Positions 1-64,000 of a stretch of 64,000 bases of DNA are shown here, piece after piece. A program made the translations under genes and the position numbers. The stretch lies in contig BCJU01000001.1 of assembly GCA_001600355.1 (NCBI GenBank), positions 1,385,178 to 1,449,177 of the forward strand, read 5' to 3'. The stretch's first letter is position 1, and each line of letters starts with the position of its first letter. This DNA is from Meira nashicola. Its lineage: Eukaryota > Basidiomycota > Exobasidiomycetes > Exobasidiales > Brachybasidiaceae. A model generated the notes under the pieces. That model saw only the letters and a list, made by a program, of their open reading frames with translations, did no database searches and was not told where the DNA came from.

Positions 1-1053
1 GACCTTTTGCATTCTTGATCACTTCAAATCGATCTTTGTCCATAGTAGAAGCATCGACGATTACTACGCTCGCATCTTTTAGAATTGCCACTGCTCCGTG
101 CCAAGGTGTAATAAAATTAGGGTTTGTAGAAGGAGGGAAAAGGTCGAAAGTGATTTTATCCAAATTGTTCGATTCATGAATGGATAATCTAATACTATCC
201 GGACTTGTTTTGGCAATCAAAGCAGCATATGCCTAAAATAAAAAATCAATCATAGTAAGTATACTGTTTTATTCAACAATGTGGTATAGAAAACTTACCT
301 TTCCTCGCTTTATCATTGCTTTTTGTACATTCTCTTTATTTTGATCATTATAACCTGTAAGAACGTTGTCATAATGTTTCTTTGTTGCATTTATGTTTTC
401 ATTTTCGTAAAATTGATTTGATGAATATTCTGTTTCAAGTATTTGACGAAGCTCTTGATTTTGGTTAAAGTATTCTTGTTGCGAATTGGTAAAAGTGTCA
501 TCATTCTTTCGTAATCCTATTGGACGTATAAATCTTAAATGTTTTAGGCCAAGATCTTTTGCCATTTCTCTTAAAGCATGACCATACTCAAAAGCCTCCA
601 TTTCATCAATTTGTAATAAATCTAAGAGAAAGTGAATGAATAAGTAAAAAATTAGCAAGTGAGATCTATAAATAACTATCCACCCTACTCACCGCCATAA
701 ACTGAAGCATCGGAAACGATTGTAACTGTTGCTCCCGGTTGATATATTTCTTGAATAGAATCTGCAAAAACATTTAAAGTTTGCAAAGCAATTTCTTCAG
801 ATTTATCGGGTAAAGAACTTAAAGTAGAACGTGAACCATTTGCGCGAATTGGTGCTTTGAAAGGGAAAGCAGGTAAAATGAAATCGATTGGCCGTTCTTG
901 ATGGATATAATCTTCAAGTTTTGATTGTAGTACTTGCTTTTGTTGTTCGAATTGATCGGTTATATGGCTTGAACGGAAACGATAATCACCGATCAAGCCA
1001 ACAATCTTTTTAGCCAAAGAAACATTTGGCGATATATTCTTTATTGAAGGCAT
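1..1053 (-). CDS. Isocyanide synthase, DIT1/PvcA family, copy 1 (3' end cut by window edge)
   Basis: Members of this family convert an amino acid alpha-amino group to an isocyanide (PvcA, fungal ICS) or act in dityrosine synthesis (Dit1). Three exons fit: 693-1053, 299-621 and 1-232, with GT-AG introns in phases 1 and 0, giving 305 residues before the edge. Visible family landmarks are FPFKAP near residue 66, the stretch SDASVYGDLLQIDE across the first intron, and RLSIHESNN followed by TPWHG in the last exon. These align by eye with FPFKSPN, SDGPCYNDLLGV, RLSIHASNN and TPWH of the intact paralogue at 10213-11853. Copy 1 deviates at two conserved places: FPFKAP is followed by Ile rather than Asn, and SDA replaces SDG, so substrate or activity may differ. 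The start ATG lies about 75 bp below a TATA-like box at 1125-1132. The C-terminal part is outside the window. Confidence 0.86.
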
Positions 1054-1204
1054 TATGAAAAGCTGAGAGTTTACAATATAAAAGGCTAAGTCGTAAGAAT
1101 GTAGATTTTACAAGAAATGGCCACTATTTATATCCCATACTATTTTGTAATCGAGCTACATTTTAGTATGTTTGGCGTTCATATGAAATCATTCACTCGC
1201 TTAA

Positions 1205-1215
1205 TCCGCGCATAT
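1205..1215 (-). promoter_or_regulatory. Shared promoter element ATATGCGCGGA, copy 1
   Basis: Read toward the synthase gene this 11-mer is identical to 9905-9915 upstream of the second synthase, in the same orientation relative to its gene. One-base variants (ATATACGCGGA) lie before the halogenase-like gene and the kinase. The role as a binding site is inferred from recurrence. Confidence 0.45.
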
Positions 1216-1284
1216 AAAATATCCTATCAGTGAATTGCTTTAGCTCCTTTTTTTGAAAATACAAACCAATTACGGATCTAATCA

Positions 1285-1293
1285 CGGACTCCG
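1285..1293. promoter_or_regulatory. CGG-N3-CCG palindrome, candidate Zn2Cys6 site
   Basis: The sequence is CGGACTCCG, an inverted CGG pair with 3-nt spacer, about 230 bp before the ATG of synthase copy 1. Inverted CGG triplets are a classic target of Zn2Cys6 dimers. The same layout occurs at 10071-10079 before synthase copy 2. Confidence 0.45.
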
Positions 1294-1560
1294 ACGGATT
1301 CCTTTTTTTTATCTTTAGCGTTGGAAAAGAGAGCAATAAAAATTGTGATATGTCTATTTCACACTTTTTAAACGAGCAAGCAAACAAGAAAAAAATAAGA
1401 AATTAAGAGACCCATGGAGTCTGCTCAATGTAAATCTCGATCAATAGATAGACAAAATTAGAATCTTATCATCAACACACAAATAGCAATAGTGAAGAAA
1501 AGTATAAATTTCAAATTATATAATTCGACAAAATAACTTTACATTACGCAGAAAGGTTAA

Positions 1561-3108
1561 TTAAGCTTGCACTTTTTCTTCTTTCTGTTCATTATTCTGT
1601 TGATGATCGAATCTATGATCACGAACGAAAAAGATGACAATGAAAAATGCTATTGCCGCAAAAGCGATGCCTAACCAATATGCTCCCCTATAAGCCATTA
1701 TTGTATTGGTGCCTTCAGCATTGTTGACGTGCGTTTCAACAGTTGAAGCAATTCCTAAGCCGATACTGATAGAATATTGAACCACAGTTGAGATAAATGA
1801 TCCTGCAACGCCTTGCTCTTCAGGCAAAACTGAATTTGAAATAATGATTCCAGAAGATGCGAAAGAAAGATCTGGTCCTCCAACGACGAATAAACATGCT
1901 GGGAAGATGAAAGCCCAATAAACGTTTGAATAATTTGCAAAGCTCATCAAAAGATTTCCTATAAAGAAAGAAAACATTGAAACCCCAAAGATATATTGAG
2001 CTGGAACTTTTGGTATAAATATTCCGACAGAAGCAGTTGCCACTAGACCTCCGATTACTAAAGGAACCATTTGTGCAACTGCAGTTAAAGGTAAAGCTTT
2101 ATGAATGAAAAGGATGAACACAGTTGTATAATAAAGAAAGATTCCAAAAGACATCCAACCGAAAGACATTGCAACGACAACTGGAGTAAAACCTTTTCGT
2201 TTCCACAAATTGTTTGGCAAAACGGGAGCCTTTACGTAAGATTGCGAAAATGCAAAAAGAGTGATAAAAATCATTCCTACGATCAATAATGCATACGTGT
2301 ATGGTTCTTGCCAACCGACTACAGAAGCTTGATTCCATGCGAAAGAAAAAAGTATTAAACCTGAAACACCGAGAAACGATCCTAAATAATCAAAATGTTT
2401 GAATTGTAAACCTGGAATTGGAGATCCCACTGAATGAGGAACGACAAAGTATGCGACCACAAATAAAAACAAACAGCCGATTGCCCAGAACCAGAAACCC
2501 CAACGCCAAGTAACTTTTTCAGCAAATATTGCTCCGATAAAGCCACCAAAGATATAACCTGAAGGTGCACAAAAGCCTAAGAAGGCAAAAGCAATATTCT
2601 TCTTTGTCGAAAAAGGTGGAAAAGCACGTGCTAAAAGAGCAAATGAATTTGGAACTAAAGCACCATTTCCAATTCCAGTCATAGCACGAGCAATATCAAA
2701 TAAGATCACATTATGTGAAAATCCACTAATCAAAGACCAAATTGCCATCCAAATCCAACCGAATAAAAAAACGTATTTATGACCTAAATGATCTCCTAAC
2801 CTTCCACCGATTAAAACGAAAACGCCTCCGCAGAGTGAATATGCTGCTAAAAACCAGGATAATTCTCCATTACTTGTTGCTCCGAGAGATTGACCGATTT
2901 GAACAATAGAATAAGCAGTATTGCCTAAACCGCCAACGGAAAATAATTGAGAAAGACCAACAATCAAAATAAAAAGAAATTCTTGTAAAGTTGAAGAAAA
3001 ATGTTGTATTTCAGAATTGTTTGGCTGTTCTTCTTCTGTTCCATTTTTGTTCTTCTCCGAGGAAATTTTACCCTCTTCTACGATAGAAGGCGCAACTGTG
3101 GATGTCAT
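1561..3108 (-). CDS. MFS transporter, DHA drug:H+ antiporter type (cluster exporter candidate)
   Basis: A 515-residue intron-free membrane protein with long hydrophobic segments through most of its length and hydrophilic ends. After the second predicted helix it carries GGRLGDHLGHK, the MFS motif A (G-x3-D-x2-G-x-[RK]). RAMTGIGNGALVPNS in helix 4 and WRWGFWFW fit fungal DHA2 proteins of the Atr1/multidrug group. It starts at MTSTVAPS and ends just before the upstream region of the partial isocyanide synthase. It is divergent from the Zn2Cys6 regulator at 3840, and the shared intergenic region holds one copy of the recurrent GGCACT-N8-ACGGAGTTTC element. Exporting the cluster product is the likely job from context; the sequence cannot show the substrate. 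Confidence 0.85.
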   Translation of the reverse strand: MTSTVAPSIVEEGKISSEKNKNGTEEEQPNNSEIQHFSSTLQEFLFILIVGLSQLFSVGGLGNTAYSIVQIGQSLGATSNGELSWFLAAYSLCGGVFVLIGGRLGDHLGHKYVFLFGWIWMAIWSLISGFSHNVILFDIARAMTGIGNGALVPNSFALLARAFPPFSTKKNIAFAFLGFCAPSGYIFGGFIGAIFAEKVTWRWGFWFWAIGCLFLFVVAYFVVPHSVGSPIPGLQFKHFDYLGSFLGVSGLILFSFAWNQASVVGWQEPYTYALLIVGMIFITLFAFSQSYVKAPVLPNNLWKRKGFTPVVVAMSFGWMSFGIFLYYTTVFILFIHKALPLTAVAQMVPLVIGGLVATASVGIFIPKVPAQYIFGVSMFSFFIGNLLMSFANYSNVYWAFIFPACLFVVGGPDLSFASSGIIISNSVLPEEQGVAGSFISTVVQYSISIGLGIASTVETHVNNAEGTNTIMAYRGAYWLGIAFAAIAFFIVIFFVRDHRFDHQQNNEQKEEKVQA

Positions 3109-3839
3109 CTTTTGCTTTGCCTTAGAATGAGAAAATTGAGAAGAAAAAGATAAAAAGATAAAGAGAAAAATGATAGAATAAAATCCAGTCTAGTATTCTA
3201 CATTTATAGTATTGCGGACTATTCTGTCGATATTCAAAGGTTCGTCAAACTCTTCCTTATCTCACAGCCAGGTGAAGTGCTGATCATGAGTTTTAACGCT
3301 ATCGGATTTTCATTCCATTTTCAAGGGAACATATTAATTAGGAATTAAGGCACTTTACCTCAACGGAGTTTCGGAGATTGACTTTCATTTCATCGAAGCG
3401 CGCCGGCGCTAATTAAAGTAAAAAAGAAAATGCATTAAGCCGACGCTAGTGAAATGAATCTTCTGACCTTTCTTAACCGCATGTAGGGAACTTTAATTAG
3501 CGTGCCTTTTTTTTAATGTACCAACACAGTTGAATGGTCCTTCTATTGTTGTTTGCCTATTCTTTGTACACGTTCTTTTACTCAATGGTTTAGTACCAAT
3601 CTGAATTAACAATACAATACGCCAACCGACATGCCTTTCAATTCTCTCTGCAGATTAATCTATAGGATATCTCCTTTACGGATAATCAATTTACATAATG
3701 TACCTTACCGTATATTCTTGAAGATGACGTGGGTGCTCTTAATTAGTCCCAATTCTCTCTAAAAGTATTTTTACTCATGTTTGTCACATATAAATGATCT
3801 ACCTTTCTTTTTGTTGGCAAAATACTTTCCCACCTAGAA
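3109..3839. promoter_or_regulatory. Divergent promoter between MFS exporter and Zn2Cys6 regulator
   Basis: About 730 bp with no coding potential. It contains the 24-bp shared element at 3349-3372, a GC-rich palindromic stretch around 3398-3412 (AGCGCGCCGGCGCT), and a TATAAAT at 3789-3795 about 45 bp before the regulator ATG. Both genes are probably controlled from here. Confidence 0.6.
3349..3372 (+). promoter_or_regulatory. Shared cluster element GGCACT-N8-ACGGAGTTTC, copy 1
   Basis: GGCACT, eight bases, then ACGGAGTTTC, continuing as CGG so that CGG-N5-CGG is formed. The same 6+8+10 layout, with both conserved blocks identical, occurs at 8823-8846 and in reverse at 15766-15789. All three copies lie in promoters of cluster genes. 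Confidence 0.6.
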
Positions 3840-6245
3840 ATGTCCGATACCAATGACAATTCAATTCAATTAGAACAAAGAAAAGATGAAGAGACGCAAA
3901 ACCAACTAGTAGAACAAGGAGATCAATCTTCTCAAATTTCAGTAAGGAAGCAAAAAGCAAAAAAGATATTTAGTTGTTATGCTTGTAGAAAAAGGAAGTT
4001 GAAATGTGATCGAATGGATCCTTGTGGAGCTTGCTCAGGAAGGGGAGAAAGCCATTTATGTACATGGCAAGAAGGTCAAAGACCAGAGTGAGTCAATTAC
4101 AGTAATTCATTTATCCTTATTAAACTTACAATAAGCTGACAATTCACCCTTGGTATTATATTATATCTTAGAAAAAGTCAAAACGAAAACATCTATCAAT
4201 TAACAAATTTGGTAATGAACCTAGTTGACGAAATGCGTGAATTGAGAAATATGAATTCAAAATTAATGGAAAATGTTGGTAAAGATAACAAAGAAAGAAG
4301 AAAACGCAAAACATCCGAAGAAAGTATTGATTCCGAAGCGGATTATATATCCGGTGAGTATTAACAAAGTTAAATCGGAGCTATAATGAATTTATGTGTC
4401 TAATCTTATTAATTTGTGTTTTTGCTATAAACAGATTCGTCTAAACGAAAATCTCTGGCTCCTACGAATATATTCGATTTACTGCCTGAACGACCTTTAT
4501 TGGCAAACCTAATGGTAGAGTTTGTGAGTTTATACTTGAGAATAAAGTTTATTTACAGGTTATTTACTTTATATAATACACTTTTTGATTCTTGCATCTA
4601 GATTCGAAGATGTTTACCGCTTTGCGTATTTATCAACTTGGAAGATATACTGTCAACTTTGGAAAAAGTAGAAAATATTCGATCCGGAATAGAAAAGAAA
4701 GATGGAAACAAGATTGGCTTTCCTATCATTCTTTTACAAATGAAATGTTCTTTATTATTGGCTTGCTGTAGTTTCATTCTTTTGAACTTGGATGCAGCAA
4801 CAGCTGATCGTTTATATTTGGAGGAAGATAAGATCGAATCAATGGCAAATGCAATGTGGTATAGATCGAAAGAACTCGTTAATCAATCATCTTTGGATAT
4901 AATTGAACTCCCTGAAGAAGTTTCTGGAATACGTTCAAGTGAAGCACGCACTAGAGTTGGCGACAAAATTATCAGTCATGATATCTTGGCGGCGGAAGCT
5001 GGACTTGCGGATCCTTCTCAAGCTAGAAATTTGCTTCTTTTAAGAATCGTTTCGATCAAATTAGTTCTCTTGAATGCGGCAAAGTCGTTCGTAACTCCAG
5101 ACGAATTTCTTAAATTTCACTTGGACACAATTGCATCTGCAGTAGATGCTTCGCTAGACACTCCATTATCGGATCAATTTATGCCATTAGAATTCGAAAG
5201 TTTAAGGGTTAGATTATTATCTTCTTTACGTTTATTGGATTGGACAGCACAAGGAACCTATCATCATGGAGGTTATTATTTACTCTCAGAAAGTCAAACG
5301 TTTCCAATTTCAGGATCGAATGTTTCAATAAACGTTGATGAAATGCAAATAGATTCGACGAAATTCGATTCTGTTTATCGTTTTGAAAGATTTAAACAGG
5401 CAAAGCATTACCTTAGACATGCTCTTTGTTTAGCACAGCTTTCTAGAAGGGTGAAACATTGTGTTGAAAGGGAAGGATTGGTTCCACCTGCAGAAGCTGC
5501 AGCCTTATGCGAAGAGATTGATAAAGTAGAAACACAATTTAGCTTTTATCAAATGGTCAGTCACACTAATGCCTTTGATGATAAATTTGAAGAAAAGTTA
5601 ATCAAATTGATCAAATTTGCTTCAACTTATGGTAAAAAGGAAGATCTTTCGCTCTTTGGTGGTCATTCGATCGGTGGTCAAAATAGTTTACGAATTCAAA
5701 GTGCTTATTTAAGCCTAGAACTAAGTTTGATCAGATTTAAATTATTTCGACATGAATTTTTTAATGTTTTACGAAGGCCGATTTCGTATGAAAGGCTACA
5801 AATAGTTTGCTTGGATGCTTGTATGGATGCTTGCATCATGGTTTTATCCCATTGTAGAAGTATCTGTCAAGATCAAAACTTGAATATAGAACGCAATTCT
5901 GATCTTCAATCAAGAAGAAATGTACCTAATACTCTACGTAGAGTTTTACAACCTGCATCTTCTGCAGCTCTGGTAGGTCAAGTTATCCTATTAACAGCAA
6001 GATCACCACAAGATATTTCGAAAGAAGAAAGTACAGTAAGGGGAGTAGAAGAAAATACAACTATTTCCTTACTCGCCAGACCGACAAAGATTGGTAATAA
6101 TAACGATACACAAGGAAGTTTTACTTTAGAAAAAATAAAAATTTTAAAATGGCACGTTGATGCTGTGTTGAAAGAGTTACAAATCTTGCAAGAAACGAGC
6201 AAATTGGCACAAACACGCTATAAGCTTCATATTCGTTGTATGTGA
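3840..6245 (+). CDS. Zn2Cys6 (fungal zinc cluster) transcription regulator, cluster-specific candidate
   Basis: Four exons join in frame: 3840-4087, 4172-4353, 4435-4523 and 4602-6245, giving 720 residues. The first exon carries the complete binuclear zinc cluster C-x2-C-x6-C-x5-C-x2-C-x8-C (C46, C49, C56, C62, C65, C74), with the basic run RKRKLK. Exon 2 follows with a heptad-like stretch (IYQLTNLVMNLVDEMRELR), the usual dimerisation coiled coil, then a basic RRKRK. The long last exon is helical and matches the size of a fungal regulatory middle region, though I recognise no specific subfamily. It is divergently transcribed from the MFS exporter and next to the halogenase-like gene, the position expected of a pathway regulator. 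Splice sites were chosen by frame continuity. Confidence 0.85.
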
Positions 6246-6636
6246 AATATTGTACTAAGGCATGTGTATACGTATAATTAATATTGCATAATTAATCATC
6301 AATTGGTATTGTGTACCCCAATGAACTATCGGGCATCATTATGGACCCCGACATTGAACGGGAATAGTATTTTAATAATTTTCAGAATTAGCTCTAAATG
6401 AATTGTTGTCCGCGTATATACGTTGAATTTAAAATTTAAGCTTATCAGTAAAACTCGCCTCATTGTTTGACAAGATCGAAAATAGAGGGTAGCACAAGAG
6501 TGTCGAACGACTGTAAATTTGATATGGAAAAAGTATGAAAGTATAAAAGGTCTATGTTTATCCTTCACCAGACGAATTACACTTTGACTTTTGAACTATC
6601 TAAAAGAACAAACTTTTCCTGTCTTTCTATTTTAAA
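6246..6636. promoter_or_regulatory. Promoter of the halogenase-like gene
   Basis: Non-coding. It holds an inverted CCCG-N8-CGGG at 6347-6362, the 13-mer TGTCCGCGTATAT at 6407-6419 (identical to 13345-13357), and a TATAAAA at 6542-6548 about 90 bp before the ATG. Confidence 0.55.
6407..6419 (-). promoter_or_regulatory. Shared promoter element ATATACGCGGA (extended 13-mer)
   Basis: TGTCCGCGTATAT on the plus strand. The 13 bases are identical to 13345-13357 before the kinase, and the core differs by one base from the element before both synthases. Confidence 0.4.
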
Positions 6637-8685
6637 ATGACAAACGCACAGCCTATTCCCAAACTTACCTTTACAGAAAGAGCTCAAGCAAATAACTTCA
6701 ACGATGCTCAAATCTTGAATTCAAACAATAAAGATGGTTCAAATATTGCACCTGAGTCAGATGTGGTAATTGCTGGCGGAGGTATACATGGTTTATTACA
6801 TGCAATTCATTCGGCCAAATATAATCCTCAAAAGCTAAATATTACGCTTATCGAAAAGAATTCAAAACCAGGATATAAGATTGGTGAAAGTACTTTACCT
6901 TTATTTTCTCTTTGGTGCAAAATGCACGGTTTAACAGCAGAATATATGCTCAGATTGTTTGGACTTAAAGATGGACTTTGTTTTTATTTTCTCGATCGTG
7001 AAAATCAAGGAAAATATTCAAACTTTTGTAGTAATGGTACTCCTGGTTTATTCTTAAGTGGCTTTCAAGTCGAAAGGCCGATTTGCGAACTTCTTTTAAC
7101 CCTGATGGCACAGCGTAGTGGAGTGAACGTCTTCCATGGTCGTCAAGTAGACTTTACCACAACAAAATTATCAGGCGGATTATATGGAAGTACTGTTGAT
7201 ATTGCAAAATCCAAATTTGATCAAGAACCAGCTACTTCCATTAAAACTTCATTTTTAGTAGACGGTACCGGTCGATTTCGTCAATTGGCTTCAAAGAATG
7301 CACCCGTTCACCGATTTGAAGGTTGGAATTATGATGCTTTTTGGGCTTACTTTACAGCACCAAAAGATGAAAGTACGATTCCGTTGAAGTTTTATGAAGG
7401 TGCGCATACGAATCATTTATGTTTTCCAGAAGGATGGGCATGGATAATTCGTTTACCTTCTTGGGAGGGAAGTCCCATTCCTAATTTGATGGATATGATT
7501 ACATATATATTAGATTGTGCCGAAGCAGGAATTCCAGGCGATCAAATTCCAAGTTCAGAAGAATTAGCAAAGATGTTTAATTTGAACTTTCGTTGGACGA
7601 CAAGTATTGGGTTTGCAATACGTAATGATGTTAAATATCCTGAAGATATGTCAAAGTATGGAACTAAAGAAGCAGAAAAGAAATTTAATTATTTCGTCGA
7701 AAAGTATGATATCATAAAGCAATTCATGAAAAATTTCGAGTTAATTGAAGATCTTTATGGACCAGGAACAACGTGGTTCATTCGTAAATCACTTACTTAT
7801 CAATCTCCAATCGTTTCAGGTCCTGGATGGCTAGCCATAGGAGACGCTGTCGGATTCACAAACCCATTACATTCACCTGGCATAACTGCATCAATGTCAA
7901 CAACGACATATTCTGCTGAATTGATTCATAAAGCAATCGATAATGTAAAGTGCATCAAAAGTTCAATCGAAGCAGAAAAAGTTATTCGAACTACTTTTGA
8001 ACCATATGATCGATTTGCTAAAAGTTTAATTCCAGCTTTGAATCAAATGAATAAATTCAATTACGTTTGTTTCCGTGATCCAAGGCTTGGTCCTCAAGTT
8101 TCATGTTTATGGCAATTCTTTGCAGGTATTGGAATTCCAGGTTGGCAATTAATTCGTCAAGATTATAATCTTTCTTTTAAAACATACGTTGATCATTCTA
8201 TCAATTGGGCATGGGGTTCAATGGTACCGCAATATGATGCAGTAGCGAAAAAAGCTATTGAATTGATCGCTCCAATTCCGTTAGAAGAAAAAGTTCCTGA
8301 TCAAATCGTTATTCAATTAATCGAATTTTCGAATAAAATAAAAGTTGAAGCAGTTCAATCAAATACGTTTAATTTCCGTTGGGATGGCCTTTTACGTTAT
8401 TATGACTTATTTTTAAATTATGATGAAGAAAAGTTTGCACAAAAAGATACGTTTGCAAGACAATGTGATAGTTGTGGTTCATGGGTACATTGTAGGCAAG
8501 ATTGGAGAAAATGTTATTCTTGCGGTCATTTACGCACTGAAGCTCAAGCATCTATCACATGGAATCCGCCTTTAGCTGTTGATGAAGTTAAAGCTTTAGT
8601 ACGTGCTTCCGATGCAAAGCCAGCTGCAAAAAGTATGAAAACCTTTCAGACAGACAGATTAGTCAGTATTCCTGTATTTAATTAA
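6637..8685 (+). CDS. Flavin-dependent halogenase-like oxidoreductase with C-terminal zinc ribbon
   Basis: A 682-residue intron-free protein. The N-terminal FAD-binding fold shows GGGIHG (residues 47-52), then KIGESTLP (81-88), a hallmark of the tryptophan/phenol halogenase family, and FGLKDG with Lys111 in the place where these enzymes keep their catalytic lysine. GDAVGFTNPLHSPG (about 402-415) is the second flavin motif in its halogenase form. The halogenase WxWxIP signature is only partly kept: W267-A-W269-I-I-R-L-P, with the proline shifted. The protein could therefore halogenate or act as a halogenase-derived monooxygenase. Beyond the usual length there is an extension with C610-x2-C613 and C626-x2-C629, resembling a small zinc ribbon, with a fifth cysteine at 619. 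It lies between the regulator and the GST in the isocyanide synthase cluster, suggesting a tailoring role. Confidence 0.78.
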   Translation: MTNAQPIPKLTFTERAQANNFNDAQILNSNNKDGSNIAPESDVVIAGGGIHGLLHAIHSAKYNPQKLNITLIEKNSKPGYKIGESTLPLFSLWCKMHGLTAEYMLRLFGLKDGLCFYFLDRENQGKYSNFCSNGTPGLFLSGFQVERPICELLLTLMAQRSGVNVFHGRQVDFTTTKLSGGLYGSTVDIAKSKFDQEPATSIKTSFLVDGTGRFRQLASKNAPVHRFEGWNYDAFWAYFTAPKDESTIPLKFYEGAHTNHLCFPEGWAWIIRLPSWEGSPIPNLMDMITYILDCAEAGIPGDQIPSSEELAKMFNLNFRWTTSIGFAIRNDVKYPEDMSKYGTKEAEKKFNYFVEKYDIIKQFMKNFELIEDLYGPGTTWFIRKSLTYQSPIVSGPGWLAIGDAVGFTNPLHSPGITASMSTTTYSAELIHKAIDNVKCIKSSIEAEKVIRTTFEPYDRFAKSLIPALNQMNKFNYVCFRDPRLGPQVSCLWQFFAGIGIPGWQLIRQDYNLSFKTYVDHSINWAWGSMVPQYDAVAKKAIELIAPIPLEEKVPDQIVIQLIEFSNKIKVEAVQSNTFNFRWDGLLRYYDLFLNYDEEKFAQKDTFARQCDSCGSWVHCRQDWRKCYSCGHLRTEAQASITWNPPLAVDEVKALVRASDAKPAAKSMKTFQTDRLVSIPVFN

Positions 8686-9027
8686 CTTTTTCTTTTGATC
8701 ATATAAAATCATAGTGTGCTTTGCCTTTCGTCTTGTTTTATATGAAACGTGTATATCCATGGATTTTATTACGCCATTTCACAGAAAACTTTTAGCTTCT
8801 ATTCCATTTAGTGAACATGAAAGGCACTAAGCCTGTACGGAGTTTCACTTACTTTTCTCGGAGAATCGTAAGATATTCATCAAAGTATAGCTGAACATAA
8901 GAGCGAACGCAAGATTGATTTCTGCGTCACTACTGATAAATCATATAAATATAGCTATTCTCATTAATGTTCGATGATTATCCTCAAGCATTCTCTCTTT
9001 TTCAACAATTTGACCTTAAAATCACTT
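8686..9027. promoter_or_regulatory. Promoter of the GST gene
   Basis: Non-coding stretch holding the shared 24-bp element at 8823-8846 and a TATAAAT at 8944-8950, 78 bp before the GST ATG. Confidence 0.55.
8823..8846 (+). promoter_or_regulatory. Shared cluster element GGCACT-N8-ACGGAGTTTC, copy 2
   Basis: Both blocks are identical to the copies at 3349 and 15766; only the 8-bp spacer differs (AAGCCTGT). It lies about 180 bp upstream of the GST start. Confidence 0.6.
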
Positions 9028-9793
9028 ATGTCCCAATCACAATTCACCTTATACACCCATGCCGGTCCAGGACCAAATCCGGTGAAAGTCGCTATTCTTT
9101 TAGAGCATTTAGGTTTAAGTTATGATGTCATCCCTCTCAGCTTTGGCGAAGGTAAGGGCACTGTCAAAGATCCAAGCTTTGTCGACAAAGTCAATCCAAA
9201 CGGCCGTGTTCCAGGTCTGATCGATCATGAGAACAATGATTTCACAGTTTTTGAAAGTGGAGCAATTTTACAATATTTGGCCGAAAAAGTGAGTGGAAAA
9301 GAAAAAAATTGTTTTTGAAATTTGTGATTGGAAGAGGAATCAAAAAGTTGATTCATTATTTTTTTAGTATGACAAAAAAGGCTTAACCTATGGAAGCACC
9401 ATCGAAGAAAGATCTGAAGTAAACCAATGGCTCTCCTGGCAAATTTCCGGTTTAGGTCCTTATCAAGGTCAATTGATTTGGTTTTTAGCATTTCATGAAA
9501 GTACACATGGTGAAAAGCCAAACGAAAGTGTTATTAAACGTTATCAAACAGAAGTGGAACGTCTTCGAATTGTTTTGGACAATCATTTACAAAAAACAAA
9601 GAATGGGTTTGTGGCTTTAGATCGTTTAACGATTGTTGATTTTGCAATCTTACCTTGGTTAAAAATTGCTGCATTAGCAGGACCTGCTCTTAAGCCTTAC
9701 AGCGAATATAGCGCTCTTGGCCAATACATCGAAAAACTTGATAAATTGGCTGAAGTTCAAAAAGCTTATGCAAAAGCCGTTCCTCCTCAATAA
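9028..9793 (+). CDS. Glutathione S-transferase, Ure2p-like
   Basis: Two exons, 9028-9288 and 9368-9793, join in phase 0 to give 228 residues. An in-frame upstream ATG at 8974 exists, but [18 protein letters not shown] is the better start because it begins directly with the first beta strand. The N-terminal thioredoxin fold shows [31 protein letters not shown] with the cis-proline, and [13 protein letters not shown], the Glu-Ser pair that holds glutathione. The second exon is the helical C-terminal domain ([14 protein letters not shown]). This combination is typical of Ure2p-like fungal GSTs. In fungal clusters such enzymes add glutathione to electrophilic intermediates or detoxify. The promoter carries the recurrent cluster element, so co-regulation with exporter and DJ-1 protein is likely. 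Confidence 0.88.
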
Positions 9794-9904
9794 ATTATAA
9801 TCGGACTTTAGTAAAATTATATATAACAAAGTCTAATAGTTTTCATAAGCATCATAAGTCAGTAAACAACTTAATTATTCTTTTCTCCAATCCTTTGTCA
9901 TGCC

Positions 9905-9915
9905 ATATGCGCGGA
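9905..9915 (+). promoter_or_regulatory. Shared promoter element ATATGCGCGGA, copy 2
   Basis: Identical 11-mer, and same orientation relative to its gene, as 1205-1215 before synthase copy 1; about 300 bp upstream of the ATG. Confidence 0.45.
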
Positions 9916-10070
9916 AAATTCTTAAGCCTAAATTGCGTCCACGGAAACCATGGATAAGAAAGTCGGACTATGGATGCGTAAAAAATAGCCGACGGAGATA
10001 AATGGACAAATACATTTATTCAATCAATAAGTAAGTAAGCATATTATTAATGTAGCGAGTCGGATAAAAG

Positions 10071-10079
10071 CGGACGCCG
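10071..10079. promoter_or_regulatory. CGG-N3-CCG palindrome before synthase copy 2
   Basis: CGGACGCCG about 134 bp before the ATG, the same geometry as 1285-1293 before synthase copy 1. Candidate target for one of the two Zn2Cys6 regulators of the cluster. Confidence 0.45.
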
Positions 10080-10212
10080 CCAATACGAAATGCTAGGATG
10101 GGGTTTTCACTGAGTGAGGTTTCTAGGTGAATTTTTGCGTTATGAATATAAATGAAACTTATTAATTACATTTACTCGCAAGAAGATCTTCTATAAGCTT
10201 AGTACAAAATAA

Positions 10213-11853
10213 ATGACCATGAAAATGGTTTCTTCTCCAGCAGCAGAGGTAGAAAATCTCTTTACGAGAGCACTCACAATCGCCTCTAATCCATCGACCG
10301 AAATGATACAATCTATTTCCATCGAGTCATCTATCACATTCAAACCCTTAGAAAAGGTCGAAATGAACGATGAGCTCATTCATCAAATTGCTGAAATTAT
10401 TGCGTCATATCGTATCGTTGGACCAAATGATCAATACGAAGCCGTGATGAAGCCAAAAATGATTGATCTTATTCATGAGTTCATCGGTCAAGGAAAGCCA
10501 ATCAATATGGTCGTACCTGCTTTTCCATTTAAAAGTCCAAATCATCAAAATAAAGTGATAGGATCAGAAGCAGATGTAGGTGAAAGAATGACATTACAGC
10601 ATTTAAATTCTATTGGTCAAAGTGTTCAACAAATTTATCCACAAGGTGCCTTTATTACAATAATCAGTGATGGCCCATGCTATAATGATCTATTAGGAGT
10701 AAGTGATAAAGAAGTTTATTCATACGCCAGAAGTTTGGAAAATATTTGCGAACGTTTACGTTTGAAACATGTTCGATTTTCCAACATTTATACTTTATCC
10801 GGTAAAAAGAATCCAAGCACTTATCTTGAATATATGGAAACAATTGATTCAATTAGAGAAGAAATTTTTACAGATTTTCTGCCAAATGCATACAATTTTG
10901 ATCAAGATATCAAAACAAATCCAAATTCACTCTCAACTTATCGTGGATATTTGAAATTTTTAGAATCAGATTTAGCTATCTTTTGTAAAACAGAAGGAAT
11001 GAGCAAAACTGCTGCACGAAAACACCATTCAAAAGTGGCACGAAAGATGATTGAAAGAGGCAAAGCGTTTTCAGCTTTAGTGAAAAATAATTCACCTGAT
11101 CATATCCGTCTTTCGATCCATGCAAGCAATAATACGGATAAATTATCAATTTCACTTTTACCGCATGAACGATATAGTATCTTTCCCGTCACACCTTGGC
11201 ATAATACACCTTTCATTTCTCCGACGGAGACCGGTTTAAGCATTGGACGTAAACCGGATATGAATGACAAAATCGTTCCGTACAAATTATTTAAAGACGA
11301 AATAGGATTAACGTATTTACGGGCTGATGTATCAATTTTTACTCTATTTGTTGGTCAAAGTGAATTGGAAGAAGTGAAAAGCTTGATTGAACCAATATAT
11401 CCGTTTGGATTACGTGTTAAAGTACCACAAGCCATTGCAGTAAAAGACGTTCGATTTGACAATATTGAACAATTAGCAAAAATTCACTCTCCAATTATTT
11501 TTGAAGGATTAGCAGAAGATTCAACAGATTTAGTCGTTCACGCATTTACAAAATTAAACCAGACTGATTTATCACTCAGCTTTTTAGACGATTCAAATCA
11601 TTTTAACTCTACACTTGTTTCAATTTTTGTGCAAGTTTGCCCCGAACAAGACCCAAGCAACATGCAAAGAAGAAGAAGCAGTATTCCATCAAATTTATTT
11701 GACCTTGACCATGAATCTGTGCAAAAAGATATTGATGCTCGTTATTGTGTCACTCATAGCTGGAGAGCTGATTCGGCAGTAATTTCTCATCACTCTACCG
11801 CTTTACCTGTACATCATCCTACCAAAGTTCGTGTTCTAAAGGCCGATGTTTAA
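10213..11853 (+). CDS. Isocyanide synthase, DIT1/PvcA family, copy 2 (complete)
   Basis: A 546-residue intron-free protein. The pyoverdine/dityrosine-biosynthesis domain spans roughly residues 55-335: VPAFPFKSPNHQNKVIG (about 101-117), EADVGERMTLQHL, IYPQGAFITIISDGPCYND (about 141-159), then RLSIHASNN (299-307) and TPWHN (327-331). These are conserved landmarks of PvcA-type isocyanide synthases and yeast Dit1. Residues 350-546 form a second, unassigned region; fungal synthases are often fused to a TauD-like dioxygenase, but I see no clear metal-binding motif here, and Dit1 is similarly long. The first ATG is used; a second in-frame ATG lies four codons later. Together with copy 1, the exporter, the GST and the DJ-1 protein it defines the cluster. 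The amino-acid substrate (Tyr, Trp, Val, Leu are known in the family) cannot be read from the sequence. Confidence 0.88.
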   Translation: MTMKMVSSPAAEVENLFTRALTIASNPSTEMIQSISIESSITFKPLEKVEMNDELIHQIAEIIASYRIVGPNDQYEAVMKPKMIDLIHEFIGQGKPINMVVPAFPFKSPNHQNKVIGSEADVGERMTLQHLNSIGQSVQQIYPQGAFITIISDGPCYNDLLGVSDKEVYSYARSLENICERLRLKHVRFSNIYTLSGKKNPSTYLEYMETIDSIREEIFTDFLPNAYNFDQDIKTNPNSLSTYRGYLKFLESDLAIFCKTEGMSKTAARKHHSKVARKMIERGKAFSALVKNNSPDHIRLSIHASNNTDKLSISLLPHERYSIFPVTPWHNTPFISPTETGLSIGRKPDMNDKIVPYKLFKDEIGLTYLRADVSIFTLFVGQSELEEVKSLIEPIYPFGLRVKVPQAIAVKDVRFDNIEQLAKIHSPIIFEGLAEDSTDLVVHAFTKLNQTDLSLSFLDDSNHFNSTLVSIFVQVCPEQDPSNMQRRRSSIPSNLFDLDHESVQKDIDARYCVTHSWRADSAVISHHSTALPVHHPTKVRVLKADV

Positions 11854-11967
11854 TTAGACTTCATTTTATACTGCTCTTTATTTTTTTTTTCACATAATAT
11901 ATACAATTTCATCATTTGAATGGAAAATGTTTAGGACAATTTATAGATTGTGCAACGAAGATTTGGG

Positions 11968-13203
11968 TTATGAAATCATTTTCTTAGCGTTCGTGTCTTG
12001 ACTGACAATAGTTGCATCAGAATCAAAATCCCAAGGAATACATTGAAAGCTTTTGGTTAAATTATTGGAAGGAAGAGTGAATGTAAATTTTTCATTTCTA
12101 TTTTTTGAACAGCCTATTATCAATTTCTTCAAGACTGATTTAGATTTTGCTTTATTGAAAAACGAATGCTTTAATAAACGAGCAGCAGTTGGCCTCTTAT
12201 TTGGATCTTTTTGCAAACAAGATTCGATCATATCCACAAAAGATTGTGAATACTTATTTGGACCATTAAAACGATGCAAAGTTGGATAATTGCCTTTCAA
12301 AATTTCCATCATTGCTTTAACAGGATTTTTATCGCTGTTTGGGTGTTTTCCTGTTGCTAATTCTATAGAAGTGATAGCAAAGCTCCAAATATCGGCTATT
12401 TTATTATGAATGCTATGAGTCAGTAAAGCAAATTCATTTTAATCGAAATATATACTTTCTCACCTTTTTGATCATATCTTTGATCCTCCAATACCTCTGG
12501 CGCCATCCAAAAAGGCTATTTTAGAGAATTTGATTAGTTAATAAAGACTAAAGATAAAGTCTAAAAAAGAAAGAAAAAAAAAACTCACAGTTCCTACGAA
12601 GCTTCTTCGTCTTTTTAATTTGCTATTGTCTTGCTCTTTGACGTTGATCTTTTCTCCTTCTTCTAGAATTGTTCCAACTCCAAAATCTGCCAATAAAACA
12701 GTACCATCTTCCTCAATGAGTAAATTAGAAGCTTTTATATCACGATGAAGCCATCCGGAATTATGCAAATAGTGTAAGCCTTGGAGTGCTTGTTTTAAAA
12801 TTGTTGCAATTGCAATTTCTTCTATTCCTTCAGGGTAAGAATTCTGTAAAATATCCAAAGCACTACCGGCTTTCATCAATTTAGATACCAAGTGTAATTT
12901 TGAACCTTCTATCCAACAATCAAGAATTGGAAGAACGTTTTGATGTTTTGATAATGACATTATATGTGTTTCCCTTCTGATATTTGCAATATTTAGTTCA
13001 AATTTATCCAGTTCAATCACTTTTACTGCGCATGTTGATCGAATTGGAGTATTACAGTTTGTTGCCTCAAATACAACGGATGAAGAACCATGACCAATTA
13101 TTTTTTTCAATTTATAATCTTCCCTTTTACATGAATATATCGGCTTTTCATTCACGATCGAATCAGAATGACTTGCTAAACGTAAATTTGAGATCTTCAA
13201 CAT
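11968..13203 (-). CDS. Ste20-group Ser/Thr protein kinase, OSR1/SPAK-like
   Basis: Three exons, 12589-13203, 12464-12515 and 11968-12395, join in frame to 364 residues. Visible kinase elements in order are the glycine loop GHGSSSVVFEA, CAVKVIELDKF with the ATP lysine, LHRDIKASNLL, ADFGVG, the activation segment RRRSFVGT-PFWMAPEV, and ADIWSFAITSIELATG. The last exon completes the C-lobe (KDPNKRPTAARLLKHSFF). PFWMAPEV and ADIWSFAIT are typical of the OSR1/SPAK branch of Ste20 kinases, but there is little room for their C-terminal CCT domain. The intron boundary before ADIW was chosen because it alone restores the frame and the motif. The gene is convergent with synthase copy 2, only about 115 bp apart. 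It may be an unrelated resident of the region or a cluster-associated signalling gene. Confidence 0.83.
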
Positions 13204-14237
13204 TCTTTACAGCCTTTTTCAAACGATTTTATTTTACAATCGTATTTATGTATAATTCTTGATATCAATCAGGCAAATATCATAATCATAAACAATTCCG
13301 AATTCAATCCGACGCAAAGTTTGTATCAAAAGCAATCGATCAAATGTCCGCGTATATCCATCTTTTGGTTATATACGCGCGCATTGAGTGCAGTGCAGTG
13401 CAGGAAAACCATATCTCAGCTTGTCGGCTCCTACACTTTCACCTCGAGGTAATAAATAAGGGAGATCAAGCTAATTTTTGGTATACAAAACGCCCAATTT
13501 TCACAACATAAAAAACACACCTTAGAATCCAAAGCGATCAAAAAAGTGCGCAGCGCCTTTACAAACCTTGTCAACTTTTAAACTTTCCTCCTTGATATGT
13601 TTGAATAGAAGCTTTCACAAGAAATAATCACTCGGCGCACGCCACACTTCGCTTTTCATTTATTTAGCCTTTGTTTTATCAATGCATCTTCTCCGCTCAA
13701 CAATTGTTTGAGCCCGTGCTAACGCGTGTATTATCTTTGGCCGTCGGCAATTTTCATCGAGGAACAAACATTAATTACGCTAAAAATAAATTAAATTGAA
13801 AATGGCAAAATGGCGTCAAATACATTCTTTATCCGCAAGTGCTTGCTGCACGTAGATGCGACTTTTACTGTTTATGCATAAGAATTAACTTCTTTCTCGA
13901 ATTTTGCCCACGAATGGATCAAAAGTCAGAAGAAGAAGTGCAAGGAACGTGAATAGGTATGTTAAAAAACGTGCTATGAACACTGTCTATGTTCCTGACT
14001 GAAATGAAGACATGCGGGAATGTATGGTCTAAAAGAACTTGCCTGGATAGCAATTTATAGGGCTTTTAGTTCTCGGTTTATAGAGAGAAACCTTGAAATT
14101 CGGAAAATTGTATGAAAGGCCAATTTGTATAGTGTCAAAAAGGATTATTTAATTCTTTATGAATTCTTATCTTCTTATCCTCACGTTTGAAGAATATCGT
14201 TTGATCGAATTAACATCAACAATCACTTCGTAGCAAT
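13204..14237. promoter_or_regulatory. About 1 kb divergent intergenic region, kinase / unknown gene
   Basis: No coding potential seen. It contains TGTCCGCGTATAT at 13345-13357, whose CGCGTATAT pairs with ATATACGCG at 13371-13379 as a perfect 9-bp inverted repeat with a 13-base gap, and a short GTGCA repeat at about 13386-13402. The rest is AT-rich with no recognisable feature. Confidence 0.45.
13345..13379. repeat. Inverted repeat CGCGTATAT / ATATACGCG overlapping the shared 13-mer
   Basis: Arms 13349-13357 and 13371-13379 are exact reverse complements. The left arm is part of the 13-mer shared with the halogenase-like gene promoter at 6407-6419. It could be a dimeric regulator site or a small hairpin. 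Confidence 0.4.
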
Positions 14238-15359
14238 ATGCAAAGATATCCTTTTTCGAATAAGCAAGAAACAATTTATCGTCAATCTACGTCTTCATCT
14301 GCGAAAGCTCTATCAGAAATATCTTATGAAGGTATATATTCCAATTGTGGTCGAGGTCGTGGATTTGATGAAGAAATTGTTGAATGGCTTGAGATAGCAA
14401 GAAGAAAGTCAACCGGAGATTTGAGTTTGTTTCAACGAAAGCAAGAAGAAGAACCAAGTAGATATAGTTTAAATAGAAAAACAACAAGCACATACTTTTC
14501 ATCTTTACTTTTTAATTCTAATAGTAGGCCAGCAACAGAAGAAATAGAGGTTTTACAAGAACCAAAAACGAATAAAAATCAAAATAATCAAAGGAACCCG
14601 TTTTCTTATTATAACAACTTTTCAGCACCTAATAAACATTTTCCTGCCGATTCAGATACAGATGCTATCAGTAGAAGATCTGATTCTGTATCGGATCTGT
14701 ATAATCAATTTAATCTTCTTATTGCAAATGGGATAGAGAAGACAAATCCATCTGTTGGTCAAGAATCTTATGGCAGTACAACAATGACAAGCACTCTACA
14801 TACACCTTCAATTTTTCCTTTAGAAGTACCTAGGACAACAAGCTCCAGTGATAACTCTATAAATTCCTATTCGATCCTCGTTCCGCAACCGACAAGTGAA
14901 TCAATTTTAACAAAAGAACCACATACAAACACTATCAAAATGAAAAATCCATTAGAATTTTCTTTAGCACAAAATGAAAATGTAAACCCTGGATTGACAA
15001 TGGAAAATGATGGAAAAGTGGCTGCTGATTCGTTGTCAAACTTTATCTTTGAGAAAAGTGAAGATTTGATGAAATGGCTAGAGGAACAACCTTATACGGC
15101 AAACAGCGAGGAACAATCATGTCAAAATTCAAAAGGAACTAATGAAGTTCAACAATCGGAAGATAAGGAACTAAATAAATTTAAGCTCAACTCGCTTCCG
15201 ATCAATAAACGTAGAAAGACTGAATCTGATTCTCATTCTCATTCTAGCCTTCATTCTCCTCCAACGATCACGTCATTACCCAATTACGGCCAAACAGGAC
15301 AATCTTTGTGGGACGATTGCCTATTGTTCGAATTAGACCCTTCTGAATTTACACTTTGA
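14238..15359 (+). CDS. Unrecognised Ser/Asn-rich protein inside the cluster
   Basis: A 373-residue intron-free frame of unknown function. It is polar and low in hydrophobic segments, rich in Ser, Asn, Thr, Gln and Glu, with no signal peptide or membrane segment. The more ordered parts are an acidic N-terminal stretch (GFDEEIVEWLEIARRK), a helix-like piece (EDLMKWLEEQPY) and an aromatic/acidic C-terminus (LWDDCLLFELDPSEFTL). NKRRKTESDSHSHS could be a nuclear localisation signal. Acidic and aromatic patches in a disordered chain would suit a transcriptional co-activator, but this is a guess. It sits between the kinase and the DJ-1 gene and may be lineage-specific. The continuous frame over 1.1 kb supports a real gene. 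Confidence 0.6.
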   Translation: MQRYPFSNKQETIYRQSTSSSAKALSEISYEGIYSNCGRGRGFDEEIVEWLEIARRKSTGDLSLFQRKQEEEPSRYSLNRKTTSTYFSSLLFNSNSRPATEEIEVLQEPKTNKNQNNQRNPFSYYNNFSAPNKHFPADSDTDAISRRSDSVSDLYNQFNLLIANGIEKTNPSVGQESYGSTTMTSTLHTPSIFPLEVPRTTSSSDNSINSYSILVPQPTSESILTKEPHTNTIKMKNPLEFSLAQNENVNPGLTMENDGKVAADSLSNFIFEKSEDLMKWLEEQPYTANSEEQSCQNSKGTNEVQQSEDKELNKFKLNSLPINKRRKTESDSHSHSSLHSPPTITSLPNYGQTGQSLWDDCLLFELDPSEFTL

Positions 15360-15923
15360 TATCCTTCTTTCGCCGGCCAAGATTAAATATCATTGGCCGT
15401 ACTGCAAATATTCTCCGCCTTTTCTTTTTCTCTTATTTAGCCTAAATTAAAATCCATTTATTTAGCCCGAATTGAATTGTAAATGTGTACGTATGGTACT
15501 CTGTTACGATAAATTACACAACAACGTGTTTAAAAGATCGGAAAATTGACTGACGGTTGTTTCTCCTTCTTTGATGTCCTCAATCAACAAAAGTCGGGGT
15601 GTTAATTAATTAAACGTTTACTGACTAAATTTGTATTACTATAATACTTCCTTGTGGTTTTAGCGCGGAAACTATTCTATTCTATGTCCGATCTTCCATG
15701 GTAACCGTTCTAAATGAAATACGCTAAAAATTAAACATGCATACGTTTAACACTGATAAAAGTCCGAAACTCCGTAGAGATGAAGTGCCGTCAGGTCAAG
15801 TAAGCTTATCGTACTGCACTTTTGTATAAAGAAAGTAAAAGGAACGAAATATATAAACATAGAGTAGAAGTCCATCTTTTTACTATATGTCTCCTTCTCA
15901 CAGTGTCTAATATTTATCCTAAA
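15360..15923. promoter_or_regulatory. Promoter of the DJ-1/PfpI gene
   Basis: Non-coding. It contains GCGCGGA at 15663-15669 (core of the synthase element), the shared 24-bp element in reverse at 15766-15789, and TATAAAC at 15852-15858, 66 bp before the preferred ATG. An open frame upstream of that ATG is probably leader. Confidence 0.5.
15766..15789 (-). promoter_or_regulatory. Shared cluster element GGCACT-N8-ACGGAGTTTC, copy 3
   Basis: On the minus strand the two blocks are identical to the copies at 3349 and 8823 with the same 8-bp gap (TCATCTCT), and continue as CGG. About 135 bp before the DJ-1 ATG. Confidence 0.6.
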
Positions 15924-16746
15924 ATGCCTTATGAACATAAGATTATAGCATTACTTTATAGCGATTATGAAGCTTTAGACGTTTTCGGACCAATAGGAGC
16001 AATCGTACCTAGAAGTGATTTTTATAAAGTTGAATTTGTCACTTTAAATTCAATTCAAAACGAAAAAGGAGTTGAATCATCAATCAAAAATGGAATTGCA
16101 ACGCCTACAAGCAAAACAATCGATGAAGTAAATTCTTCAAAAGAAGAATTTGATACACTTTTCATTCCTGGTGGTTTTGGTTTTTTACCTCTAATTTGGG
16201 ATCCTTTTCTTTTGAAAAAGATTGCAATTTTAGTCGATCAAGCTCCAAATGTGTTTACGGTATGTACAGGATCTTTATTATTAGCAGCCACCGGAAAATT
16301 GGAAGGTCGTAAAGCGACAACAAATAAACGCCTTTTTGATGATCAAACTCCCCGTCGTAAGTAGCAGAAGAAGAGTTTTTTAAATAGAAACTCTCTTGTA
16401 AAGATTATGCAACCTCTTACCCTTTTTTCTCCCATTTATAGATCCTGCGGTCAAATGGCAAAAAAAAGCACGTTGGGTTGAAGATGGTAAATTCCTTACC
16501 TCTTCTGGTGTAACAGCAGGGATTGATGCTGGATTTGCATTCATTTCTAGAACTTATATTGCTCCAGAAGATCGTACATCTGAAAAACAAAAGATTGATA
16601 AGACGGGTGATAAAACTTCAATTCCTGGTTATAATGCTAAAAAAGCTACAGGTCATGCTCATTTTGTCGCTTTCGGCTTAGAATACGCTTGGAATACCGA
16701 TGCAGGAGATGATAAATTTGTAGATCTTCCTGCTCAACGTGCTTAA
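15924..16746 (+). CDS. DJ-1/PfpI family protein, isonitrile hydratase-like
   Basis: Exons 15924-16356 and 16442-16746 join in phase 1 to 245 residues. MPYEHKIIALLY is taken as the start because it leads straight into the first strand; the frame is open 34 codons further upstream. The DJ-1/PfpI fold shows the early acidic residue (YEALDVFGP), FDTLFIPGGFG, and the nucleophile elbow VFTVCTGSLLLAATG with the catalytic cysteine, followed by GRKATTNK and SSGVTAGIDAGF. CTGS plus RATT-like and SGVTAGID segments are shared with bacterial isonitrile hydratase InhA, which hydrates isocyanides to N-formyl compounds, but also with other fungal members of unknown activity. In a cluster with two isocyanide synthases, detoxification of the product is an attractive role. 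The promoter carries the shared cluster element. Confidence 0.82.
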
Positions 16747-16803
16747 GCCTGAAATAATACATATTTTGCAATGTGATTGATTAGAAGTACATCATATTTA
16801 TTG

Positions 16804-19221
16804 CTAAAAGGAATCATTATAAGCCATCCTCGCAGCAAGGTATGAGCGCGAACTTACACTCAATGATGGCGTTGGAGGTCCGGTAAAGTGATTATATTCA
16901 GCAGTATAAATTTGCTTAACTGATCGACTAGGCGAAATCGATGACGTAGAGACGGCTTTATCATGATCGAGTTGATTTGCAGAAGCAGAATTTGGAGTAT
17001 TTAAAGCAGCGGCGTTTATAGTGTCGATACTTGAATTAGAATTAGTCATCATCATTTCTAAAAATTCACCTAATTCGAAACTTTCTTCGGACCTATCACT
17101 TTGTGAGGTAAAACTTCCAACGAGCGGATCCACGTCGAAATCTTGAAAATTGAGGCTAATTTGATCATCTGCAGTGATAGGAAGAACTTTTAGGTCCATG
17201 AGTAACTCTGCTGCAGACATAGTAGGCCTGATGTCGGAAGACATCTTCTTTCCCGCTCCAATTGTTGCCGAAGAATTTGGAAAGTGAGTAAGATTAGGTT
17301 CGTTGTGCTCTTGAAGGGAATTGATGATACTTGCAATCTTTTCCCTCAATTCTTTCAAACTTATTCGACTTTCGTTTGTTGATTGTTCTGCAATCTTGTT
17401 TGCTTCGGCTTCCTCTAGTTGAATCAATGCTTCTAGAAGATTGATGCCACGCAGTATCACTTGACTTTTTTGTTCCTCTTTTCGTGATTGGTGTATATCG
17501 CCAGTGTGATCATTGTACAATTTCAACAATTCAATAGCTTCACGAACTTTGTCTCTTATCATCATTCGAAAAAGTTGATCATCGGAATTATTTTCCTTAT
17601 TTTTAAGACAATTTCGTCGAAGCAAATCGAAAAGAAGAACAGCAGCTGCATGTAATATTTGATTAGGGCTTGTTGAAAGTGAACCGCAAACGACGCAAGA
17701 TGATTGCATTTGAACTTGTGTTCCAATAATGTTCAAAGCCAACATTTGTGAATACTGTAATTGAATTGAAGCGGCCAGGCGATTTCTATGAAAACGTAAA
17801 AGTAAACTCCATAATTGTTGATGAATCATCCAACGATGTACGGGTATAGCTTGTGCCGGTCCAATTGTTGTACCTGTCCCGATCGTGCTTCCAAAACGAA
17901 AATAAGGCGGTAAATCTGCAACAAGAGATTCATACATTTTTCCGTATTGAACCCTTGATGATGCTGAAATTATTTTTGCTTGTAAGATCTGTCGGAGTAA
18001 ATTTGCAATTTGTATAGTATGGATTGTATAAGATAGCATGGTAAACTGCGTTTTTGGTTGTTCCACAATAAAACCTTGATCATCAAGTGTACTTGTTTCC
18101 GTTGATAAGTCTTGATCGTTGATGTGTAATGGTTTTCGCGTAGACACTTGTGAAGGATGAATGGTAAATTGACCTGTTATTTGTGCATGAGCCCAATCAT
18201 GAATCGAAAGGGCCCACCAAATTCGAACTCCTACTTCGGTTCGTATGTGAGAAGGCATAATCAAGCTCGCTAAACGTTCTCCTTCTTTCGGCTTTAATTC
18301 AGCTTTACCTAGATTATGCAAGCCTAATCTTCGAGCACCAGAGATTGCACATACCAGAATATTTTCCAAATTTGCTCTATCTTCTCCTCCGTCCAAGAGG
18401 ATCATGATACATACTTGAAGACTAGCTATCGATCCAGTAAATGGTACTAATCCACCCTTTATACATCTTTGAGCAAGAGTACCCCAATCTTTACCTCGAT
18501 TATATTGATCGGAACAACGAATTTGTTCAACTTGTAAAGCTTCTTGACTTGCAAACCAACCGGAAATTTTAGGAGAAGGATGAAAAGCTAAACCAAGCTT
18601 TAAAGAAAGAAGCAAACATGCCAACATATCCATACTAAATAATTCAAATAAAGCATACTTCTTTTCTTCCATTTCCTTCGAATCAGCACAAACGCATAGA
18701 CGTTCAATTTGAAGTATATGCGATGGTGTATGAAAAATGTTGCCGATTGGAGCTTGACATCTCGTAACAAATACTTCTGTTAATGCTTTGATGAGTTCCG
18801 AGCTTGGTAATGCATTTGCAATCTCTTCAATCAATTCTAAACATTCTTTTTGCCGTTTACTGTCATGCGCCATTGCTTGCCAAAATGGGTTTTGCACATC
18901 TGGTTTGACGATATTGAAAGGTTTTTTTGTTGTTGTTTGCCAATGACTTCCTTTTCCGTTGCTTGATGATACGTTGTTTTCATGATCGAATATATAATCT
19001 TCTAATTCGTTCATGCTTCTCTCTGTATAATCTTCTTCTATCTCTTGTCCATCATCCTCATCAACCCTTACCCTCTTTCGCCTAGGTAACCGTTCATCTT
19101 TTACGCATAAATGCCCAACATCTCTTTTTATGCATTCTGTGCATGGTTCTTTTCGGTCGCATTTCAATTTCGATATCCTACATCTTGAACATGATAACGT
19201 TAATTTCATTTTTCCTTCCAT
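16804..19221 (-). CDS. Zn2Cys6 transcription regulator with fungal-specific middle domain
   Basis: An 805-residue intron-free protein. The zinc cluster is at the very N-terminus with full spacing C11-x2-C14-x6-C21-x5-C27-x2-C30-x8-C39, followed by the basic linker RRKRVRV and an acidic stretch. Residues from about 190 to 480 look like the fungal-specific transcription factor domain, with IWWALSIHDWAHAQITG resembling its conserved W-x-L-x-x-D-x-x-x-A block. The C-terminal 170 residues are Ser/Thr-rich and acidic, a possible activation domain. Translation may begin at Met1 or Met5. It is convergent with and only about 57 bp from the DJ-1 gene, so it could mark the right edge of the isocyanide cluster or be the first gene outside it. 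Confidence 0.88.
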   Translation of the reverse strand: MEGKMKLTLSCSRCRISKLKCDRKEPCTECIKRDVGHLCVKDERLPRRKRVRVDEDDGQEIEEDYTERSMNELEDYIFDHENNVSSSNGKGSHWQTTTKKPFNIVKPDVQNPFWQAMAHDSKRQKECLELIEEIANALPSSELIKALTEVFVTRCQAPIGNIFHTPSHILQIERLCVCADSKEMEEKKYALFELFSMDMLACLLLSLKLGLAFHPSPKISGWFASQEALQVEQIRCSDQYNRGKDWGTLAQRCIKGGLVPFTGSIASLQVCIMILLDGGEDRANLENILVCAISGARRLGLHNLGKAELKPKEGERLASLIMPSHIRTEVGVRIWWALSIHDWAHAQITGQFTIHPSQVSTRKPLHINDQDLSTETSTLDDQGFIVEQPKTQFTMLSYTIHTIQIANLLRQILQAKIISASSRVQYGKMYESLVADLPPYFRFGSTIGTGTTIGPAQAIPVHRWMIHQQLWSLLLRFHRNRLAASIQLQYSQMLALNIIGTQVQMQSSCVVCGSLSTSPNQILHAAAVLLFDLLRRNCLKNKENNSDDQLFRMMIRDKVREAIELLKLYNDHTGDIHQSRKEEQKSQVILRGINLLEALIQLEEAEANKIAEQSTNESRISLKELREKIASIINSLQEHNEPNLTHFPNSSATIGAGKKMSSDIRPTMSAAELLMDLKVLPITADDQISLNFQDFDVDPLVGSFTSQSDRSEESFELGEFLEMMMTNSNSSIDTINAAALNTPNSASANQLDHDKAVSTSSISPSRSVKQIYTAEYNHFTGPPTPSLSVSSRSYLAARMAYNDSF

Positions 19222-19969
19222 TCTCCATTCTTCATCATCATATTTGAAGTAGTTGGTTGTCGTTCAGAAAGACAACAAAAACCTTAATGCATGCGTAGTG
19301 GTTGCACGGCATCTAATCGTAAAGCACACTAAAGATTAAACTATTTTACACATTTGTGACGCGTTTTAGTAGATTGTTTTTGTGCAAACATGAAATGAAA
19401 AAGTTGAAACAAGTGAAAAAGCCACCTGGAAAGATGACCCACCAACTTAATTTGTTCTTTAAATGAAAAGCTCTCTGGATACGACTTGCCAAATATTTAC
19501 GCTTGTCAGCGTGATATTTGTAGCATATGAAACTGTCAATCAGAATCACTGCTGATCGGGTACTTTTATTCTACCAAAAAAGGTGCACTAAAACGCCTTC
19601 TCATTTAACCTGGCGCCGCGCAAAGCCACAATACTGTGGAGAAAGCATCTATGTTCATACCCGGTATATTAAAAAGTGAAAGCACATAAGCACACGAAGT
19701 ACCCGGAAAATAATCTTAAGAAATTAAAAAAAAAGCACCGATAATGCAGCTAAAGCAAAGAACAATAAAGTGTATGCACAGTACATCGTGTGGGATTAAG
19801 TAGATGATTGACAGAATACTGACAGAATACTTTGATCATTCACTACCGGCACCGTCTTTGTCATTCATCAACCGAAACGTAACAGTCTTGTGATAGGTCA
19901 TGATATCTCTCTAGTCAAATATAAGAAAAGAGTACACAGGCCAACTACATCACTAAAATCGTGGCAACA
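19222..19969. promoter_or_regulatory. Divergent intergenic region, regulator 2 / N-terminal glutamine amidase
   Basis: About 750 bp without coding potential; none of the cluster elements is visible here, consistent with the cluster ending near 16.7-19.2 kb. A tandem GACAGAATACT occurs twice at about 19810-19832. Confidence 0.4.
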
Positions 19970-22054
19970 ATGCCATCTCGGAGTAGCGTGTCTGCAGAAG
20001 AGGTTGTTGATGACGATGATTCACAAAGCATTTTTACAGATACTGCCACTCTTGTCGGTACGTCGGAACATGACGAAAGGCCGCAAAATGTTGCTTCGAG
20101 CTCAAGGCAGATTGATCCTTCTGATAATGAAAGTATAACTGGTCGATCTTCAACGTCCACTTTGCGACCTTTGCCAAGACAACATTCCGCACCACCTCCA
20201 ACTGATTATAATTCAAACAGAAGATGGCAAGATGATACAACTTCTATCAATACAATTACAGATGATCGTGGCTTAGTAGTGCCATGGTGGACAGCAGTAT
20301 TACCTGATCCTACTAGCTTAATGCGTTCTCGAAGTCAAAGAAGGACAAATGGTCAACAATCACGCCCAAACAGAACAGGCGCAAATACTTCTGGCGCAGC
20401 TAATTCACCGCCAAATGCGTCACTGCCACGATTCAGAAGGACGTCACTATTAGGAAATAGCGGCATCAGTGCAAGCAGCAGTAGCAGCAGTTCAAGTACT
20501 CAATCAAGATCAGCTTTTGATGGTTTTAATTCTTCCTCTCTATCCTCTTCAAACGATTCATCTTTCATAAGATCGCGCATTATACCTAGATCTGCTTCTA
20601 CACCAACTTCAATCGCTTTTCCCGATCGTCAACATCAAATTCTTCAAAGGGCTACAAGTATGTTTATCAATTCAGAAAGCGCTTCTGAAGCAGTTGAAGA
20701 TGATTGTATTCCGGATCATGTGCCCATTCCACCATCACTTCCACAACCTTACGATTTTTACACTAAATGCTATTGTGAAGAGAATGCATATATTTTAGCA
20801 GCGCATTTAGATAGGGTATGTAAAGAACGAAACACGGAGGAGAATAGCGCAACAGAACCATGGCTGTGGAAGGTGGACATAGTTTTCGTTAGCAATGAGA
20901 ATAAGACTGTAGCCCTTTGGCAACAACGAGCAAGTCAAATGCCTGAAACGGATAATATTGTGATTTGGGACTATCACGTTTTCGTGGCTGTGAGCTGTTC
21001 TCCAAGAGTTACAAGTCAATCACAAACAAGCCTTCGTCGTAGACCATCAGCGAGAACCACACCGTCTTTGCCTAGACGTCAATCCAGTATTCCGACTGAT
21101 TATTCTATTTTGGAAACCGTTTATGTGCCTCAATCCAATACAAGCTCGATCAATTTTGAGTCTGAGGTAAGTACGTATTCATGGGTGTATGATCTTGATT
21201 CATGCTTGACGATCCCGACAAGACTTCCGCAATATCTACAAGCTACGTTCAAATCAGACATTCACAGTACCGTTTCTGCCCACTTTCGTCCGCAATTCCG
21301 AATCATTTCTGCTGCAAATTATCTTGCATACTTTGCCAGCGATCGTTCACATATGCTCGTCACACCGTCACAAGAAGAACGTGAAACGTTTGAAGCAATT
21401 AGCGCTTCTACTGGCTGGGTGCTGGAAAGTCAATTGCCTCAACAATATAATTCTCCCTTGCCGAGATGGCCAAATATCAGAGGTGCTCTTGCCGAATCGG
21501 ATAATAACTTGATGGATTCATATGTGAACATGGCTAGTAACGGAACAAGAGATGTTCAATACGGTACTGTGGTAAGCCTGCTAGAGCTAATGAAGGGTAC
21601 AGGTTTGTGCAATGATGAGTATTCGCCAGTTCAAGATGCACCTACATCTAGAAACGGCAGCGAAAGACCACGCAGAGAAGAAGGCGAACATATTCAATCG
21701 ACAGTCAAAAAGATGCTTGATGATCTACAATTTGGATCTCAGAGAAATTTACAGAGTCACAGTCGATCCAACAGTAATTCCAGTAGTAACGATGGCAGCC
21801 AAAATGAAGATTTGCCTGGCTTCGTACTCGGCGTTCGTCGTATTTATGGAAGACGTCCACCACCTCCTGTGCCTGAAGGTGTTGATCGATTTGCTCGTGT
21901 TGATTTTACAGGAAGAGGTAAACGAGTTACCAATCCACTCTTTCCAGCTTATATGCATGCTACTTTGCAAAGCCGTGCCGCATTTCGCCAATCGCAAAAT
22001 CAAAATCAACTATCAGCTTTACCCCCTCCACCGCCTACTTCAACAAGTCAATAA
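19970..22054 (+). CDS. Protein N-terminal glutamine amidohydrolase (Ntaq1/WDYHV family) with long disordered extensions
   Basis: A 694-residue frame starting at MPSRSSVSAEE (a GTG three codons earlier is not used). The enzyme deamidates N-terminal Gln to Glu, feeding the Arg/N-degron pathway. The catalytic core runs from about residue 255 to 510: YCEENAY with the nucleophilic cysteine (about 269), VIWDYHVF with the family-naming histidine (about 336), and WVYDLDSCLTIP with the aspartate (about 410), then FRIISAANYLAYFASDRSHM. Family members are usually near 200 residues. Here a Ser/Arg-rich, low-complexity N-terminal extension of about 250 residues, including a run of nine serines, inserts inside the core (residues about 345-385) and a C-terminal extension of about 180 residues are added. 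The catalytic triad is intact. It is convergent with the Lsb5-like gene. Confidence 0.88.
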   Translation: MPSRSSVSAEEVVDDDDSQSIFTDTATLVGTSEHDERPQNVASSSRQIDPSDNESITGRSSTSTLRPLPRQHSAPPPTDYNSNRRWQDDTTSINTITDDRGLVVPWWTAVLPDPTSLMRSRSQRRTNGQQSRPNRTGANTSGAANSPPNASLPRFRRTSLLGNSGISASSSSSSSSTQSRSAFDGFNSSSLSSSNDSSFIRSRIIPRSASTPTSIAFPDRQHQILQRATSMFINSESASEAVEDDCIPDHVPIPPSLPQPYDFYTKCYCEENAYILAAHLDRVCKERNTEENSATEPWLWKVDIVFVSNENKTVALWQQRASQMPETDNIVIWDYHVFVAVSCSPRVTSQSQTSLRRRPSARTTPSLPRRQSSIPTDYSILETVYVPQSNTSSINFESEVSTYSWVYDLDSCLTIPTRLPQYLQATFKSDIHSTVSAHFRPQFRIISAANYLAYFASDRSHMLVTPSQEERETFEAISASTGWVLESQLPQQYNSPLPRWPNIRGALAESDNNLMDSYVNMASNGTRDVQYGTVVSLLELMKGTGLCNDEYSPVQDAPTSRNGSERPRREEGEHIQSTVKKMLDDLQFGSQRNLQSHSRSNSNSSSNDGSQNEDLPGFVLGVRRIYGRRPPPPVPEGVDRFARVDFTGRGKRVTNPLFPAYMHATLQSRAAFRQSQNQNQLSALPPPPPTSTSQ

Positions 22055-22151
22055 TATGGAGGTGGGATACATGTTATGTGACGTCATTGTATTTCTAAAT
22101 CTGCTCAGTATCATCGTTTTTCCAAGGGATCGAATTGCTTTTAATGCAACT

Positions 22152-23849
22152 TTATACAGCTGCAAAGCCTTGTCGTGGGCCTTGATGACGTTGGAAACCA
22201 ATACTTCCACCAGTATGCTGTGCTTCTTGTGGATCTGCAAATGGATCATCGTCATCTTCTCCTCCTTCCAGATCATAATCGAGTATACTCTCTGGACCAA
22301 TGCTTGGCTGATGATTGGAATATAAATCATCATCATCATAAGCTGCGGCTGAGTTTGGTTTCACGTTAGTAGAGCCCGCTCTTCCTTCCAACCCAGTGCT
22401 TGCAATTGCAGCAACTTCTTCGTCAGATTCGGATTCGTAATCGCTATAATCTGACAGGGTAGAATTTTGTTGATGGGCGCTACTGCCTTGTGCGCTACTA
22501 CCGGCTGCTGTTGAAGTAGGACGCATCACTGCATGTGGTGGTCTACCTTCTCCTTCATCATCATCGAAGTTAAGATCCATAAGATCGTTTATATGACCAG
22601 TACCCTTACTACTGCTCGTACTTGCGCCTCTCGATGGTTGTCTAAAGCTATTGTATCGTTCGATTCGTTGACGTTGTTTATCCTGCAAAGCATCCAATTC
22701 ACCTTCTTCGATATGTGCGGCTGCCAAACGTTGTTGAACAATGGCGATCTCTGCTTCTTCTTGCTCTGCACGTTCTTGTGCTTTTTGAGCTGCACTCTTT
22801 GAGCCTCGAATGTTTGCCAACGGTTCACCATCCTCTTCATCACTGTCTCTGTCAGTAGGCTTTGCCAATTTATCGTATAATTCCAAGGAGAGAAGAATTT
22901 GATCATTTGCCGAGATCAAGCCTCCCAAAAATTCTTCATCTTTGACTAATTGAATATATCTGACAACCTTCTTACGTTCAGCCTTTACACGAGAAAGGAA
23001 AAGTTGTACCCTTTGATTTTCTGAGATGCTCTCTTTTTCGCGATTGACATGTTGCAACGCATTGACCAAAGAAGTAGCAGATTGTTGACTTGTTGCCAAG
23101 GTGGAAAGAATGATTGGCTTCTCTTTTTCGAAATCAAATGTGGTTCTACCTCCACCTTTCTTCTTGCTATCTTTTGCCCGTCTAGCATCTTCCTCCTTTT
23201 GCATTCGTTCAGCTGCTTTTCTGTCCATGCGTACTTGACGATCACGATCTTCCAATTGTTTTCGCTTTCGATACGCTTCTGCTGCTTCACTTTTCATTTG
23301 TGCATCACTCTTACGACCACCGCCACAAGCGGAATATAAACCGGCAGGGATTCGCATTGTTGGTTCTTTGCTGTACAAATGTTTCCAAACCAATAACATC
23401 CGCATCAATTTCTTTCTTACACTTGCATCCACTAAGGGATCTTGTGACATCACTTTGATACGTTCAACTAGCCTTTCATCTGCAAAAGAAGATTGAAACC
23501 TTGGTCCTGCATTTTCACATAATGCTCCAAGCATCGTGATCGCACGTTTTTGTCCATGAATGCTACCATATTTTAGCTTTTTACGAAGTTGACGACTTGC
23601 TTCTGACGGACCTGTGTATTGAATATTAATGGCTTCCACTAATTCTGGAATACCATCTAAATCATCTTCACCATATGAATTAGCCGATAATCGATCGATG
23701 AGCACAGAAACAGATGTGAAAGGTTTACTGCTGTTTAATGCATCATTCACTGACTAAGAAATAGTGGAGGAGCGATAAGTGTCAGAAGGGCTTTTGGCGT
23801 TAGGCTATTGGTCCATTGTATAGCATCATCGCAAACTCACCTTCAACAT
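22152..23849 (-). CDS. Lsb5-like protein, VHS domain with GAT-like region
   Basis: Two exons, 23841-23849 (nine bases: ATG TTG AAG) and 22152-23753, give 536 residues. The body frame has no ATG at its start, only GTG, so the 9-base first exon with a clean GTGAGT donor and TTCTTAG acceptor supplies the initiator. Residues about 5-140 form a VHS-type helical domain (IDRLSANSY, GQKRAITMLGALCENAG, RKKLMRMLLVWK). A charged coiled coil (about 155-200) and a GAT-like three-helix region follow (about 215-310: SLVNALQHVNREKESIS, GGLISANDQILLSLELYDKL). The C-terminal 200 residues are acidic and disordered. This layout matches yeast Lsb5, which links ubiquitin binding, Arf and the actin patch during endocytosis. 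Confidence 0.82.
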
Positions 23850-24335
23850 CTTTGGCAAATGAATGTACAAGAGACAACGATGTGGTGAAAAGCAAGGAAT
23901 ATATTAGAAAGATAGTGACCCTATAGTCTACAAATTAACATGCAAAGGGAATCAAACTGTCACCGGAGTGCAGCAGGATCGGAAATCAGACTCATGTACT
24001 GCTCAACTCCCAAACGCGTTCTGACATCCTTCTTCAGGGCTTCGAGCGATACGCAGATGCACTGACAAAGGTGTGTTCATCGTACAGCAGTGTTGTTCTA
24101 TTGCTTCGCCGCGTGCGCCTGGTGCATTAATTTGATAAGAAGGCTGCCTGCTTTGCTTGCTTGCTCGTGCGTGTGTGTGCGCGTGTGCGTGTGGAAGTTA
24201 ATTGAAAGCGACGTTCCTTAAAATACTCGGTGGAGTAAATCCGAAGAAAGTGCTGAAAAGTGCATACATTACATGGCCCGCTATAAGAATAAATTTTGAT
24301 TATGACCACCATATCAAGCTTACCTCTTTTTCAAG
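23850..24335. other. Divergent intergenic region with short (GT)n-type repeat
   Basis: Separates the Lsb5-like gene from the hydrolase gene. At 24147-24192 there is a run of TGCTTGCTTGC followed by imperfect GTGTGTGTGCGCGTGTGCGTGTGG, a simple sequence repeat. No gene seen. Confidence 0.5.
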
Positions 24336-25574
24336 ATGGCAAAAGTGGCCAAAAATAGCTTTCGATTGACGGTGTTGAACGTATTCGCATGGATTACGTT
24401 CTTTGTGGTTGAAGGATTTCGAACATTTATTGAACCTTTACTATGTCATTTACGTATTCTTACGCCTGGCTTTGGTGATGCAACATATGGAAGGGCTTCA
24501 TTACCACTTTCAGAAGCTGAAAAGACTTTGATTTATGAAAATCCAGAAGTGACTGCAGTAACGAGAAAGATTGCTATGAGAAGTGATGCTATGCGTAAAG
24601 GTGGAAGTTGGGATAGGCCTGGAATCAATTTTGTATCATATTCGACATGGCAAGTAGATACTGCAATGGAGAGTAAAAAGCTTGATGCTGATATCGTTTT
24701 ATTACATGGAATCAACAATTATGCTGGAAGACAAGCGGAAATGGGTCTCTACCTCTGCAAGCAAGGATTTCGTGTGATCGCAATCGATTTACCTTCTTTT
24801 GGACGTTCTACCGGTTTACATTGTTATTTACCCTCTTTGCGTATTTTGGTGGAAGCAGTACATGATGTCTTGATTGATATTATGAAGAACGACACTCCAT
24901 CCATGTCAGGACGAAAGGTTTTCTTGCAAGGTGAATCGATGGGAGGTTTTACTGCTCTTTATTACGCAGCCTTGTATCCTCCTCTGTCTGCCGAATCTCA
25001 ATCAAAAGGACAATATAACAAACTTGCACGAGAGAATAACTCTGCAATTCAAACTATGCGGCCAAATTTGGCCGGCGTTGCATGTGCTGCTCCAATGTTA
25101 CGCATCAGTCCACAATCTCGTCCTTCTCCTGTGATTGAAAAGATTGCTCGTATTTTAGCCTTCTTTGCAGGTCGATTGCCTATGTCACCAGGTGTAAAGG
25201 GAAATGTGAGCGATGATATTCGTGTAGAAACTGAATTCCATGCAGATGCACAAACGTACAAAGGATGGATTCGTATCTCTACTGGTTTGGCTATTTTAGC
25301 TGGTTTATCTGAGATTTGGCAATTAGCACCTCAAATCAATGTTCCTGTTTCTTTGCATCATGGAAAGAATGATCGTGCAACGCATTATGAAGGAACACAA
25401 ATGTTTTATGACAAGATTAGTTCAAAAGAGAAACAAATTCGTCTCTGGGATGGATATGAGCATATTATGATGAAAAAGGTTAAAGGACAAAGTAAAGAAG
25501 ATGATGATAAACGTCAAGTAGTTTTAGACGCAATTGTTGACTTTTACAAAACACAAGCACGTAAAGGTCAATAA
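24336..25574 (+). CDS. Alpha/beta hydrolase, monoglyceride lipase-like
   Basis: A 412-residue intron-free protein. An N-terminal hydrophobic segment (LTVLNVFAWITFFVVEGF, about residues 10-27) suggests a membrane anchor. The fold follows: VLLHGINNYAGRQ (oxyanion region), VIAIDLPSFGRSTG, the nucleophile elbow QGESMGGFTALYYA with the catalytic serine, a lid region, then SLHHGKNDRATHYEG with the aspartate and GYEHIMMKK with the histidine. HG near the start, the D-x-P-S-F-G-x-S-x-G block and GESMGG are typical of the serine aminopeptidase/monoacylglycerol lipase group (Yju3 and plant caffeoylshikimate esterases). Activity on monoacylglycerols is the family default; the substrate is not proven. Confidence 0.85.
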   Translation: MAKVAKNSFRLTVLNVFAWITFFVVEGFRTFIEPLLCHLRILTPGFGDATYGRASLPLSEAEKTLIYENPEVTAVTRKIAMRSDAMRKGGSWDRPGINFVSYSTWQVDTAMESKKLDADIVLLHGINNYAGRQAEMGLYLCKQGFRVIAIDLPSFGRSTGLHCYLPSLRILVEAVHDVLIDIMKNDTPSMSGRKVFLQGESMGGFTALYYAALYPPLSAESQSKGQYNKLARENNSAIQTMRPNLAGVACAAPMLRISPQSRPSPVIEKIARILAFFAGRLPMSPGVKGNVSDDIRVETEFHADAQTYKGWIRISTGLAILAGLSEIWQLAPQINVPVSLHHGKNDRATHYEGTQMFYDKISSKEKQIRLWDGYEHIMMKKVKGQSKEDDDKRQVVLDAIVDFYKTQARKGQ

Positions 25575-26269
25575 TCCAAATAAGCCACTTAATCTTTTTA
25601 TCATAGAACAAGCTACATATGCTTATTTCCTCTTTTTCACTATATTTGTACTACTACCTTCTTGTCCATGTTGTACAATGCACATTCTCACATTCTTACT
25701 TCTTTCGGGCCTTTTATGAGTAAGATGAAGCAACTTTTCCAATATGTCTGTAGAATTATAAAAAAAAGTACGCTAAAAAGTACCAAAATGAAAGCAAGCA
25801 AGCAAGCGTTTGAGTAATGGATGTTGGAAGACATGAATTAGGCAAGAAACCTGTCTAAATTATATTCACCACCCCCGCATTACAAGAAGGCCGGTCAGAC
25901 ATCTTGCCGGGTTTTCATTTATTTTCATGCGTGTGGGCACCGTGTGAACAAAAAGAAGAGTGCCCCACCTTTTTTCTTTTCTTTTTTCTTTTGGCTTAAA
26001 CACCGCGTTAAGATAGGGATTGAGTCCCGCTTCAGTATACATACAAATATAAATGAAACGATTATTGCGGGAAGAGTAGAGGTACGTATAAATGTATATG
26101 CCTAAAAGCGGGGTCCATTGAAATGTCTGTCAAAGTTTATCCTGTCATTACCATCCATCATCATTACGACTGAAAATCGATACCTCACTCCAACAAAAAA
26201 AGACAAAAATTTGATCACCTTTTCCAAACAATATTTTAAAATTCAAATTCATTCCTTTTATCCTCAAAA
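25575..26269. promoter_or_regulatory. Intergenic region and promoter of the GPI-type protein gene
   Basis: About 700 bp. No gene is supported. It contains pyrimidine-rich tracts at about 25970-25994, a TATAAAT at about 26049-26055 and a short CAAAAA-rich leader before the ATG at 26270, as is common for highly expressed secreted proteins. Confidence 0.45.
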
Positions 26270-26871
26270 ATGATTAACCTTTTTCGATCTTTCTTAGTCA
26301 TCGTTCTAATCTGTTCAACTATTCCTTCAAGTTATGGTCAAGTTTCTGTAACGCAAGAAACTGCTGGAATTAGTCCTAATAGTAAGTTTCTTGTAAGGTG
26401 AATGATTGTGTAGTAAGTAGAGAAGATGTTGATATAATCTCTTGTACTTTTTTTTTAGCCCAAAATCCAACATTTTCTGCCGGTTTAAATGGATTAAGTA
26501 CAGGATCAACAATCGTATTTACAGCATTAGCAACAGGACCTTCACCTTCAATTCAACGTGCAACGATAACATTAACAGGATCTCAATTATCCGAATTTCA
26601 AGCTTCAATTGCATCTGCGGCTGCACAAGCATCAGGATCGAATTTTGCCTATATAACTACAACTGGAAATCAAATTCCAGGAATTGCTGCAACTTTATCT
26701 GGTGGTTATGATGATCCAGCCGAACGTCCAAATTCTCAAGTCACAGTTACTGCTGGTTCAAATGGTAAAGGTAATTCAGGTTTGCCTACTTTCGTTCGTA
26801 CTTCTGATGCTTGGTTAAAGGCTTTTTGCGTTACAAGCTTTACTGTTTTACTTGCTACTTTGATGCTTTGA
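26270..26871 (+). CDS. Small secreted, probably GPI-anchored Ser/Thr/Ala-rich surface protein
   Basis: Exons 26270-26381 and 26459-26871 join in phase 1 to 174 residues. The first exon encodes a signal peptide (MINLFRSFLVIVLICSTIPSS, cleavage probably after SYG). The mature part is rich in Ser, Thr, Ala, Gly and Asn with few charges, and contains repeated small-residue stretches. The C-terminus is a hydrophobic tail (AFCVTSFTVLLATLML) after a short spacer with Gly/Asn/Ser, the arrangement of a GPI-attachment signal. I do not recognise the family. Its likely site is the plasma membrane or cell wall. Confidence 0.72.
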
Positions 26872-27073
26872 TGGATTTGATGCATCAATATACCCTTTTT
26901 TTACTCCAACCCTGGACTCTATTTAAACCTTCTTCTCTACCCCACACACACTTCTGTTTTTATATTTATTAAAATCTGATCAATGCATTCTCAAAAGATA
27001 TAAAAAGAAGAGAAAAGCATGAAAGGGTATTATATATTCTAAAAAAGAGACAGTATGATGTTACTTGTATTTT

Positions 27074-27904
27074 TTAAATTTTTGATTTTCCATCCGGACC
27101 TAAGAAACGAGCAAAAGCAGATAGCCAAGCTTGTTTACCTCCATTCTCAATCACATCTCCATGACAAGGAATAATTTTTTCGAAATCCCAAGAAGCAACT
27201 TCTTCTGCATCTTTTGCGAATCTTTTACGTCTTTCTTCTGTTGTAGAAGCACGTGAGCCAGGTGTCTTTTCATTAGGTGCAAAATCGTGCATTGCAGATG
27301 TATTCCATAAAAAGCCTTGATGAGTCTTTGATTCTGGTGAAAATTTCTTTGCTAAAGAACCATAGAAAGGTACCCAGGTGTTGACTTTTCCTCCAGGTAC
27401 GTTCTTGTATTGTTCATTACATGGAAGGTTAAACAATAAATCAACCGCGATTAAAGTTTTACTATCTTTATGACAGAATACCATATCCTTATTATTAAAT
27501 GTTGCAAAATAACGAGATTGAATTTCATCTTCGAATCCATATTTCGTATCAATTGGACTTTTACCATATTCACCCGTCCATTTAACATCTTTATTCTTTT
27601 CCGATAATCCATCAACTCCAATCACTTTTGCATCCGGATAAGCATCTGCATATTGTTTAACAAACATACTATGTTCATAATCACCTGCAACAACGTATTT
27701 AACTGGTCCCATCTCGTTTAATTTTGCTTTTGTTTGTTCATCAAGAGGTGTACTTGCTAATAACCAAACACCACCATTTTCACCTCTTAATCGAATCGCA
27801 GTTGATCGTCCACCGATTGGAAAAATACCAAACCTACTGAATGGACGAGAGAATGTTGCAATATTCTCTGTCACGTTACGAATGACTGTTGATCCGTTTG
27901 ACAT
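27074..27904 (-). CDS. DUF4336-type protein (metallo-beta-lactamase-like fold)
   Basis: A 276-residue intron-free protein. It opens with a TVIRNVTENIATFSRPF strand pair and RFGIFPIGGRSTAIRL, then WLLASTPLDEQTKAKLNEMG and VKYVVAGDYEHSMFVKQY, followed by YPDAKVIGVDGL. Late in the chain come FCHKDSKTLIAVDLLFNLP and IIPCHGDVIENGGKQAW. The order, with a D-x-E-H in place of the classical H-x-H-x-D-H and a late CHGD, matches the widespread DUF4336 family, related in fold to metallo-beta-lactamases. No enzymatic activity is established for it. Probably cytosolic, as no targeting signal is seen. Confidence 0.72.
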   Translation of the reverse strand: MSNGSTVIRNVTENIATFSRPFSRFGIFPIGGRSTAIRLRGENGGVWLLASTPLDEQTKAKLNEMGPVKYVVAGDYEHSMFVKQYADAYPDAKVIGVDGLSEKNKDVKWTGEYGKSPIDTKYGFEDEIQSRYFATFNNKDMVFCHKDSKTLIAVDLLFNLPCNEQYKNVPGGKVNTWVPFYGSLAKKFSPESKTHQGFLWNTSAMHDFAPNEKTPGSRASTTEERRKRFAKDAEEVASWDFEKIIPCHGDVIENGGKQAWLSAFARFLGPDGKSKI

Positions 27905-28323
27905 TTTCGATTATTAAAGTGTTGATGTATATAGGTTGAAGAGAAGAAGAAGTTTGGATTAATTCAGTGTAGGACTTTTTATTCTGTCGTAAGACACTTG
28001 ATTACTTGTATTACGACGAAAGTTTCCGTGCAGGGAAAGGTTTCAACTATACAAGGCGTCGGTAGGTAAGCAAGGAAAAAGCCGCCTTTTTTTCAGTTTT
28101 TATGCACGCAATCCTCCACTTTTGTCCACAAGTCTTGCCGTTTTTTGCGCCTCTGACGCTGGCTCACATAAGCGTGTCATTGTTGCTCAGCAGCATTTCT
28201 CCATGGAGCGAGCATTCATTCAATGGTAAGGACTTACGGTTTGAGAGAACCGAACAAGCGAGACTTACTATTCCATAATGCTGATGATGTGTGCTACATG
28301 ACTCGGTGTTAATATACGTACAA
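27905..28323. other. Intergenic region upstream of the DUF4336 gene
   Basis: About 420 bp between two minus-strand genes. Nothing recognisable beyond ordinary promoter DNA of the DUF4336 gene and the 3' side of the deubiquitinase gene. Confidence 0.4.
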
Positions 28324-29031
28324 TTACGCCATTGAGGCAAGTGCTATCAGATTAAAATTAAGTTCTTCGGGGTTAAGTTGCATATAATTCTCTTGAACCC
28401 ATTTAGTTGCTGTTTTGAGTAAATCTTCTTGTTGTACTACTTCCAACTTACGATCAACAGGCCCTTTCCTTCTTCCGTCTAATTCATACAATTTCTTTGA
28501 TTTCGGATCACGAACATAACAAACAAAGTGTAGATCAACTGGATCATCTGCAGAAGGAGCAGCAGTTTGACCACTTGAAGCTGTAGTTGTATGTGCTTGA
28601 GCTAAACTCTTTGATGTTTGCAAGAATGCGGCTCTGTCGTTAGCATTGAGCGGCAAAGCATCTCGTAAAAGTTGTCCCATCGGCGATTCTGAAGAGAGTG
28701 TCTTACGTGCTGAAGTGTTTGCAATAGCATGTAATAATCCAATCGTACCACAAGCATTACTGATAGTTTGTTTGAAATAGATAAGCTCATCTTCCTTTTC
28801 AGGTCCTACAAAAGGCTCAACTTGCTCATCTTCTTTGACCATAACTTTTTCATTCTCTTTTGTGACTGGGAACAAACATAATACCGCCTCTACTGGCTGT
28901 GGAACCATTGCTAATAATTCATCATCCAATCCATAAATATCAGTGAAAGCATATTTAGATGTATCCAATCCCATAGATTCAGACCATGTTGTAAATAATT
29001 CCGGATTGGATTCTAATGGTACCCAACGCAT
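28324..29031 (-). CDS. Ubiquitin C-terminal hydrolase, UCH-L1/L3 (Yuh1) type
   Basis: A 235-residue cysteine protease that removes small adducts from ubiquitin's C-terminus. Translation most likely begins at MRWVPLESNPELF; the frame is open 17 codons further up. Visible catalytic parts are YFKQTISNACGTIGLLHA, with the oxyanion glutamine and the nucleophilic cysteine, VDLHFVCYV with the histidine, and LYELDGRRKGP with the aspartate. IYGLDDELLAMVPQPVEAVLCLFP is the conserved early segment. Length and motifs match the single-domain UCH-L3/Yuh1 group. It is divergent from the permease gene at 29379, about 350 bp away. Confidence 0.93.
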   Translation of the reverse strand: MRWVPLESNPELFTTWSESMGLDTSKYAFTDIYGLDDELLAMVPQPVEAVLCLFPVTKENEKVMVKEDEQVEPFVGPEKEDELIYFKQTISNACGTIGLLHAIANTSARKTLSSESPMGQLLRDALPLNANDRAAFLQTSKSLAQAHTTTASSGQTAAPSADDPVDLHFVCYVRDPKSKKLYELDGRRKGPVDRKLEVVQQEDLLKTATKWVQENYMQLNPEELNFNLIALASMA

Positions 29032-29378
29032 GATTAATCGTTTGTGCGTCTTCGTAGTTTGAGGCTTTGAAAAGAATTGCACGTTCTAATCTGACTTGGC
29101 ATCTTGGCGTAGGAATTACGTAGACTATTCTGGAACCGTGCGAGTAAAAGGGGACACGGCGGCAAGCGGTAGAATAAAATAAATTCTTCGTGTCTACTCT
29201 GCACGAAACAAATACAAGGAAGATAACAAAACTAAGGAACACCGACAGCTTCTTGAAAAAGAAACACATGCATACAAAACTGTCAAAAAAGATAAATTGA
29301 ATTGTAACTTGCTGCAGCATTAGCGCAAGCCACATTGAAATTTGCCTGTGCCGATTTTTGCGATGTACGTATGCAACC

Positions 29379-31622
29379 ATGTGGGAAAACGCAAGGCTGT
29401 ACCTATCTCAATACTTTTATCCATATCGAATTCCCCTTAATCATGTTTGTTGGATAGCACTGCTTTCTCTTCCCTTCATCATTCAATATACTTCACCTGA
29501 AAAGATCACCATGATGGAGTGGTTCAAACGATCGGAATCATCGTCTATCGATGCAACGAAAACTTCTTTGGATGGACATGGCATTTTTGCAATCATTGTG
29601 TTTGCTATCGTAGCACTCATTTGTATTCAACCAATTCATGTTCCGATTCCATTCTTTATCTCCAAAAGAGCAAGATTGGTTAGAACGAAATTGTTTGGAT
29701 CGTACGATCATAATGGACATAGAGAAGAAGATATTGAACCTCCAGAAGCAACAGCAGCCCAGCCTGAAGGTCAATCTCCATCGGAAGCTTCGCAAATAAA
29801 GAAAGAAAAACGCAGCTATCTGGTATTCAACCACGTTTGGACTCCTGCAATCGGTATTCTCTTCTTACTGGCAACAAAGACGATCGGGGGTGAACAAATC
29901 AAGTTGGGTATCATTGGAGAAGAAGGTGTGGAGCCATACGATGTTTTGATCTTCTTTATCAGTTTGGCTTATATTGCAATCAGCTTAGATGCAACTGGTC
30001 TACTGCGTTATTTGGCTTTTCAAGTTTGTATCAAAGCAGGTAGTAATGGAATGGGTCTCTATTTCATCCTTTATGCTTTCTTTTGGACTTTGGGTGTTTT
30101 GGTCGGAAATGATCCAGTCATTCTTAGTGGAACGGCATTCTTGGTTTATCTCACTCGAGTTGCAGGTATTTCTCCACCTTCTGCGTGGATATGGGCGCAA
30201 TTTGTAGCAGCAAATGTATCAAGTGCCGTTTTGGTCTCTTCCAATCCAACAAATTTGGTCATTGCTAGCGGATTCAATATCTCTTTCCCAATTTATACCG
30301 CATACATGGTCCTTCCTGCTTTGGTATCTGCTCTAGCAGCTTTGGGTGCAATGCTTTTGTTCTTCCGCAATGAACCACCCACTTCTGCTGGAAAGAAGGG
30401 AGGAGATCTTTCTTCGGGAGGTGTTACAGGTTGGGCAAAATCCGTCTTCACCAAACAATCCATTTCAATGGGACGTCTACGGAATCGAGCAAAGTTACCA
30501 ACAACAAATGGTAATGATATTGCCATGCAAGACTTATCAAATGATACTCAAAACAGTGACTCACAAGATCAAGCTGATGAAGTGAAAGATTCTCGCACAA
30601 CACCAATCATCTATATTCCAAAGACCATCGTGCGACCAGATGTGGATCCAAAAGCAGCTCTTGTGGACCCGAAAGGTGCAATCTTTGCTAGCTGTATCAT
30701 GGCAGCAACTCTTATCACTGTGATTGTGACCAATGTTACAGGAGGTGCAAAAGTATACATGGTAGCCGCACCAGGAGCAGCAATTTGTTTGACGAGAGAT
30801 ATACTTTATGATTGGTATACTTGGAGATCATTCCGCAAGGAGGAACAAGCGAAGAAGGGAGATGTCATGGAAACTCAAGAAGGAGTTGCAGATGCACCTG
30901 CTTTGCCTGTCAACGGTGGAGAGCATACAGTGGAGGAAAGTACAACTGCAGCGGGTGAATCTAGGCGAGACAGCGTTGAAAAAGTTGCAACGCCAGACGG
31001 ACAACCAGCAAAAGCCGAATCAATCAAACAAGAAGCAAGCAAATCTCAACCAGTCTTTCATCGATTAATTGCATTCCATGGACAGTGTATGGAAGTTTTC
31101 CCAACGGTGACATATGTTGCTGCTCGATTGCCTTTTCCACTCCTACCTTTTGCATTCGGAATGTTTATCTTGGTTCAAAGTTTAGGTCATGTTGGATTCA
31201 TCAATATCCTCGCAGGTGGTTTAGGAAACGTTTGCGGTCATGGGTATATCGGTTGTTCGTTCTTCATATCTTTATTGGGTGTAATTCTTTGCAATTTAGG
31301 TGGAACGAACATCGGTGCAACAATTTTGCTCACACGTGCACTTCAATCGACTTATTTCCAGCAAAAGTTACCTGCCGAAGAAGCAACATTAATCTTACGA
31401 GCAGCAGCTTATTCTGTCGCTTTTGGTTCAAACGTTGGCGCACTTGGTGGTACATTTGCAGCCAGTTTGGCAGGATTACTTTGGCGTGACGGACTAAGAC
31501 AACGTGGAGTTTTGGTGACTAAATTGCAATTCCTTACTTGGTGTGCTGTTGTCATCATACCAGCAACAGTTGCCGGTGTGGCAATCTTGTTACCAGAAGT
31601 TCGTTATTTCCATCTTTCATAA
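29379..31622 (+). CDS. ArsB/NhaD-superfamily (ion transporter) membrane protein
   Basis: A 747-residue intron-free protein starting at MWENARLYLSQYF. Hydrophobic helices occupy about residues 20-40, 70-90, 145-165, 185-345, 435-475 and 580-745, with charged cytosolic-type loops at about 95-140, 350-425 and 490-570. NDPVILSGTAFLVYL, WIWAQFVAANVSSAVLVSSNPTNLVIASGF and NLGGTNIGATILLTRAL are the two re-entrant Asn/Gly/Thr-rich repeats typical of the ArsB/NhaD and citrate permease superfamily. Related fungal proteins are annotated as arsenite or anion permeases; the transported ion is not evident here. The three long charged loops may be regulatory. Confidence 0.8.
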   Translation: MWENARLYLSQYFYPYRIPLNHVCWIALLSLPFIIQYTSPEKITMMEWFKRSESSSIDATKTSLDGHGIFAIIVFAIVALICIQPIHVPIPFFISKRARLVRTKLFGSYDHNGHREEDIEPPEATAAQPEGQSPSEASQIKKEKRSYLVFNHVWTPAIGILFLLATKTIGGEQIKLGIIGEEGVEPYDVLIFFISLAYIAISLDATGLLRYLAFQVCIKAGSNGMGLYFILYAFFWTLGVLVGNDPVILSGTAFLVYLTRVAGISPPSAWIWAQFVAANVSSAVLVSSNPTNLVIASGFNISFPIYTAYMVLPALVSALAALGAMLLFFRNEPPTSAGKKGGDLSSGGVTGWAKSVFTKQSISMGRLRNRAKLPTTNGNDIAMQDLSNDTQNSDSQDQADEVKDSRTTPIIYIPKTIVRPDVDPKAALVDPKGAIFASCIMAATLITVIVTNVTGGAKVYMVAAPGAAICLTRDILYDWYTWRSFRKEEQAKKGDVMETQEGVADAPALPVNGGEHTVEESTTAAGESRRDSVEKVATPDGQPAKAESIKQEASKSQPVFHRLIAFHGQCMEVFPTVTYVAARLPFPLLPFAFGMFILVQSLGHVGFINILAGGLGNVCGHGYIGCSFFISLLGVILCNLGGTNIGATILLTRALQSTYFQQKLPAEEATLILRAAAYSVAFGSNVGALGGTFAASLAGLLWRDGLRQRGVLVTKLQFLTWCAVVIIPATVAGVAILLPEVRYFHLS

Positions 31623-31942
31623 TTCAATTGTAGTGTACTTTATATCATAATCGGATCACAGTCGTTCAGAAGTCCAATCGATTCACAAATGGCCAAAAAT
31701 GTCCCTTTGTTGGATTCACGGAAATAGCGAGAGCAGTGCCGCGCACAAAGGCCCAGCGCTGCAAACCCTTCATGCGTGTGTCTTCGAGCGTGTCACAAAT
31801 CTAATCACTTTTGGCAGATCGGTTTTTTTACGGCGCCGTACAATGCAATAAAGAATGCTGAGCAGTATTTAGAAGAACAAATTCAGAACTGTTTTAATGT
31901 TTTCTCACCACCAACTACATTGCACTGAGCATAGAAATCGCA
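31623..31942. other. Intergenic region at the start of the BTB gene array
   Basis: No gene seen. Around 31831-31865 it contains CGGCGCCGTAC and AATGCTGAGCA, pieces resembling the upstream repeats of BTB copies 3 and 4, consistent with a decayed copy of the same promoter. Confidence 0.4.
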
Positions 31943-32655
31943 ATGCCGGATCCTAGATCAAGTACGTCTTCGCTTCAGAAGGTCGGAAGCGCTACGGATC
32001 AACGATTTATTCGAAGTTTGCTCTGTCAAGGGGCAAGGTAATAAAGAGGAGCTAGAAATGATGGAGATGGACTCTGAGACTGTACTCGAGTTTTTAAGGT
32101 TATCAGCGGTGTCTTAGATGCATGTATATGGCCCATCGAGTGAGTATATGAAATGAAAAAGTGTAATATCTGACCACTGATAAATTTCTATAATCAAGTC
32201 AATCGGCAGATGTTATCGAGCTAGGCTATAAATACGGAGCTAATACTGCTATTGAGCGAGGATTAATGAAGTTTTGCCGTTCGTTCGTAAAAGAGACATT
32301 TAATTCTGAACCGATTGTTTCAAGATACGGCAAGGCAACAATTATAAAATTCATCAGTCTTTGGCGTCGAATGATCAATGAAGGTTTATTTGGATCTGCA
32401 GAAACCATGCAGTTTTACTTTTGGGCTATAGATAAGCTCTGGTCTACATGGTGTACCCGTTGCAACACAGAATCAAGTAAAGCTAGAATTTCAGATTTCA
32501 TCGATTACGAGAGCGGAAAATACTTCTCTGGTGATGATATTTGCGTAGCCTCAGTCTTCATTGATAATTTAAGGCAAGGTATGCATGATAAGGACTTAGA
32601 AAGACTCTTCAATCGTCTAAAGAAGGAGAAGCTCGAGAGTACACAAAAAAGTTAG
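31943..32655 (+). pseudogene. BTB-domain paralogue 1, N-terminal exon degraded
   Basis: The second exon is intact: after a CAG acceptor at about 32210 it reads through to 32655 with FISLWRRMINEGLFGSAET and ISDFIDYESGKYFSGDDIC, clearly matching BTB copies 2-4. The first exon, which should encode the BTB core, is broken: from the ATG at 31943 the frame stops within about 35 codons, and a recognisable VFKVISGVLDACIWPIE, matching the end of exon 1 in the paralogues, appears in another frame just before a GTGAGT donor. The RSDKVDFTI segment shared by the other copies is absent. This is best explained as a pseudogene, though a short protein starting at 32266 (129 residues) could still be made. Confidence 0.65.
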
Positions 32656-33040
32656 ACAAGTGTATAATAGTTTTTACTCCATCCTTTTTAAAATGATATA
32701 TCGTTCAGTAAATACTCTTGTACATGAGATGACTGCCTTATTGAAAAGTATCCTTAATTTAGCTTATTTCCTGTAGTTTGCAAGCTTGGAACATTTGAAA
32801 TTTTGTGATTGATCAAACGAAGGCAAAGTGTCAAATATTCTTTCTAAACGGCACGCTTACTTTACGCCTTTTCCGCTTTTACGGTGCCGCTTCCTTTTAG
32901 AACCACGATTGTTAAATAATTGCCTCTGTGCTGGCAATTGTTTCGACGGCTTAAAGCGGTATACATCTGAATACTCTTTTTATACTCCCTCCCTCCCTAT
33001 TATCATCTTCTTAATATTAATTCTTCTGAACAGTAGCAAG
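32656..33040. other. Intergenic region before BTB copy 2
   Basis: No gene supported. An open frame runs into BTB copy 2 from 32828, but its first part lacks similarity to the paralogues, so it is taken as leader. Confidence 0.4.
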
Positions 33041-33979
33041 ATGTCGGATTCCAATTCAAACAAAACATCTGATGATGGTATTGAAGATTCTATAGATTTA
33101 ATCGTCATACCTGTAAACGAGAAAAGATCTGATAAAGTAGATTTTACCATCGTTTACACTGACTCTAAAACAGATGAAAAGACATTTTACGGAGTTGAAA
33201 AACAATGTTTATGTGTTTGGTCAAAATTCTTTGCGGATTTATTCGAGCAAAGTCCTAATCAAGAAGGTGATAACGATTCCGAGAAAGATAATGATTCCAA
33301 AGGCACTATTGTACGCTCCGTTATAAAGAGAGAGAAGGAGGTCGAGATATTAAGTACCAATAAAGCTGTAATCCTCACCCTCTTACAACTTATGCATGGT
33401 ATAATTCCCACTACAGTTTGGACTATTGAGTAAGTTCGAGCTGATCTTAAGCGTTTTGAGTGATATTTATCCTGATTTTTTCTATTTATTATCATATTCT
33501 TCAGCCATTGTAGTGACGTTCTTGAAGCAGGAGTAAGATTCGAAATCGATCTTGCAATTTTTACTGCTTTAAGGCAATTTTATAAGTCAATCATTATGGA
33601 GACATTCTGCCTCGATAAAGTGATACCGATCAATTCACGCTACGGAAGAGGTATCGCTGTCAAGTTTATCAGCTTATGGATGCGAGGTGAAAATGGAGAT
33701 TTTGTCTTTCCTCCCGATGTTGCTCAAATGTACTTTTTGGTTAGCGCTGATATTCTTATTTCCTGCTATACCCGATGTGGTCTAGATATCGAGACAGCAA
33801 GTGCACTAGAATTTCTCGATTACGATTCTCATAAATATTTCACGTCTCAAGATATTTGTTTCTTTTTACTCTATATAAAAACGTTTGTCGAGGAAAATCG
33901 TTCTGGCAGAAAACGTTTACAAATAAAGACAGTACAAGAAATTCTAAAAAAAGAAAAGGAGGAGAGGAAGATCAAGTAA
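33041..33979 (+). CDS. BTB/POZ-domain protein, paralogue 2 of a tandem array
   Basis: Exons 33041-33429 and 33505-33979 join in phase 2 to 287 residues. Start MSDSNSNKTSDDG aligns with the MSD starts of copies 3 and 4. The BTB core begins at RSDKVDFTIVYTDSKTDEK, with GVEKQCLCVWSKFFADLFE as the usual hydrophobic Leu-x-x-x-S-x-F-F-x-x-x-F helix, ending in HGIIPTTVWTIE at the intron. The second exon holds a helical tail with FISLWMRGENGDFVF and FLDYDSHKYFTSQDICF. Fungal BTB proteins of this lone-domain type have no assigned function; BTB domains often dimerise or recruit Cullin-3. No zinc finger or Kelch repeat is present. It differs from copies 3 and 4 more than they do from each other. Confidence 0.78.
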
Positions 33980-34168
33980 TGTACTACCGCTACAATTCTT
34001 ACTTTACTTCTTAAAGAAGAAGAGATATAAAGTATAAAGGCCATTAAAGATCATTGACAATTCTTTACAAATAATTTGATGTAGTGAAATGATAAATAAT
34101 CCATAATAAAGAGGGTGAACACGGTATAAAGCATGGCTAACATATATGTAGCAGTGTAGAACACACAT

Positions 34169-34233
34169 TTTTTCGGCTCCGTATAATCCGCGTTTGATAA
34201 TTGAAATTAAGCGAGCGGAATGCTGAGCAAAAG
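34169..34233 (+). repeat. Duplicated promoter segment, copy A (before BTB copy 3)
   Basis: Begins TTTTTCGGCTCCGT, continues with CCGCGTTTGATAATTGAA and AAGCGAGCGG and ends TGCTGAGCAAAA. It is nearly identical to 35391-35454 before BTB copy 4, differing at only a few positions; the similarity resumes at TTTCTCTCCA just before both ATGs. Confidence 0.75.
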
Positions 34234-34304
34234 AAAAAAGCAGGTAAGCAAAGCTCTGTTTCTCTCCATCACCATCTTTCATCCTCTACTTTTCTACTCG
34301 CGAA

Positions 34305-35231
34305 ATGTCCGATCGACCGACTAAAAAGAATAAGTTTTTAAATCCTATTATGCTTGCTAGAGAAGAAACGATTCCAAAAAAGATGCCAAGAGATAAACAC
34401 AACCCTGAGAAGATCACAGAAGAGGGCGAAGGGCTTATAGAAGCTAGCTTAAATGCTATAACGATCGTAAATGAGGAAAGGTCAGACAAGGTTGATTTTA
34501 CCATCGTAGTAAACGAAATGTTTACGAAAACAAGGTTCGGCGTTGAAAAGTCGGCGCTATCATTGAATTCGACTTTTTTAAGAGAGATGTTCGATAAATG
34601 CTCTAAAGAGAATGATAAAAATGCAAAAACAGAAGGGTTTAGGATAATCGGTAGTACAAAAGACGTGGTTTTTAAAGCCCTACGAATTCTAAGCGGTATC
34701 GTTGATAAAGATGTATGGACAATTAATGAAAGTGTTGACTTGATTGATTTTGGTAAAAGGTACGGATGTGACATTATCGTCAATTGTGCTTTACAGAAGT
34801 TCTGTCCTGCTTTCTCAGATGAAGCATTAAGTAACTCACAAGTTTTCACTTCTCGTTACGGTTGCGCTGCTTTGATCGAATTTATTCGTCTTTGGCGTCG
34901 AATGCTACAAGGTGATTTGGTATGCTCTACAGAAACGTCAGCTATGTTTTTTTGGTGTATCAGAAATGTATGGTATTCTTGGTGTAATAAGTGTGATACA
35001 ACACCTGTTCAAGCTAGAATAACACATTTTATGACGCTTGAAACGTCTAAATATTTTGACGCATATGACATCTGCTTAACTTCTGAATACATTGAACACA
35101 TGAAAAGTAGCTTTTCATTCGCAAAAAACTTGGGTGAATTACTTCAATCGCTAGACAAGAAGCATCCAAGGAATACGGATGGAAATCCTTCATCGGATTC
35201 AAGTGGGGAAGTTACACAAGCTCCCTATTGA
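34305..35231 (+). CDS. BTB/POZ-domain protein, paralogue 3 (intron lost)
   Basis: A 308-residue single-exon gene. It has the array's landmarks: MSDRPTKKNK at the start, RSDKVDFTIVVNE, GVEKSALSLNSTFLREMFDK, then SGIVDKDVWTINESVDLIDFG, which runs straight across the place where copies 1, 2 and 4 are interrupted by an intron. The tail keeps FIRLWRRMLQGDLVCSTET, FWCIRNVWYSWC and FMTLETSKYFDAYDIC. It is the longest copy because of an inserted Lys/Glu-rich stretch after the start and a Ser/Asp tail. Function unknown, as for the other copies. Precise loss of the intron suggests a cDNA-mediated or gene-conversion event. Confidence 0.8.
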   Translation: MSDRPTKKNKFLNPIMLAREETIPKKMPRDKHNPEKITEEGEGLIEASLNAITIVNEERSDKVDFTIVVNEMFTKTRFGVEKSALSLNSTFLREMFDKCSKENDKNAKTEGFRIIGSTKDVVFKALRILSGIVDKDVWTINESVDLIDFGKRYGCDIIVNCALQKFCPAFSDEALSNSQVFTSRYGCAALIEFIRLWRRMLQGDLVCSTETSAMFFWCIRNVWYSWCNKCDTTPVQARITHFMTLETSKYFDAYDICLTSEYIEHMKSSFSFAKNLGELLQSLDKKHPRNTDGNPSSDSSGEVTQAPY

Positions 35232-35518
35232 CCTGGTTCAATACATTTCAGATTCATTTGTCTCTAGTAAAATAGGATTTCTAAGCTCATATCATAATCC
35301 ACAAGAATATCATTGACGACCCCTTGTAACGCATGTAGCATAAAGAAAACAATTCTTTTACGATTTTGACTCAATTACTGTAAAGCAGGCTTTTTCGGCT
35401 CCGTAACATCCGCGTTTGATAATTGAAGTTAAGCGAGCGGGGTGCTGAGCAAAAAATGTAGGCAACAATTTATGTTTCTCTCCACCACCATCTTTCATCT
35501 ATTTCATTCTTTTTCGCG
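35232..35518. promoter_or_regulatory. Promoter of BTB copy 4
   Basis: Contains the second copy of the duplicated upstream segment at 35391-35454 and a TTTCTCTCCA-rich leader directly before the ATG. Confidence 0.5.
35391..35454 (+). repeat. Duplicated promoter segment, copy B (before BTB copy 4)
   Basis: Near-identical partner of 34169-34233, located at the same distance from its start codon. It shows that copies 3 and 4 arose by duplication of gene plus promoter. Confidence 0.75.
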
Positions 35519-36394
35519 ATGTCCGATCGTCCCACAAAAAAGAGTAAAATAGTTAAGAGCTCTCCTTCGTTGTCTCTATCTCCGCCTCCAGTGAATCCGG
35601 CTCCAGAGGTGATTATTAATGGGGACAGGTCAGACAAAGTTGATTTTACCATCATAGTAAACGAAAAGTCCGTAAAGACGAGATATGGCGTAGAAAAGAA
35701 CTCGCTAGCATTGCATTCGACTTTTTTCAAACACTGGTTCGATGAATACTCTAAAAGATATAATGAAGTGATATCAAAAGAAGAATTTGAGATCAAAGAC
35801 GAATTTCCAAATAATGTCGTACGTCTGGCTCTAGGCATTTTGAGCGGTATTGTCGATAAAGAAGCATGGACGATCGAGTGAGTATAATTCATTGTACCTC
35901 TAAATGCTATGATACTGAAATTCGAATTTGAATATAGTGAAAGTGCCGGCGTAGTTGACTTTGGCCACAAATATTTTTCAAATTTCGTTGTTCAACATGG
36001 TCTGCAAAGATTTTGTCAAGCTTTTGCAAGCTATGCCGAAGCAAGCCCTTATACAATCCTCTTACCAAGTACTAGTTCAAAGCATCATTCTCGCTTCGGC
36101 TGTTCAGTTTTCATTAAGTTCGTCAGTCTCTGGCGTCGAATGCTGCAAGACGAGTTGTTTTACTCTCCCGAAATTCCAGATATGTATTTCTGGTGTATGG
36201 AAAGAGTTTGGCAATTATGGAGCAAGAATCAACCAGGAACACTCGCCAAAATCACAATCGAATCTTTTATCAATAAAGATACTCATACAAATTTCACTAG
36301 TCAAGACATTTGTGTTGCGACCAAATATCTTGAAATTGTGAGGAAGGGGTCTACAAAAGATTTAAGAGTAACTCTGAAAACGCTGTATCTTTAA
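35519..36394 (+). CDS. BTB/POZ-domain protein, paralogue 4
   Basis: Exons 35519-35877 and 35938-36394 join in phase 2 to 271 residues. The start MSDRPTKKSK is the same as in copy 3. A proline/serine-rich linker is followed by RSDKVDFTIIVNEKS, GVEKNSLALHSTFFKHWFDE and SGIVDKEAWTI at the end of exon 1. Exon 2 begins DESAGVVDFGHKYF and has FVSLWRRMLQDELFYSPEI and FINKDTHTNFTSQDIC. The intron lies exactly where it does in copies 1 and 2. Copy 4 is closest to copy 3 by eye. No function can be assigned beyond a BTB-type protein interaction role. Confidence 0.78.
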
Positions 36395-36526
36395 ATGTTT
36401 CGATGACAGTTTATAACAACGAAAAGAGCTTTCTTTCATGGCCATTCTCATCAAATTGTATCATAGATGTAACTTCGAAACTTCTGTAAAATAGCATTAG
36501 AATGACAAATATTTCAATGAAAATGT

Positions 36527-38875
36527 TCAAGAGCAACGTTTAAGTCCGAGACCTTGAGCGAGAATAGCTTGTTTGATAGTACTTGTTTCGATCGTGTAAG
36601 TTCTACTGTTTAACTTTGTTTCATGTCCAGCTCCACCTGCAAGGTACATCAACAATGGGTTCTTATTTTTGGGTAAATCATGTTGAAGTTCAGCTACCAT
36701 CTTAAAAGAATGACTTGGTGCAACTCTTGCATCTGCAGTAGTTGTGTAAAGTAAAACTGTTGGATATTCTTTGGTTTTATTGACGTTATGAAGTGGTGAA
36801 TATTTGATCAAATAATCAAAATCAGAAGGATCATTTGGATTTCCATATTCAGGATAATTTGCAGTACCCGAGGCTTCTAAAATATCAAATCGAAGCATAT
36901 CCAAAACACCACGTTCAACACATGCACCGCCGAATAAACCTTCAGGAGCTTGATTAGCTGCAACCATTGCCGTTGTACCTGATGCAGATCCTCCGTTTAC
37001 AACAATCTTTCCTGGAGCAGAAATCTTGTTCTCTACTGCATATTCTGCAAATGAAATAACATCATCGACTGTATTTTGTCTTTTTGCTTTCATGCCTTCT
37101 TCATGCCAATGTTCACCTCCATTTTCACCACCTCCTCTTGGACTTCCCCAAATCATTACACCGTTATAATTAATAATCCAATCAACATATTGTGATTTGT
37201 ATGTGGGTAAAATGTTATAACCGTATTGACCATAAGAATAAATCCATACAGGACTTGTGCCATTGAATGCTTGACCTTTTCGTGAGAATAAATAAAATGG
37301 TACCTTTGTTCCATCTTTACTTGTTGACCATCTTTGTTCAGAAGTGATAGTTGTAAGATCAACTCCACTCACGGTTGTATCAAAGATTTGTTCGGTTTTG
37401 AGTTTTCCATTGGGTAAAGTGAAACGATAAATTGTTTTTGGTTTATTGATTGTAGTTGTACTAAGGAAATATTCTGAATCGAATTGATCACATTTAAACA
37501 TTGTAACCGTGTCAAGTTGATCTGGTAAAACTTGTGCAAGTTGTTCTCCAGTAGAAAGATCGAATAAATAAATGTCATATTTTGCTTTTCGAACGTAATA
37601 CGTTAAAAGTTTATTTGTTTCAAAAACGGGCGACCAACCATCCATTGAGCCAATATCCATCAATGCATCAGATTTTTCGGGAATGACTGTATGATAATCC
37701 AACTTTTGAGTGAGTTCGGATAATTGAGACACTGTTCTTGCTTTGCTTTCATCTATTTCTACACTGATGACTTTGATATTTGGTGCGTTATCATCAGTTG
37801 CGAAATGAATCGTATTTCCTATACTTGAAAGATAATACATTTGAGCACTCATATCAGGTGCAATCGATTGCCATTTCATATTTCCAGAAATTGTTTGATT
37901 TAAAGAAGCGATATAAACTGTATTGTGAAAATCGACCCCTTTATATTTTGCAGCTACTAACCATTTTTGATCAGTTGATACAATAACATTCCAATATGCA
38001 AACGGATCATCTTTTGGAACACCAGCGATTGTTATATCTTGTTCATATTTATCACCAATTTTATGATATTTTATACTTGATCCTAAACCTTCAGTTGAAT
38101 CATCTGTCTTTTCTTCGGAATAAAAGAATCCAGTTTCACCTACCCACCAAACTCCTCCTCCAGCGCCATAAGGTAAAACATCATTCGGTAATCTTCCCGC
38201 TCCTCCTGCAACATTTCCAGATTCAAGAAAAGGTGAAGAAGTATTACGAACATAAGTTGTATACGTATCACCACCTCCATCATTGAAAATGTATGCCATC
38301 AAATTTCCACTAGGTGAAGCATCAAATTCTTTTACAGTTTGAGAACCATCTGAACTTAATAAATTTTCATTAAACCATTTATTGCCAGGTAAAGGATTAA
38401 AGTTATTCTTGTATGCGATTTGCATTTCTTCTTCTGTTGCGATATACCAAATAGGTCTTGCATCATCAGGTTGAGTTGCTCTGTAATAGTATCTTCTATT
38501 GTTCGAAGGACCGAAAGCAGTTGGTTGTTCAAGATCGATGAATTGATTAAGATTTTGAATAGATTTGAGAATTGAATCATAATCTTTGTTGGATTTCAAA
38601 TATGAATTTGATAATTTCATTTGTGCATCAATAAAATCTTTTACGTCTGTAGATCTATCCATGTCTGCTTCCAAGTAATTGTATGGATCGGGAACGGTCA
38701 CATTTCCATTCGCTCTTGCTGAACGATAAGAGAATGCTGTGTCTGTACGTCGAACGCTAGGATAAGTATCTTTTGAAGGGTCCCAATTGTTTGAAGTTCC
38801 AGCACTTGAACAATAATGCGCTTGACCAAAGGTGAACGAGAGGGTTAAGAGTAGGAATGAATATTTCAACATCAT
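36527..38875 (-). CDS. Secreted prolyl oligopeptidase (peptidase family S9A)
   Basis: A 782-residue intron-free protein. Residues 1-19 form a signal peptide (MMLKYSFLLLTLSFTFGQA), unusual for this largely cytosolic family. The N-terminal segment PDPYNYLEADMDRSTDVKDFIDAQ is the conserved S9A entry, followed by a beta-propeller (about 90-470) with RRYYYRATQPD. The catalytic domain has WGSPRGGGENGGEHWHEEG, the nucleophile block NGGSASGTTAMVAANQ (about residue 632), TTTADARVAPSHSFK with the aspartate, and GGAGHETK with the histidine. The nucleophile elbow reads GGSASG rather than the usual GGSNGG. It would cleave short peptides after proline outside the cell. The final residues RCS and a downstream gene-poor stretch show no anchor. 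Confidence 0.88.
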   Translation of the reverse strand: MMLKYSFLLLTLSFTFGQAHYCSSAGTSNNWDPSKDTYPSVRRTDTAFSYRSARANGNVTVPDPYNYLEADMDRSTDVKDFIDAQMKLSNSYLKSNKDYDSILKSIQNLNQFIDLEQPTAFGPSNNRRYYYRATQPDDARPIWYIATEEEMQIAYKNNFNPLPGNKWFNENLLSSDGSQTVKEFDASPSGNLMAYIFNDGGGDTYTTYVRNTSSPFLESGNVAGGAGRLPNDVLPYGAGGGVWWVGETGFFYSEEKTDDSTEGLGSSIKYHKIGDKYEQDITIAGVPKDDPFAYWNVIVSTDQKWLVAAKYKGVDFHNTVYIASLNQTISGNMKWQSIAPDMSAQMYYLSSIGNTIHFATDDNAPNIKVISVEIDESKARTVSQLSELTQKLDYHTVIPEKSDALMDIGSMDGWSPVFETNKLLTYYVRKAKYDIYLFDLSTGEQLAQVLPDQLDTVTMFKCDQFDSEYFLSTTTINKPKTIYRFTLPNGKLKTEQIFDTTVSGVDLTTITSEQRWSTSKDGTKVPFYLFSRKGQAFNGTSPVWIYSYGQYGYNILPTYKSQYVDWIINYNGVMIWGSPRGGGENGGEHWHEEGMKAKRQNTVDDVISFAEYAVENKISAPGKIVVNGGSASGTTAMVAANQAPEGLFGGACVERGVLDMLRFDILEASGTANYPEYGNPNDPSDFDYLIKYSPLHNVNKTKEYPTVLLYTTTADARVAPSHSFKMVAELQHDLPKNKNPLLMYLAGGAGHETKLNSRTYTIETSTIKQAILAQGLGLKRCS

Positions 38876-39875
38876 CTTAAGCTATTTAGAGGAAGAATTG
38901 GATGAAGGGGGCTTGTGATGAAAGGATTATTTTTGAAGGAAGAAGTGATCCTTATATAGTCTATCATCCTGTGTATGCACAACAAAGAAGGAGGACCAAA
39001 AGTGGGGATACCTTTTTGTTTAAAAAAAGGCGGACTTACGCGTTAAATTGCAAGAAATGTTTTAATTTGATCGACAAAGACTGATGATTTTCCATACATC
39101 TTATTAGCTTTGCCGTCATTTAATACGAAAATGCAGAAAAACGAAGCGCGGTTCCGTCCTTGTTTGCAAGAAAGAATATTTATTTATTGTTTTCTGTCAG
39201 CATTTATGAGATTATTTCATTCTGTACCTGATTATGAACTGTCATTTTATGGCTGGTTTTGCTTAATCAGAGATATCAACAGGGTCCGCGGTGGTGTTGC
39301 TTATAGGATTGCAAATTACCATATATTGAATCGAGTTAAAATACGGAATTGGATATCCGGCCAATTGTGCTATCCATTATTCTTCTTTGCTTTGGCGCCA
39401 ACTGAATTCGTACTTGCGTTCCGAAAATATTGAGAAATTGCTTTTATTCATATCTTGAGAAATTTAGCGGACCTTAATCTTCTACAAATACTTCCTTCTA
39501 CTAACATTCTATACACAGGAATGCCTATGGAAATACGCAAATTACGCCTTCTATGGAACTCGCACGCCTGATTTCAGAGCTCTTCTTAGTCATAGGTTCA
39601 ATTGAATGGATTAAAATAAAGCGGCTCTCGTATTGCTGACTATGAACATGGTGATGATCAATGACATATATTCTCTGATTGAGTCTTGATGGCATTGCAT
39701 ATAGTCTAGTATGTGTGTGCGTGTATGCAAGTATCCGGCTCTCGCTAGAGACGTCTACCCGGTAAGTTATCACACGCGTGTTAAAAAAATGCGGAGAAAA
39801 AGCACTGTAATCAAGCTTAGACTTTTGTTGTCGAATGCTTCTCACTATCATCTTGTCAATCATTCATCATTCAAT
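38876..39875. other. About 1 kb divergent intergenic region
   Basis: Lies between the peptidase and the enoyl-CoA hydratase-like gene. Several short open frames exist on both strands but none shows codon character or a recognisable domain. A GTGTGTGCGTGTATGC-type repeat occurs at about 39712-39727. Probably promoters for both neighbours. Confidence 0.45.
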
Positions 39876-40867
39876 ATGTCATATCCTCAACCATACACTA
39901 ATTTCGGAGAAGTGAAACTTCACAAGCTCGTACTCGAAGCACCTGGCGTGCTAAGGGTAAGCTTTAATCGTGGAAAAGTGAATGCATGGATTGAGCCAAT
40001 GTGGAGAGAGATGGACGCAATCTTTCGATTTGTCGCTCGTGATCCTGACGTGAATGCGATTGTTTTAACGGGAGAAAATCGTTGTTTTACTGCTGGATTG
40101 GATTGTGAGTAAAATGTTGATTAAATGATTTGTAAGCAGGAAACTGACACCTCTAGAACAAACAGTGACAAGTTCCTCGTTAGGAGAAGTAATGGACCCT
40201 GTTGGAGATGATCCAGCTAGACGTGCTATGGTGATGACTTATTGGATTCAAGAATTTCAAGATGCATTAACACAAATGGAAAAATGTCATAAACCCGTCG
40301 TTGCAGCAGTGCATAATGTAGCATACGGTTTAGCAGTCGATCTTTTGAGTGCAGTCGATATTCGATATGCAGCAGAAGATGTTCGATTTTCAATTAGAGA
40401 AGTTGATGCAGGTTTAGCAGCAGATATTGGTACTTTACAAAGATTTCCAAAAATTGTTAGTAATGATTCTTGGGTACGTGAATTGGCTTTTACTGGTAGA
40501 GAATTTGATGCAAAAGAAGCATTACAATTTGGATTTATATCTAAAATCGTTCCTGGTGGAAAAGAAGGTGTTTTTGCTGAAGCTATAAAAACAGCAACAA
40601 TCTTGGCTGAAAAAAGTCCAGTAGCTTTACGTAATACCAAACATTTATTATTACATAGCAGAGATCATTCCGTTCAAGAAGGTTTAACATATACTGCAGT
40701 CTTGAATGGAGCAGGATTACAAGCTGGAGATATTCCAGAAGCTGTGAGTGTTATATTGAAGAAGTGTAATCAATTTCATGCTAATAAACTTCTTCTTTCC
40801 CCTTCTCCCTATCAAACAGATGATGTCAGTCATGCAAAAGAAGAAGCCAAACTTTGCAAAGCTTTAA
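39876..40867 (+). CDS. Enoyl-CoA hydratase/isomerase family, delta(3,5)-delta(2,4)-dienoyl-CoA isomerase-like, peroxisomal
   Basis: Three exons, 39876-40108, 40140-40743 and 40820-40867, give 294 residues. The crotonase fold shows VNAIVLTGENRCFTAGLD (first oxyanion strand), KPVVAAVHNVAYGLAVDLLSAVDIRYAAEDVRF with the second oxyanion segment, and VDAGLAADIGTLQRFPK carrying the acidic active-site position of dienoyl-CoA isomerases. The last exon encodes MMSVMQKKKPNFAKL; the terminal AKL is a PTS1-type peroxisomal signal and appears only after removing the third-position intron, otherwise the frame runs on to an unrelated tail. The first intron that keeps the frame is just 31 nt; its borders are less certain. 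The role would be beta-oxidation of unsaturated fatty acids. Confidence 0.82.
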
Positions 40868-41100
40868 GTGTGACTCTGTACATATATTTTATAAAATTGA
40901 ATGTCTTTTAACGTTTGTGGCGTATAGTGACACTTTTAGCGCGTGTATATGCAGGCTAAGCTCGGAAGATGCTCGGACATTGCACCTCCGAACGAGTCAG
41001 AAGAAAAAGGAATTTTGACTAGATGCATTGATCAGCTTGCGTGATTAAGATTTGCGAATAATTCAACTTGTTCTTCTTTCGTTCATCATAAAAAGGAACA

Positions 41101-42402
41101 ATGCCTTACAACAGTGCAAATAAGTCAAATTTACCAACACCAGGCAAAGCGACTAGAGGTCTTCATGCTGATGATCCTGATCATGTCACAAATCCAAATT
41201 ATCCGCTTGCTCCTTCACTTTCATTAAGTAGTACTTTCAGACTTCCACATCCAACATCACAAATTGGTCAAAAATTAGCTGAAACAGGTGAAGCAGGATT
41301 AGATTGGCAAAAACCTCCTGTTCATATTTATTCTAGATTTACAAGTGAAACAAGAGGAAGAACTGAACAAGTTTTATCAAGTTTATTAGATTCACATGCA
41401 TTAACATATGCAAGTGGATTAACGGCTGCTTATGGTGCAATCTTACATTATGCTCCTAAAGTGATTGCTATTCGAAGAGGATATCATGGCGTTCATGAAG
41501 GTATTAAAATATATTCACGTATCCAAAATGTTAAAGTGATCGATCTTGATGATGAATATCCAAAATTGGACATCGGAAAACGAGGAGATACACCAAAAGG
41601 TGGTTTGCTGGTTTGGGTAGAAACTCCATTAAATCCAACAGGTGAAGCTCGTGATTTGCAATATTATACAAAACGTGCACATGATGCTGGTGGAGTGATT
41701 GCAGTTGATTCAACTTTTGCACCTTTACAAGACGTATTCGAACAAGGAGTGGATATGCTCATGCACAGTGCAACAAAGTACTTTGGAGGTCATTCAGATT
41801 TATTGATGGGTATATTGGCTGTAAAAGATAAAAAGCAATGGGATCAACTATTTGATGATCGTAGTCATTTCGGAGGAATGCCAGGCAATATGGAATCATG
41901 GCTACTTTTACGTTCTTTACGTTCTTTACAGGTTCGTTGGCGTCAACAAAGTACAACGGCTACTCGTTTGGTAGAATGGCTTCAAAGTTTGGTACAAGCC
42001 AATTCAACAACATCATCATCACCAGAAGATCAAAAGATCATCACAGCAGGTTTAATTGAAAGAGTATGGCATGCAAGTCTTCAACCTAGAAAAGATAAAG
42101 ATCCAAGTGAAACACCAAGATTCGAAGAAGGCAAAGATTTCAACCCGGCAAATCAAATGAAGAACGGTTGGCCAGCAACATTTGCATTTAGACTTTCAGA
42201 CAAGAAAAAAGCCGCTCTTTTGCCTCATGAAACCACATACTTTGCTGCTGCCACTTCTTTGGGTGGTGTTGAATCATTGTTGGAACATAGATTAGGATCC
42301 GATCCTACAGAAGATCCTCGTTTGGTGCGGGCCAGTGTCGGTCTTGAAGAATTTGAAGACCTTCAAGCTGATCTAAGAGCTGCTTTATTAAAACTCATCT
42401 AA
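41101..42402 (+). CDS. Cys/Met-metabolism PLP-dependent enzyme (cystathionine gamma-synthase/lyase superfamily)
   Basis: A 433-residue intron-free protein. It shows YSRFTSETRGRTEQVLSSLLDSHALTYASGLTA (cofactor phosphate region), LVWVETPLNPTGEARDL, VIAVDSTFAPLQ with the cofactor aspartate, and HSATKYFGGHSDLLMG, where the lysine (about 226) would form the Schiff base. The C-terminal domain ends with YFAAATSLGGVESLLEHR and the usual VRASVGLEEFEDLQADL. The variant motifs RTEQVL and SATKYFGGHSDLL fit the fungal YHR112C-like subgroup better than canonical Str2/Cys3; members act in transsulfuration but the exact reaction is not settled. Likely cytosolic. Confidence 0.85.
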   Translation: MPYNSANKSNLPTPGKATRGLHADDPDHVTNPNYPLAPSLSLSSTFRLPHPTSQIGQKLAETGEAGLDWQKPPVHIYSRFTSETRGRTEQVLSSLLDSHALTYASGLTAAYGAILHYAPKVIAIRRGYHGVHEGIKIYSRIQNVKVIDLDDEYPKLDIGKRGDTPKGGLLVWVETPLNPTGEARDLQYYTKRAHDAGGVIAVDSTFAPLQDVFEQGVDMLMHSATKYFGGHSDLLMGILAVKDKKQWDQLFDDRSHFGGMPGNMESWLLLRSLRSLQVRWRQQSTTATRLVEWLQSLVQANSTTSSSPEDQKIITAGLIERVWHASLQPRKDKDPSETPRFEEGKDFNPANQMKNGWPATFAFRLSDKKKAALLPHETTYFAAATSLGGVESLLEHRLGSDPTEDPRLVRASVGLEEFEDLQADLRAALLKLI

Positions 42403-42455
42403 ACGTCACATGAATCATAGATATACTTTAATTGTTTCGAATTGAATATGATACA

Positions 42456-43015
42456 TTATCCACCTAAAAAGAGAGAGAGAGAATTTAATTAAGATTAATG
42501 TCAGCTTCAAAGTGTAGCATCTGCTGTACATCAGGCAAACTCACCATGCAATGTAGATATTAAACAAATTTGATCGCCATCCTGCAACTCATACTCCATT
42601 TCACCTTCTAATTCCCAATCTGCATCATTTATCAAAACGAGAATGCCAGGTTTCATCGATCCATCCGATTCAACTAACATTCCATGTCGTTCGACAATCA
42701 CATCACGACAAACCAATTGAATTAAATCAGACATGGTTGCAGGATGTCGTTTCTCTGGTGTTTGTTGTGTTTCATTTGTTCCATCGGATATTCCTGCGGA
42801 TCTATCAGAATCTCTTGATAGTTCATTAGGAAACACTTCTGCTGGAATTTGAAGAATGTGCTTCTTCAACTTTTTATTTGCCGTCAATAATTCTGTTCCT
42901 CCTCTTTATGGTGAAGATAAAGTCAGTGAAATGATCAGAATGATTCTCAAAAAATAAGCAACACCTACCCTAACTCTACTGTAATCTTAAGCTGTGGTAT
43001 AGTTGAACCTGACAT
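42456..43015 (-). CDS. URM1: Ubiquitin-related modifier Urm1
   Basis: Three exons, 42969-43015, 42545-42903 and an 8-base last exon 42456-42463, give 137 residues. Urm1 carries sulfur for tRNA wobble-uridine thiolation and can be conjugated to proteins. The beta-grasp start reads LKITVELGGGTELL, and the end ISTLHGG carries the Gly-Gly that is adenylated and thiocarboxylated. The last codons (GGT GGA TAA) exist only after splicing to the tiny third exon with a CTTTTTAG acceptor; without it the frame reads on to EFA. DLIQLVCRDVIVERH and ILVLINDADWELEG are further family landmarks. An inserted Ser/Asp/Thr-rich loop after residue about 45 makes it longer than the usual 100 residues or so. Confidence 0.88.
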
Positions 43016-43178
43016 AACGATCAAGAAGGATGGCGATGGTGATGGTTTCCGGGTAAGTATGTAGTCTAGATGAATCTTCTGAAAATTTGTTTAGCGCTAG
43101 TAAAAAAAAAGCATTCATGCATCTGCAAAAAAAAGCGCGACAGTGTGGAGTCTATTGAATAAATTAAAAATACAGTTT

Positions 43179-44900
43179 CTATTCATTTGATTTTGGTAGC
43201 CATCTTCCTACTTCATCTTTACCATCTTCCACCAATACAAATGTGACTTCCCTACCATGCACTACGTCTAATATACCTTGCCCTATTGATCTATTTGGAG
43301 AAATCCATTCTTGTCGTAAACCTTTAGCTAATCCAGGCTGATAAATGCGTTTCTCAATTTCGTCCGGTGTAAATCGACTTGCTAGCATATAGCTTGGATA
43401 TGGTTTTCTAGTACCTAATCCCAATCGACCAGAAGCAGAATCTAGACCCCAAACAGCTAGCTCCGTTCTCGATCCATTTTTCTCGCCATGCAAAACAGCA
43501 GACGCTTGTTCAAGTCCGGTACTGATTCGACTCGCTCCTTGTAAGATCTTAATTGGTTTGTGAGACAAGAGTCGATCTTTGCCTTGTCCAAGTGCTCCAA
43601 AACCAGCCGTATACACATTGCCATGATCTATTGGAATGTGAATAATGTAAAGTCAGTATCTATCAAGCATTCACTATAGCATTATCAGACTATGTATTAA
43701 CCAAGGTTACCCATGGCAGATTAGCATACCGGATCATCTTCATCAGTGTCCGATTGCCCCGGCAAACTGATATCATCACAGTACATCATGAGCTATACAC
43801 TCACCATCAAGTAAGACCACAAAACTTCCGCCAAACTTGATATCGATAATCTTGGCCCCTTCTAGAATGCTTGCAATACTTCCCGATGCCTCTGTCGGAA
43901 CATCAATTCGATCAATCGGTTCTCCTTGAACAAGTGCTTGAGCATATTCGCTATTACCCCAGCACCATATCCGTCCACTTGCAGTCCATAGACCGCTTGA
44001 ATCTCCTCCAGCAGCCACACCTACGACTGGATCTTCTTCCGTTGGTGGTAAAGGAGGTTGAAAGCTCTCTGGTCGAATCCTTTCAAAAGAAGGCGAAGAG
44101 AATTGAACAGATGGTTGGCCTAATTGTCCATCTGTGTTGATACCACATGTCCGTATCTCTTGAGTGCCATTCGGTAGACGAACTAGTATAACAGTATGAT
44201 CGAGACCGGAGCCAATCGATTCTATGATGGCATCGTCTTCTAAGGAAATGCGGCGAGGTGAAGAATAAAGTTCTAATTGAGGCTCACCACCTTCACTCTG
44301 TGCATAGGGTTTTGAAAATCCTCCTAAACCCAATTGACCGGAAGTATGATTGCCAAAACTGTAAAGAAGAGAAGGTCCATTCTTGTCCTTATTTGCTTTT
44401 GTCAATAACCAACTGCTTCCCAATCCGCACCGAACAGTCTGCACTCCACCTGCTCCTTCAAACCCTGCACCGACCATTCCCCAAGTACTCTCTTGACTTG
44501 AAAACCCAGAACCTAGCTCGCCAAATGTATTTCTTCCAATTGCTACCACCTTGTGAAGTCCTGCTGGGTTTGTACGTGGAGGCTTCTTTTCATCTTCTCC
44601 AATAATACGCTGAGTGGGAAGAGCAGGCGGAAGAGTTGTATACGATAAAAGTGAATGTGAAAATGATGCTGCTATAGATCCAAAAGATATTCCTTGTTCT
44701 ACATCTTCTTGCATTCCCATCGCTAATAGCCAATCTTTTGGCACTTCTTTTAGTGTGCTACTATTTTGATCCAAAACTGATCCGCACCATAATAATCTTT
44801 GAACGTGTTGTATTCTACCTGAGTGAAACAATCTTTTGCATTTTGGTAATACCCTTCTGCTACTACCGGCCAGCGGTGAGCCTTTGTTCCAAAGAGACAT
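43179..44900 (-). CDS. RCC1-repeat protein with mitochondrial-type presequence
   Basis: Exons 43805-44900 and 43179-43627 join in phase 1 to 514 residues. The N-terminus SSRRVLPKCKRLFHSGR is basic and lacks acids, as in mitochondrial targeting sequences. RCC1-type blades follow: WCGSVLDQN, AIGRNTFGELGSGF, SFGNHTSGQLGLGG, CGINTDGQLGQ, WCWGNSEYAQ, and, after the intron, YTAGFGALGQG and VWGLDSASGRLGLG. That is roughly seven repeats, a full propeller. In yeast the mitochondrial RCC1-like protein is Fmp25, involved in respiratory complex III assembly; this could be its equivalent, but the call by name is an inference. Confidence 0.82.
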
Positions 44901-45059
44901 CGTGAATGATGTTATTTATAGTAAGCAAGAAGAAAGAAGCATTTTTAATCCGTGCGCCTGTATTCTGTTGAATTCTTGCTATCACCTTCACGCGTACTTG
45001 TACACTTTTTCTCTACTGACTTCCATCAGGCGGGCTGCCTTGGATCAAATGGTCGGAAA

Positions 45060-45653
45060 ATGAATGGATCATCATCATTTAAACCTTCAGGAAGTGTAAC
45101 ATCACGCTTCGTCAGTCAGACTGATTTGGAAGAAGCACAAAAGAGGAGGGAAGAAGAGGTAAGGGCAACGTATGCACGATTAGGACAAAGTCCTCCTCCT
45201 GAAGCATTAGCAGCCGCACGAAAGGAAGCAGGTGGAGGTGATGGTTCAACATATGATCCTCGTACTTTATACGAAAGGTTAAAAGCGAATAAAGATGCCA
45301 AACAAGAAGCAATCGATGAAAAGTTAAAATTAGGCAATCAATTCAGAGGAATAGATGATAGTGAAAGTATATTTTTAGCACAAGTTGCAAAAGAAAAGAG
45401 GGAAGCAGAACGTCTAAAAGAACGCGAAACGGAAAACGAATTGGAGAGATTTAGAAAAGCTGCATTAGCAAAAGAATCTTCCCCTCCAGCTTTACCAGCA
45501 AAAACAACTACACCAATATCAGCATCAAGTACGAATAAGGGCAAATCAGCAAAGAGAAAACGGGAAGGACTATTGGGTATAGTGAAGAAGAAGAAAAAAA
45601 TACAAAGTGAAGGAAATGAGAAAAACAAAGAAGAGAACAAGAAGGATGAATAG
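45060..45653 (+). CDS. Fyv6/FAM192A (NIP30)-domain protein
   Basis: A 197-residue frame starting at MNGSSSFKPSG; the frame is open further upstream but that part lacks similarity and overlaps the divergent promoter. The family core is plain: RFVSQTDLEEAQKRREEE at the start, then TLYERLKANKDAKQEAIDEKLK, LGNQFRGIDDSESIFLAQV and a charged coiled coil. The C-terminus is Lys/Glu-rich with KRKREGLLGIVKKKKK, a probable nuclear signal. In yeast Fyv6 is a second-step splicing factor; the human relative FAM192A binds the proteasome activator PA28-gamma. Nuclear function in splicing is the likely role. The gene is divergent from the RCC1-repeat gene. Confidence 0.83.
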   Translation: MNGSSSFKPSGSVTSRFVSQTDLEEAQKRREEEVRATYARLGQSPPPEALAAARKEAGGGDGSTYDPRTLYERLKANKDAKQEAIDEKLKLGNQFRGIDDSESIFLAQVAKEKREAERLKERETENELERFRKAALAKESSPPALPAKTTTPISASSTNKGKSAKRKREGLLGIVKKKKKIQSEGNEKNKEENKKDE

Positions 45654-45887
45654 AGCGTAATCTTACAACACAACTCCTGTACACTACATGCATTAATATC
45701 ATATGACACTGTAATTCTATCTTACCTGACCCAATTATCTTTATATGGTTTGTGAGAAGATTTGCTAATAACTCAAGAGCAAATTCGGCTGGTGTGGTAA
45801 AGCATTTCGGAACATCATCAATCAGGTACAAAATTTGTATTTTCTGGTTGGGTCATATATTGTATTGCATGCCTGCGTAGCATAGTA

Positions 45888-45972
45888 GCCTCGTTAGTAT
45901 AGTGGTTAGTACGCGGGATTCATATAGTACTAAATAGACCCCGAGAGGGCAGTTCGATCCTGCCACGAGGCA
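45888..45972 (+). tRNA. tRNA with intron, anticodon probably CAT (Met)
   Basis: Acceptor stem GCCTCGT/ACGAGGC (7 bp) plus discriminator A, D-arm GTAT-AGTGGTTA-GTAC, and T-arm GGCAG-TTCGATC-CTGCC are all clear. The 85-nt gene fits a 72-nt tRNA with a 13-nt intron at about 45925-45937, just 3' of the anticodon loop position 37. U33 is followed by CAT at 45921-45923, hence methionine. The anticodon stem has four good pairs (CGGG/CCCG) and one A-C mismatch next to the loop, so identity is less sure than the fact of a tRNA. A Pol III terminator follows. Confidence 0.75.
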
Positions 45973-46967
45973 TATATTTTTCGATTCCTTCTGGCGTCCT
46001 CAAATTTTTATTTTTTTTTTTTTACTCAGCGTGGGAAAAGTTTTATAAAGCCCTGGAGAATTTCATTTAAACAGTAAACTTTCCGATTAGCTTAGAATTG
46101 ACAGAAATTAATTTCTTGCACTGAATTTCGACAAGCCTAGTCTATTATAGGGAAGTAAGAACCCGAGCTGGGCTGTGTTAGTAACCGCTGAGCAGCCGAA
46201 ATTGCACCGGTCGTTACATACTTGGTCCACGCTAAGCTTTATTTTTGTTGGGGTACTCTAATGTATACAATACGTGGCCTAACCACTGCTTAAAGAGATT
46301 TGCTTGAACTGTGCCTTGAATTTGAACATGACGCGCGGTAACCCTTCTGTATGCGGAGGATTCGTTAAATTTTCTCGGGATACTGGGCGAAAATTAAGCA
46401 AATAGACAGTCACAATTTGTCATGCATATACTTGCCTACGTCGAACAGCTGCACTGTGCGCCCAAGCGGGTTTACAAATAAAAAAAAATAAAAATGGTGT
46501 ACAGATGAACTTTTCCACTGACTATAGCCAATCATTGTAAGTTTTGTACTTTTTAGCTCTCTTACCATTGCACTTTCGATCATACTTGGAGGACTTGTAA
46601 GAGGTCGGTGCACGCCAAAGTTCATTTTACACAGAACAGCATTCCAACACTCGATCTCATCCGCGAATTTTAAAAGTGGGATGGCTAATCAGTCTGTGTT
46701 GGAAGCCTAAAAACTTTTTCCATCATTTACGCCATCCGATAACGGCATACAGTTCAGTAACAATCGAGACTTGGCACGGGGAATCGTGGGACATTCGATC
46801 GAAAAGGAAGATATCATCCTCACAATTCCATCTCCCTCTCCATCATAGTACATCATCACCTTTTTGGAAAGCATTTGTCGATACAAGGAATTTGCTTTTC
46901 GATTGCGTAGAGCGTAAAATATTGCCTATTTGCTACGGATTGGCAGCATCCACATATATTATTCACT
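45973..46967. other. About 1 kb intergenic region and leader of the Mga2/Spt23-like gene
   Basis: No gene is supported. Short open frames on both strands have no similarity to known domains. The 3' half is probably promoter and 5' leader of the large regulator gene starting at 46968. Confidence 0.4.
45977..45981 (+). terminator. RNA polymerase III T-run terminator
   Basis: TTTTT five bases after the tRNA 3' end; a longer T tract follows at about 46009-46023. Confidence 0.7.
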
Positions 46968-49900
46968 ATGAATGTCACAGCCGAACCACAACCATCGTAT
47001 TTGTTTCAATCATATCAGACTGGTGAAAATAATAACGACTCACCACCAAGTTTGACAAACAGCAGCGAATCGCCCCGATCGACGTCAGAAGAAGGGGGCT
47101 CTTCTTCACCGCGTGCATCGTCGTTTAGCGGAGGTAATCTTTCGACGAAATCGAATCAAACTCTTGGCGGTCAAAGGCCCGTCACATTTACTTCTCACAA
47201 TCAACATCCCGTCAACCTAGCAGATGAAGACGAAGACAATTCCATAGCAGAACAAGCAATGAGCCCAAATTGGGAATCTGTCTTTGGCTCTGCCGCTGAT
47301 ACACCTGAGAGTATGGACTTCACCAAAGATAGTGCCACAAACGTTGTACAAGACATAAAGCAGGAAAACCAGCAATCTTCGAGTATTTCGCGTAAAGTGG
47401 CCGGAAATGCAACAGGTAGCAACGATTCCACCACATTTCCATCCACAAAATGGCATTCAGCAGAGGATACAAAAATGACAGACGATGCTATGTTTGAATC
47501 ACTGATACAGCAAGAAAGCTTCGATCAATCCGCCAATGCAGACGCTCGTGAGGATGAAAGCGTTGGAAGCGAAACAAGTGGTCAGAAGATCAGCAGTATG
47601 ACCGCTAAATCACAGCCGTTCAATCTTTCCGCTGTATCAGCACTATCTTCCCGCAGAAATTCCAACGAGAGCGATCAAATGATGTCTTCTCAATCGAAAT
47701 ATCCAAGAGCTTTGCACTCAGGATCACATTACAGCCACACGTCAGATGCAGACTTGCCCTCTTCTTCTCAGATTGTCGTTCGTCCACCTTTGGAAGAATT
47801 GAAAGATCTACAGGTTCATGTTCATGGTATTTCCTTTGCAGGTGCCAAGTCTCGAGTAGAGACACAGATTCGACTTCGTTTGGAGCTCGTGCGGCCGACG
47901 TCTGATGGGGAAGCATCGGCTTCTAGTTCGACTTTTGAACGCATTGGTGTCTTTGATCATGTCAAATTGCCACCATTGACAGGTACAAAGCGAAGATCAA
48001 AGAAACATAAGCAAACAGATGTGGCTACGGAAAAGACTTTGTTCATGGATGCAGCCGTTGTACGTGCGACACCACCCCATGAAAGAGTCTTCGTTTGCAA
48101 AAGTTGTCAACAGCGCGAAAAGAAGCGTGCTCAACGTAGAAAATCCGGCGCAAAGAAGGATGAAGCAAAAGATGAAGATGATCAGCAGTATACATTGGAA
48201 GATTATCAAGAACTAGGAATCGATCCAGAGTCTGCCAATGCAAAGAGTGAGATCAAACGACGATCGGAAGAGGAAGCAGAGAAACGAGTGGTCGTGTTCA
48301 ATTGCGGTGACTTTGTTAACTTTGAAGAGGGACAATGCATCTTGCCAACCCGTATTACATGTTATTGTCGCCATCATCGCGAAAAGACTGGATTCTGTCT
48401 CATCTTTACGATGCGAGACTATCGTGGCAACTTGGTTGCATCCGGCTCCACACCTCCTATCATGATTACCGATGATCATAAATCCGTAGCTGCTGCTGCA
48501 GCTGCCGCAGCGGCTGCTGCCAATACCAGTGCAAGTTCCGACAATATTCGCCGTGTGGATGGTTCTCGTAGTCGAGCTGGTTCATCGGAGAATACTCCTG
48601 AAGGATCGACGATAGCGAAGAAAGGCAATGATTCTAATACGGCGACATTGACAAACGGAAGTTCGACTGCTTCGAAAGGGAGAAAAGCTAGACGTGCAAC
48701 TCGAAGCAAACCATACGGTGATGTCGAAGAGCGTAATGCATCTCGAAGAAGCGGAACATCAGCCAGCCTTTCAACCGGTCAGAATACGCCTGCAATTGCT
48801 CAATCGCCTCCAACATCACAGCCTGATATTAACAATCCTGACTTTTGGAATGCATTTGCAGCAATGGCCAATGTTGCTGGCAGTCCTACAGCTAGTTCAC
48901 GGGCAAGCCAAGGTGTTCAAACTCCTCAAACAGAAGTTACGTCACCAATGCAACAAGCACGATCTCTTTCAATGCAAGGCATGGGTATGGGTCTACCACA
49001 ACAACAGCAACAGCAGCATCTGATAAGTGCTTTGCAACAACTACCGCAACATCAGACTAGCCCCCAAAGCATGGATGCAATGCAACAATGGGTAACAGGA
49101 ATGGCAGCACAAGGTTCAATTTCTTCCCAAACACTTAATGTTGGTCCGCAAAGCATGCCTGGCTTTGATTTGAACACTTTCATGCAAAGCATTCAACGCG
49201 GTCAAGGGAATGGAGATCAAAATTCTATGCAAAATTTGTTAATGTTAGCACGCTCCCTACCTGGGATGACGATGGATGCCAGTATTGCTGGAAATCAAGC
49301 AAATGCTTCAGGATCTGCTCAAGCATCAAACACACCTATTCCATCCATTTCTAAATTAATTCCCGGAGAAGGACCAACGAGTGGAGGAATTGAGGTGACA
49401 GTTTTGGGTGAAAACTTTGTTGGTGGCTTGACGTGCTACTTTGGTGATGTACCTGCAACAAGCACCAGAGTATGGGGTAGCAATACCCTTTTATGTCTCT
49501 TGCCACCAAGTGCTTCACCCGGACCTGTTGCTGTCACGGTGAAAGGGCCTGGATCGCAAGATATTAACGTAGAAAGGTTTAACAATTCTCTACAATTATT
49601 TACCTATATCGACGCAACTGATCGTGCATTGATGGAGTTGGCATTACAAGTTGTCGGTTTGCAGATGACCGGTCAAATGCAATCGGCAAGGGATGTTGCT
49701 ATGCGAGTTGTGGGATCAGGACCAAATCAGAACATGACCAGATCGCAAGGTAATGGAGGCACTACTGGCGGATCACAAGCTGGTAGCACTCATTCGAGAA
49801 ATGCCGTTGCTGGTTTTTTCGCCAATGTGTCTGGAAATCAATCATTCCAAGATTCAGTGATGGGATTCTTGCGTTTATTGGATGTAGATTTGGAGCAAAA

Positions 49901-51323
49901 TGACACAAACAGAAGATGGAGAAAAGATGCTGTACGTTTGTCTAACAAGCAAGGTCATACTCTTTTGCATCTTGCCGTCATTTTGGGTTTCCACAAACTG
50001 GCTTCCTATCTGATTCAACGCGGATGTCCAATCAATGCTCGTGATCACAACGGTTATACTGCCTTGCACTTTGCTGCTTTGCATGGACGTATGATGATCG
50101 CACGTATGCTAATCAGTCAAGGAGCAAATGCACGTATCATCTGCGAGGTTGGACGTGATGCTTTGGATGTCGCACGTGAGAGTGAACAAGTTGATGTTGA
50201 AGAAATGTTGGAAGATCACCTCGGCTTATCAAGTCTGTATAATCGACTTATTGAAGCAGATGATGAGAGTGATGAAGATGTATCTTCTGCCGAAATTGAC
50301 GATGATAATGTCAGCTCTTATGTTGATGAAGAGAGCGAGGACTACATTGACGACGAAGATGAGTTGGACTATCAAGATGAGGATGATGAACAACTCAAAC
50401 GTGGCGAACATCCTGCTTTGACAGCATCGATTGACTTTGAGCCAATGTCTGCTATTGCTAAAAAACAAGAAGCTCTTGGAACATCAAACGAGAAAAATTC
50501 GCAAGATATCGATGCAAAAGCAAACGAAGCTGGTGAAGAACGTAAAGCTGGATTAAAGGGCTTGGTCTTTGGAGGCTTAGATTTCGCTAATCGTGCTAGG
50601 TTCGGAGTTCCAACTGCTTTGCATGGCGGTTTTACCCACTTTAACGTTCCTGTTGTATCTGTGTTCCAAATGGCATTACCGCCAAGCTTCACCAATTGGG
50701 GAAATATTGCACAATCCAATGAAGAAGGATCATCTTCCTCTCAAGCAGCAGCACAAAAATCAGTATCAGAAGATGAAAAGAATCAACCCAGTGCTTCTAT
50801 GTGGCGTAATATATTTGAAGAAAGTGCTTTATGGATCAATCCTCTATCTTCACCACCACCACCAGCATATGATTCTCTACACGCTCCTGCTATTGGTGAA
50901 AGTAGATTCCCTGCTATTGCATCGACATCATCCCCTCAAGACGCCCAGCTCACATCAAAAGCTATCTCTAACGATCAAATACCAACACGTTCTCGCAGCG
51001 TAAGCATTGATGGACAATCAAAAATCGAAGCTTCTTCGACACCATCATCGAGTAAATTACTCTCGCGTAGGGCAAGCAAATCCGCTTCCACACCAGGAGG
51101 ACTTTCTGTTGAAAATGCATCAAACCGTACCAAGAGAATCGAAAAACAAACTTCAAAAATTCGTCAAAATGTGATTGCACGTGCTCCTTCTTCTCTCAAA
51201 GATGATCGAATGCTGGTCTACTTTTGGTTACCGATTCTTGTTTCCGTTTTATTACTTCTTTGTTTCGCCAAACCTTCTTCAATTCTCAGCTATGGGGATT
51301 TGATGAGCTTTATGCCATTCTGA
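46968..51323 (+). CDS. Mga2/Spt23-like ER membrane-bound transcription regulator (IPT/TIG, ankyrin repeats, C-terminal TM)
   Basis: A 1451-residue intron-free protein. The N-terminal 280 residues are disordered and acidic. Residues about 280-500 hold a conserved region with VHVHGISFAGAKSRVETQIRL and VFNCGDFVNFEEGQCILPTRITCYCRHHREKTGF, as in fungal Mga2 homologues. An 11-alanine run (about 507) and a short polyglutamine run (about 675) follow. The IPT/TIG domain starts at ISKLIPGEGPTSGGIEVTVLG (about 790), and ankyrin repeats are at about 990-1080 (GHTLLHLAVILGFHKLASYL; NGYTALHFAALHGRMMIARM). An acidic stretch and a single C-terminal membrane helix (YFWLPILVSVLLLLCFA, about 1415-1431) complete the layout. 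In yeast such proteins are freed from the ER by ubiquitin-proteasome processing and activate the fatty acid desaturase gene OLE1. Confidence 0.9.
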   Translation: MNVTAEPQPSYLFQSYQTGENNNDSPPSLTNSSESPRSTSEEGGSSSPRASSFSGGNLSTKSNQTLGGQRPVTFTSHNQHPVNLADEDEDNSIAEQAMSPNWESVFGSAADTPESMDFTKDSATNVVQDIKQENQQSSSISRKVAGNATGSNDSTTFPSTKWHSAEDTKMTDDAMFESLIQQESFDQSANADAREDESVGSETSGQKISSMTAKSQPFNLSAVSALSSRRNSNESDQMMSSQSKYPRALHSGSHYSHTSDADLPSSSQIVVRPPLEELKDLQVHVHGISFAGAKSRVETQIRLRLELVRPTSDGEASASSSTFERIGVFDHVKLPPLTGTKRRSKKHKQTDVATEKTLFMDAAVVRATPPHERVFVCKSCQQREKKRAQRRKSGAKKDEAKDEDDQQYTLEDYQELGIDPESANAKSEIKRRSEEEAEKRVVVFNCGDFVNFEEGQCILPTRITCYCRHHREKTGFCLIFTMRDYRGNLVASGSTPPIMITDDHKSVAAAAAAAAAAANTSASSDNIRRVDGSRSRAGSSENTPEGSTIAKKGNDSNTATLTNGSSTASKGRKARRATRSKPYGDVEERNASRRSGTSASLSTGQNTPAIAQSPPTSQPDINNPDFWNAFAAMANVAGSPTASSRASQGVQTPQTEVTSPMQQARSLSMQGMGMGLPQQQQQQHLISALQQLPQHQTSPQSMDAMQQWVTGMAAQGSISSQTLNVGPQSMPGFDLNTFMQSIQRGQGNGDQNSMQNLLMLARSLPGMTMDASIAGNQANASGSAQASNTPIPSISKLIPGEGPTSGGIEVTVLGENFVGGLTCYFGDVPATSTRVWGSNTLLCLLPPSASPGPVAVTVKGPGSQDINVERFNNSLQLFTYIDATDRALMELALQVVGLQMTGQMQSARDVAMRVVGSGPNQNMTRSQGNGGTTGGSQAGSTHSRNAVAGFFANVSGNQSFQDSVMGFLRLLDVDLEQNDTNRRWRKDAVRLSNKQGHTLLHLAVILGFHKLASYLIQRGCPINARDHNGYTALHFAALHGRMMIARMLISQGANARIICEVGRDALDVARESEQVDVEEMLEDHLGLSSLYNRLIEADDESDEDVSSAEIDDDNVSSYVDEESEDYIDDEDELDYQDEDDEQLKRGEHPALTASIDFEPMSAIAKKQEALGTSNEKNSQDIDAKANEAGEERKAGLKGLVFGGLDFANRARFGVPTALHGGFTHFNVPVVSVFQMALPPSFTNWGNIAQSNEEGSSSSQAAAQKSVSEDEKNQPSASMWRNIFEESALWINPLSSPPPPAYDSLHAPAIGESRFPAIASTSSPQDAQLTSKAISNDQIPTRSRSVSIDGQSKIEASSTPSSSKLLSRRASKSASTPGGLSVENASNRTKRIEKQTSKIRQNVIARAPSSLKDDRMLVYFWLPILVSVLLLLCFAKPSSILSYGDLMSFMPF

Positions 51324-51597
51324 AAGGGGAATTATGATTGCTTCTTTCAGTGTGTTACTTATGTGCTCTTATTGTTCTTCTAGACAAACCTTTGTATAAC
51401 GTGATACCTGTTTTTAATTAATTGATTAATGAATGATTAATATATATCAATCATACTTTTGAAAAATGGTGTGCAAAATGGTGAATTTAAGAGAGATGTG
51501 TGTGACGAGAGGGTATAAATACAGTATGATTTACCATGATTGGGTAATGTGGTATAAATAGAATATTCACGTGGTTTGTTGTCCCACTACCAACAAA

Positions 51598-54500
51598 TCA
51601 ATACAACGATGATCCTTGTAAACTTTTCGGCCATCCATAATCAATTGATTCGTCCATTTCGCGTGCTTTTCTACGATTTTCACGCTCACGCTCCCTTTGT
51701 TCTTTTTCACGCTTTTCTCGAACAATTTTTGCTTTTGTAGCATGCATTGCTAAACGAATAGCTGAACTTGCTGTTGAATGATTCGATGTCGAACCATTTG
51801 GAGAGGTAGGACTATGACCAAATGCTTTTGAAGATGGATTGAGATCCCCAATCGGACTGACCATCGCACCGCTTGCACTGCCAATACTTGAAGATAGACT
51901 GGTTGAACTTTTTGCAGATCGAGTTGTCAAATTTGGTCGCGAACTCGATTTATTCAAAGGAATTTGAATCGGAGAAGGAAGATCAAGCACACGAGGCAAA
52001 GGTGAACCGCCCAAAGCATTATCCAGCGTTGGTGGCCAAAGATCATCAACTTCACTTGAATCACCATCTTCGTTTTCTGATTTAAGCTTTGGAATCACAT
52101 CTCTCACTTTAACATGATGCGCAACATGATCGTCAAAATCATTCCATGTATCACGTTCACGTGTAATCTTTGCAACATGGTTGCCCTTTCTATCTCGGGA
52201 AGCAGAAACGACAGTTCTTGATAAGATAGGACGAGTATTCTTTCCATCATTGCTTGCGTCTCCGTGAGAGCTTTTATTAGTTGTGGTTGAGTGATTGGAA
52301 GATTTGCTATGTCGGTGTAAAAGAGGCGCTTGACCTGAAATTGGGAAATCAGCACTCTTTCGCGATAAAGTTGAAGGACTTTGAAGGTATTTGCCATTTC
52401 CATCCGTTTGACGATCTTTCATTCGATTGGCAGATGTTGATCTCTTTTGATTCAATCGGCTCGTAGATCTTGAAGTGAGATTACTTTGGGCTTGACTCTT
52501 TTGTTTAGCTGTAAGACCACTGACTAATTCTGCTCCGGCAGCACGAGTCGTTGCACGTTTCTTTTGCACAGCAGTTCTTCTTTCTTCTTCGGCCAATTGT
52601 TCGGCATCCATGTCACTTTCTTGATCATCATCCGATTCGATTTGTGATCGAACCTTCTTTTGCATAAACGGTCTGGCACGTCTTTCCGTTGTTTCATCTT
52701 CTGTGCTACTATACTCTTCATCTCCTTCCCCTTCCCCATCTTCCTCATCCGATTGCCAAAATCTGCCTTCACGTGGCCTATCAGGACGTCGTCCCAATTG
52801 ATTTCCTGGCAAAGGAACAACTGCATATCCACGTGCATCTGGACGTCGAGGAAGGTCCCAAGGTGATGGCAGATCTGGAATACGTGATCGACGGAAAGAA
52901 CGAATAGATGCCGTTCGTAAACTTGATGCTGGTGAATCAACAAGCTGAGAATCAATTGTTGATTCAAGCTCTTCCGAATCAATTACTACATTTGGCATAG
53001 AATTGGCTGCAATCGATGGTGTTAGAACACCCGAATCGTGTAAATTATGAAGAGATTGAACTGCAGAAGGGCTCACTGCACCTTGAGATAGAGGCGATGA
53101 TTGAAGAGGGAAATCTGTGATAGTTTCACCTGCTCCTCTTAACGTACGTACGGATGAAATTGAAGCTGTTAAATCTCCAGCATCAAATTCATCATCGAAT
53201 GTCCTTCTAGTTGGCGTCATTGGACGACTATCACTGTCGGATTGAATACGAGGCGGAGTAGATACGCGTGGAAGGCGGCTGTTAGAGGATGAACTATCTG
53301 TCCCTTTGCGATCTGGACGACGGAATGATTCCAAGATATCATACGAGTCTTGTTTGTTTGATTCGCTTTGTCTAGGAGCACGAGTAACATGAACACTTTG
53401 CGTTCTTGGTTTCGTGCGAAGAGAATGACGCAAAGGTGAGAGTTTATTATGCCTGCTATCTTTTCTCAACATGACATCATCTTCAGCTGATGTTTGTGTA
53501 CGTGATCGAATGTCACGTCCACGTCCGCGATCAGTTGGCGAAATTGCGTTTTTGAAAGTGGACTGAGTAGATAAACCTGGAGAGCTTGGATGACCAGTGT
53601 GATGTACTGTGTGCGATCGTAACAATTTAGGTTCTTGTTGACCAACTTTATCTGTAGCTCCTTTCTGTTGTTGAGATTGTTGTTGACGAGTAGAAGCTTG
53701 TTGTTGATCATATTGCATCTGTTTGGCTTTTTTAGCTTTTGCGATATTGTGCAATACTTCTGCTCCTAATGCTGCCACTTCTTCTTCGTGTCTGCGGCGA
53801 ACTTCTGCAGCTTGAGAAGCGCTCAAAGTGATTGGACCGGAAGGTAATGTTGTTGATCGTTTGGGCATTCGATCGTGCAATGGCTTTTCTTCGTCCAATC
53901 TGCTGACACTTTGAATTAATTGATCAGCATCTTCATCACTTACACTATCGGCATCGCTCTCGTCCGGTGGAGTTGTACTAGTAACAACAGCTTCATCTCT
54001 TTCTTTCTCTCCATTTGTCTTTTTCTCGGCAGATTGTAGAATTGTATCGTTAGAAGCTTCTTGGGTAGAATCTGAATGGAACACACTTTCATTCTCGGTT
54101 GATTTAGCCAGATTTTCCACAGAGGATTCACGTTTGCGACGTTTCATCTTTGCAATAGCACGAATACTATCTCTATCATCCGCAATTTCACCTTCGCCAA
54201 AGTCACTTTCTCTACCACGCTCATCATCTGATAAGCGTTTCTCGCCTGTTTGACGTTCATCATCAGTCAAACCTTGTCTTTCTGCAGCCTTTGCAAGAGC
54301 ACCTAAGCCTACTTCGGTTGATGCTTGAGTTTGGTCCCCTTCCTCATCAGAGTATGCTTCTCCCACTCGTCTAGCACGAATTTTGCGACCATCGGGAAGA
54401 GTAACCATTCCTGTCCCTCCAGGTCGAGAGGCAAGGATAAGCTGTCTTCTCCGATCTCTTTCTTCTTCGTCTAAAGAGCCGATGCTCGATGAACGTGATT

Positions 54501-56190
54501 TAACCGAACTTGCCCGGCTGTTGGACATTCGCTTTGAACGAGACCTTCTACGTCCTCTTCTCTCACTATCTGAAAGTGCCATCGATCCGGAATTTGCGCC
54601 GAATTGCGTTGCTGTCATCGAAGAATCATGTGATCCGCTAGACATGGGTCTACGTAAGGTTCGATAATATTGAGGACTAAAAACGCTCTTTGGCATGCCC
54701 ATCAAATACCATTTGCTTGATTTTGATCCGCTCCAACGTCTCGTCCAGCTTTCATCGCCATCAACTTCTTCTTCCATGTCTGAGTCAAGATCTTCACGTT
54801 CTTTTGTGGGACTTGGTTTTGAGGCATTCGTGACTTCTTCAGTCGGACGATCTGTATCCCTTGATATTGGTGTAGCGTACGAATCCACTCCGCTTTGTAC
54901 ATTGACGCCCACAGTATGAGAAGTATCTTCATCCCCGTTGGCTAGTGCTTGTGAAGGTATATGAGTTTGCGGTAATGGTGCAAATCTGATACGCGAATAG
55001 GTTGAAGAAGCAGTGAGATTATCTGAATGTCTTCTAGGATGGGTTGGCTTAGTCGGTGTTGCATTATCACTTTCACTTCCATTAACGGCCGACCCAGCGG
55101 TGCTCGTCAAAGTTGGCACACTCTCCATACTTTCTTGTCTTTCCTCTGCCGGTCGACTTATAGCTTCATCTTCTGTACTCTTTCGCAAGGCTTCATTACT
55201 GCTAACGCTGCGTTTGATTGCCGCTATAGGCCGTGCTGCATACATTCCACTTGCCAATGCTTGTGCAGCTTCCATAGACCTTCTCGTATTAATGATCGCA
55301 TTCAATGCTGCTAATTCTTCCAAATCCATCGATTCATCACTATCGCTTTCTTCGGGTTCTTTTGGTGGAGGTTTGGGAGCAGCAGGTGCTTCTTGACCTT
55401 TTTTGACAGATCCATGACTACTACCCGGCCTACCAGACTTTAACTTCTGTGTTGGTTTTTTCGAAAGGCTGCCACCAAAAGCGACAGGAGTACTCTTTCT
55501 CCTTGTCGCTTTGGATGTCAGAGGCGTCCGATTGGCAACATCCACACCCATTCCACCACTTCCATTTCCCCATCCACCTAGCATAGCCATTTGTGCGTTA
55601 AAGTTAATCTCTCCCAAGCCAAGATAAAATGCTTTCCTGGGTATTCCCCACACTTTTTCTGCTTGTTCTTTTTCACGCACTTCTCTTTCGATCTCCCTTT
55701 CCCGTTCTGCTCTCTCGAATTCTCGTTGCAATTCTCTTTCCTTTTGTTCTTTCAATGTAGGGACTGCTGGGATTCTTAAGACAGCGGGTGCAGGTTGTGA
55801 GCCATCGATTCCTTTCACACGCCAATTATCAACGAGCGATTTACGAGTAGAACGATTAAGCAAAATGGAAGAACGAGGGACTAGAACACCATTCGGACCG
55901 ATGATCATATTAGACGATTCTCCCGTAGGTGTATGCCCATTCACTCCACTATGGGTTGAAACCAAACCCAAAGAGCTTGAAGATGCATTTGGATTTGTTT
56001 CATTGCTCAAACCCATCATCAATGATCCTCTTGCAAGAGATGCTAAAGCGCTAGAAGAATTACTACTGCTACTGCCGGGTGGTAGTAAATGCTGCTTCGA
56101 TGATCTTTGTGACTGTGATGGTAGTGGTCGAAAAGGTGAGTCTATACTTGCGGCAACATTGGCCGAATTGGCTGGTGTGATTGCAGTCAT
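51598..56190 (-). CDS. Large disordered protein of unknown function
   Basis: A 1530-residue intron-free frame that I do not recognise. It is dominated by Ser, Arg, Glu, Asp and Gln, with many charged repeats (REFERAEREREIEREVREKE near residue 160; a C-terminal REKREKEQREREREN). Apart from these, short ordered islands stand out: VWGIPRKAFYLGLGEINFNAQMAMLGG (about 180-207) and SSKWYLMGMPKSVFSPQYYRTLRRP (about 490-515), both with a G-x-P-[RK]-x-[AV]-F pattern, plus VWDLPRRP-like PSPWDLPRRPD near 1120. A Gln-rich stretch lies near 840. No membrane segment or signal peptide. The continuous 4.6-kb frame confirms a gene; a scaffold role is possible but unproven. Confidence 0.8.
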   Translation of the reverse strand: MTAITPANSANVAASIDSPFRPLPSQSQRSSKQHLLPPGSSSSNSSSALASLARGSLMMGLSNETNPNASSSSLGLVSTHSGVNGHTPTGESSNMIIGPNGVLVPRSSILLNRSTRKSLVDNWRVKGIDGSQPAPAVLRIPAVPTLKEQKERELQREFERAEREREIEREVREKEQAEKVWGIPRKAFYLGLGEINFNAQMAMLGGWGNGSGGMGVDVANRTPLTSKATRRKSTPVAFGGSLSKKPTQKLKSGRPGSSHGSVKKGQEAPAAPKPPPKEPEESDSDESMDLEELAALNAIINTRRSMEAAQALASGMYAARPIAAIKRSVSSNEALRKSTEDEAISRPAEERQESMESVPTLTSTAGSAVNGSESDNATPTKPTHPRRHSDNLTASSTYSRIRFAPLPQTHIPSQALANGDEDTSHTVGVNVQSGVDSYATPISRDTDRPTEEVTNASKPSPTKEREDLDSDMEEEVDGDESWTRRWSGSKSSKWYLMGMPKSVFSPQYYRTLRRPMSSGSHDSSMTATQFGANSGSMALSDSERRGRRRSRSKRMSNSRASSVKSRSSSIGSLDEEERDRRRQLILASRPGGTGMVTLPDGRKIRARRVGEAYSDEEGDQTQASTEVGLGALAKAAERQGLTDDERQTGEKRLSDDERGRESDFGEGEIADDRDSIRAIAKMKRRKRESSVENLAKSTENESVFHSDSTQEASNDTILQSAEKKTNGEKERDEAVVTSTTPPDESDADSVSDEDADQLIQSVSRLDEEKPLHDRMPKRSTTLPSGPITLSASQAAEVRRRHEEEVAALGAEVLHNIAKAKKAKQMQYDQQQASTRQQQSQQQKGATDKVGQQEPKLLRSHTVHHTGHPSSPGLSTQSTFKNAISPTDRGRGRDIRSRTQTSAEDDVMLRKDSRHNKLSPLRHSLRTKPRTQSVHVTRAPRQSESNKQDSYDILESFRRPDRKGTDSSSSNSRLPRVSTPPRIQSDSDSRPMTPTRRTFDDEFDAGDLTASISSVRTLRGAGETITDFPLQSSPLSQGAVSPSAVQSLHNLHDSGVLTPSIAANSMPNVVIDSEELESTIDSQLVDSPASSLRTASIRSFRRSRIPDLPSPWDLPRRPDARGYAVVPLPGNQLGRRPDRPREGRFWQSDEEDGEGEGDEEYSSTEDETTERRARPFMQKKVRSQIESDDDQESDMDAEQLAEEERRTAVQKKRATTRAAGAELVSGLTAKQKSQAQSNLTSRSTSRLNQKRSTSANRMKDRQTDGNGKYLQSPSTLSRKSADFPISGQAPLLHRHSKSSNHSTTTNKSSHGDASNDGKNTRPILSRTVVSASRDRKGNHVAKITRERDTWNDFDDHVAHHVKVRDVIPKLKSENEDGDSSEVDDLWPPTLDNALGGSPLPRVLDLPSPIQIPLNKSSSRPNLTTRSAKSSTSLSSSIGSASGAMVSPIGDLNPSSKAFGHSPTSPNGSTSNHSTASSAIRLAMHATKAKIVREKREKEQRERERENRRKAREMDESIDYGWPKSLQGSSLY

Positions 56191-57896
56191 TTTAAACTCT
56201 TAACCGGGATCACAACAAATGATTTCAATTTCGGAATAATCTTGTTGAATGCGCCCTTGTTTCCTTATTTTGTCATGTACACGTCATTTGTTTCAGCATT
56301 AGTCATTTGAGAATGAATTCGAAAAAGAAATCGTGCCCCGCGAAAAACGGCGAAGTGCCAAGAAGCGTAAAAGCGTTAAGACCCAGAGAGTAGTAAACCA
56401 CAAAAACGAAAAAGCAGAAGAAGAGGCGTAATGATATAGAACGTGTCTAAGCAAAACGCTTTTTTGATTGTGTATGAAATTCGTTGATGAAGGCGCCTAC
56501 AAAATAGGGTCTTACTAATAGAGGCGTCGTATATAATGTCCAAAAAAACGAGTTTGAAATGCGTAATTTGTCGGACTTGGCAATAGGCGAAGAGAAAGTA
56601 AATCAAGGACGCCAAAGGAAGTTACCGATAGCAAACGCAGAAGGGTGGAAATTTGCTCTTTTTATATTCTTGTTTGCGCTCCCCGATGGTGATGGTTAAG
56701 AGCACTAAATTGTTAAACCGCCGGTGAAAAGATGATGTTTGTTTCAATTCAAAAGCTGAGTTCGCAACAAAAGCAATAAGGTTTCAATGATCATGAGCAT
56801 GTGTATGTACGCATGTACATACACATTTGTCTTCCTTCAGATTACGGGAGCACATCTGGCACAAAAACAGTCTTTTATTTCCACATTACCAATCCGACAA
56901 TTGTATGCATGAAAAATCAGATGCATAGAAGTGATAATGCATACTCTTGGCTTGTGCTTTGTCTTGCGACTCTTACCCGATGCCCTTTCCTTTTTCATAG
57001 TGCAGTAAAATAACAGGCAATAATCCTTTTTTTTTAAAAATCCACGCGTAACGCAAAACCACTTTGCTCTCACATTAACCCGCACACACATACACACATT
57101 TCCAAATTGCATCTAATTGTCTTTCCTTCGTACAGTGCCAAAGATGTCAAAAAGCTGTCAAAAATAGAATGCGGGTTTGGAATCGTAACGCCTGAAAGTT
57201 AGACGCGGTTTAAAAGCATTTTTTTGGCCCGGATGAGTATTTTTACCTGTTTTGTCTCTGTCTGAAAGCGTGTGAGAAATGTGCTTGTACAGTATAGTAT
57301 TAGGTATAATACATGTGCTCATTATGTATATAGCTATTTATGGATCATGGCGGTGCGTTGCTGTGCAAAAATGACTCGAAGAAGAAAAGAGATCTTTACT
57401 CGAAAATGAGTTGAGGATTGTTTCAAAGTTTATATATAGATATTGCTGTGCAAAACAAACGATGATCGTCATCTATGTATGTACCTACCTACAGAACGTG
57501 CTCCTATGCACGATTGGAAAATTGTGGCTTAATGAAACTCACACTTCCGCTTGGGATCGCGCAGCATTGCGGGCGCACGCATGAGTATACAATACATCAA
57601 ATTCCGACTGAAAAGCTAGGCCCCAAATTTCAGACACCGTGATGGTCATGCGAGCCCGTACGAGTCACTATCAAAACAGTTCACTCCGTGGAATTATCGT
57701 ATCAGGCACGATACGGTTAGTGTCTTATCTATGTACCTGCTTCCCGCACCCTTTTTCCGATTTTGGTCTAATGTTCATCTCGTGACGCGATTTAAAGTGG
57801 AGATTCGATCAGATTAACAGTTTTTAGCTTGTTTTACCTATTCTAACTTCTTCTCATCATCATCATCATCACCTAAACACAACAAATACATAGAAT
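56191..57896. other. 1.7 kb gene-free divergent region
   Basis: The longest non-coding stretch of the window. It lies between the large disordered protein and the CCDC124-like gene. No frame with codon character is seen. A palindromic ATGTGTATGTACGCATGTACATACACAT-type stretch (about 56798-56826; alternating purine-pyrimidine) and a CAT-repeat leader (57855-57870) are present; otherwise nothing recognisable. Confidence 0.4.
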
Positions 57897-58672
57897 ATGC
57901 CGCCACGTGGAGGTAAGTAAGAAAAAATGGATATGAGAAATAATTCAATAAATTGACACTTCACATTCCTCCTTTCTCTCAAGGAAACGCAAAAGCGGAA
58001 AGCGGTCGTGCAAAAAAGGCAGCGAATGCAGATAAGAAAGCGTCTGAAGCAGCAGCTGTAGCAGAAGCCAAAGAGGCAGCACAATGGGATGATCCAGGAA
58101 GTAAGAAAGGAAAAGGTAAAGAAAGTGCAGAAGCAAAAGCAGAAAAGAAAGCAGAAGAAGCAAGAAAGAAAGCAGAAAGAGAAAAACTTTTAGCTGAAGA
58201 AGAAGCTTCTATACCTGATGGAGGTAAAAAAGGAGCAGCAAAGAAAGCAGAAAAAGCTGCAGGAGGAGGAAACAAAAAACAAAGTTCTTTTGTTCCTAGC
58301 GGAATTGATGATGCAATCACTTCTTTAAGTGCTTCAAATATTGATGATGCTTTAGACGCACTTTCTATCGCAAATGAGAAAACTGATACGGCTTCTCAAG
58401 GTAGCAAAGCAGCACAACTTGAACGTCATCCTGAACGTAGGTTTAAAGCAGCATTTGAAGCATTCAAAGAACGCGAAATGACAAGAATCAAGCAAGAAAG
58501 ACCTGGCATGCGATCTCAACAATATCATGACGCTCTCTATAAAGAATTCCAAAAACATCCAGATAATCCATTCAATCAACTTACAGTCGCTTACGATGCA
58601 ACAAAGGACGAAAAATTAACTGCTCTTCAATCCAAGAGAGATGCAACTGCACGTCGTTTGGCAGGAGAATGA
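57897..58672 (+). CDS. CCDC124/Lso2-family ribosome-associated coiled-coil protein
   Basis: Exons 57897-57912 (16 bases, MPPRG) and 57984-58672 join in phase 1 to 234 residues. The N-terminal half is an Ala/Lys/Glu-rich helix (AKKAANADKKASEAAAVAEAK; EKKAEEARKKAEREKLLAEEE), which in this family threads through the mRNA channel of idle 80S ribosomes. The C-terminal half carries the conserved block IDDALDALSIANE, RHPERRFKAAFEAFKE, and HPDNPFNQLTVAYD, closely matching the CCDC124 end (PERR-x-R/K-AAF; PDNP-x-NQ). It is full length for the family, longer than yeast Lso2. The role inferred is ribosome hibernation and recovery from starvation. Confidence 0.88.
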
Positions 58673-58736
58673 GATGATAGAAATTGTAAGAGGTATATAT
58701 TGCAAAATGATATAAGCAATGTACAATGTATGCTAG

Positions 58737-60593
58737 CTATTGTTCTGTAGCATTTGTTGTTTCGCCTTGAGAACCATACACACGCACTAACATTTGACGT
58801 AATTCTAGCCTTTGCTGTCTGCGTACCTGAGAAGCATTTGCAAAAGCTTCTAAAGCTGAATTGTTGGGCATGATAATTTGAGAAGTGATATGATCGTCAA
58901 TCGATCCAACTTTACCTTCTCCTTCTGAATTGTCAGATTTTGTTTGTGAGATTTGCTCTTTACAGTAAGCCATTGTGAATAAAACATCATTTGTGAATCG
59001 CTTTTCACCTTGACGATTTTCTGCTTGTGCTAAAACGTAAACTTCACATGAATGTGCATAAGTACGAACGACGATTGCAGAAAGAATCATCAATTCACCT
59101 ACTCCAACTTGCACGTTAAATTCTAACCCATCCATCGAAACTGTTTTCCAATGCGGTACTCCCATCATTCCTTTCACTTGCACCTTTCTACAAGCCATCA
59201 ATGCAACTTCTTCACTCCAACTCATCGTATTACCACCAAAGATGATCCCGATCGAATTAGTATGTTGAGGAAATACGATATGCATGCTGGTTGTAAGAGT
59301 AGAAATGACAGGCAAGCTACCAGGTCTTGAATTAACGGCTGGCAGAGGTTGTTGTGAAGTAACAAAAGGAGAGTTTGACTGTAATTCCTTATTGGATGGC
59401 TTTCTCGTTAAAGGGGGAGATGCTGAATGTGCCCATGTTGGTGTTGCAGATCCTTGTAATCGGTATTCGGTAGGATCGAATTTTATATCTCCGGGTAATT
59501 TGATTCCTAGCTTTTTTGCTTTTTGCCTTACTTCAACTTCTGAAAACAATAAAGGTTCATCGCCTGGCATATTCACTTCTACCATTCCATCATGCACACG
59601 AACTACTTCTTCACCTTGTGCCCAAGCTTGAATTAAAACTTCAATTTCTATAGCACGTAAAATTTCATCACCTCTTATCGCATTTGCAATATCACGAGGA
59701 GGTGGATTAAATTGTTGTTGATCATATTCATCCATCATCTTTTGCATTTCTTTACGAACTTTTGATTTAATTTCAATGCTTACTCCTTCACGTGTTCTGC
59801 CATGTTGAGCATCTGCAAGTCTTTTCGTTCTTCTTCTTCCGGCTAATAAATGACGTCTTGATTCTAATCGAGTCATTGGCTTGATAGAAGCAAGTGTTGG
59901 CTTTGATGGTTTGGAAGGCGCACCAAAGAGTAATTTCCATGCTTTTCCAACATAAGATGGTTGTGTGACTTGTTTATTTTTGTTGATAGCTACAAATGTC
60001 AAGTAAGAATGACTAACATATTCCAACTTACTATCTCCTTGTCCTGTAATACTCTCCTTCATGATTCGAACGCCAACTTCCATACTACTTCCCCATGCTC
60101 GATTCACACTTGCGGAAACATGAATTAAATCACCAAGATAAATTGGTTTAAGTAAAACCACAGAATCTACACTAATTGTTACACATGATCTTCCCGCATG
60201 TCTTCTTGCTGCAACGCCTGCTGCAATATCGATCAATTTAAATAATGCTCCAGCATGTAATTTAGGTCGTTCTTTTGAATTAGAACTGAATGATTGACAA
60301 TCTTCAGGTTTGGTAGCATAAGTGACATTATAAACGGCAGATTGTGATGATAATTTGTGCTCAGGTATTGAAGAAGAAGAAGAATCAATCTTTGCTTTGC
60401 TTTTACCCTTTTGTCCGTTTTGCAAATTTGCTAATATAACATTGTATGCTGATGCTGCGAATAAGATTGCAGCTGCTCCTAAAACTACGCCAGTGAAACG
60501 TTCAGACGATCGCAAAGAAGTCATCAGAGGTATTATAGATGGACGGAGGAAAGCAAAAAAATGTTTCAGTACACAAAAATTATATGCAATCAA
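58737..60593 (-). CDS. Acyl-CoA thioesterase with two hotdog domains (ACOT-type)
   Basis: A 618-residue frame; translation may instead begin at the second Met (MTSLRSSERF, first base 60524), giving 595 residues. Near the start is a hydrophobic segment (TGVVLGAAAILFAASAYNVILANL), a likely membrane anchor or organelle signal. Hotdog domain 1 (about 75-230) has HAGALFKLIDIAAGVAARRHAG and CVTISVDSVVLLKPIYLGDLIHV; domain 2 (about 430-560) has SIGIIFGGNTMSWSEEVALMACRK and VSMDGLEFNVQVGVGELMIL. HAG-x-L-x-x-x-D and FGG-x-x-x-x-W-x-E are the paired active-site helices of tandem-hotdog acyl-CoA thioesterases. A charged helical linker separates them. They hydrolyse acyl-CoA to free acid and CoA. Confidence 0.82.
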   Translation of the reverse strand: MIAYNFCVLKHFFAFLRPSIIPLMTSLRSSERFTGVVLGAAAILFAASAYNVILANLQNGQKGKSKAKIDSSSSSIPEHKLSSQSAVYNVTYATKPEDCQSFSSNSKERPKLHAGALFKLIDIAAGVAARRHAGRSCVTISVDSVVLLKPIYLGDLIHVSASVNRAWGSSMEVGVRIMKESITGQGDSKLEYVSHSYLTFVAINKNKQVTQPSYVGKAWKLLFGAPSKPSKPTLASIKPMTRLESRRHLLAGRRRTKRLADAQHGRTREGVSIEIKSKVRKEMQKMMDEYDQQQFNPPPRDIANAIRGDEILRAIEIEVLIQAWAQGEEVVRVHDGMVEVNMPGDEPLLFSEVEVRQKAKKLGIKLPGDIKFDPTEYRLQGSATPTWAHSASPPLTRKPSNKELQSNSPFVTSQQPLPAVNSRPGSLPVISTLTTSMHIVFPQHTNSIGIIFGGNTMSWSEEVALMACRKVQVKGMMGVPHWKTVSMDGLEFNVQVGVGELMILSAIVVRTYAHSCEVYVLAQAENRQGEKRFTNDVLFTMAYCKEQISQTKSDNSEGEGKVGSIDDHITSQIIMPNNSALEAFANASQVRRQQRLELRQMLVRVYGSQGETTNATEQ

Positions 60594-60823
60594 ACCCTAA
60601 ATTCTGGGGTAAGTCTTAGATACGCGTGAGTACGGATTACCGGAAACGGTTAATAAAAAAAACCACATGCATGCGGCTGGCTGGTCGCGTCCCGTTTCGT
60701 ATTTGCAGAATTTACAGAAAGTCGGCGTCTATTTCCCGTTTTAGGCAAAAAGCAAACAAGCCTGCGTACACACACACACTCCTACGTAAGACAGAATATA
60801 TGAGCATTTTTTTTGAGTCTACA

Positions 60824-63800
60824 TTAATCATCACGAATGGATTCGAAATTACTCTTTGCTTGCAATAAAGCTGCATGTTCTTCATCACTAGTTCTTAGCT
60901 TTTCCAATTGTCCATTTCTAACATCTTCAGGTGCACGTTCAAATTCTTCCTTCTTTGTCAAAGCTTCTGTACGTGAATATGCTTGTCTGTTTAATTCAAT
61001 CTTTTTATCCAAATTTGCAATCTCTCTTGCGATATCAACTTGTCCCTTTACCATAACATAAACATTTAATTGCAATTCAGGCAATGAAAGAACGCCACAT
61101 CCTTTTGGAACTTCAGTTTGTGATTTAACAATCTCTAAAGATTTGCATCCCTTTACCAATGTACGAATAATTAATGACTCCGATCTCAATGCTTCCAATA
61201 AATCATCCTTTTCCGTTTGCAGCCAAATTTTTAAATTTGTTTGTAATCCATAATCTGCTGCCAAAGAACGTGCTGCTTTGATACCACTAAAAACGCTTTC
61301 GAATCTAGTTGCATCTTTCGCTAGAGCTTGTCTTTCAGGAAGAGATTCGGGGAATTTAGATAATGCAATCGTTTCTGCCTTTTCACTTGCTCTGCGCGGC
61401 AGTCTTTGCCATAATTCTTCTGTAACGTATGGCATGAAAGGATGCAACAATTTCAAACCTTCTTCTAAGCATGTGTATAAAGTTTGTTGAGCTGAAGCTC
61501 GTGCTTTTTCATCACCAGCTTCCATGATGGGTTTTGTCGCTTCGATGTAAACATCACACAATTCATACAACCAGAAATTGTACATTGCTGCACAAGTGTT
61601 CATAAAGTTGCGCTCTTTGAATCCGATATTGATTTGTTGAGCAGCTTGATCTAATTTGCTCAAAATCCACTTCTCTGCAAGTCCTTCATCACCGGTAAGC
61701 TTGAGTTCAGCTGCAGGTTGGAAACCTCCTTCCAATTTCATCAGGGCAAATTTGGTCGCATTCCATAATTTGTTGCAGAATTTACGATAACCTTCAACAC
61801 GGCTCACATCCAAATTCAAATCACGACCAGCGCTTGTATAAGCGCAAAGGGTGAATCGAAGAGCGTCTGTACCACATTGAGGGATACCTTTGGGGAAATC
61901 CTTCTTTTGACCAGTAATAGCCTTTTGTACTTCCTTTTCATCCAAATTTCCTTGTAGCAATTTGTCATGTAGACCTTGCAATTCAATTCCTTGAATGATA
62001 TCCAAAGGATCAATGATATTACCCAAACTCTTGCTCATCTTACGACCGTGTGCATCACGTACCATTGCATGGCAAAAGACCTCCTTGAATGGTATCGTAC
62101 CTGTCAAGTGAACACCGAGCATGATCATTCTTGCAACCCAGAAGAACAAAATATCCCAACCGGTCTCCAGGAGTGAATTGGGGTAAAAGAGCTTCAAGTC
62201 ATCCGTCTTTCCAGGCCAGCCCATAATGGAGAATGGCCATAGACCAGATGAGAACCATGTATCCAAAACATCTTCATCTTGTTCCATAGTGTACTTTGCG
62301 CCTGCTGCAAGTTTTTCAGCTCGTTCCTTCGCTTGCTCAAAAGTACGACCGACAACCCAATTTTTACTGTCAGCAGGGTCTTGATCTTTACCCTCAATCT
62401 TGACGAGATAGGCCGGGCAACGATGACCCCACCATAATTGTCTACTGATACACCAATCTTGTGAATTTTCCATCCATCGGTAGAATTCTCTTCGGCTTAC
62501 GTCTGGTGTAATGACCATATTTTGTTTTTCAACTGCTTCAACAGCAGCTTTGGCTAATGGTGTACAGTTGACCCACCATTGAGGCTTAATTACTGGTTCA
62601 ACGATATCACCTGAACGACTGCAAATGGGCACAGTCATTGGGTTGTCTTTTGTTTCGACGTAAAGTCCTTTTCCTTTTAATGCTTCAATGACTGCACGGC
62701 GGGCATGGAATCTCTTCATTCCCTTGAATTCACCTGAGTTTTCGTTCAAAGTACCATCATCATTTAGAATGTTGATAAATGGAAGTTTATGACGCACACC
62801 AACTTCGTAATCGTTTGGATCATGAGCGGGCGTAATCTTGACAGCACCAGTTCCAAAGCTCATATCAACGGCGATCGAGTCAGCAACGATTGGGATCTTA
62901 CGATCGGGTAAGAATGGATGGACGACATTTTTGCCATGCAAATGCTTGTATCTATCATCATCAGGATGGACAGCAATTGCTGTATCACCCAACATTGTTT
63001 CAATACGTGTGGTGGCTACGATGATCTTTTCTTCGGATCCTTCGATTGGGTAAGCAAAGCTAATAATGACACCAAATTCGAAACGATCTTTTTCGTCATA
63101 ACCTGGAACGTTCATCATCTTTCGACCGTTTAGTTGTAATTGATCTACCTCTAAATTGCTCAAAGTTGTGCTCAATTTACAACACCAGTTCACCAAACGA
63201 GTTCCTCTGTAAATGATACCCTCTTCTTGTAATTGACAGAATGCATCGATGACTGCTTTTGAACGGGTCTCGTCCATAGTGAATGCTTCACGTGTGAAAT
63301 CATAACTTGCACCCAAACGACGCATTTGATTACCGATCTGAGTTTGGTATTCATCTTTCCAATCGAAAACACGTTTTAGGAAAGCTTCACGACCATAATC
63401 GTGTCTGGTCTTACCTTCAGTTTTAGCAATACGCTTTTCCACGACAGCTTGAGTTGCAATACCAGCATGATCGTAACCTGGGTTGAATAAAACACGATAA
63501 CCCTTCATACGATGATAACGAACCAAAGCATCTTGAATGGAGATGGTCAATGCATGCCCGATGTGCAAAGCTCCTGTAACGTTTGGTGGAGGAGCTGGAA
63601 CGACGAAAGTACGTTCAGGATCATGAGGATCTGATTCAGTGATTGGTCTAGGCGTATAAAATTTACTCTTTTCCCACCATTCGAACCAAGATTGTTCAAC
63701 ATGAAGTGGATTGTATCCTGCTTCCATAGGCTGTGAGAGATCTTTTTTATCTCCAGGTTTTGTATTGTTTACATATTCCGGTTCAGCTTTAACTTCTTTC

Positions 63801-64000
63801 TTTGCTTTTTCCTTCTTTTCTGCAGCAGGTTGAGCGGCAATCCTTTGAGCTTGTAATGCTTGCTTTGCTTCACTTCTTGCTTTTCGTTCTGCCTCTTTAG
63901 CTGCCTTTTTTAGTGCATTCTTTGTCATCGGTTGACCATCAGGTCCAAGAGGAATTTGGGCAGTAGAATTAGCATCACCATTTGAATCTGCATTAGCATT
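60824..64000 (-). CDS. VAS1: Valyl-tRNA synthetase (5' end beyond window)
   Basis: The frame is open to the window edge, giving 1058 residues without the start; an internal ATG at 63928 is not needed as start because the reading continues upstream (SNGDANSTAQIPLGPDGQPM). Class I features: VVPAPPPNVTGALHIGHAL with the HIGH motif, NPGYDHAGIATQ, a CP1 editing domain (about residues 250-470) with TTRIETMLGDTAIAVHP and DMSFGTGAVKITPAHDPNDYE, WCISRQLWWGHRCPAY, and GRKMSKSLGN with the KMSKS loop. The anticodon-binding domain and a C-terminal coiled coil follow. The Lys/Ala-rich N-terminal extension is typical of eukaryotic cytosolic forms; fungi usually make the mitochondrial form from the same gene by alternative starts, which cannot be checked here. 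Confidence 0.96.
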   Translation of the reverse strand, partial: NANADSNGDANSTAQIPLGPDGQPMTKNALKKAAKEAERKARSEAKQALQAQRIAAQPAAEKKEKAKKEVKAEPEYVNNTKPGDKKDLSQPMEAGYNPLHVEQSWFEWWEKSKFYTPRPITESDPHDPERTFVVPAPPPNVTGALHIGHALTISIQDALVRYHRMKGYRVLFNPGYDHAGIATQAVVEKRIAKTEGKTRHDYGREAFLKRVFDWKDEYQTQIGNQMRRLGASYDFTREAFTMDETRSKAVIDAFCQLQEEGIIYRGTRLVNWCCKLSTTLSNLEVDQLQLNGRKMMNVPGYDEKDRFEFGVIISFAYPIEGSEEKIIVATTRIETMLGDTAIAVHPDDDRYKHLHGKNVVHPFLPDRKIPIVADSIAVDMSFGTGAVKITPAHDPNDYEVGVRHKLPFINILNDDGTLNENSGEFKGMKRFHARRAVIEALKGKGLYVETKDNPMTVPICSRSGDIVEPVIKPQWWVNCTPLAKAAVEAVEKQNMVITPDVSRREFYRWMENSQDWCISRQLWWGHRCPAYLVKIEGKDQDPADSKNWVVGRTFEQAKERAEKLAAGAKYTMEQDEDVLDTWFSSGLWPFSIMGWPGKTDDLKLFYPNSLLETGWDILFFWVARMIMLGVHLTGTIPFKEVFCHAMVRDAHGRKMSKSLGNIIDPLDIIQGIELQGLHDKLLQGNLDEKEVQKAITGQKKDFPKGIPQCGTDALRFTLCAYTSAGRDLNLDVSRVEGYRKFCNKLWNATKFALMKLEGGFQPAAELKLTGDEGLAEKWILSKLDQAAQQINIGFKERNFMNTCAAMYNFWLYELCDVYIEATKPIMEAGDEKARASAQQTLYTCLEEGLKLLHPFMPYVTEELWQRLPRRASEKAETIALSKFPESLPERQALAKDATRFESVFSGIKAARSLAADYGLQTNLKIWLQTEKDDLLEALRSESLIIRTLVKGCKSLEIVKSQTEVPKGCGVLSLPELQLNVYVMVKGQVDIAREIANLDKKIELNRQAYSRTEALTKKEEFERAPEDVRNGQLEKLRTSDEEHAALLQAKSNFESIRDD

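Follow-up and report, generated by a model that had tools for sequence, protein, structure and literature searches.

The genes that span about 17.6 kb between ICS1 and DJ-1, both included, at the left end of the 64,000-nucleotide stretch of DNA that was analysed (the window), were read, with a probability of roughly 0.6, as a secondary-metabolite cluster whose product would be a ring-halogenated aromatic vinyl isonitrile. As judged from its sequence, the core of this cluster adds a halogenase to a fungal two-synthase pair that has been described before without its chemistry being solved. The gene set is compact and apparently co-regulated, and a halogenated isocyanide is what it looks built for.

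Gene content and genome setting

All genes named in a first-pass annotation of this DNA (two synthases, an MFS exporter, a Zn2Cys6 regulator, a halogenase, a GST and a DJ-1 protein) were found in place, and the gene models were as follows.

1..1053 in the window, minus strand: ICS1, isocyanide synthase (ICS) domain fused to a TauD-type Fe/2OG dioxygenase, 603 aa (gene model, PF05141, PF02668)
1561..3108, minus strand: MFS exporter, DHA2/EmrB-like, 515 aa (PF07690, 117.3 bits)
3840..6245, plus strand: TF1, Zn2Cys6 regulator, in divergent orientation to the MFS gene (gene model; cysteine cluster seen in the translation)
6637..8685, plus strand: HAL, MalA-family flavin-dependent halogenase, 682 aa, single exon (987 bits to 5wgr/5wgu)
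9028..9793, plus strand: Ure2p-type glutathione transferase (GST), exons 9028-9288 and 9368-9793
10213..11853, plus strand: ICS2, isocyanide synthase with a decayed C-terminal dioxygenase remnant, 546 aa
11968..13203, minus strand: protein kinase, 364 aa (gene model; PF00069)
14238..15359, plus strand: gene of a 373-aa protein that matched neither Pfam nor NCBIfam
15924..16746, plus strand: DJ-1/PfpI (ThiJ) protein, exons 15924-16356 and 16442-16746
16804..19221, minus strand: TF2, second Zn2Cys6 regulator, beside DJ-1 (PF00172, 26.5 bits)

Extension of the contig leftward, a check proposed in the first-pass annotation, completed ICS1 and revealed the TauD dioxygenase domain (PF02668, 117.7 bits) that had lain outside the earlier view. 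The gene has three exons (1053-693, 621-299 and from 232 leftward), of which only the 5′ part lies inside the window, and ends 896 bases past the left window edge; the 603-aa database entry P0121 was identical to ICS1 (100% over 100%). TF1 likewise has several exons (3840-4087, 4172-4353 and 4435 onward), and its C-terminal ORF (4638-6245) gave no Pfam match. The MFS protein matched TIGR00711 with 100.5 bits, below the model cut-off of 230.2, and the GST was closest to the Ure2p-type PcUre2p6 (155 bits) and PcUre2p4 (146 bits). The kinase and 373-aa protein genes sit between ICS2 and DJ-1, and both the kinase and DJ-1 have paralogues elsewhere in the genome (55% and 62% identity, respectively). 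DJ-1, a possible isocyanide hydratase whose end at 16746 coincides with that of the earlier annotation, carries a cysteine in a VCTGS context, but its best match was ThiJ 3mgk with 105.7 bits versus 53.2 for the isocyanide hydratase InhA.

The earlier description of the genome as basidiomycete-like fits the best matches of two host proteins: acetyl-CoA synthetase scored highest against 5ifi/5k85 (1005 bits; next 925) and thymidylate synthase against 2aaz (494.5 bits; next 439.6), which we take to be Cryptococcus neoformans entries. Ribosomal protein L3 gave a tie without taxon signal between 7olc (670.8 bits) and 8esq (670.7 bits), presumably from Chaetomium and S. pombe, respectively. A foreign island could not be established from composition, as the GC content of the cluster (34-36%) is low, yet within or near the range of the other AT-rich genes of the window, and the GC3 of the cluster genes is ordinary. 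An Rfam search gave no match at the gathering threshold.

Both synthases carry PF05141 and are the only two genes with this domain found in the 17.88-Mb genome. The earlier view of one biosynthetic cluster with two isocyanide synthases is supported. This family also includes yeast Dit1, whose proposed product is a tyrosine isocyanide (PMC5974471, excerpt), and a spore-wall dityrosine-type function had been raised as the counter-case. We consider such a function highly improbable, as Dit1 and the adjoining P450 Dit2 form the dit pair, whereas the 15 proteins scanned at this locus include no P450 and the architecture is that of an ICS-dioxygenase. Moreover, no basidiomycete has a dit cluster according to PMC10153163 (excerpt), and each of the two synthases falls with its own counterparts from two-synthase rows in trees that did not include S. 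cerevisiae Dit1.

Two possibly complementary synthases and a MalA-type halogenase

The dioxygenase half of ICS1 retains 59 of 66 conserved columns as well as the Fe ligands H420, D422 and H585 and the selectivity residues K426 and H520, and thereby displays the PIsnB-type vinyl-isonitrile signature (HxD...H iron triad, Lys/Arg at K107 and Asn/His at N188). Its ICS half appears to be fast-evolving, with conserved positions lost: among 42 near-invariant positions, 28 were kept and 8 lost in 7/7 ICS1-type rows, and the ICS half of this type diverges 1.67 times its dioxygenase half (1.01 in other fusions). This half need not be dead, since those 28 positions are kept throughout and key residues are reported as retained in each of the four ICS proteins of A. 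fumigatus, IcsB among them (PMC5974471, excerpt).

ICS2 retains a strong PF05141 match (277.4 bits) and a predicted PvcA/PIsnA isonitrile synthase fold, together with only 15/66 of the conserved dioxygenase columns and neither Fe-binding His. Its predicted model is of low confidence past approximately residue 460, so that the identity of the tail rests on profile comparison. ICS1 and ICS2 may thus be complementary duplicates, with the dioxygenase lost in ICS2, which offers a concrete split-function hypothesis for the retention of two synthases.

HAL, located between these synthases, puts the halogenation suggested in the first-pass annotation on much firmer ground, as the flavoenzyme is predicted to be a MalA-family flavin halogenase. 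It is 60% identical to MalA/MalA' (the malbrancheamide halogenase of Malbranchea aurantiaca, 5WGR), with which it has in common the catalytic Lys (K111), the FAD motif GxGxxG (G47, G49, G52) and the zinc cysteines (C610, C613, C626, C629). However, the substrate-binding Glu494 of MalA is replaced by Gly499 followed by an insert; any transfer of the substrate from MalA is therefore weak, and HAL, of the MalA family by sequence, probably has a different substrate. Also unlike MalA, HAL has isocyanide synthases as partner genes. A plasmid search with HAL gave no match.

A less likely option is that the isocyanide derives from tyrosine; in place of an indole, the product would then be a hydroxyphenyl-vinyl isonitrile carrying halogen (a halogenated monomer or dimer of the xanthocillin type). 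The best structural match of ICS2 is PIsnA co-crystallised with L-tyrosine, its sole NCBIfam match is the L-tyrosine isonitrile synthase model (132.7 bits, far below the cut-off of 600), and phenols are also flavin halogenase substrates (PMC9144378, excerpt). Conversely, HAL falls in the indole-acting MalA family and not in the phenol-acting RadH type (39 bits), and a P450 for dimerisation was absent from the 15 scanned proteins.

Promoter motifs and a proposed pathway

Two sequence words, M1 and M2, recurred in the promoters of the cluster.

1205..1215, plus strand: M1 TCCGCGCATAT, 152 bases upstream of the ICS1 ATG
3364..3375, plus strand: M2 CGGAGTTTCGGA, in the MFS/TF1 divergent promoter
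6409..6419, plus strand: M1 TCCGCGTATAT, upstream of HAL
9905..9915, minus strand: M1 TCCGCGCATAT, upstream of ICS2
13347..13357, plus strand: M1 TCCGCGTATAT, 144 bases from the kinase ATG and 881 bases from the 373-aa protein gene
15763..15774, minus strand: M2 CGGAGTTTCGGA, upstream of DJ-1

These rare motifs extend the earlier cluster reading, as DJ-1, and probably the kinase, have them in common with core genes; the kinase is probably a regulon member. Neither motif was found upstream of TF2, the cluster membership of which is uncertain. The exact M2 12-mer occurs twice genome-wide, both times in the cluster, and only this exact form is rare (with up to 2 mismatches, its core gave 7 matches in the window versus 8.9 expected by chance). 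M1 has ten further sites in the genome, near genes without evident common theme as judged from ORF beginnings only. The significance of both motifs is post hoc, since they emerged from a search for words in common; other 13-mers are also common to promoter pairs, and control intergenic regions yielded one 11-mer in four places, of low complexity (CCAYCACCATC). Spacings typical of Zn2Cys6 sites (CGG-N-CCG and similar) were rejected as candidates, with a few common to two or three promoters and no clear pattern.

In the pathway that we propose, ICS2 would, by family and fold, build an isonitrile acid from an aromatic amino acid, which supplies the nitrogen, and ribulose-5-phosphate, which supplies a carbon. 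Given its intact Fe ligands and K/H selectivity residues, the dioxygenase half of ICS1 could then remove CO2 and desaturate to an aryl-vinyl isonitrile, whose ring, most likely an indole going by the HAL family, would be chlorinated or brominated by HAL. The MFS protein may export the product, GST and DJ-1 may protect the cell, and the Zn2Cys6 regulator might act via one or both motifs, which are candidate promoter elements through which the cluster could be activated.

Relatives and known systems

ICS1 grouped with ICS-dioxygenase rows from Aspergillus, Penicillium, Teloschistales, Parajaminaea and metagenomes (30 rows, value 100), and ICS2 with single-domain rows (19 rows, value 100). Public proteins indicate that both synthases and a halogenase occur on single contigs in metagenomes, and that a halogenase accompanies one of the synthases in Penicillium and in assemblies derived from lichens. 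Such recurrent linkage, the M1 copies preceding HAL, ICS1 and ICS2, and the position of HAL between both synthases make it improbable that HAL is an unrelated neighbour acting on another substrate, with the isocyanide pair leading to a separate product. That alternative draws on two-synthase contigs without a halogenase row seen (e.g. A. clavatus, contig 1035561), on the lack of any named Aspergillus among the best 120 of 191 halogenase matches, and on the label 'linked to ICS' changing 10 times on the halogenase tree. By these label changes, ICS-linked halogenases do not form a clean single clade, although many unlinked rows lie on contigs too short for a verdict. Counting against our main reading, an ICS was seen for only 8 of the 29 close halogenase rows whose contigs measure 15-400 kb. 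Whole-cluster transfer between phyla was unsupported for the synthases, as one clade with Parajaminaea was compatible (AU p 0.45 for ICS1 and 0.49 for ICS2). For the halogenase this clade was rejected (p 0.0013), in a quick tree with a long Parajaminaea branch, and linkage in Parajaminaea goes no further than location on one 9.86-Mb contig, so that clustering there is unproven.

The first-pass annotation knew of no described cluster with this exact gene content, but the core has a precedent: the A. fumigatus icsA/icsB (ICS4G; AFUA_4G01370, AFUA_4G01420) cluster has two ICS genes, one single-domain and one ICS-dioxygenase (PMC5974471, excerpt). The cluster analysed here would resemble it in having two ICS genes of which only one encodes a working dioxygenase domain, a comparison made at the level of the described architecture, and differs from it in its host, probably a basidiomycete. 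We take the 4G cluster to be probably GCF 1, a family in which an old duplication gave rise to the two ICS enzymes (PMC10153163, excerpt). No expression of icsA/icsB was seen under the conditions tried (PMC5974471, excerpt), and no product was found reported. A halogenase is unmentioned in the main text of PMC5974471 and PMC10153163 (term count 0). Searches of the available portions of open-licence PMC literature turned up no account of a fungal cluster uniting isocyanide synthases with a flavin halogenase; the examined papers that name both mention them apart, and the accessible part of a lichen genomics paper counts isocyanide synthase clusters with the halogenase unmentioned.

The bacterial PIsnA/PIsnB (rhabduscin) and PvcA/PvcB systems have the ICS fold and vinyl-isonitrile-type dioxygenase residues in common with the present pair. 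Here, however, two paralogous proteins would divide these functions between them, each showing wear in the half that the other keeps. Hapalindole-type clusters also combine two isonitrile synthases, one dioxygenase and halogenation (chlorinated indole isonitriles), but are cyanobacterial and use another halogenase class. A far-reaching extension of our main reading, rather unlikely in its entirety, would be a fungal halogenated indolyl-vinyl isonitrile route in functional convergence with the hapalindole starters of cyanobacteria. Here, ICS2 without dioxygenase and ICS1 without ICS chemistry, as a scaffold, would form an obligate pair; halogenases would have been recruited more than once into the two-synthase cluster across phyla; and a private two-motif promoter code would also have captured duplicated kinase and DJ-1 copies.

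As a halogenase-bearing relative of the icsA/icsB type, the cluster provides a Cl/Br isotope-pattern handle for finding the product by mass spectrometry. Separately, the contig scan revealed two bacterial ICS loci beside a halogenase.

Gene content and boundaries of the cluster

Within a genome of 17.88 Mb on 20 contigs, gene models and domain scans of the window recovered the gene set named in the first-pass annotation (two synthases, MFS, Zn2Cys6 regulator, halogenase, GST and DJ-1/PfpI). Leftward extension of the contig revealed that the synthase–dioxygenase fusion ICS1 runs 896 bases past the left window edge and includes a full TauD domain. The splice sites of ICS1 are supported by the 603-aa database protein P0121, which is identical to the spliced model and may be a record of the same or a very near genome.

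Genes of the cluster and its flanks, from left to right
Further left of ICS1: WD40 gene, amino-acid transporter, enoyl-CoA hydratase
L004 (another stretch of this genome) 7797-8594, minus: 265-aa ORF, no Pfam match; adjoins the ICS1 3′ end, left of the window
Window left edge, minus: ICS1, PF05141 (isocyanide synthase) plus full TauD domain
Between ICS1 and TF1, minus: MFS
Right of MFS, plus: TF1, Zn2Cys6 regulator, divergent from MFS
6637-8685 (right of TF1), plus: HAL, halogenase
Right of HAL, plus: GST
10213-11853 (right of GST), plus: ICS2, second synthase
Right of ICS2, minus: protein kinase, 364 aa; 55% identical paralogue in genome
Right of kinase, plus: uncharacterised gene, 373 aa
Right of 373-aa gene, plus: DJ-1/PfpI; 62% paralogue in genome
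Right of DJ-1/PfpI, minus: TF2, second Zn2Cys6 gene
Beyond TF2: N-terminal glutamine amidase gene

The upstream regions of ICS1, HAL and ICS2 each contain the motif TCCGCGYATAT, and a fourth copy separates the kinase from the 373-aa gene. These four of its 14 genomic sites fall inside 12.2 kb, versus 0.007 expected in that span from the other ten. Because the reversed motif, used as a control, likewise has 14 genomic sites, TCCGCGYATAT is concentrated at the cluster without being enriched genome-wide. When the eight promoter regions were shuffled 60 times, no 11-mer (at least 4 G/C, at most one R/Y) was ever common to four of them. The element CGGAGTTTCGGA has two genomic copies, one in the promoter that MFS and TF1 share and the other ahead of DJ-1, with a shorter match (2 mismatches) upstream of GST at 8838. 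This motif support for the cluster is strong but post hoc, since both motifs came from searching. Together they delimit a cluster that stretches from ICS1 through DJ-1, bringing in DJ-1 and, probably, the kinase.

Two database proteins, P0189 (A. fumigatus, 936 aa) and P0190 (Emarellia grisea, 1022 aa), carry ICS, TauD and DJ-1/PfpI in a single chain, which ties DJ-1 proteins to ICS function, although they may be gene-model fusions. The fungal proteins P0224-P0227 fuse an ABC-transporter domain with PF05141. Elsewhere in the window, the adjacent ORFs 32828-33433 and 34305-35231 look by eye, from a stretch that is alike in both, like copies of one BTB-like family. On another contig (G000:C4, near 1780004; L029 1498-3231, minus), a single open frame encodes an apparent fusion of a histidine-phosphatase-like domain, judged by eye, with a complete thymidylate synthase.

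Predicted activities of HAL and ICS1

The flavoenzyme initially called halogenase-like proved to be of MalA type, sharing 60% identity (987 bits across residues 6-663) with the malbrancheamide halogenase. In the alignment, K111 of HAL corresponds to the catalytic Lys108 of MalA and the four zinc Cys are retained, whereas Glu494 of wild-type MalA, a substrate-binding residue (PMC9144378), is replaced by Gly499 followed by an insert. HAL therefore likely halogenates, and its substrate is probably something other than a malbrancheamide-like alkaloid. A PF04820 search of the genome gave one other match, a weak one (24 bits).

Vinyl-isonitrile enzymes carry Lys/Arg at the K107 position of PIsnB and Asn/His at N188, and isocyanoacrylate enzymes carry Leu and Cys; this rule was derived from an alignment and confirmed on one more bacterial enzyme, with single mutants also made (PMC9467999). 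Since the aligned ICS1 residues, K426 and H520, fit the rule, its dioxygenase is predicted to perform decarboxylative desaturation to a vinyl isonitrile. Among ICS1-type proteins (n=18 rows), the K107 position holds K 15, R 1 and L 2, and the N188 position H 17 and Y 1; other fungal fusions (n=27) hold K 24, R 1, E 1 and F 1, with H in 27/27.

Recurrence, known relatives and history

Linkage elsewhere was examined for 118 of the 120 halogenase rows listed from 191 matches (excluding HAL's own row and one without a contig), against 39 ICS1-type (ICS–dioxygenase) and 50 ICS2-type (single-domain) rows, a shared contig being inferred from exactly equal lengths rather than contig names. Among the matches listed, 13 of the 63 rows in P0002-P0065 shared a contig with an ICS1-type or ICS2-type row, as did 0/55 in P0066-P0120; by equal lengths, 11 pairs joined both synthase types. 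Locus tags concurred for Letrouitia (L6R41_006245/006246), Blastenia (Q9170_003126/003132), P. hordei (N7537_005895/005897) and P. malachiteum (N7493_001730/001735), as they did for the synthase pair of P. ucsense (PECH_003735/003740). Counting against linkage, however, only 8/29 close halogenase rows on 15-400 kb contigs were linked to an ICS, a count that leaves out Letrouitia, linked by locus tag only.

A two-synthase core is known: the A. fumigatus 4G cluster, unexpressed in the tests of that study, combines single-domain icsA with the ICS–dioxygenase icsB (PMC5974471), and the pair of ICS enzymes in GCF 1 goes back to an ancient duplication (PMC10153163). The database names of some Penicillium proteins (P0136 and P0266) swap the A/B naming. 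A halogenase is absent from the main text of both papers. About 60% of ICS clusters have an MFS gene, 21.3% a zinc-finger regulator and 21.1% an isocyanide hydratase, and basidiomycetes are described as having no dit cluster (PMC10153163). Among solved structures, the acetyl-CoA synthetase of this genome comes nearest to 5ifi and its thymidylate synthase to 2aaz, both Cryptococcus entries, which makes a host in the Basidiomycota likely; ribosomal L3 gave no discrimination. We file the locus as a form of the two-synthase kind that bears a halogenase and probably belongs to a basidiomycete.

Three quick trees (ICS1, n=42 rows; ICS, n=53; halogenase, n=42) bear on its history. The synthases of this genome and of Parajaminaea phylloscopi (Basidiomycota) fall outside the ascomycete/metagenome branch (support 96* in the ICS1 tree, 94 in the ICS tree) and may form one clade (p 0.45 and 0.49, respectively). 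HAL sits among lichen, Penicillium and metagenome rows, and the Parajaminaea phylloscopi halogenase clusters with mushroom halogenases (support 85); a single clade for the two halogenases was rejected (delta lnL 58.8, p 0.0013). Our reading is of an ancient synthase pair and a halogenase gained or swapped independently of it.
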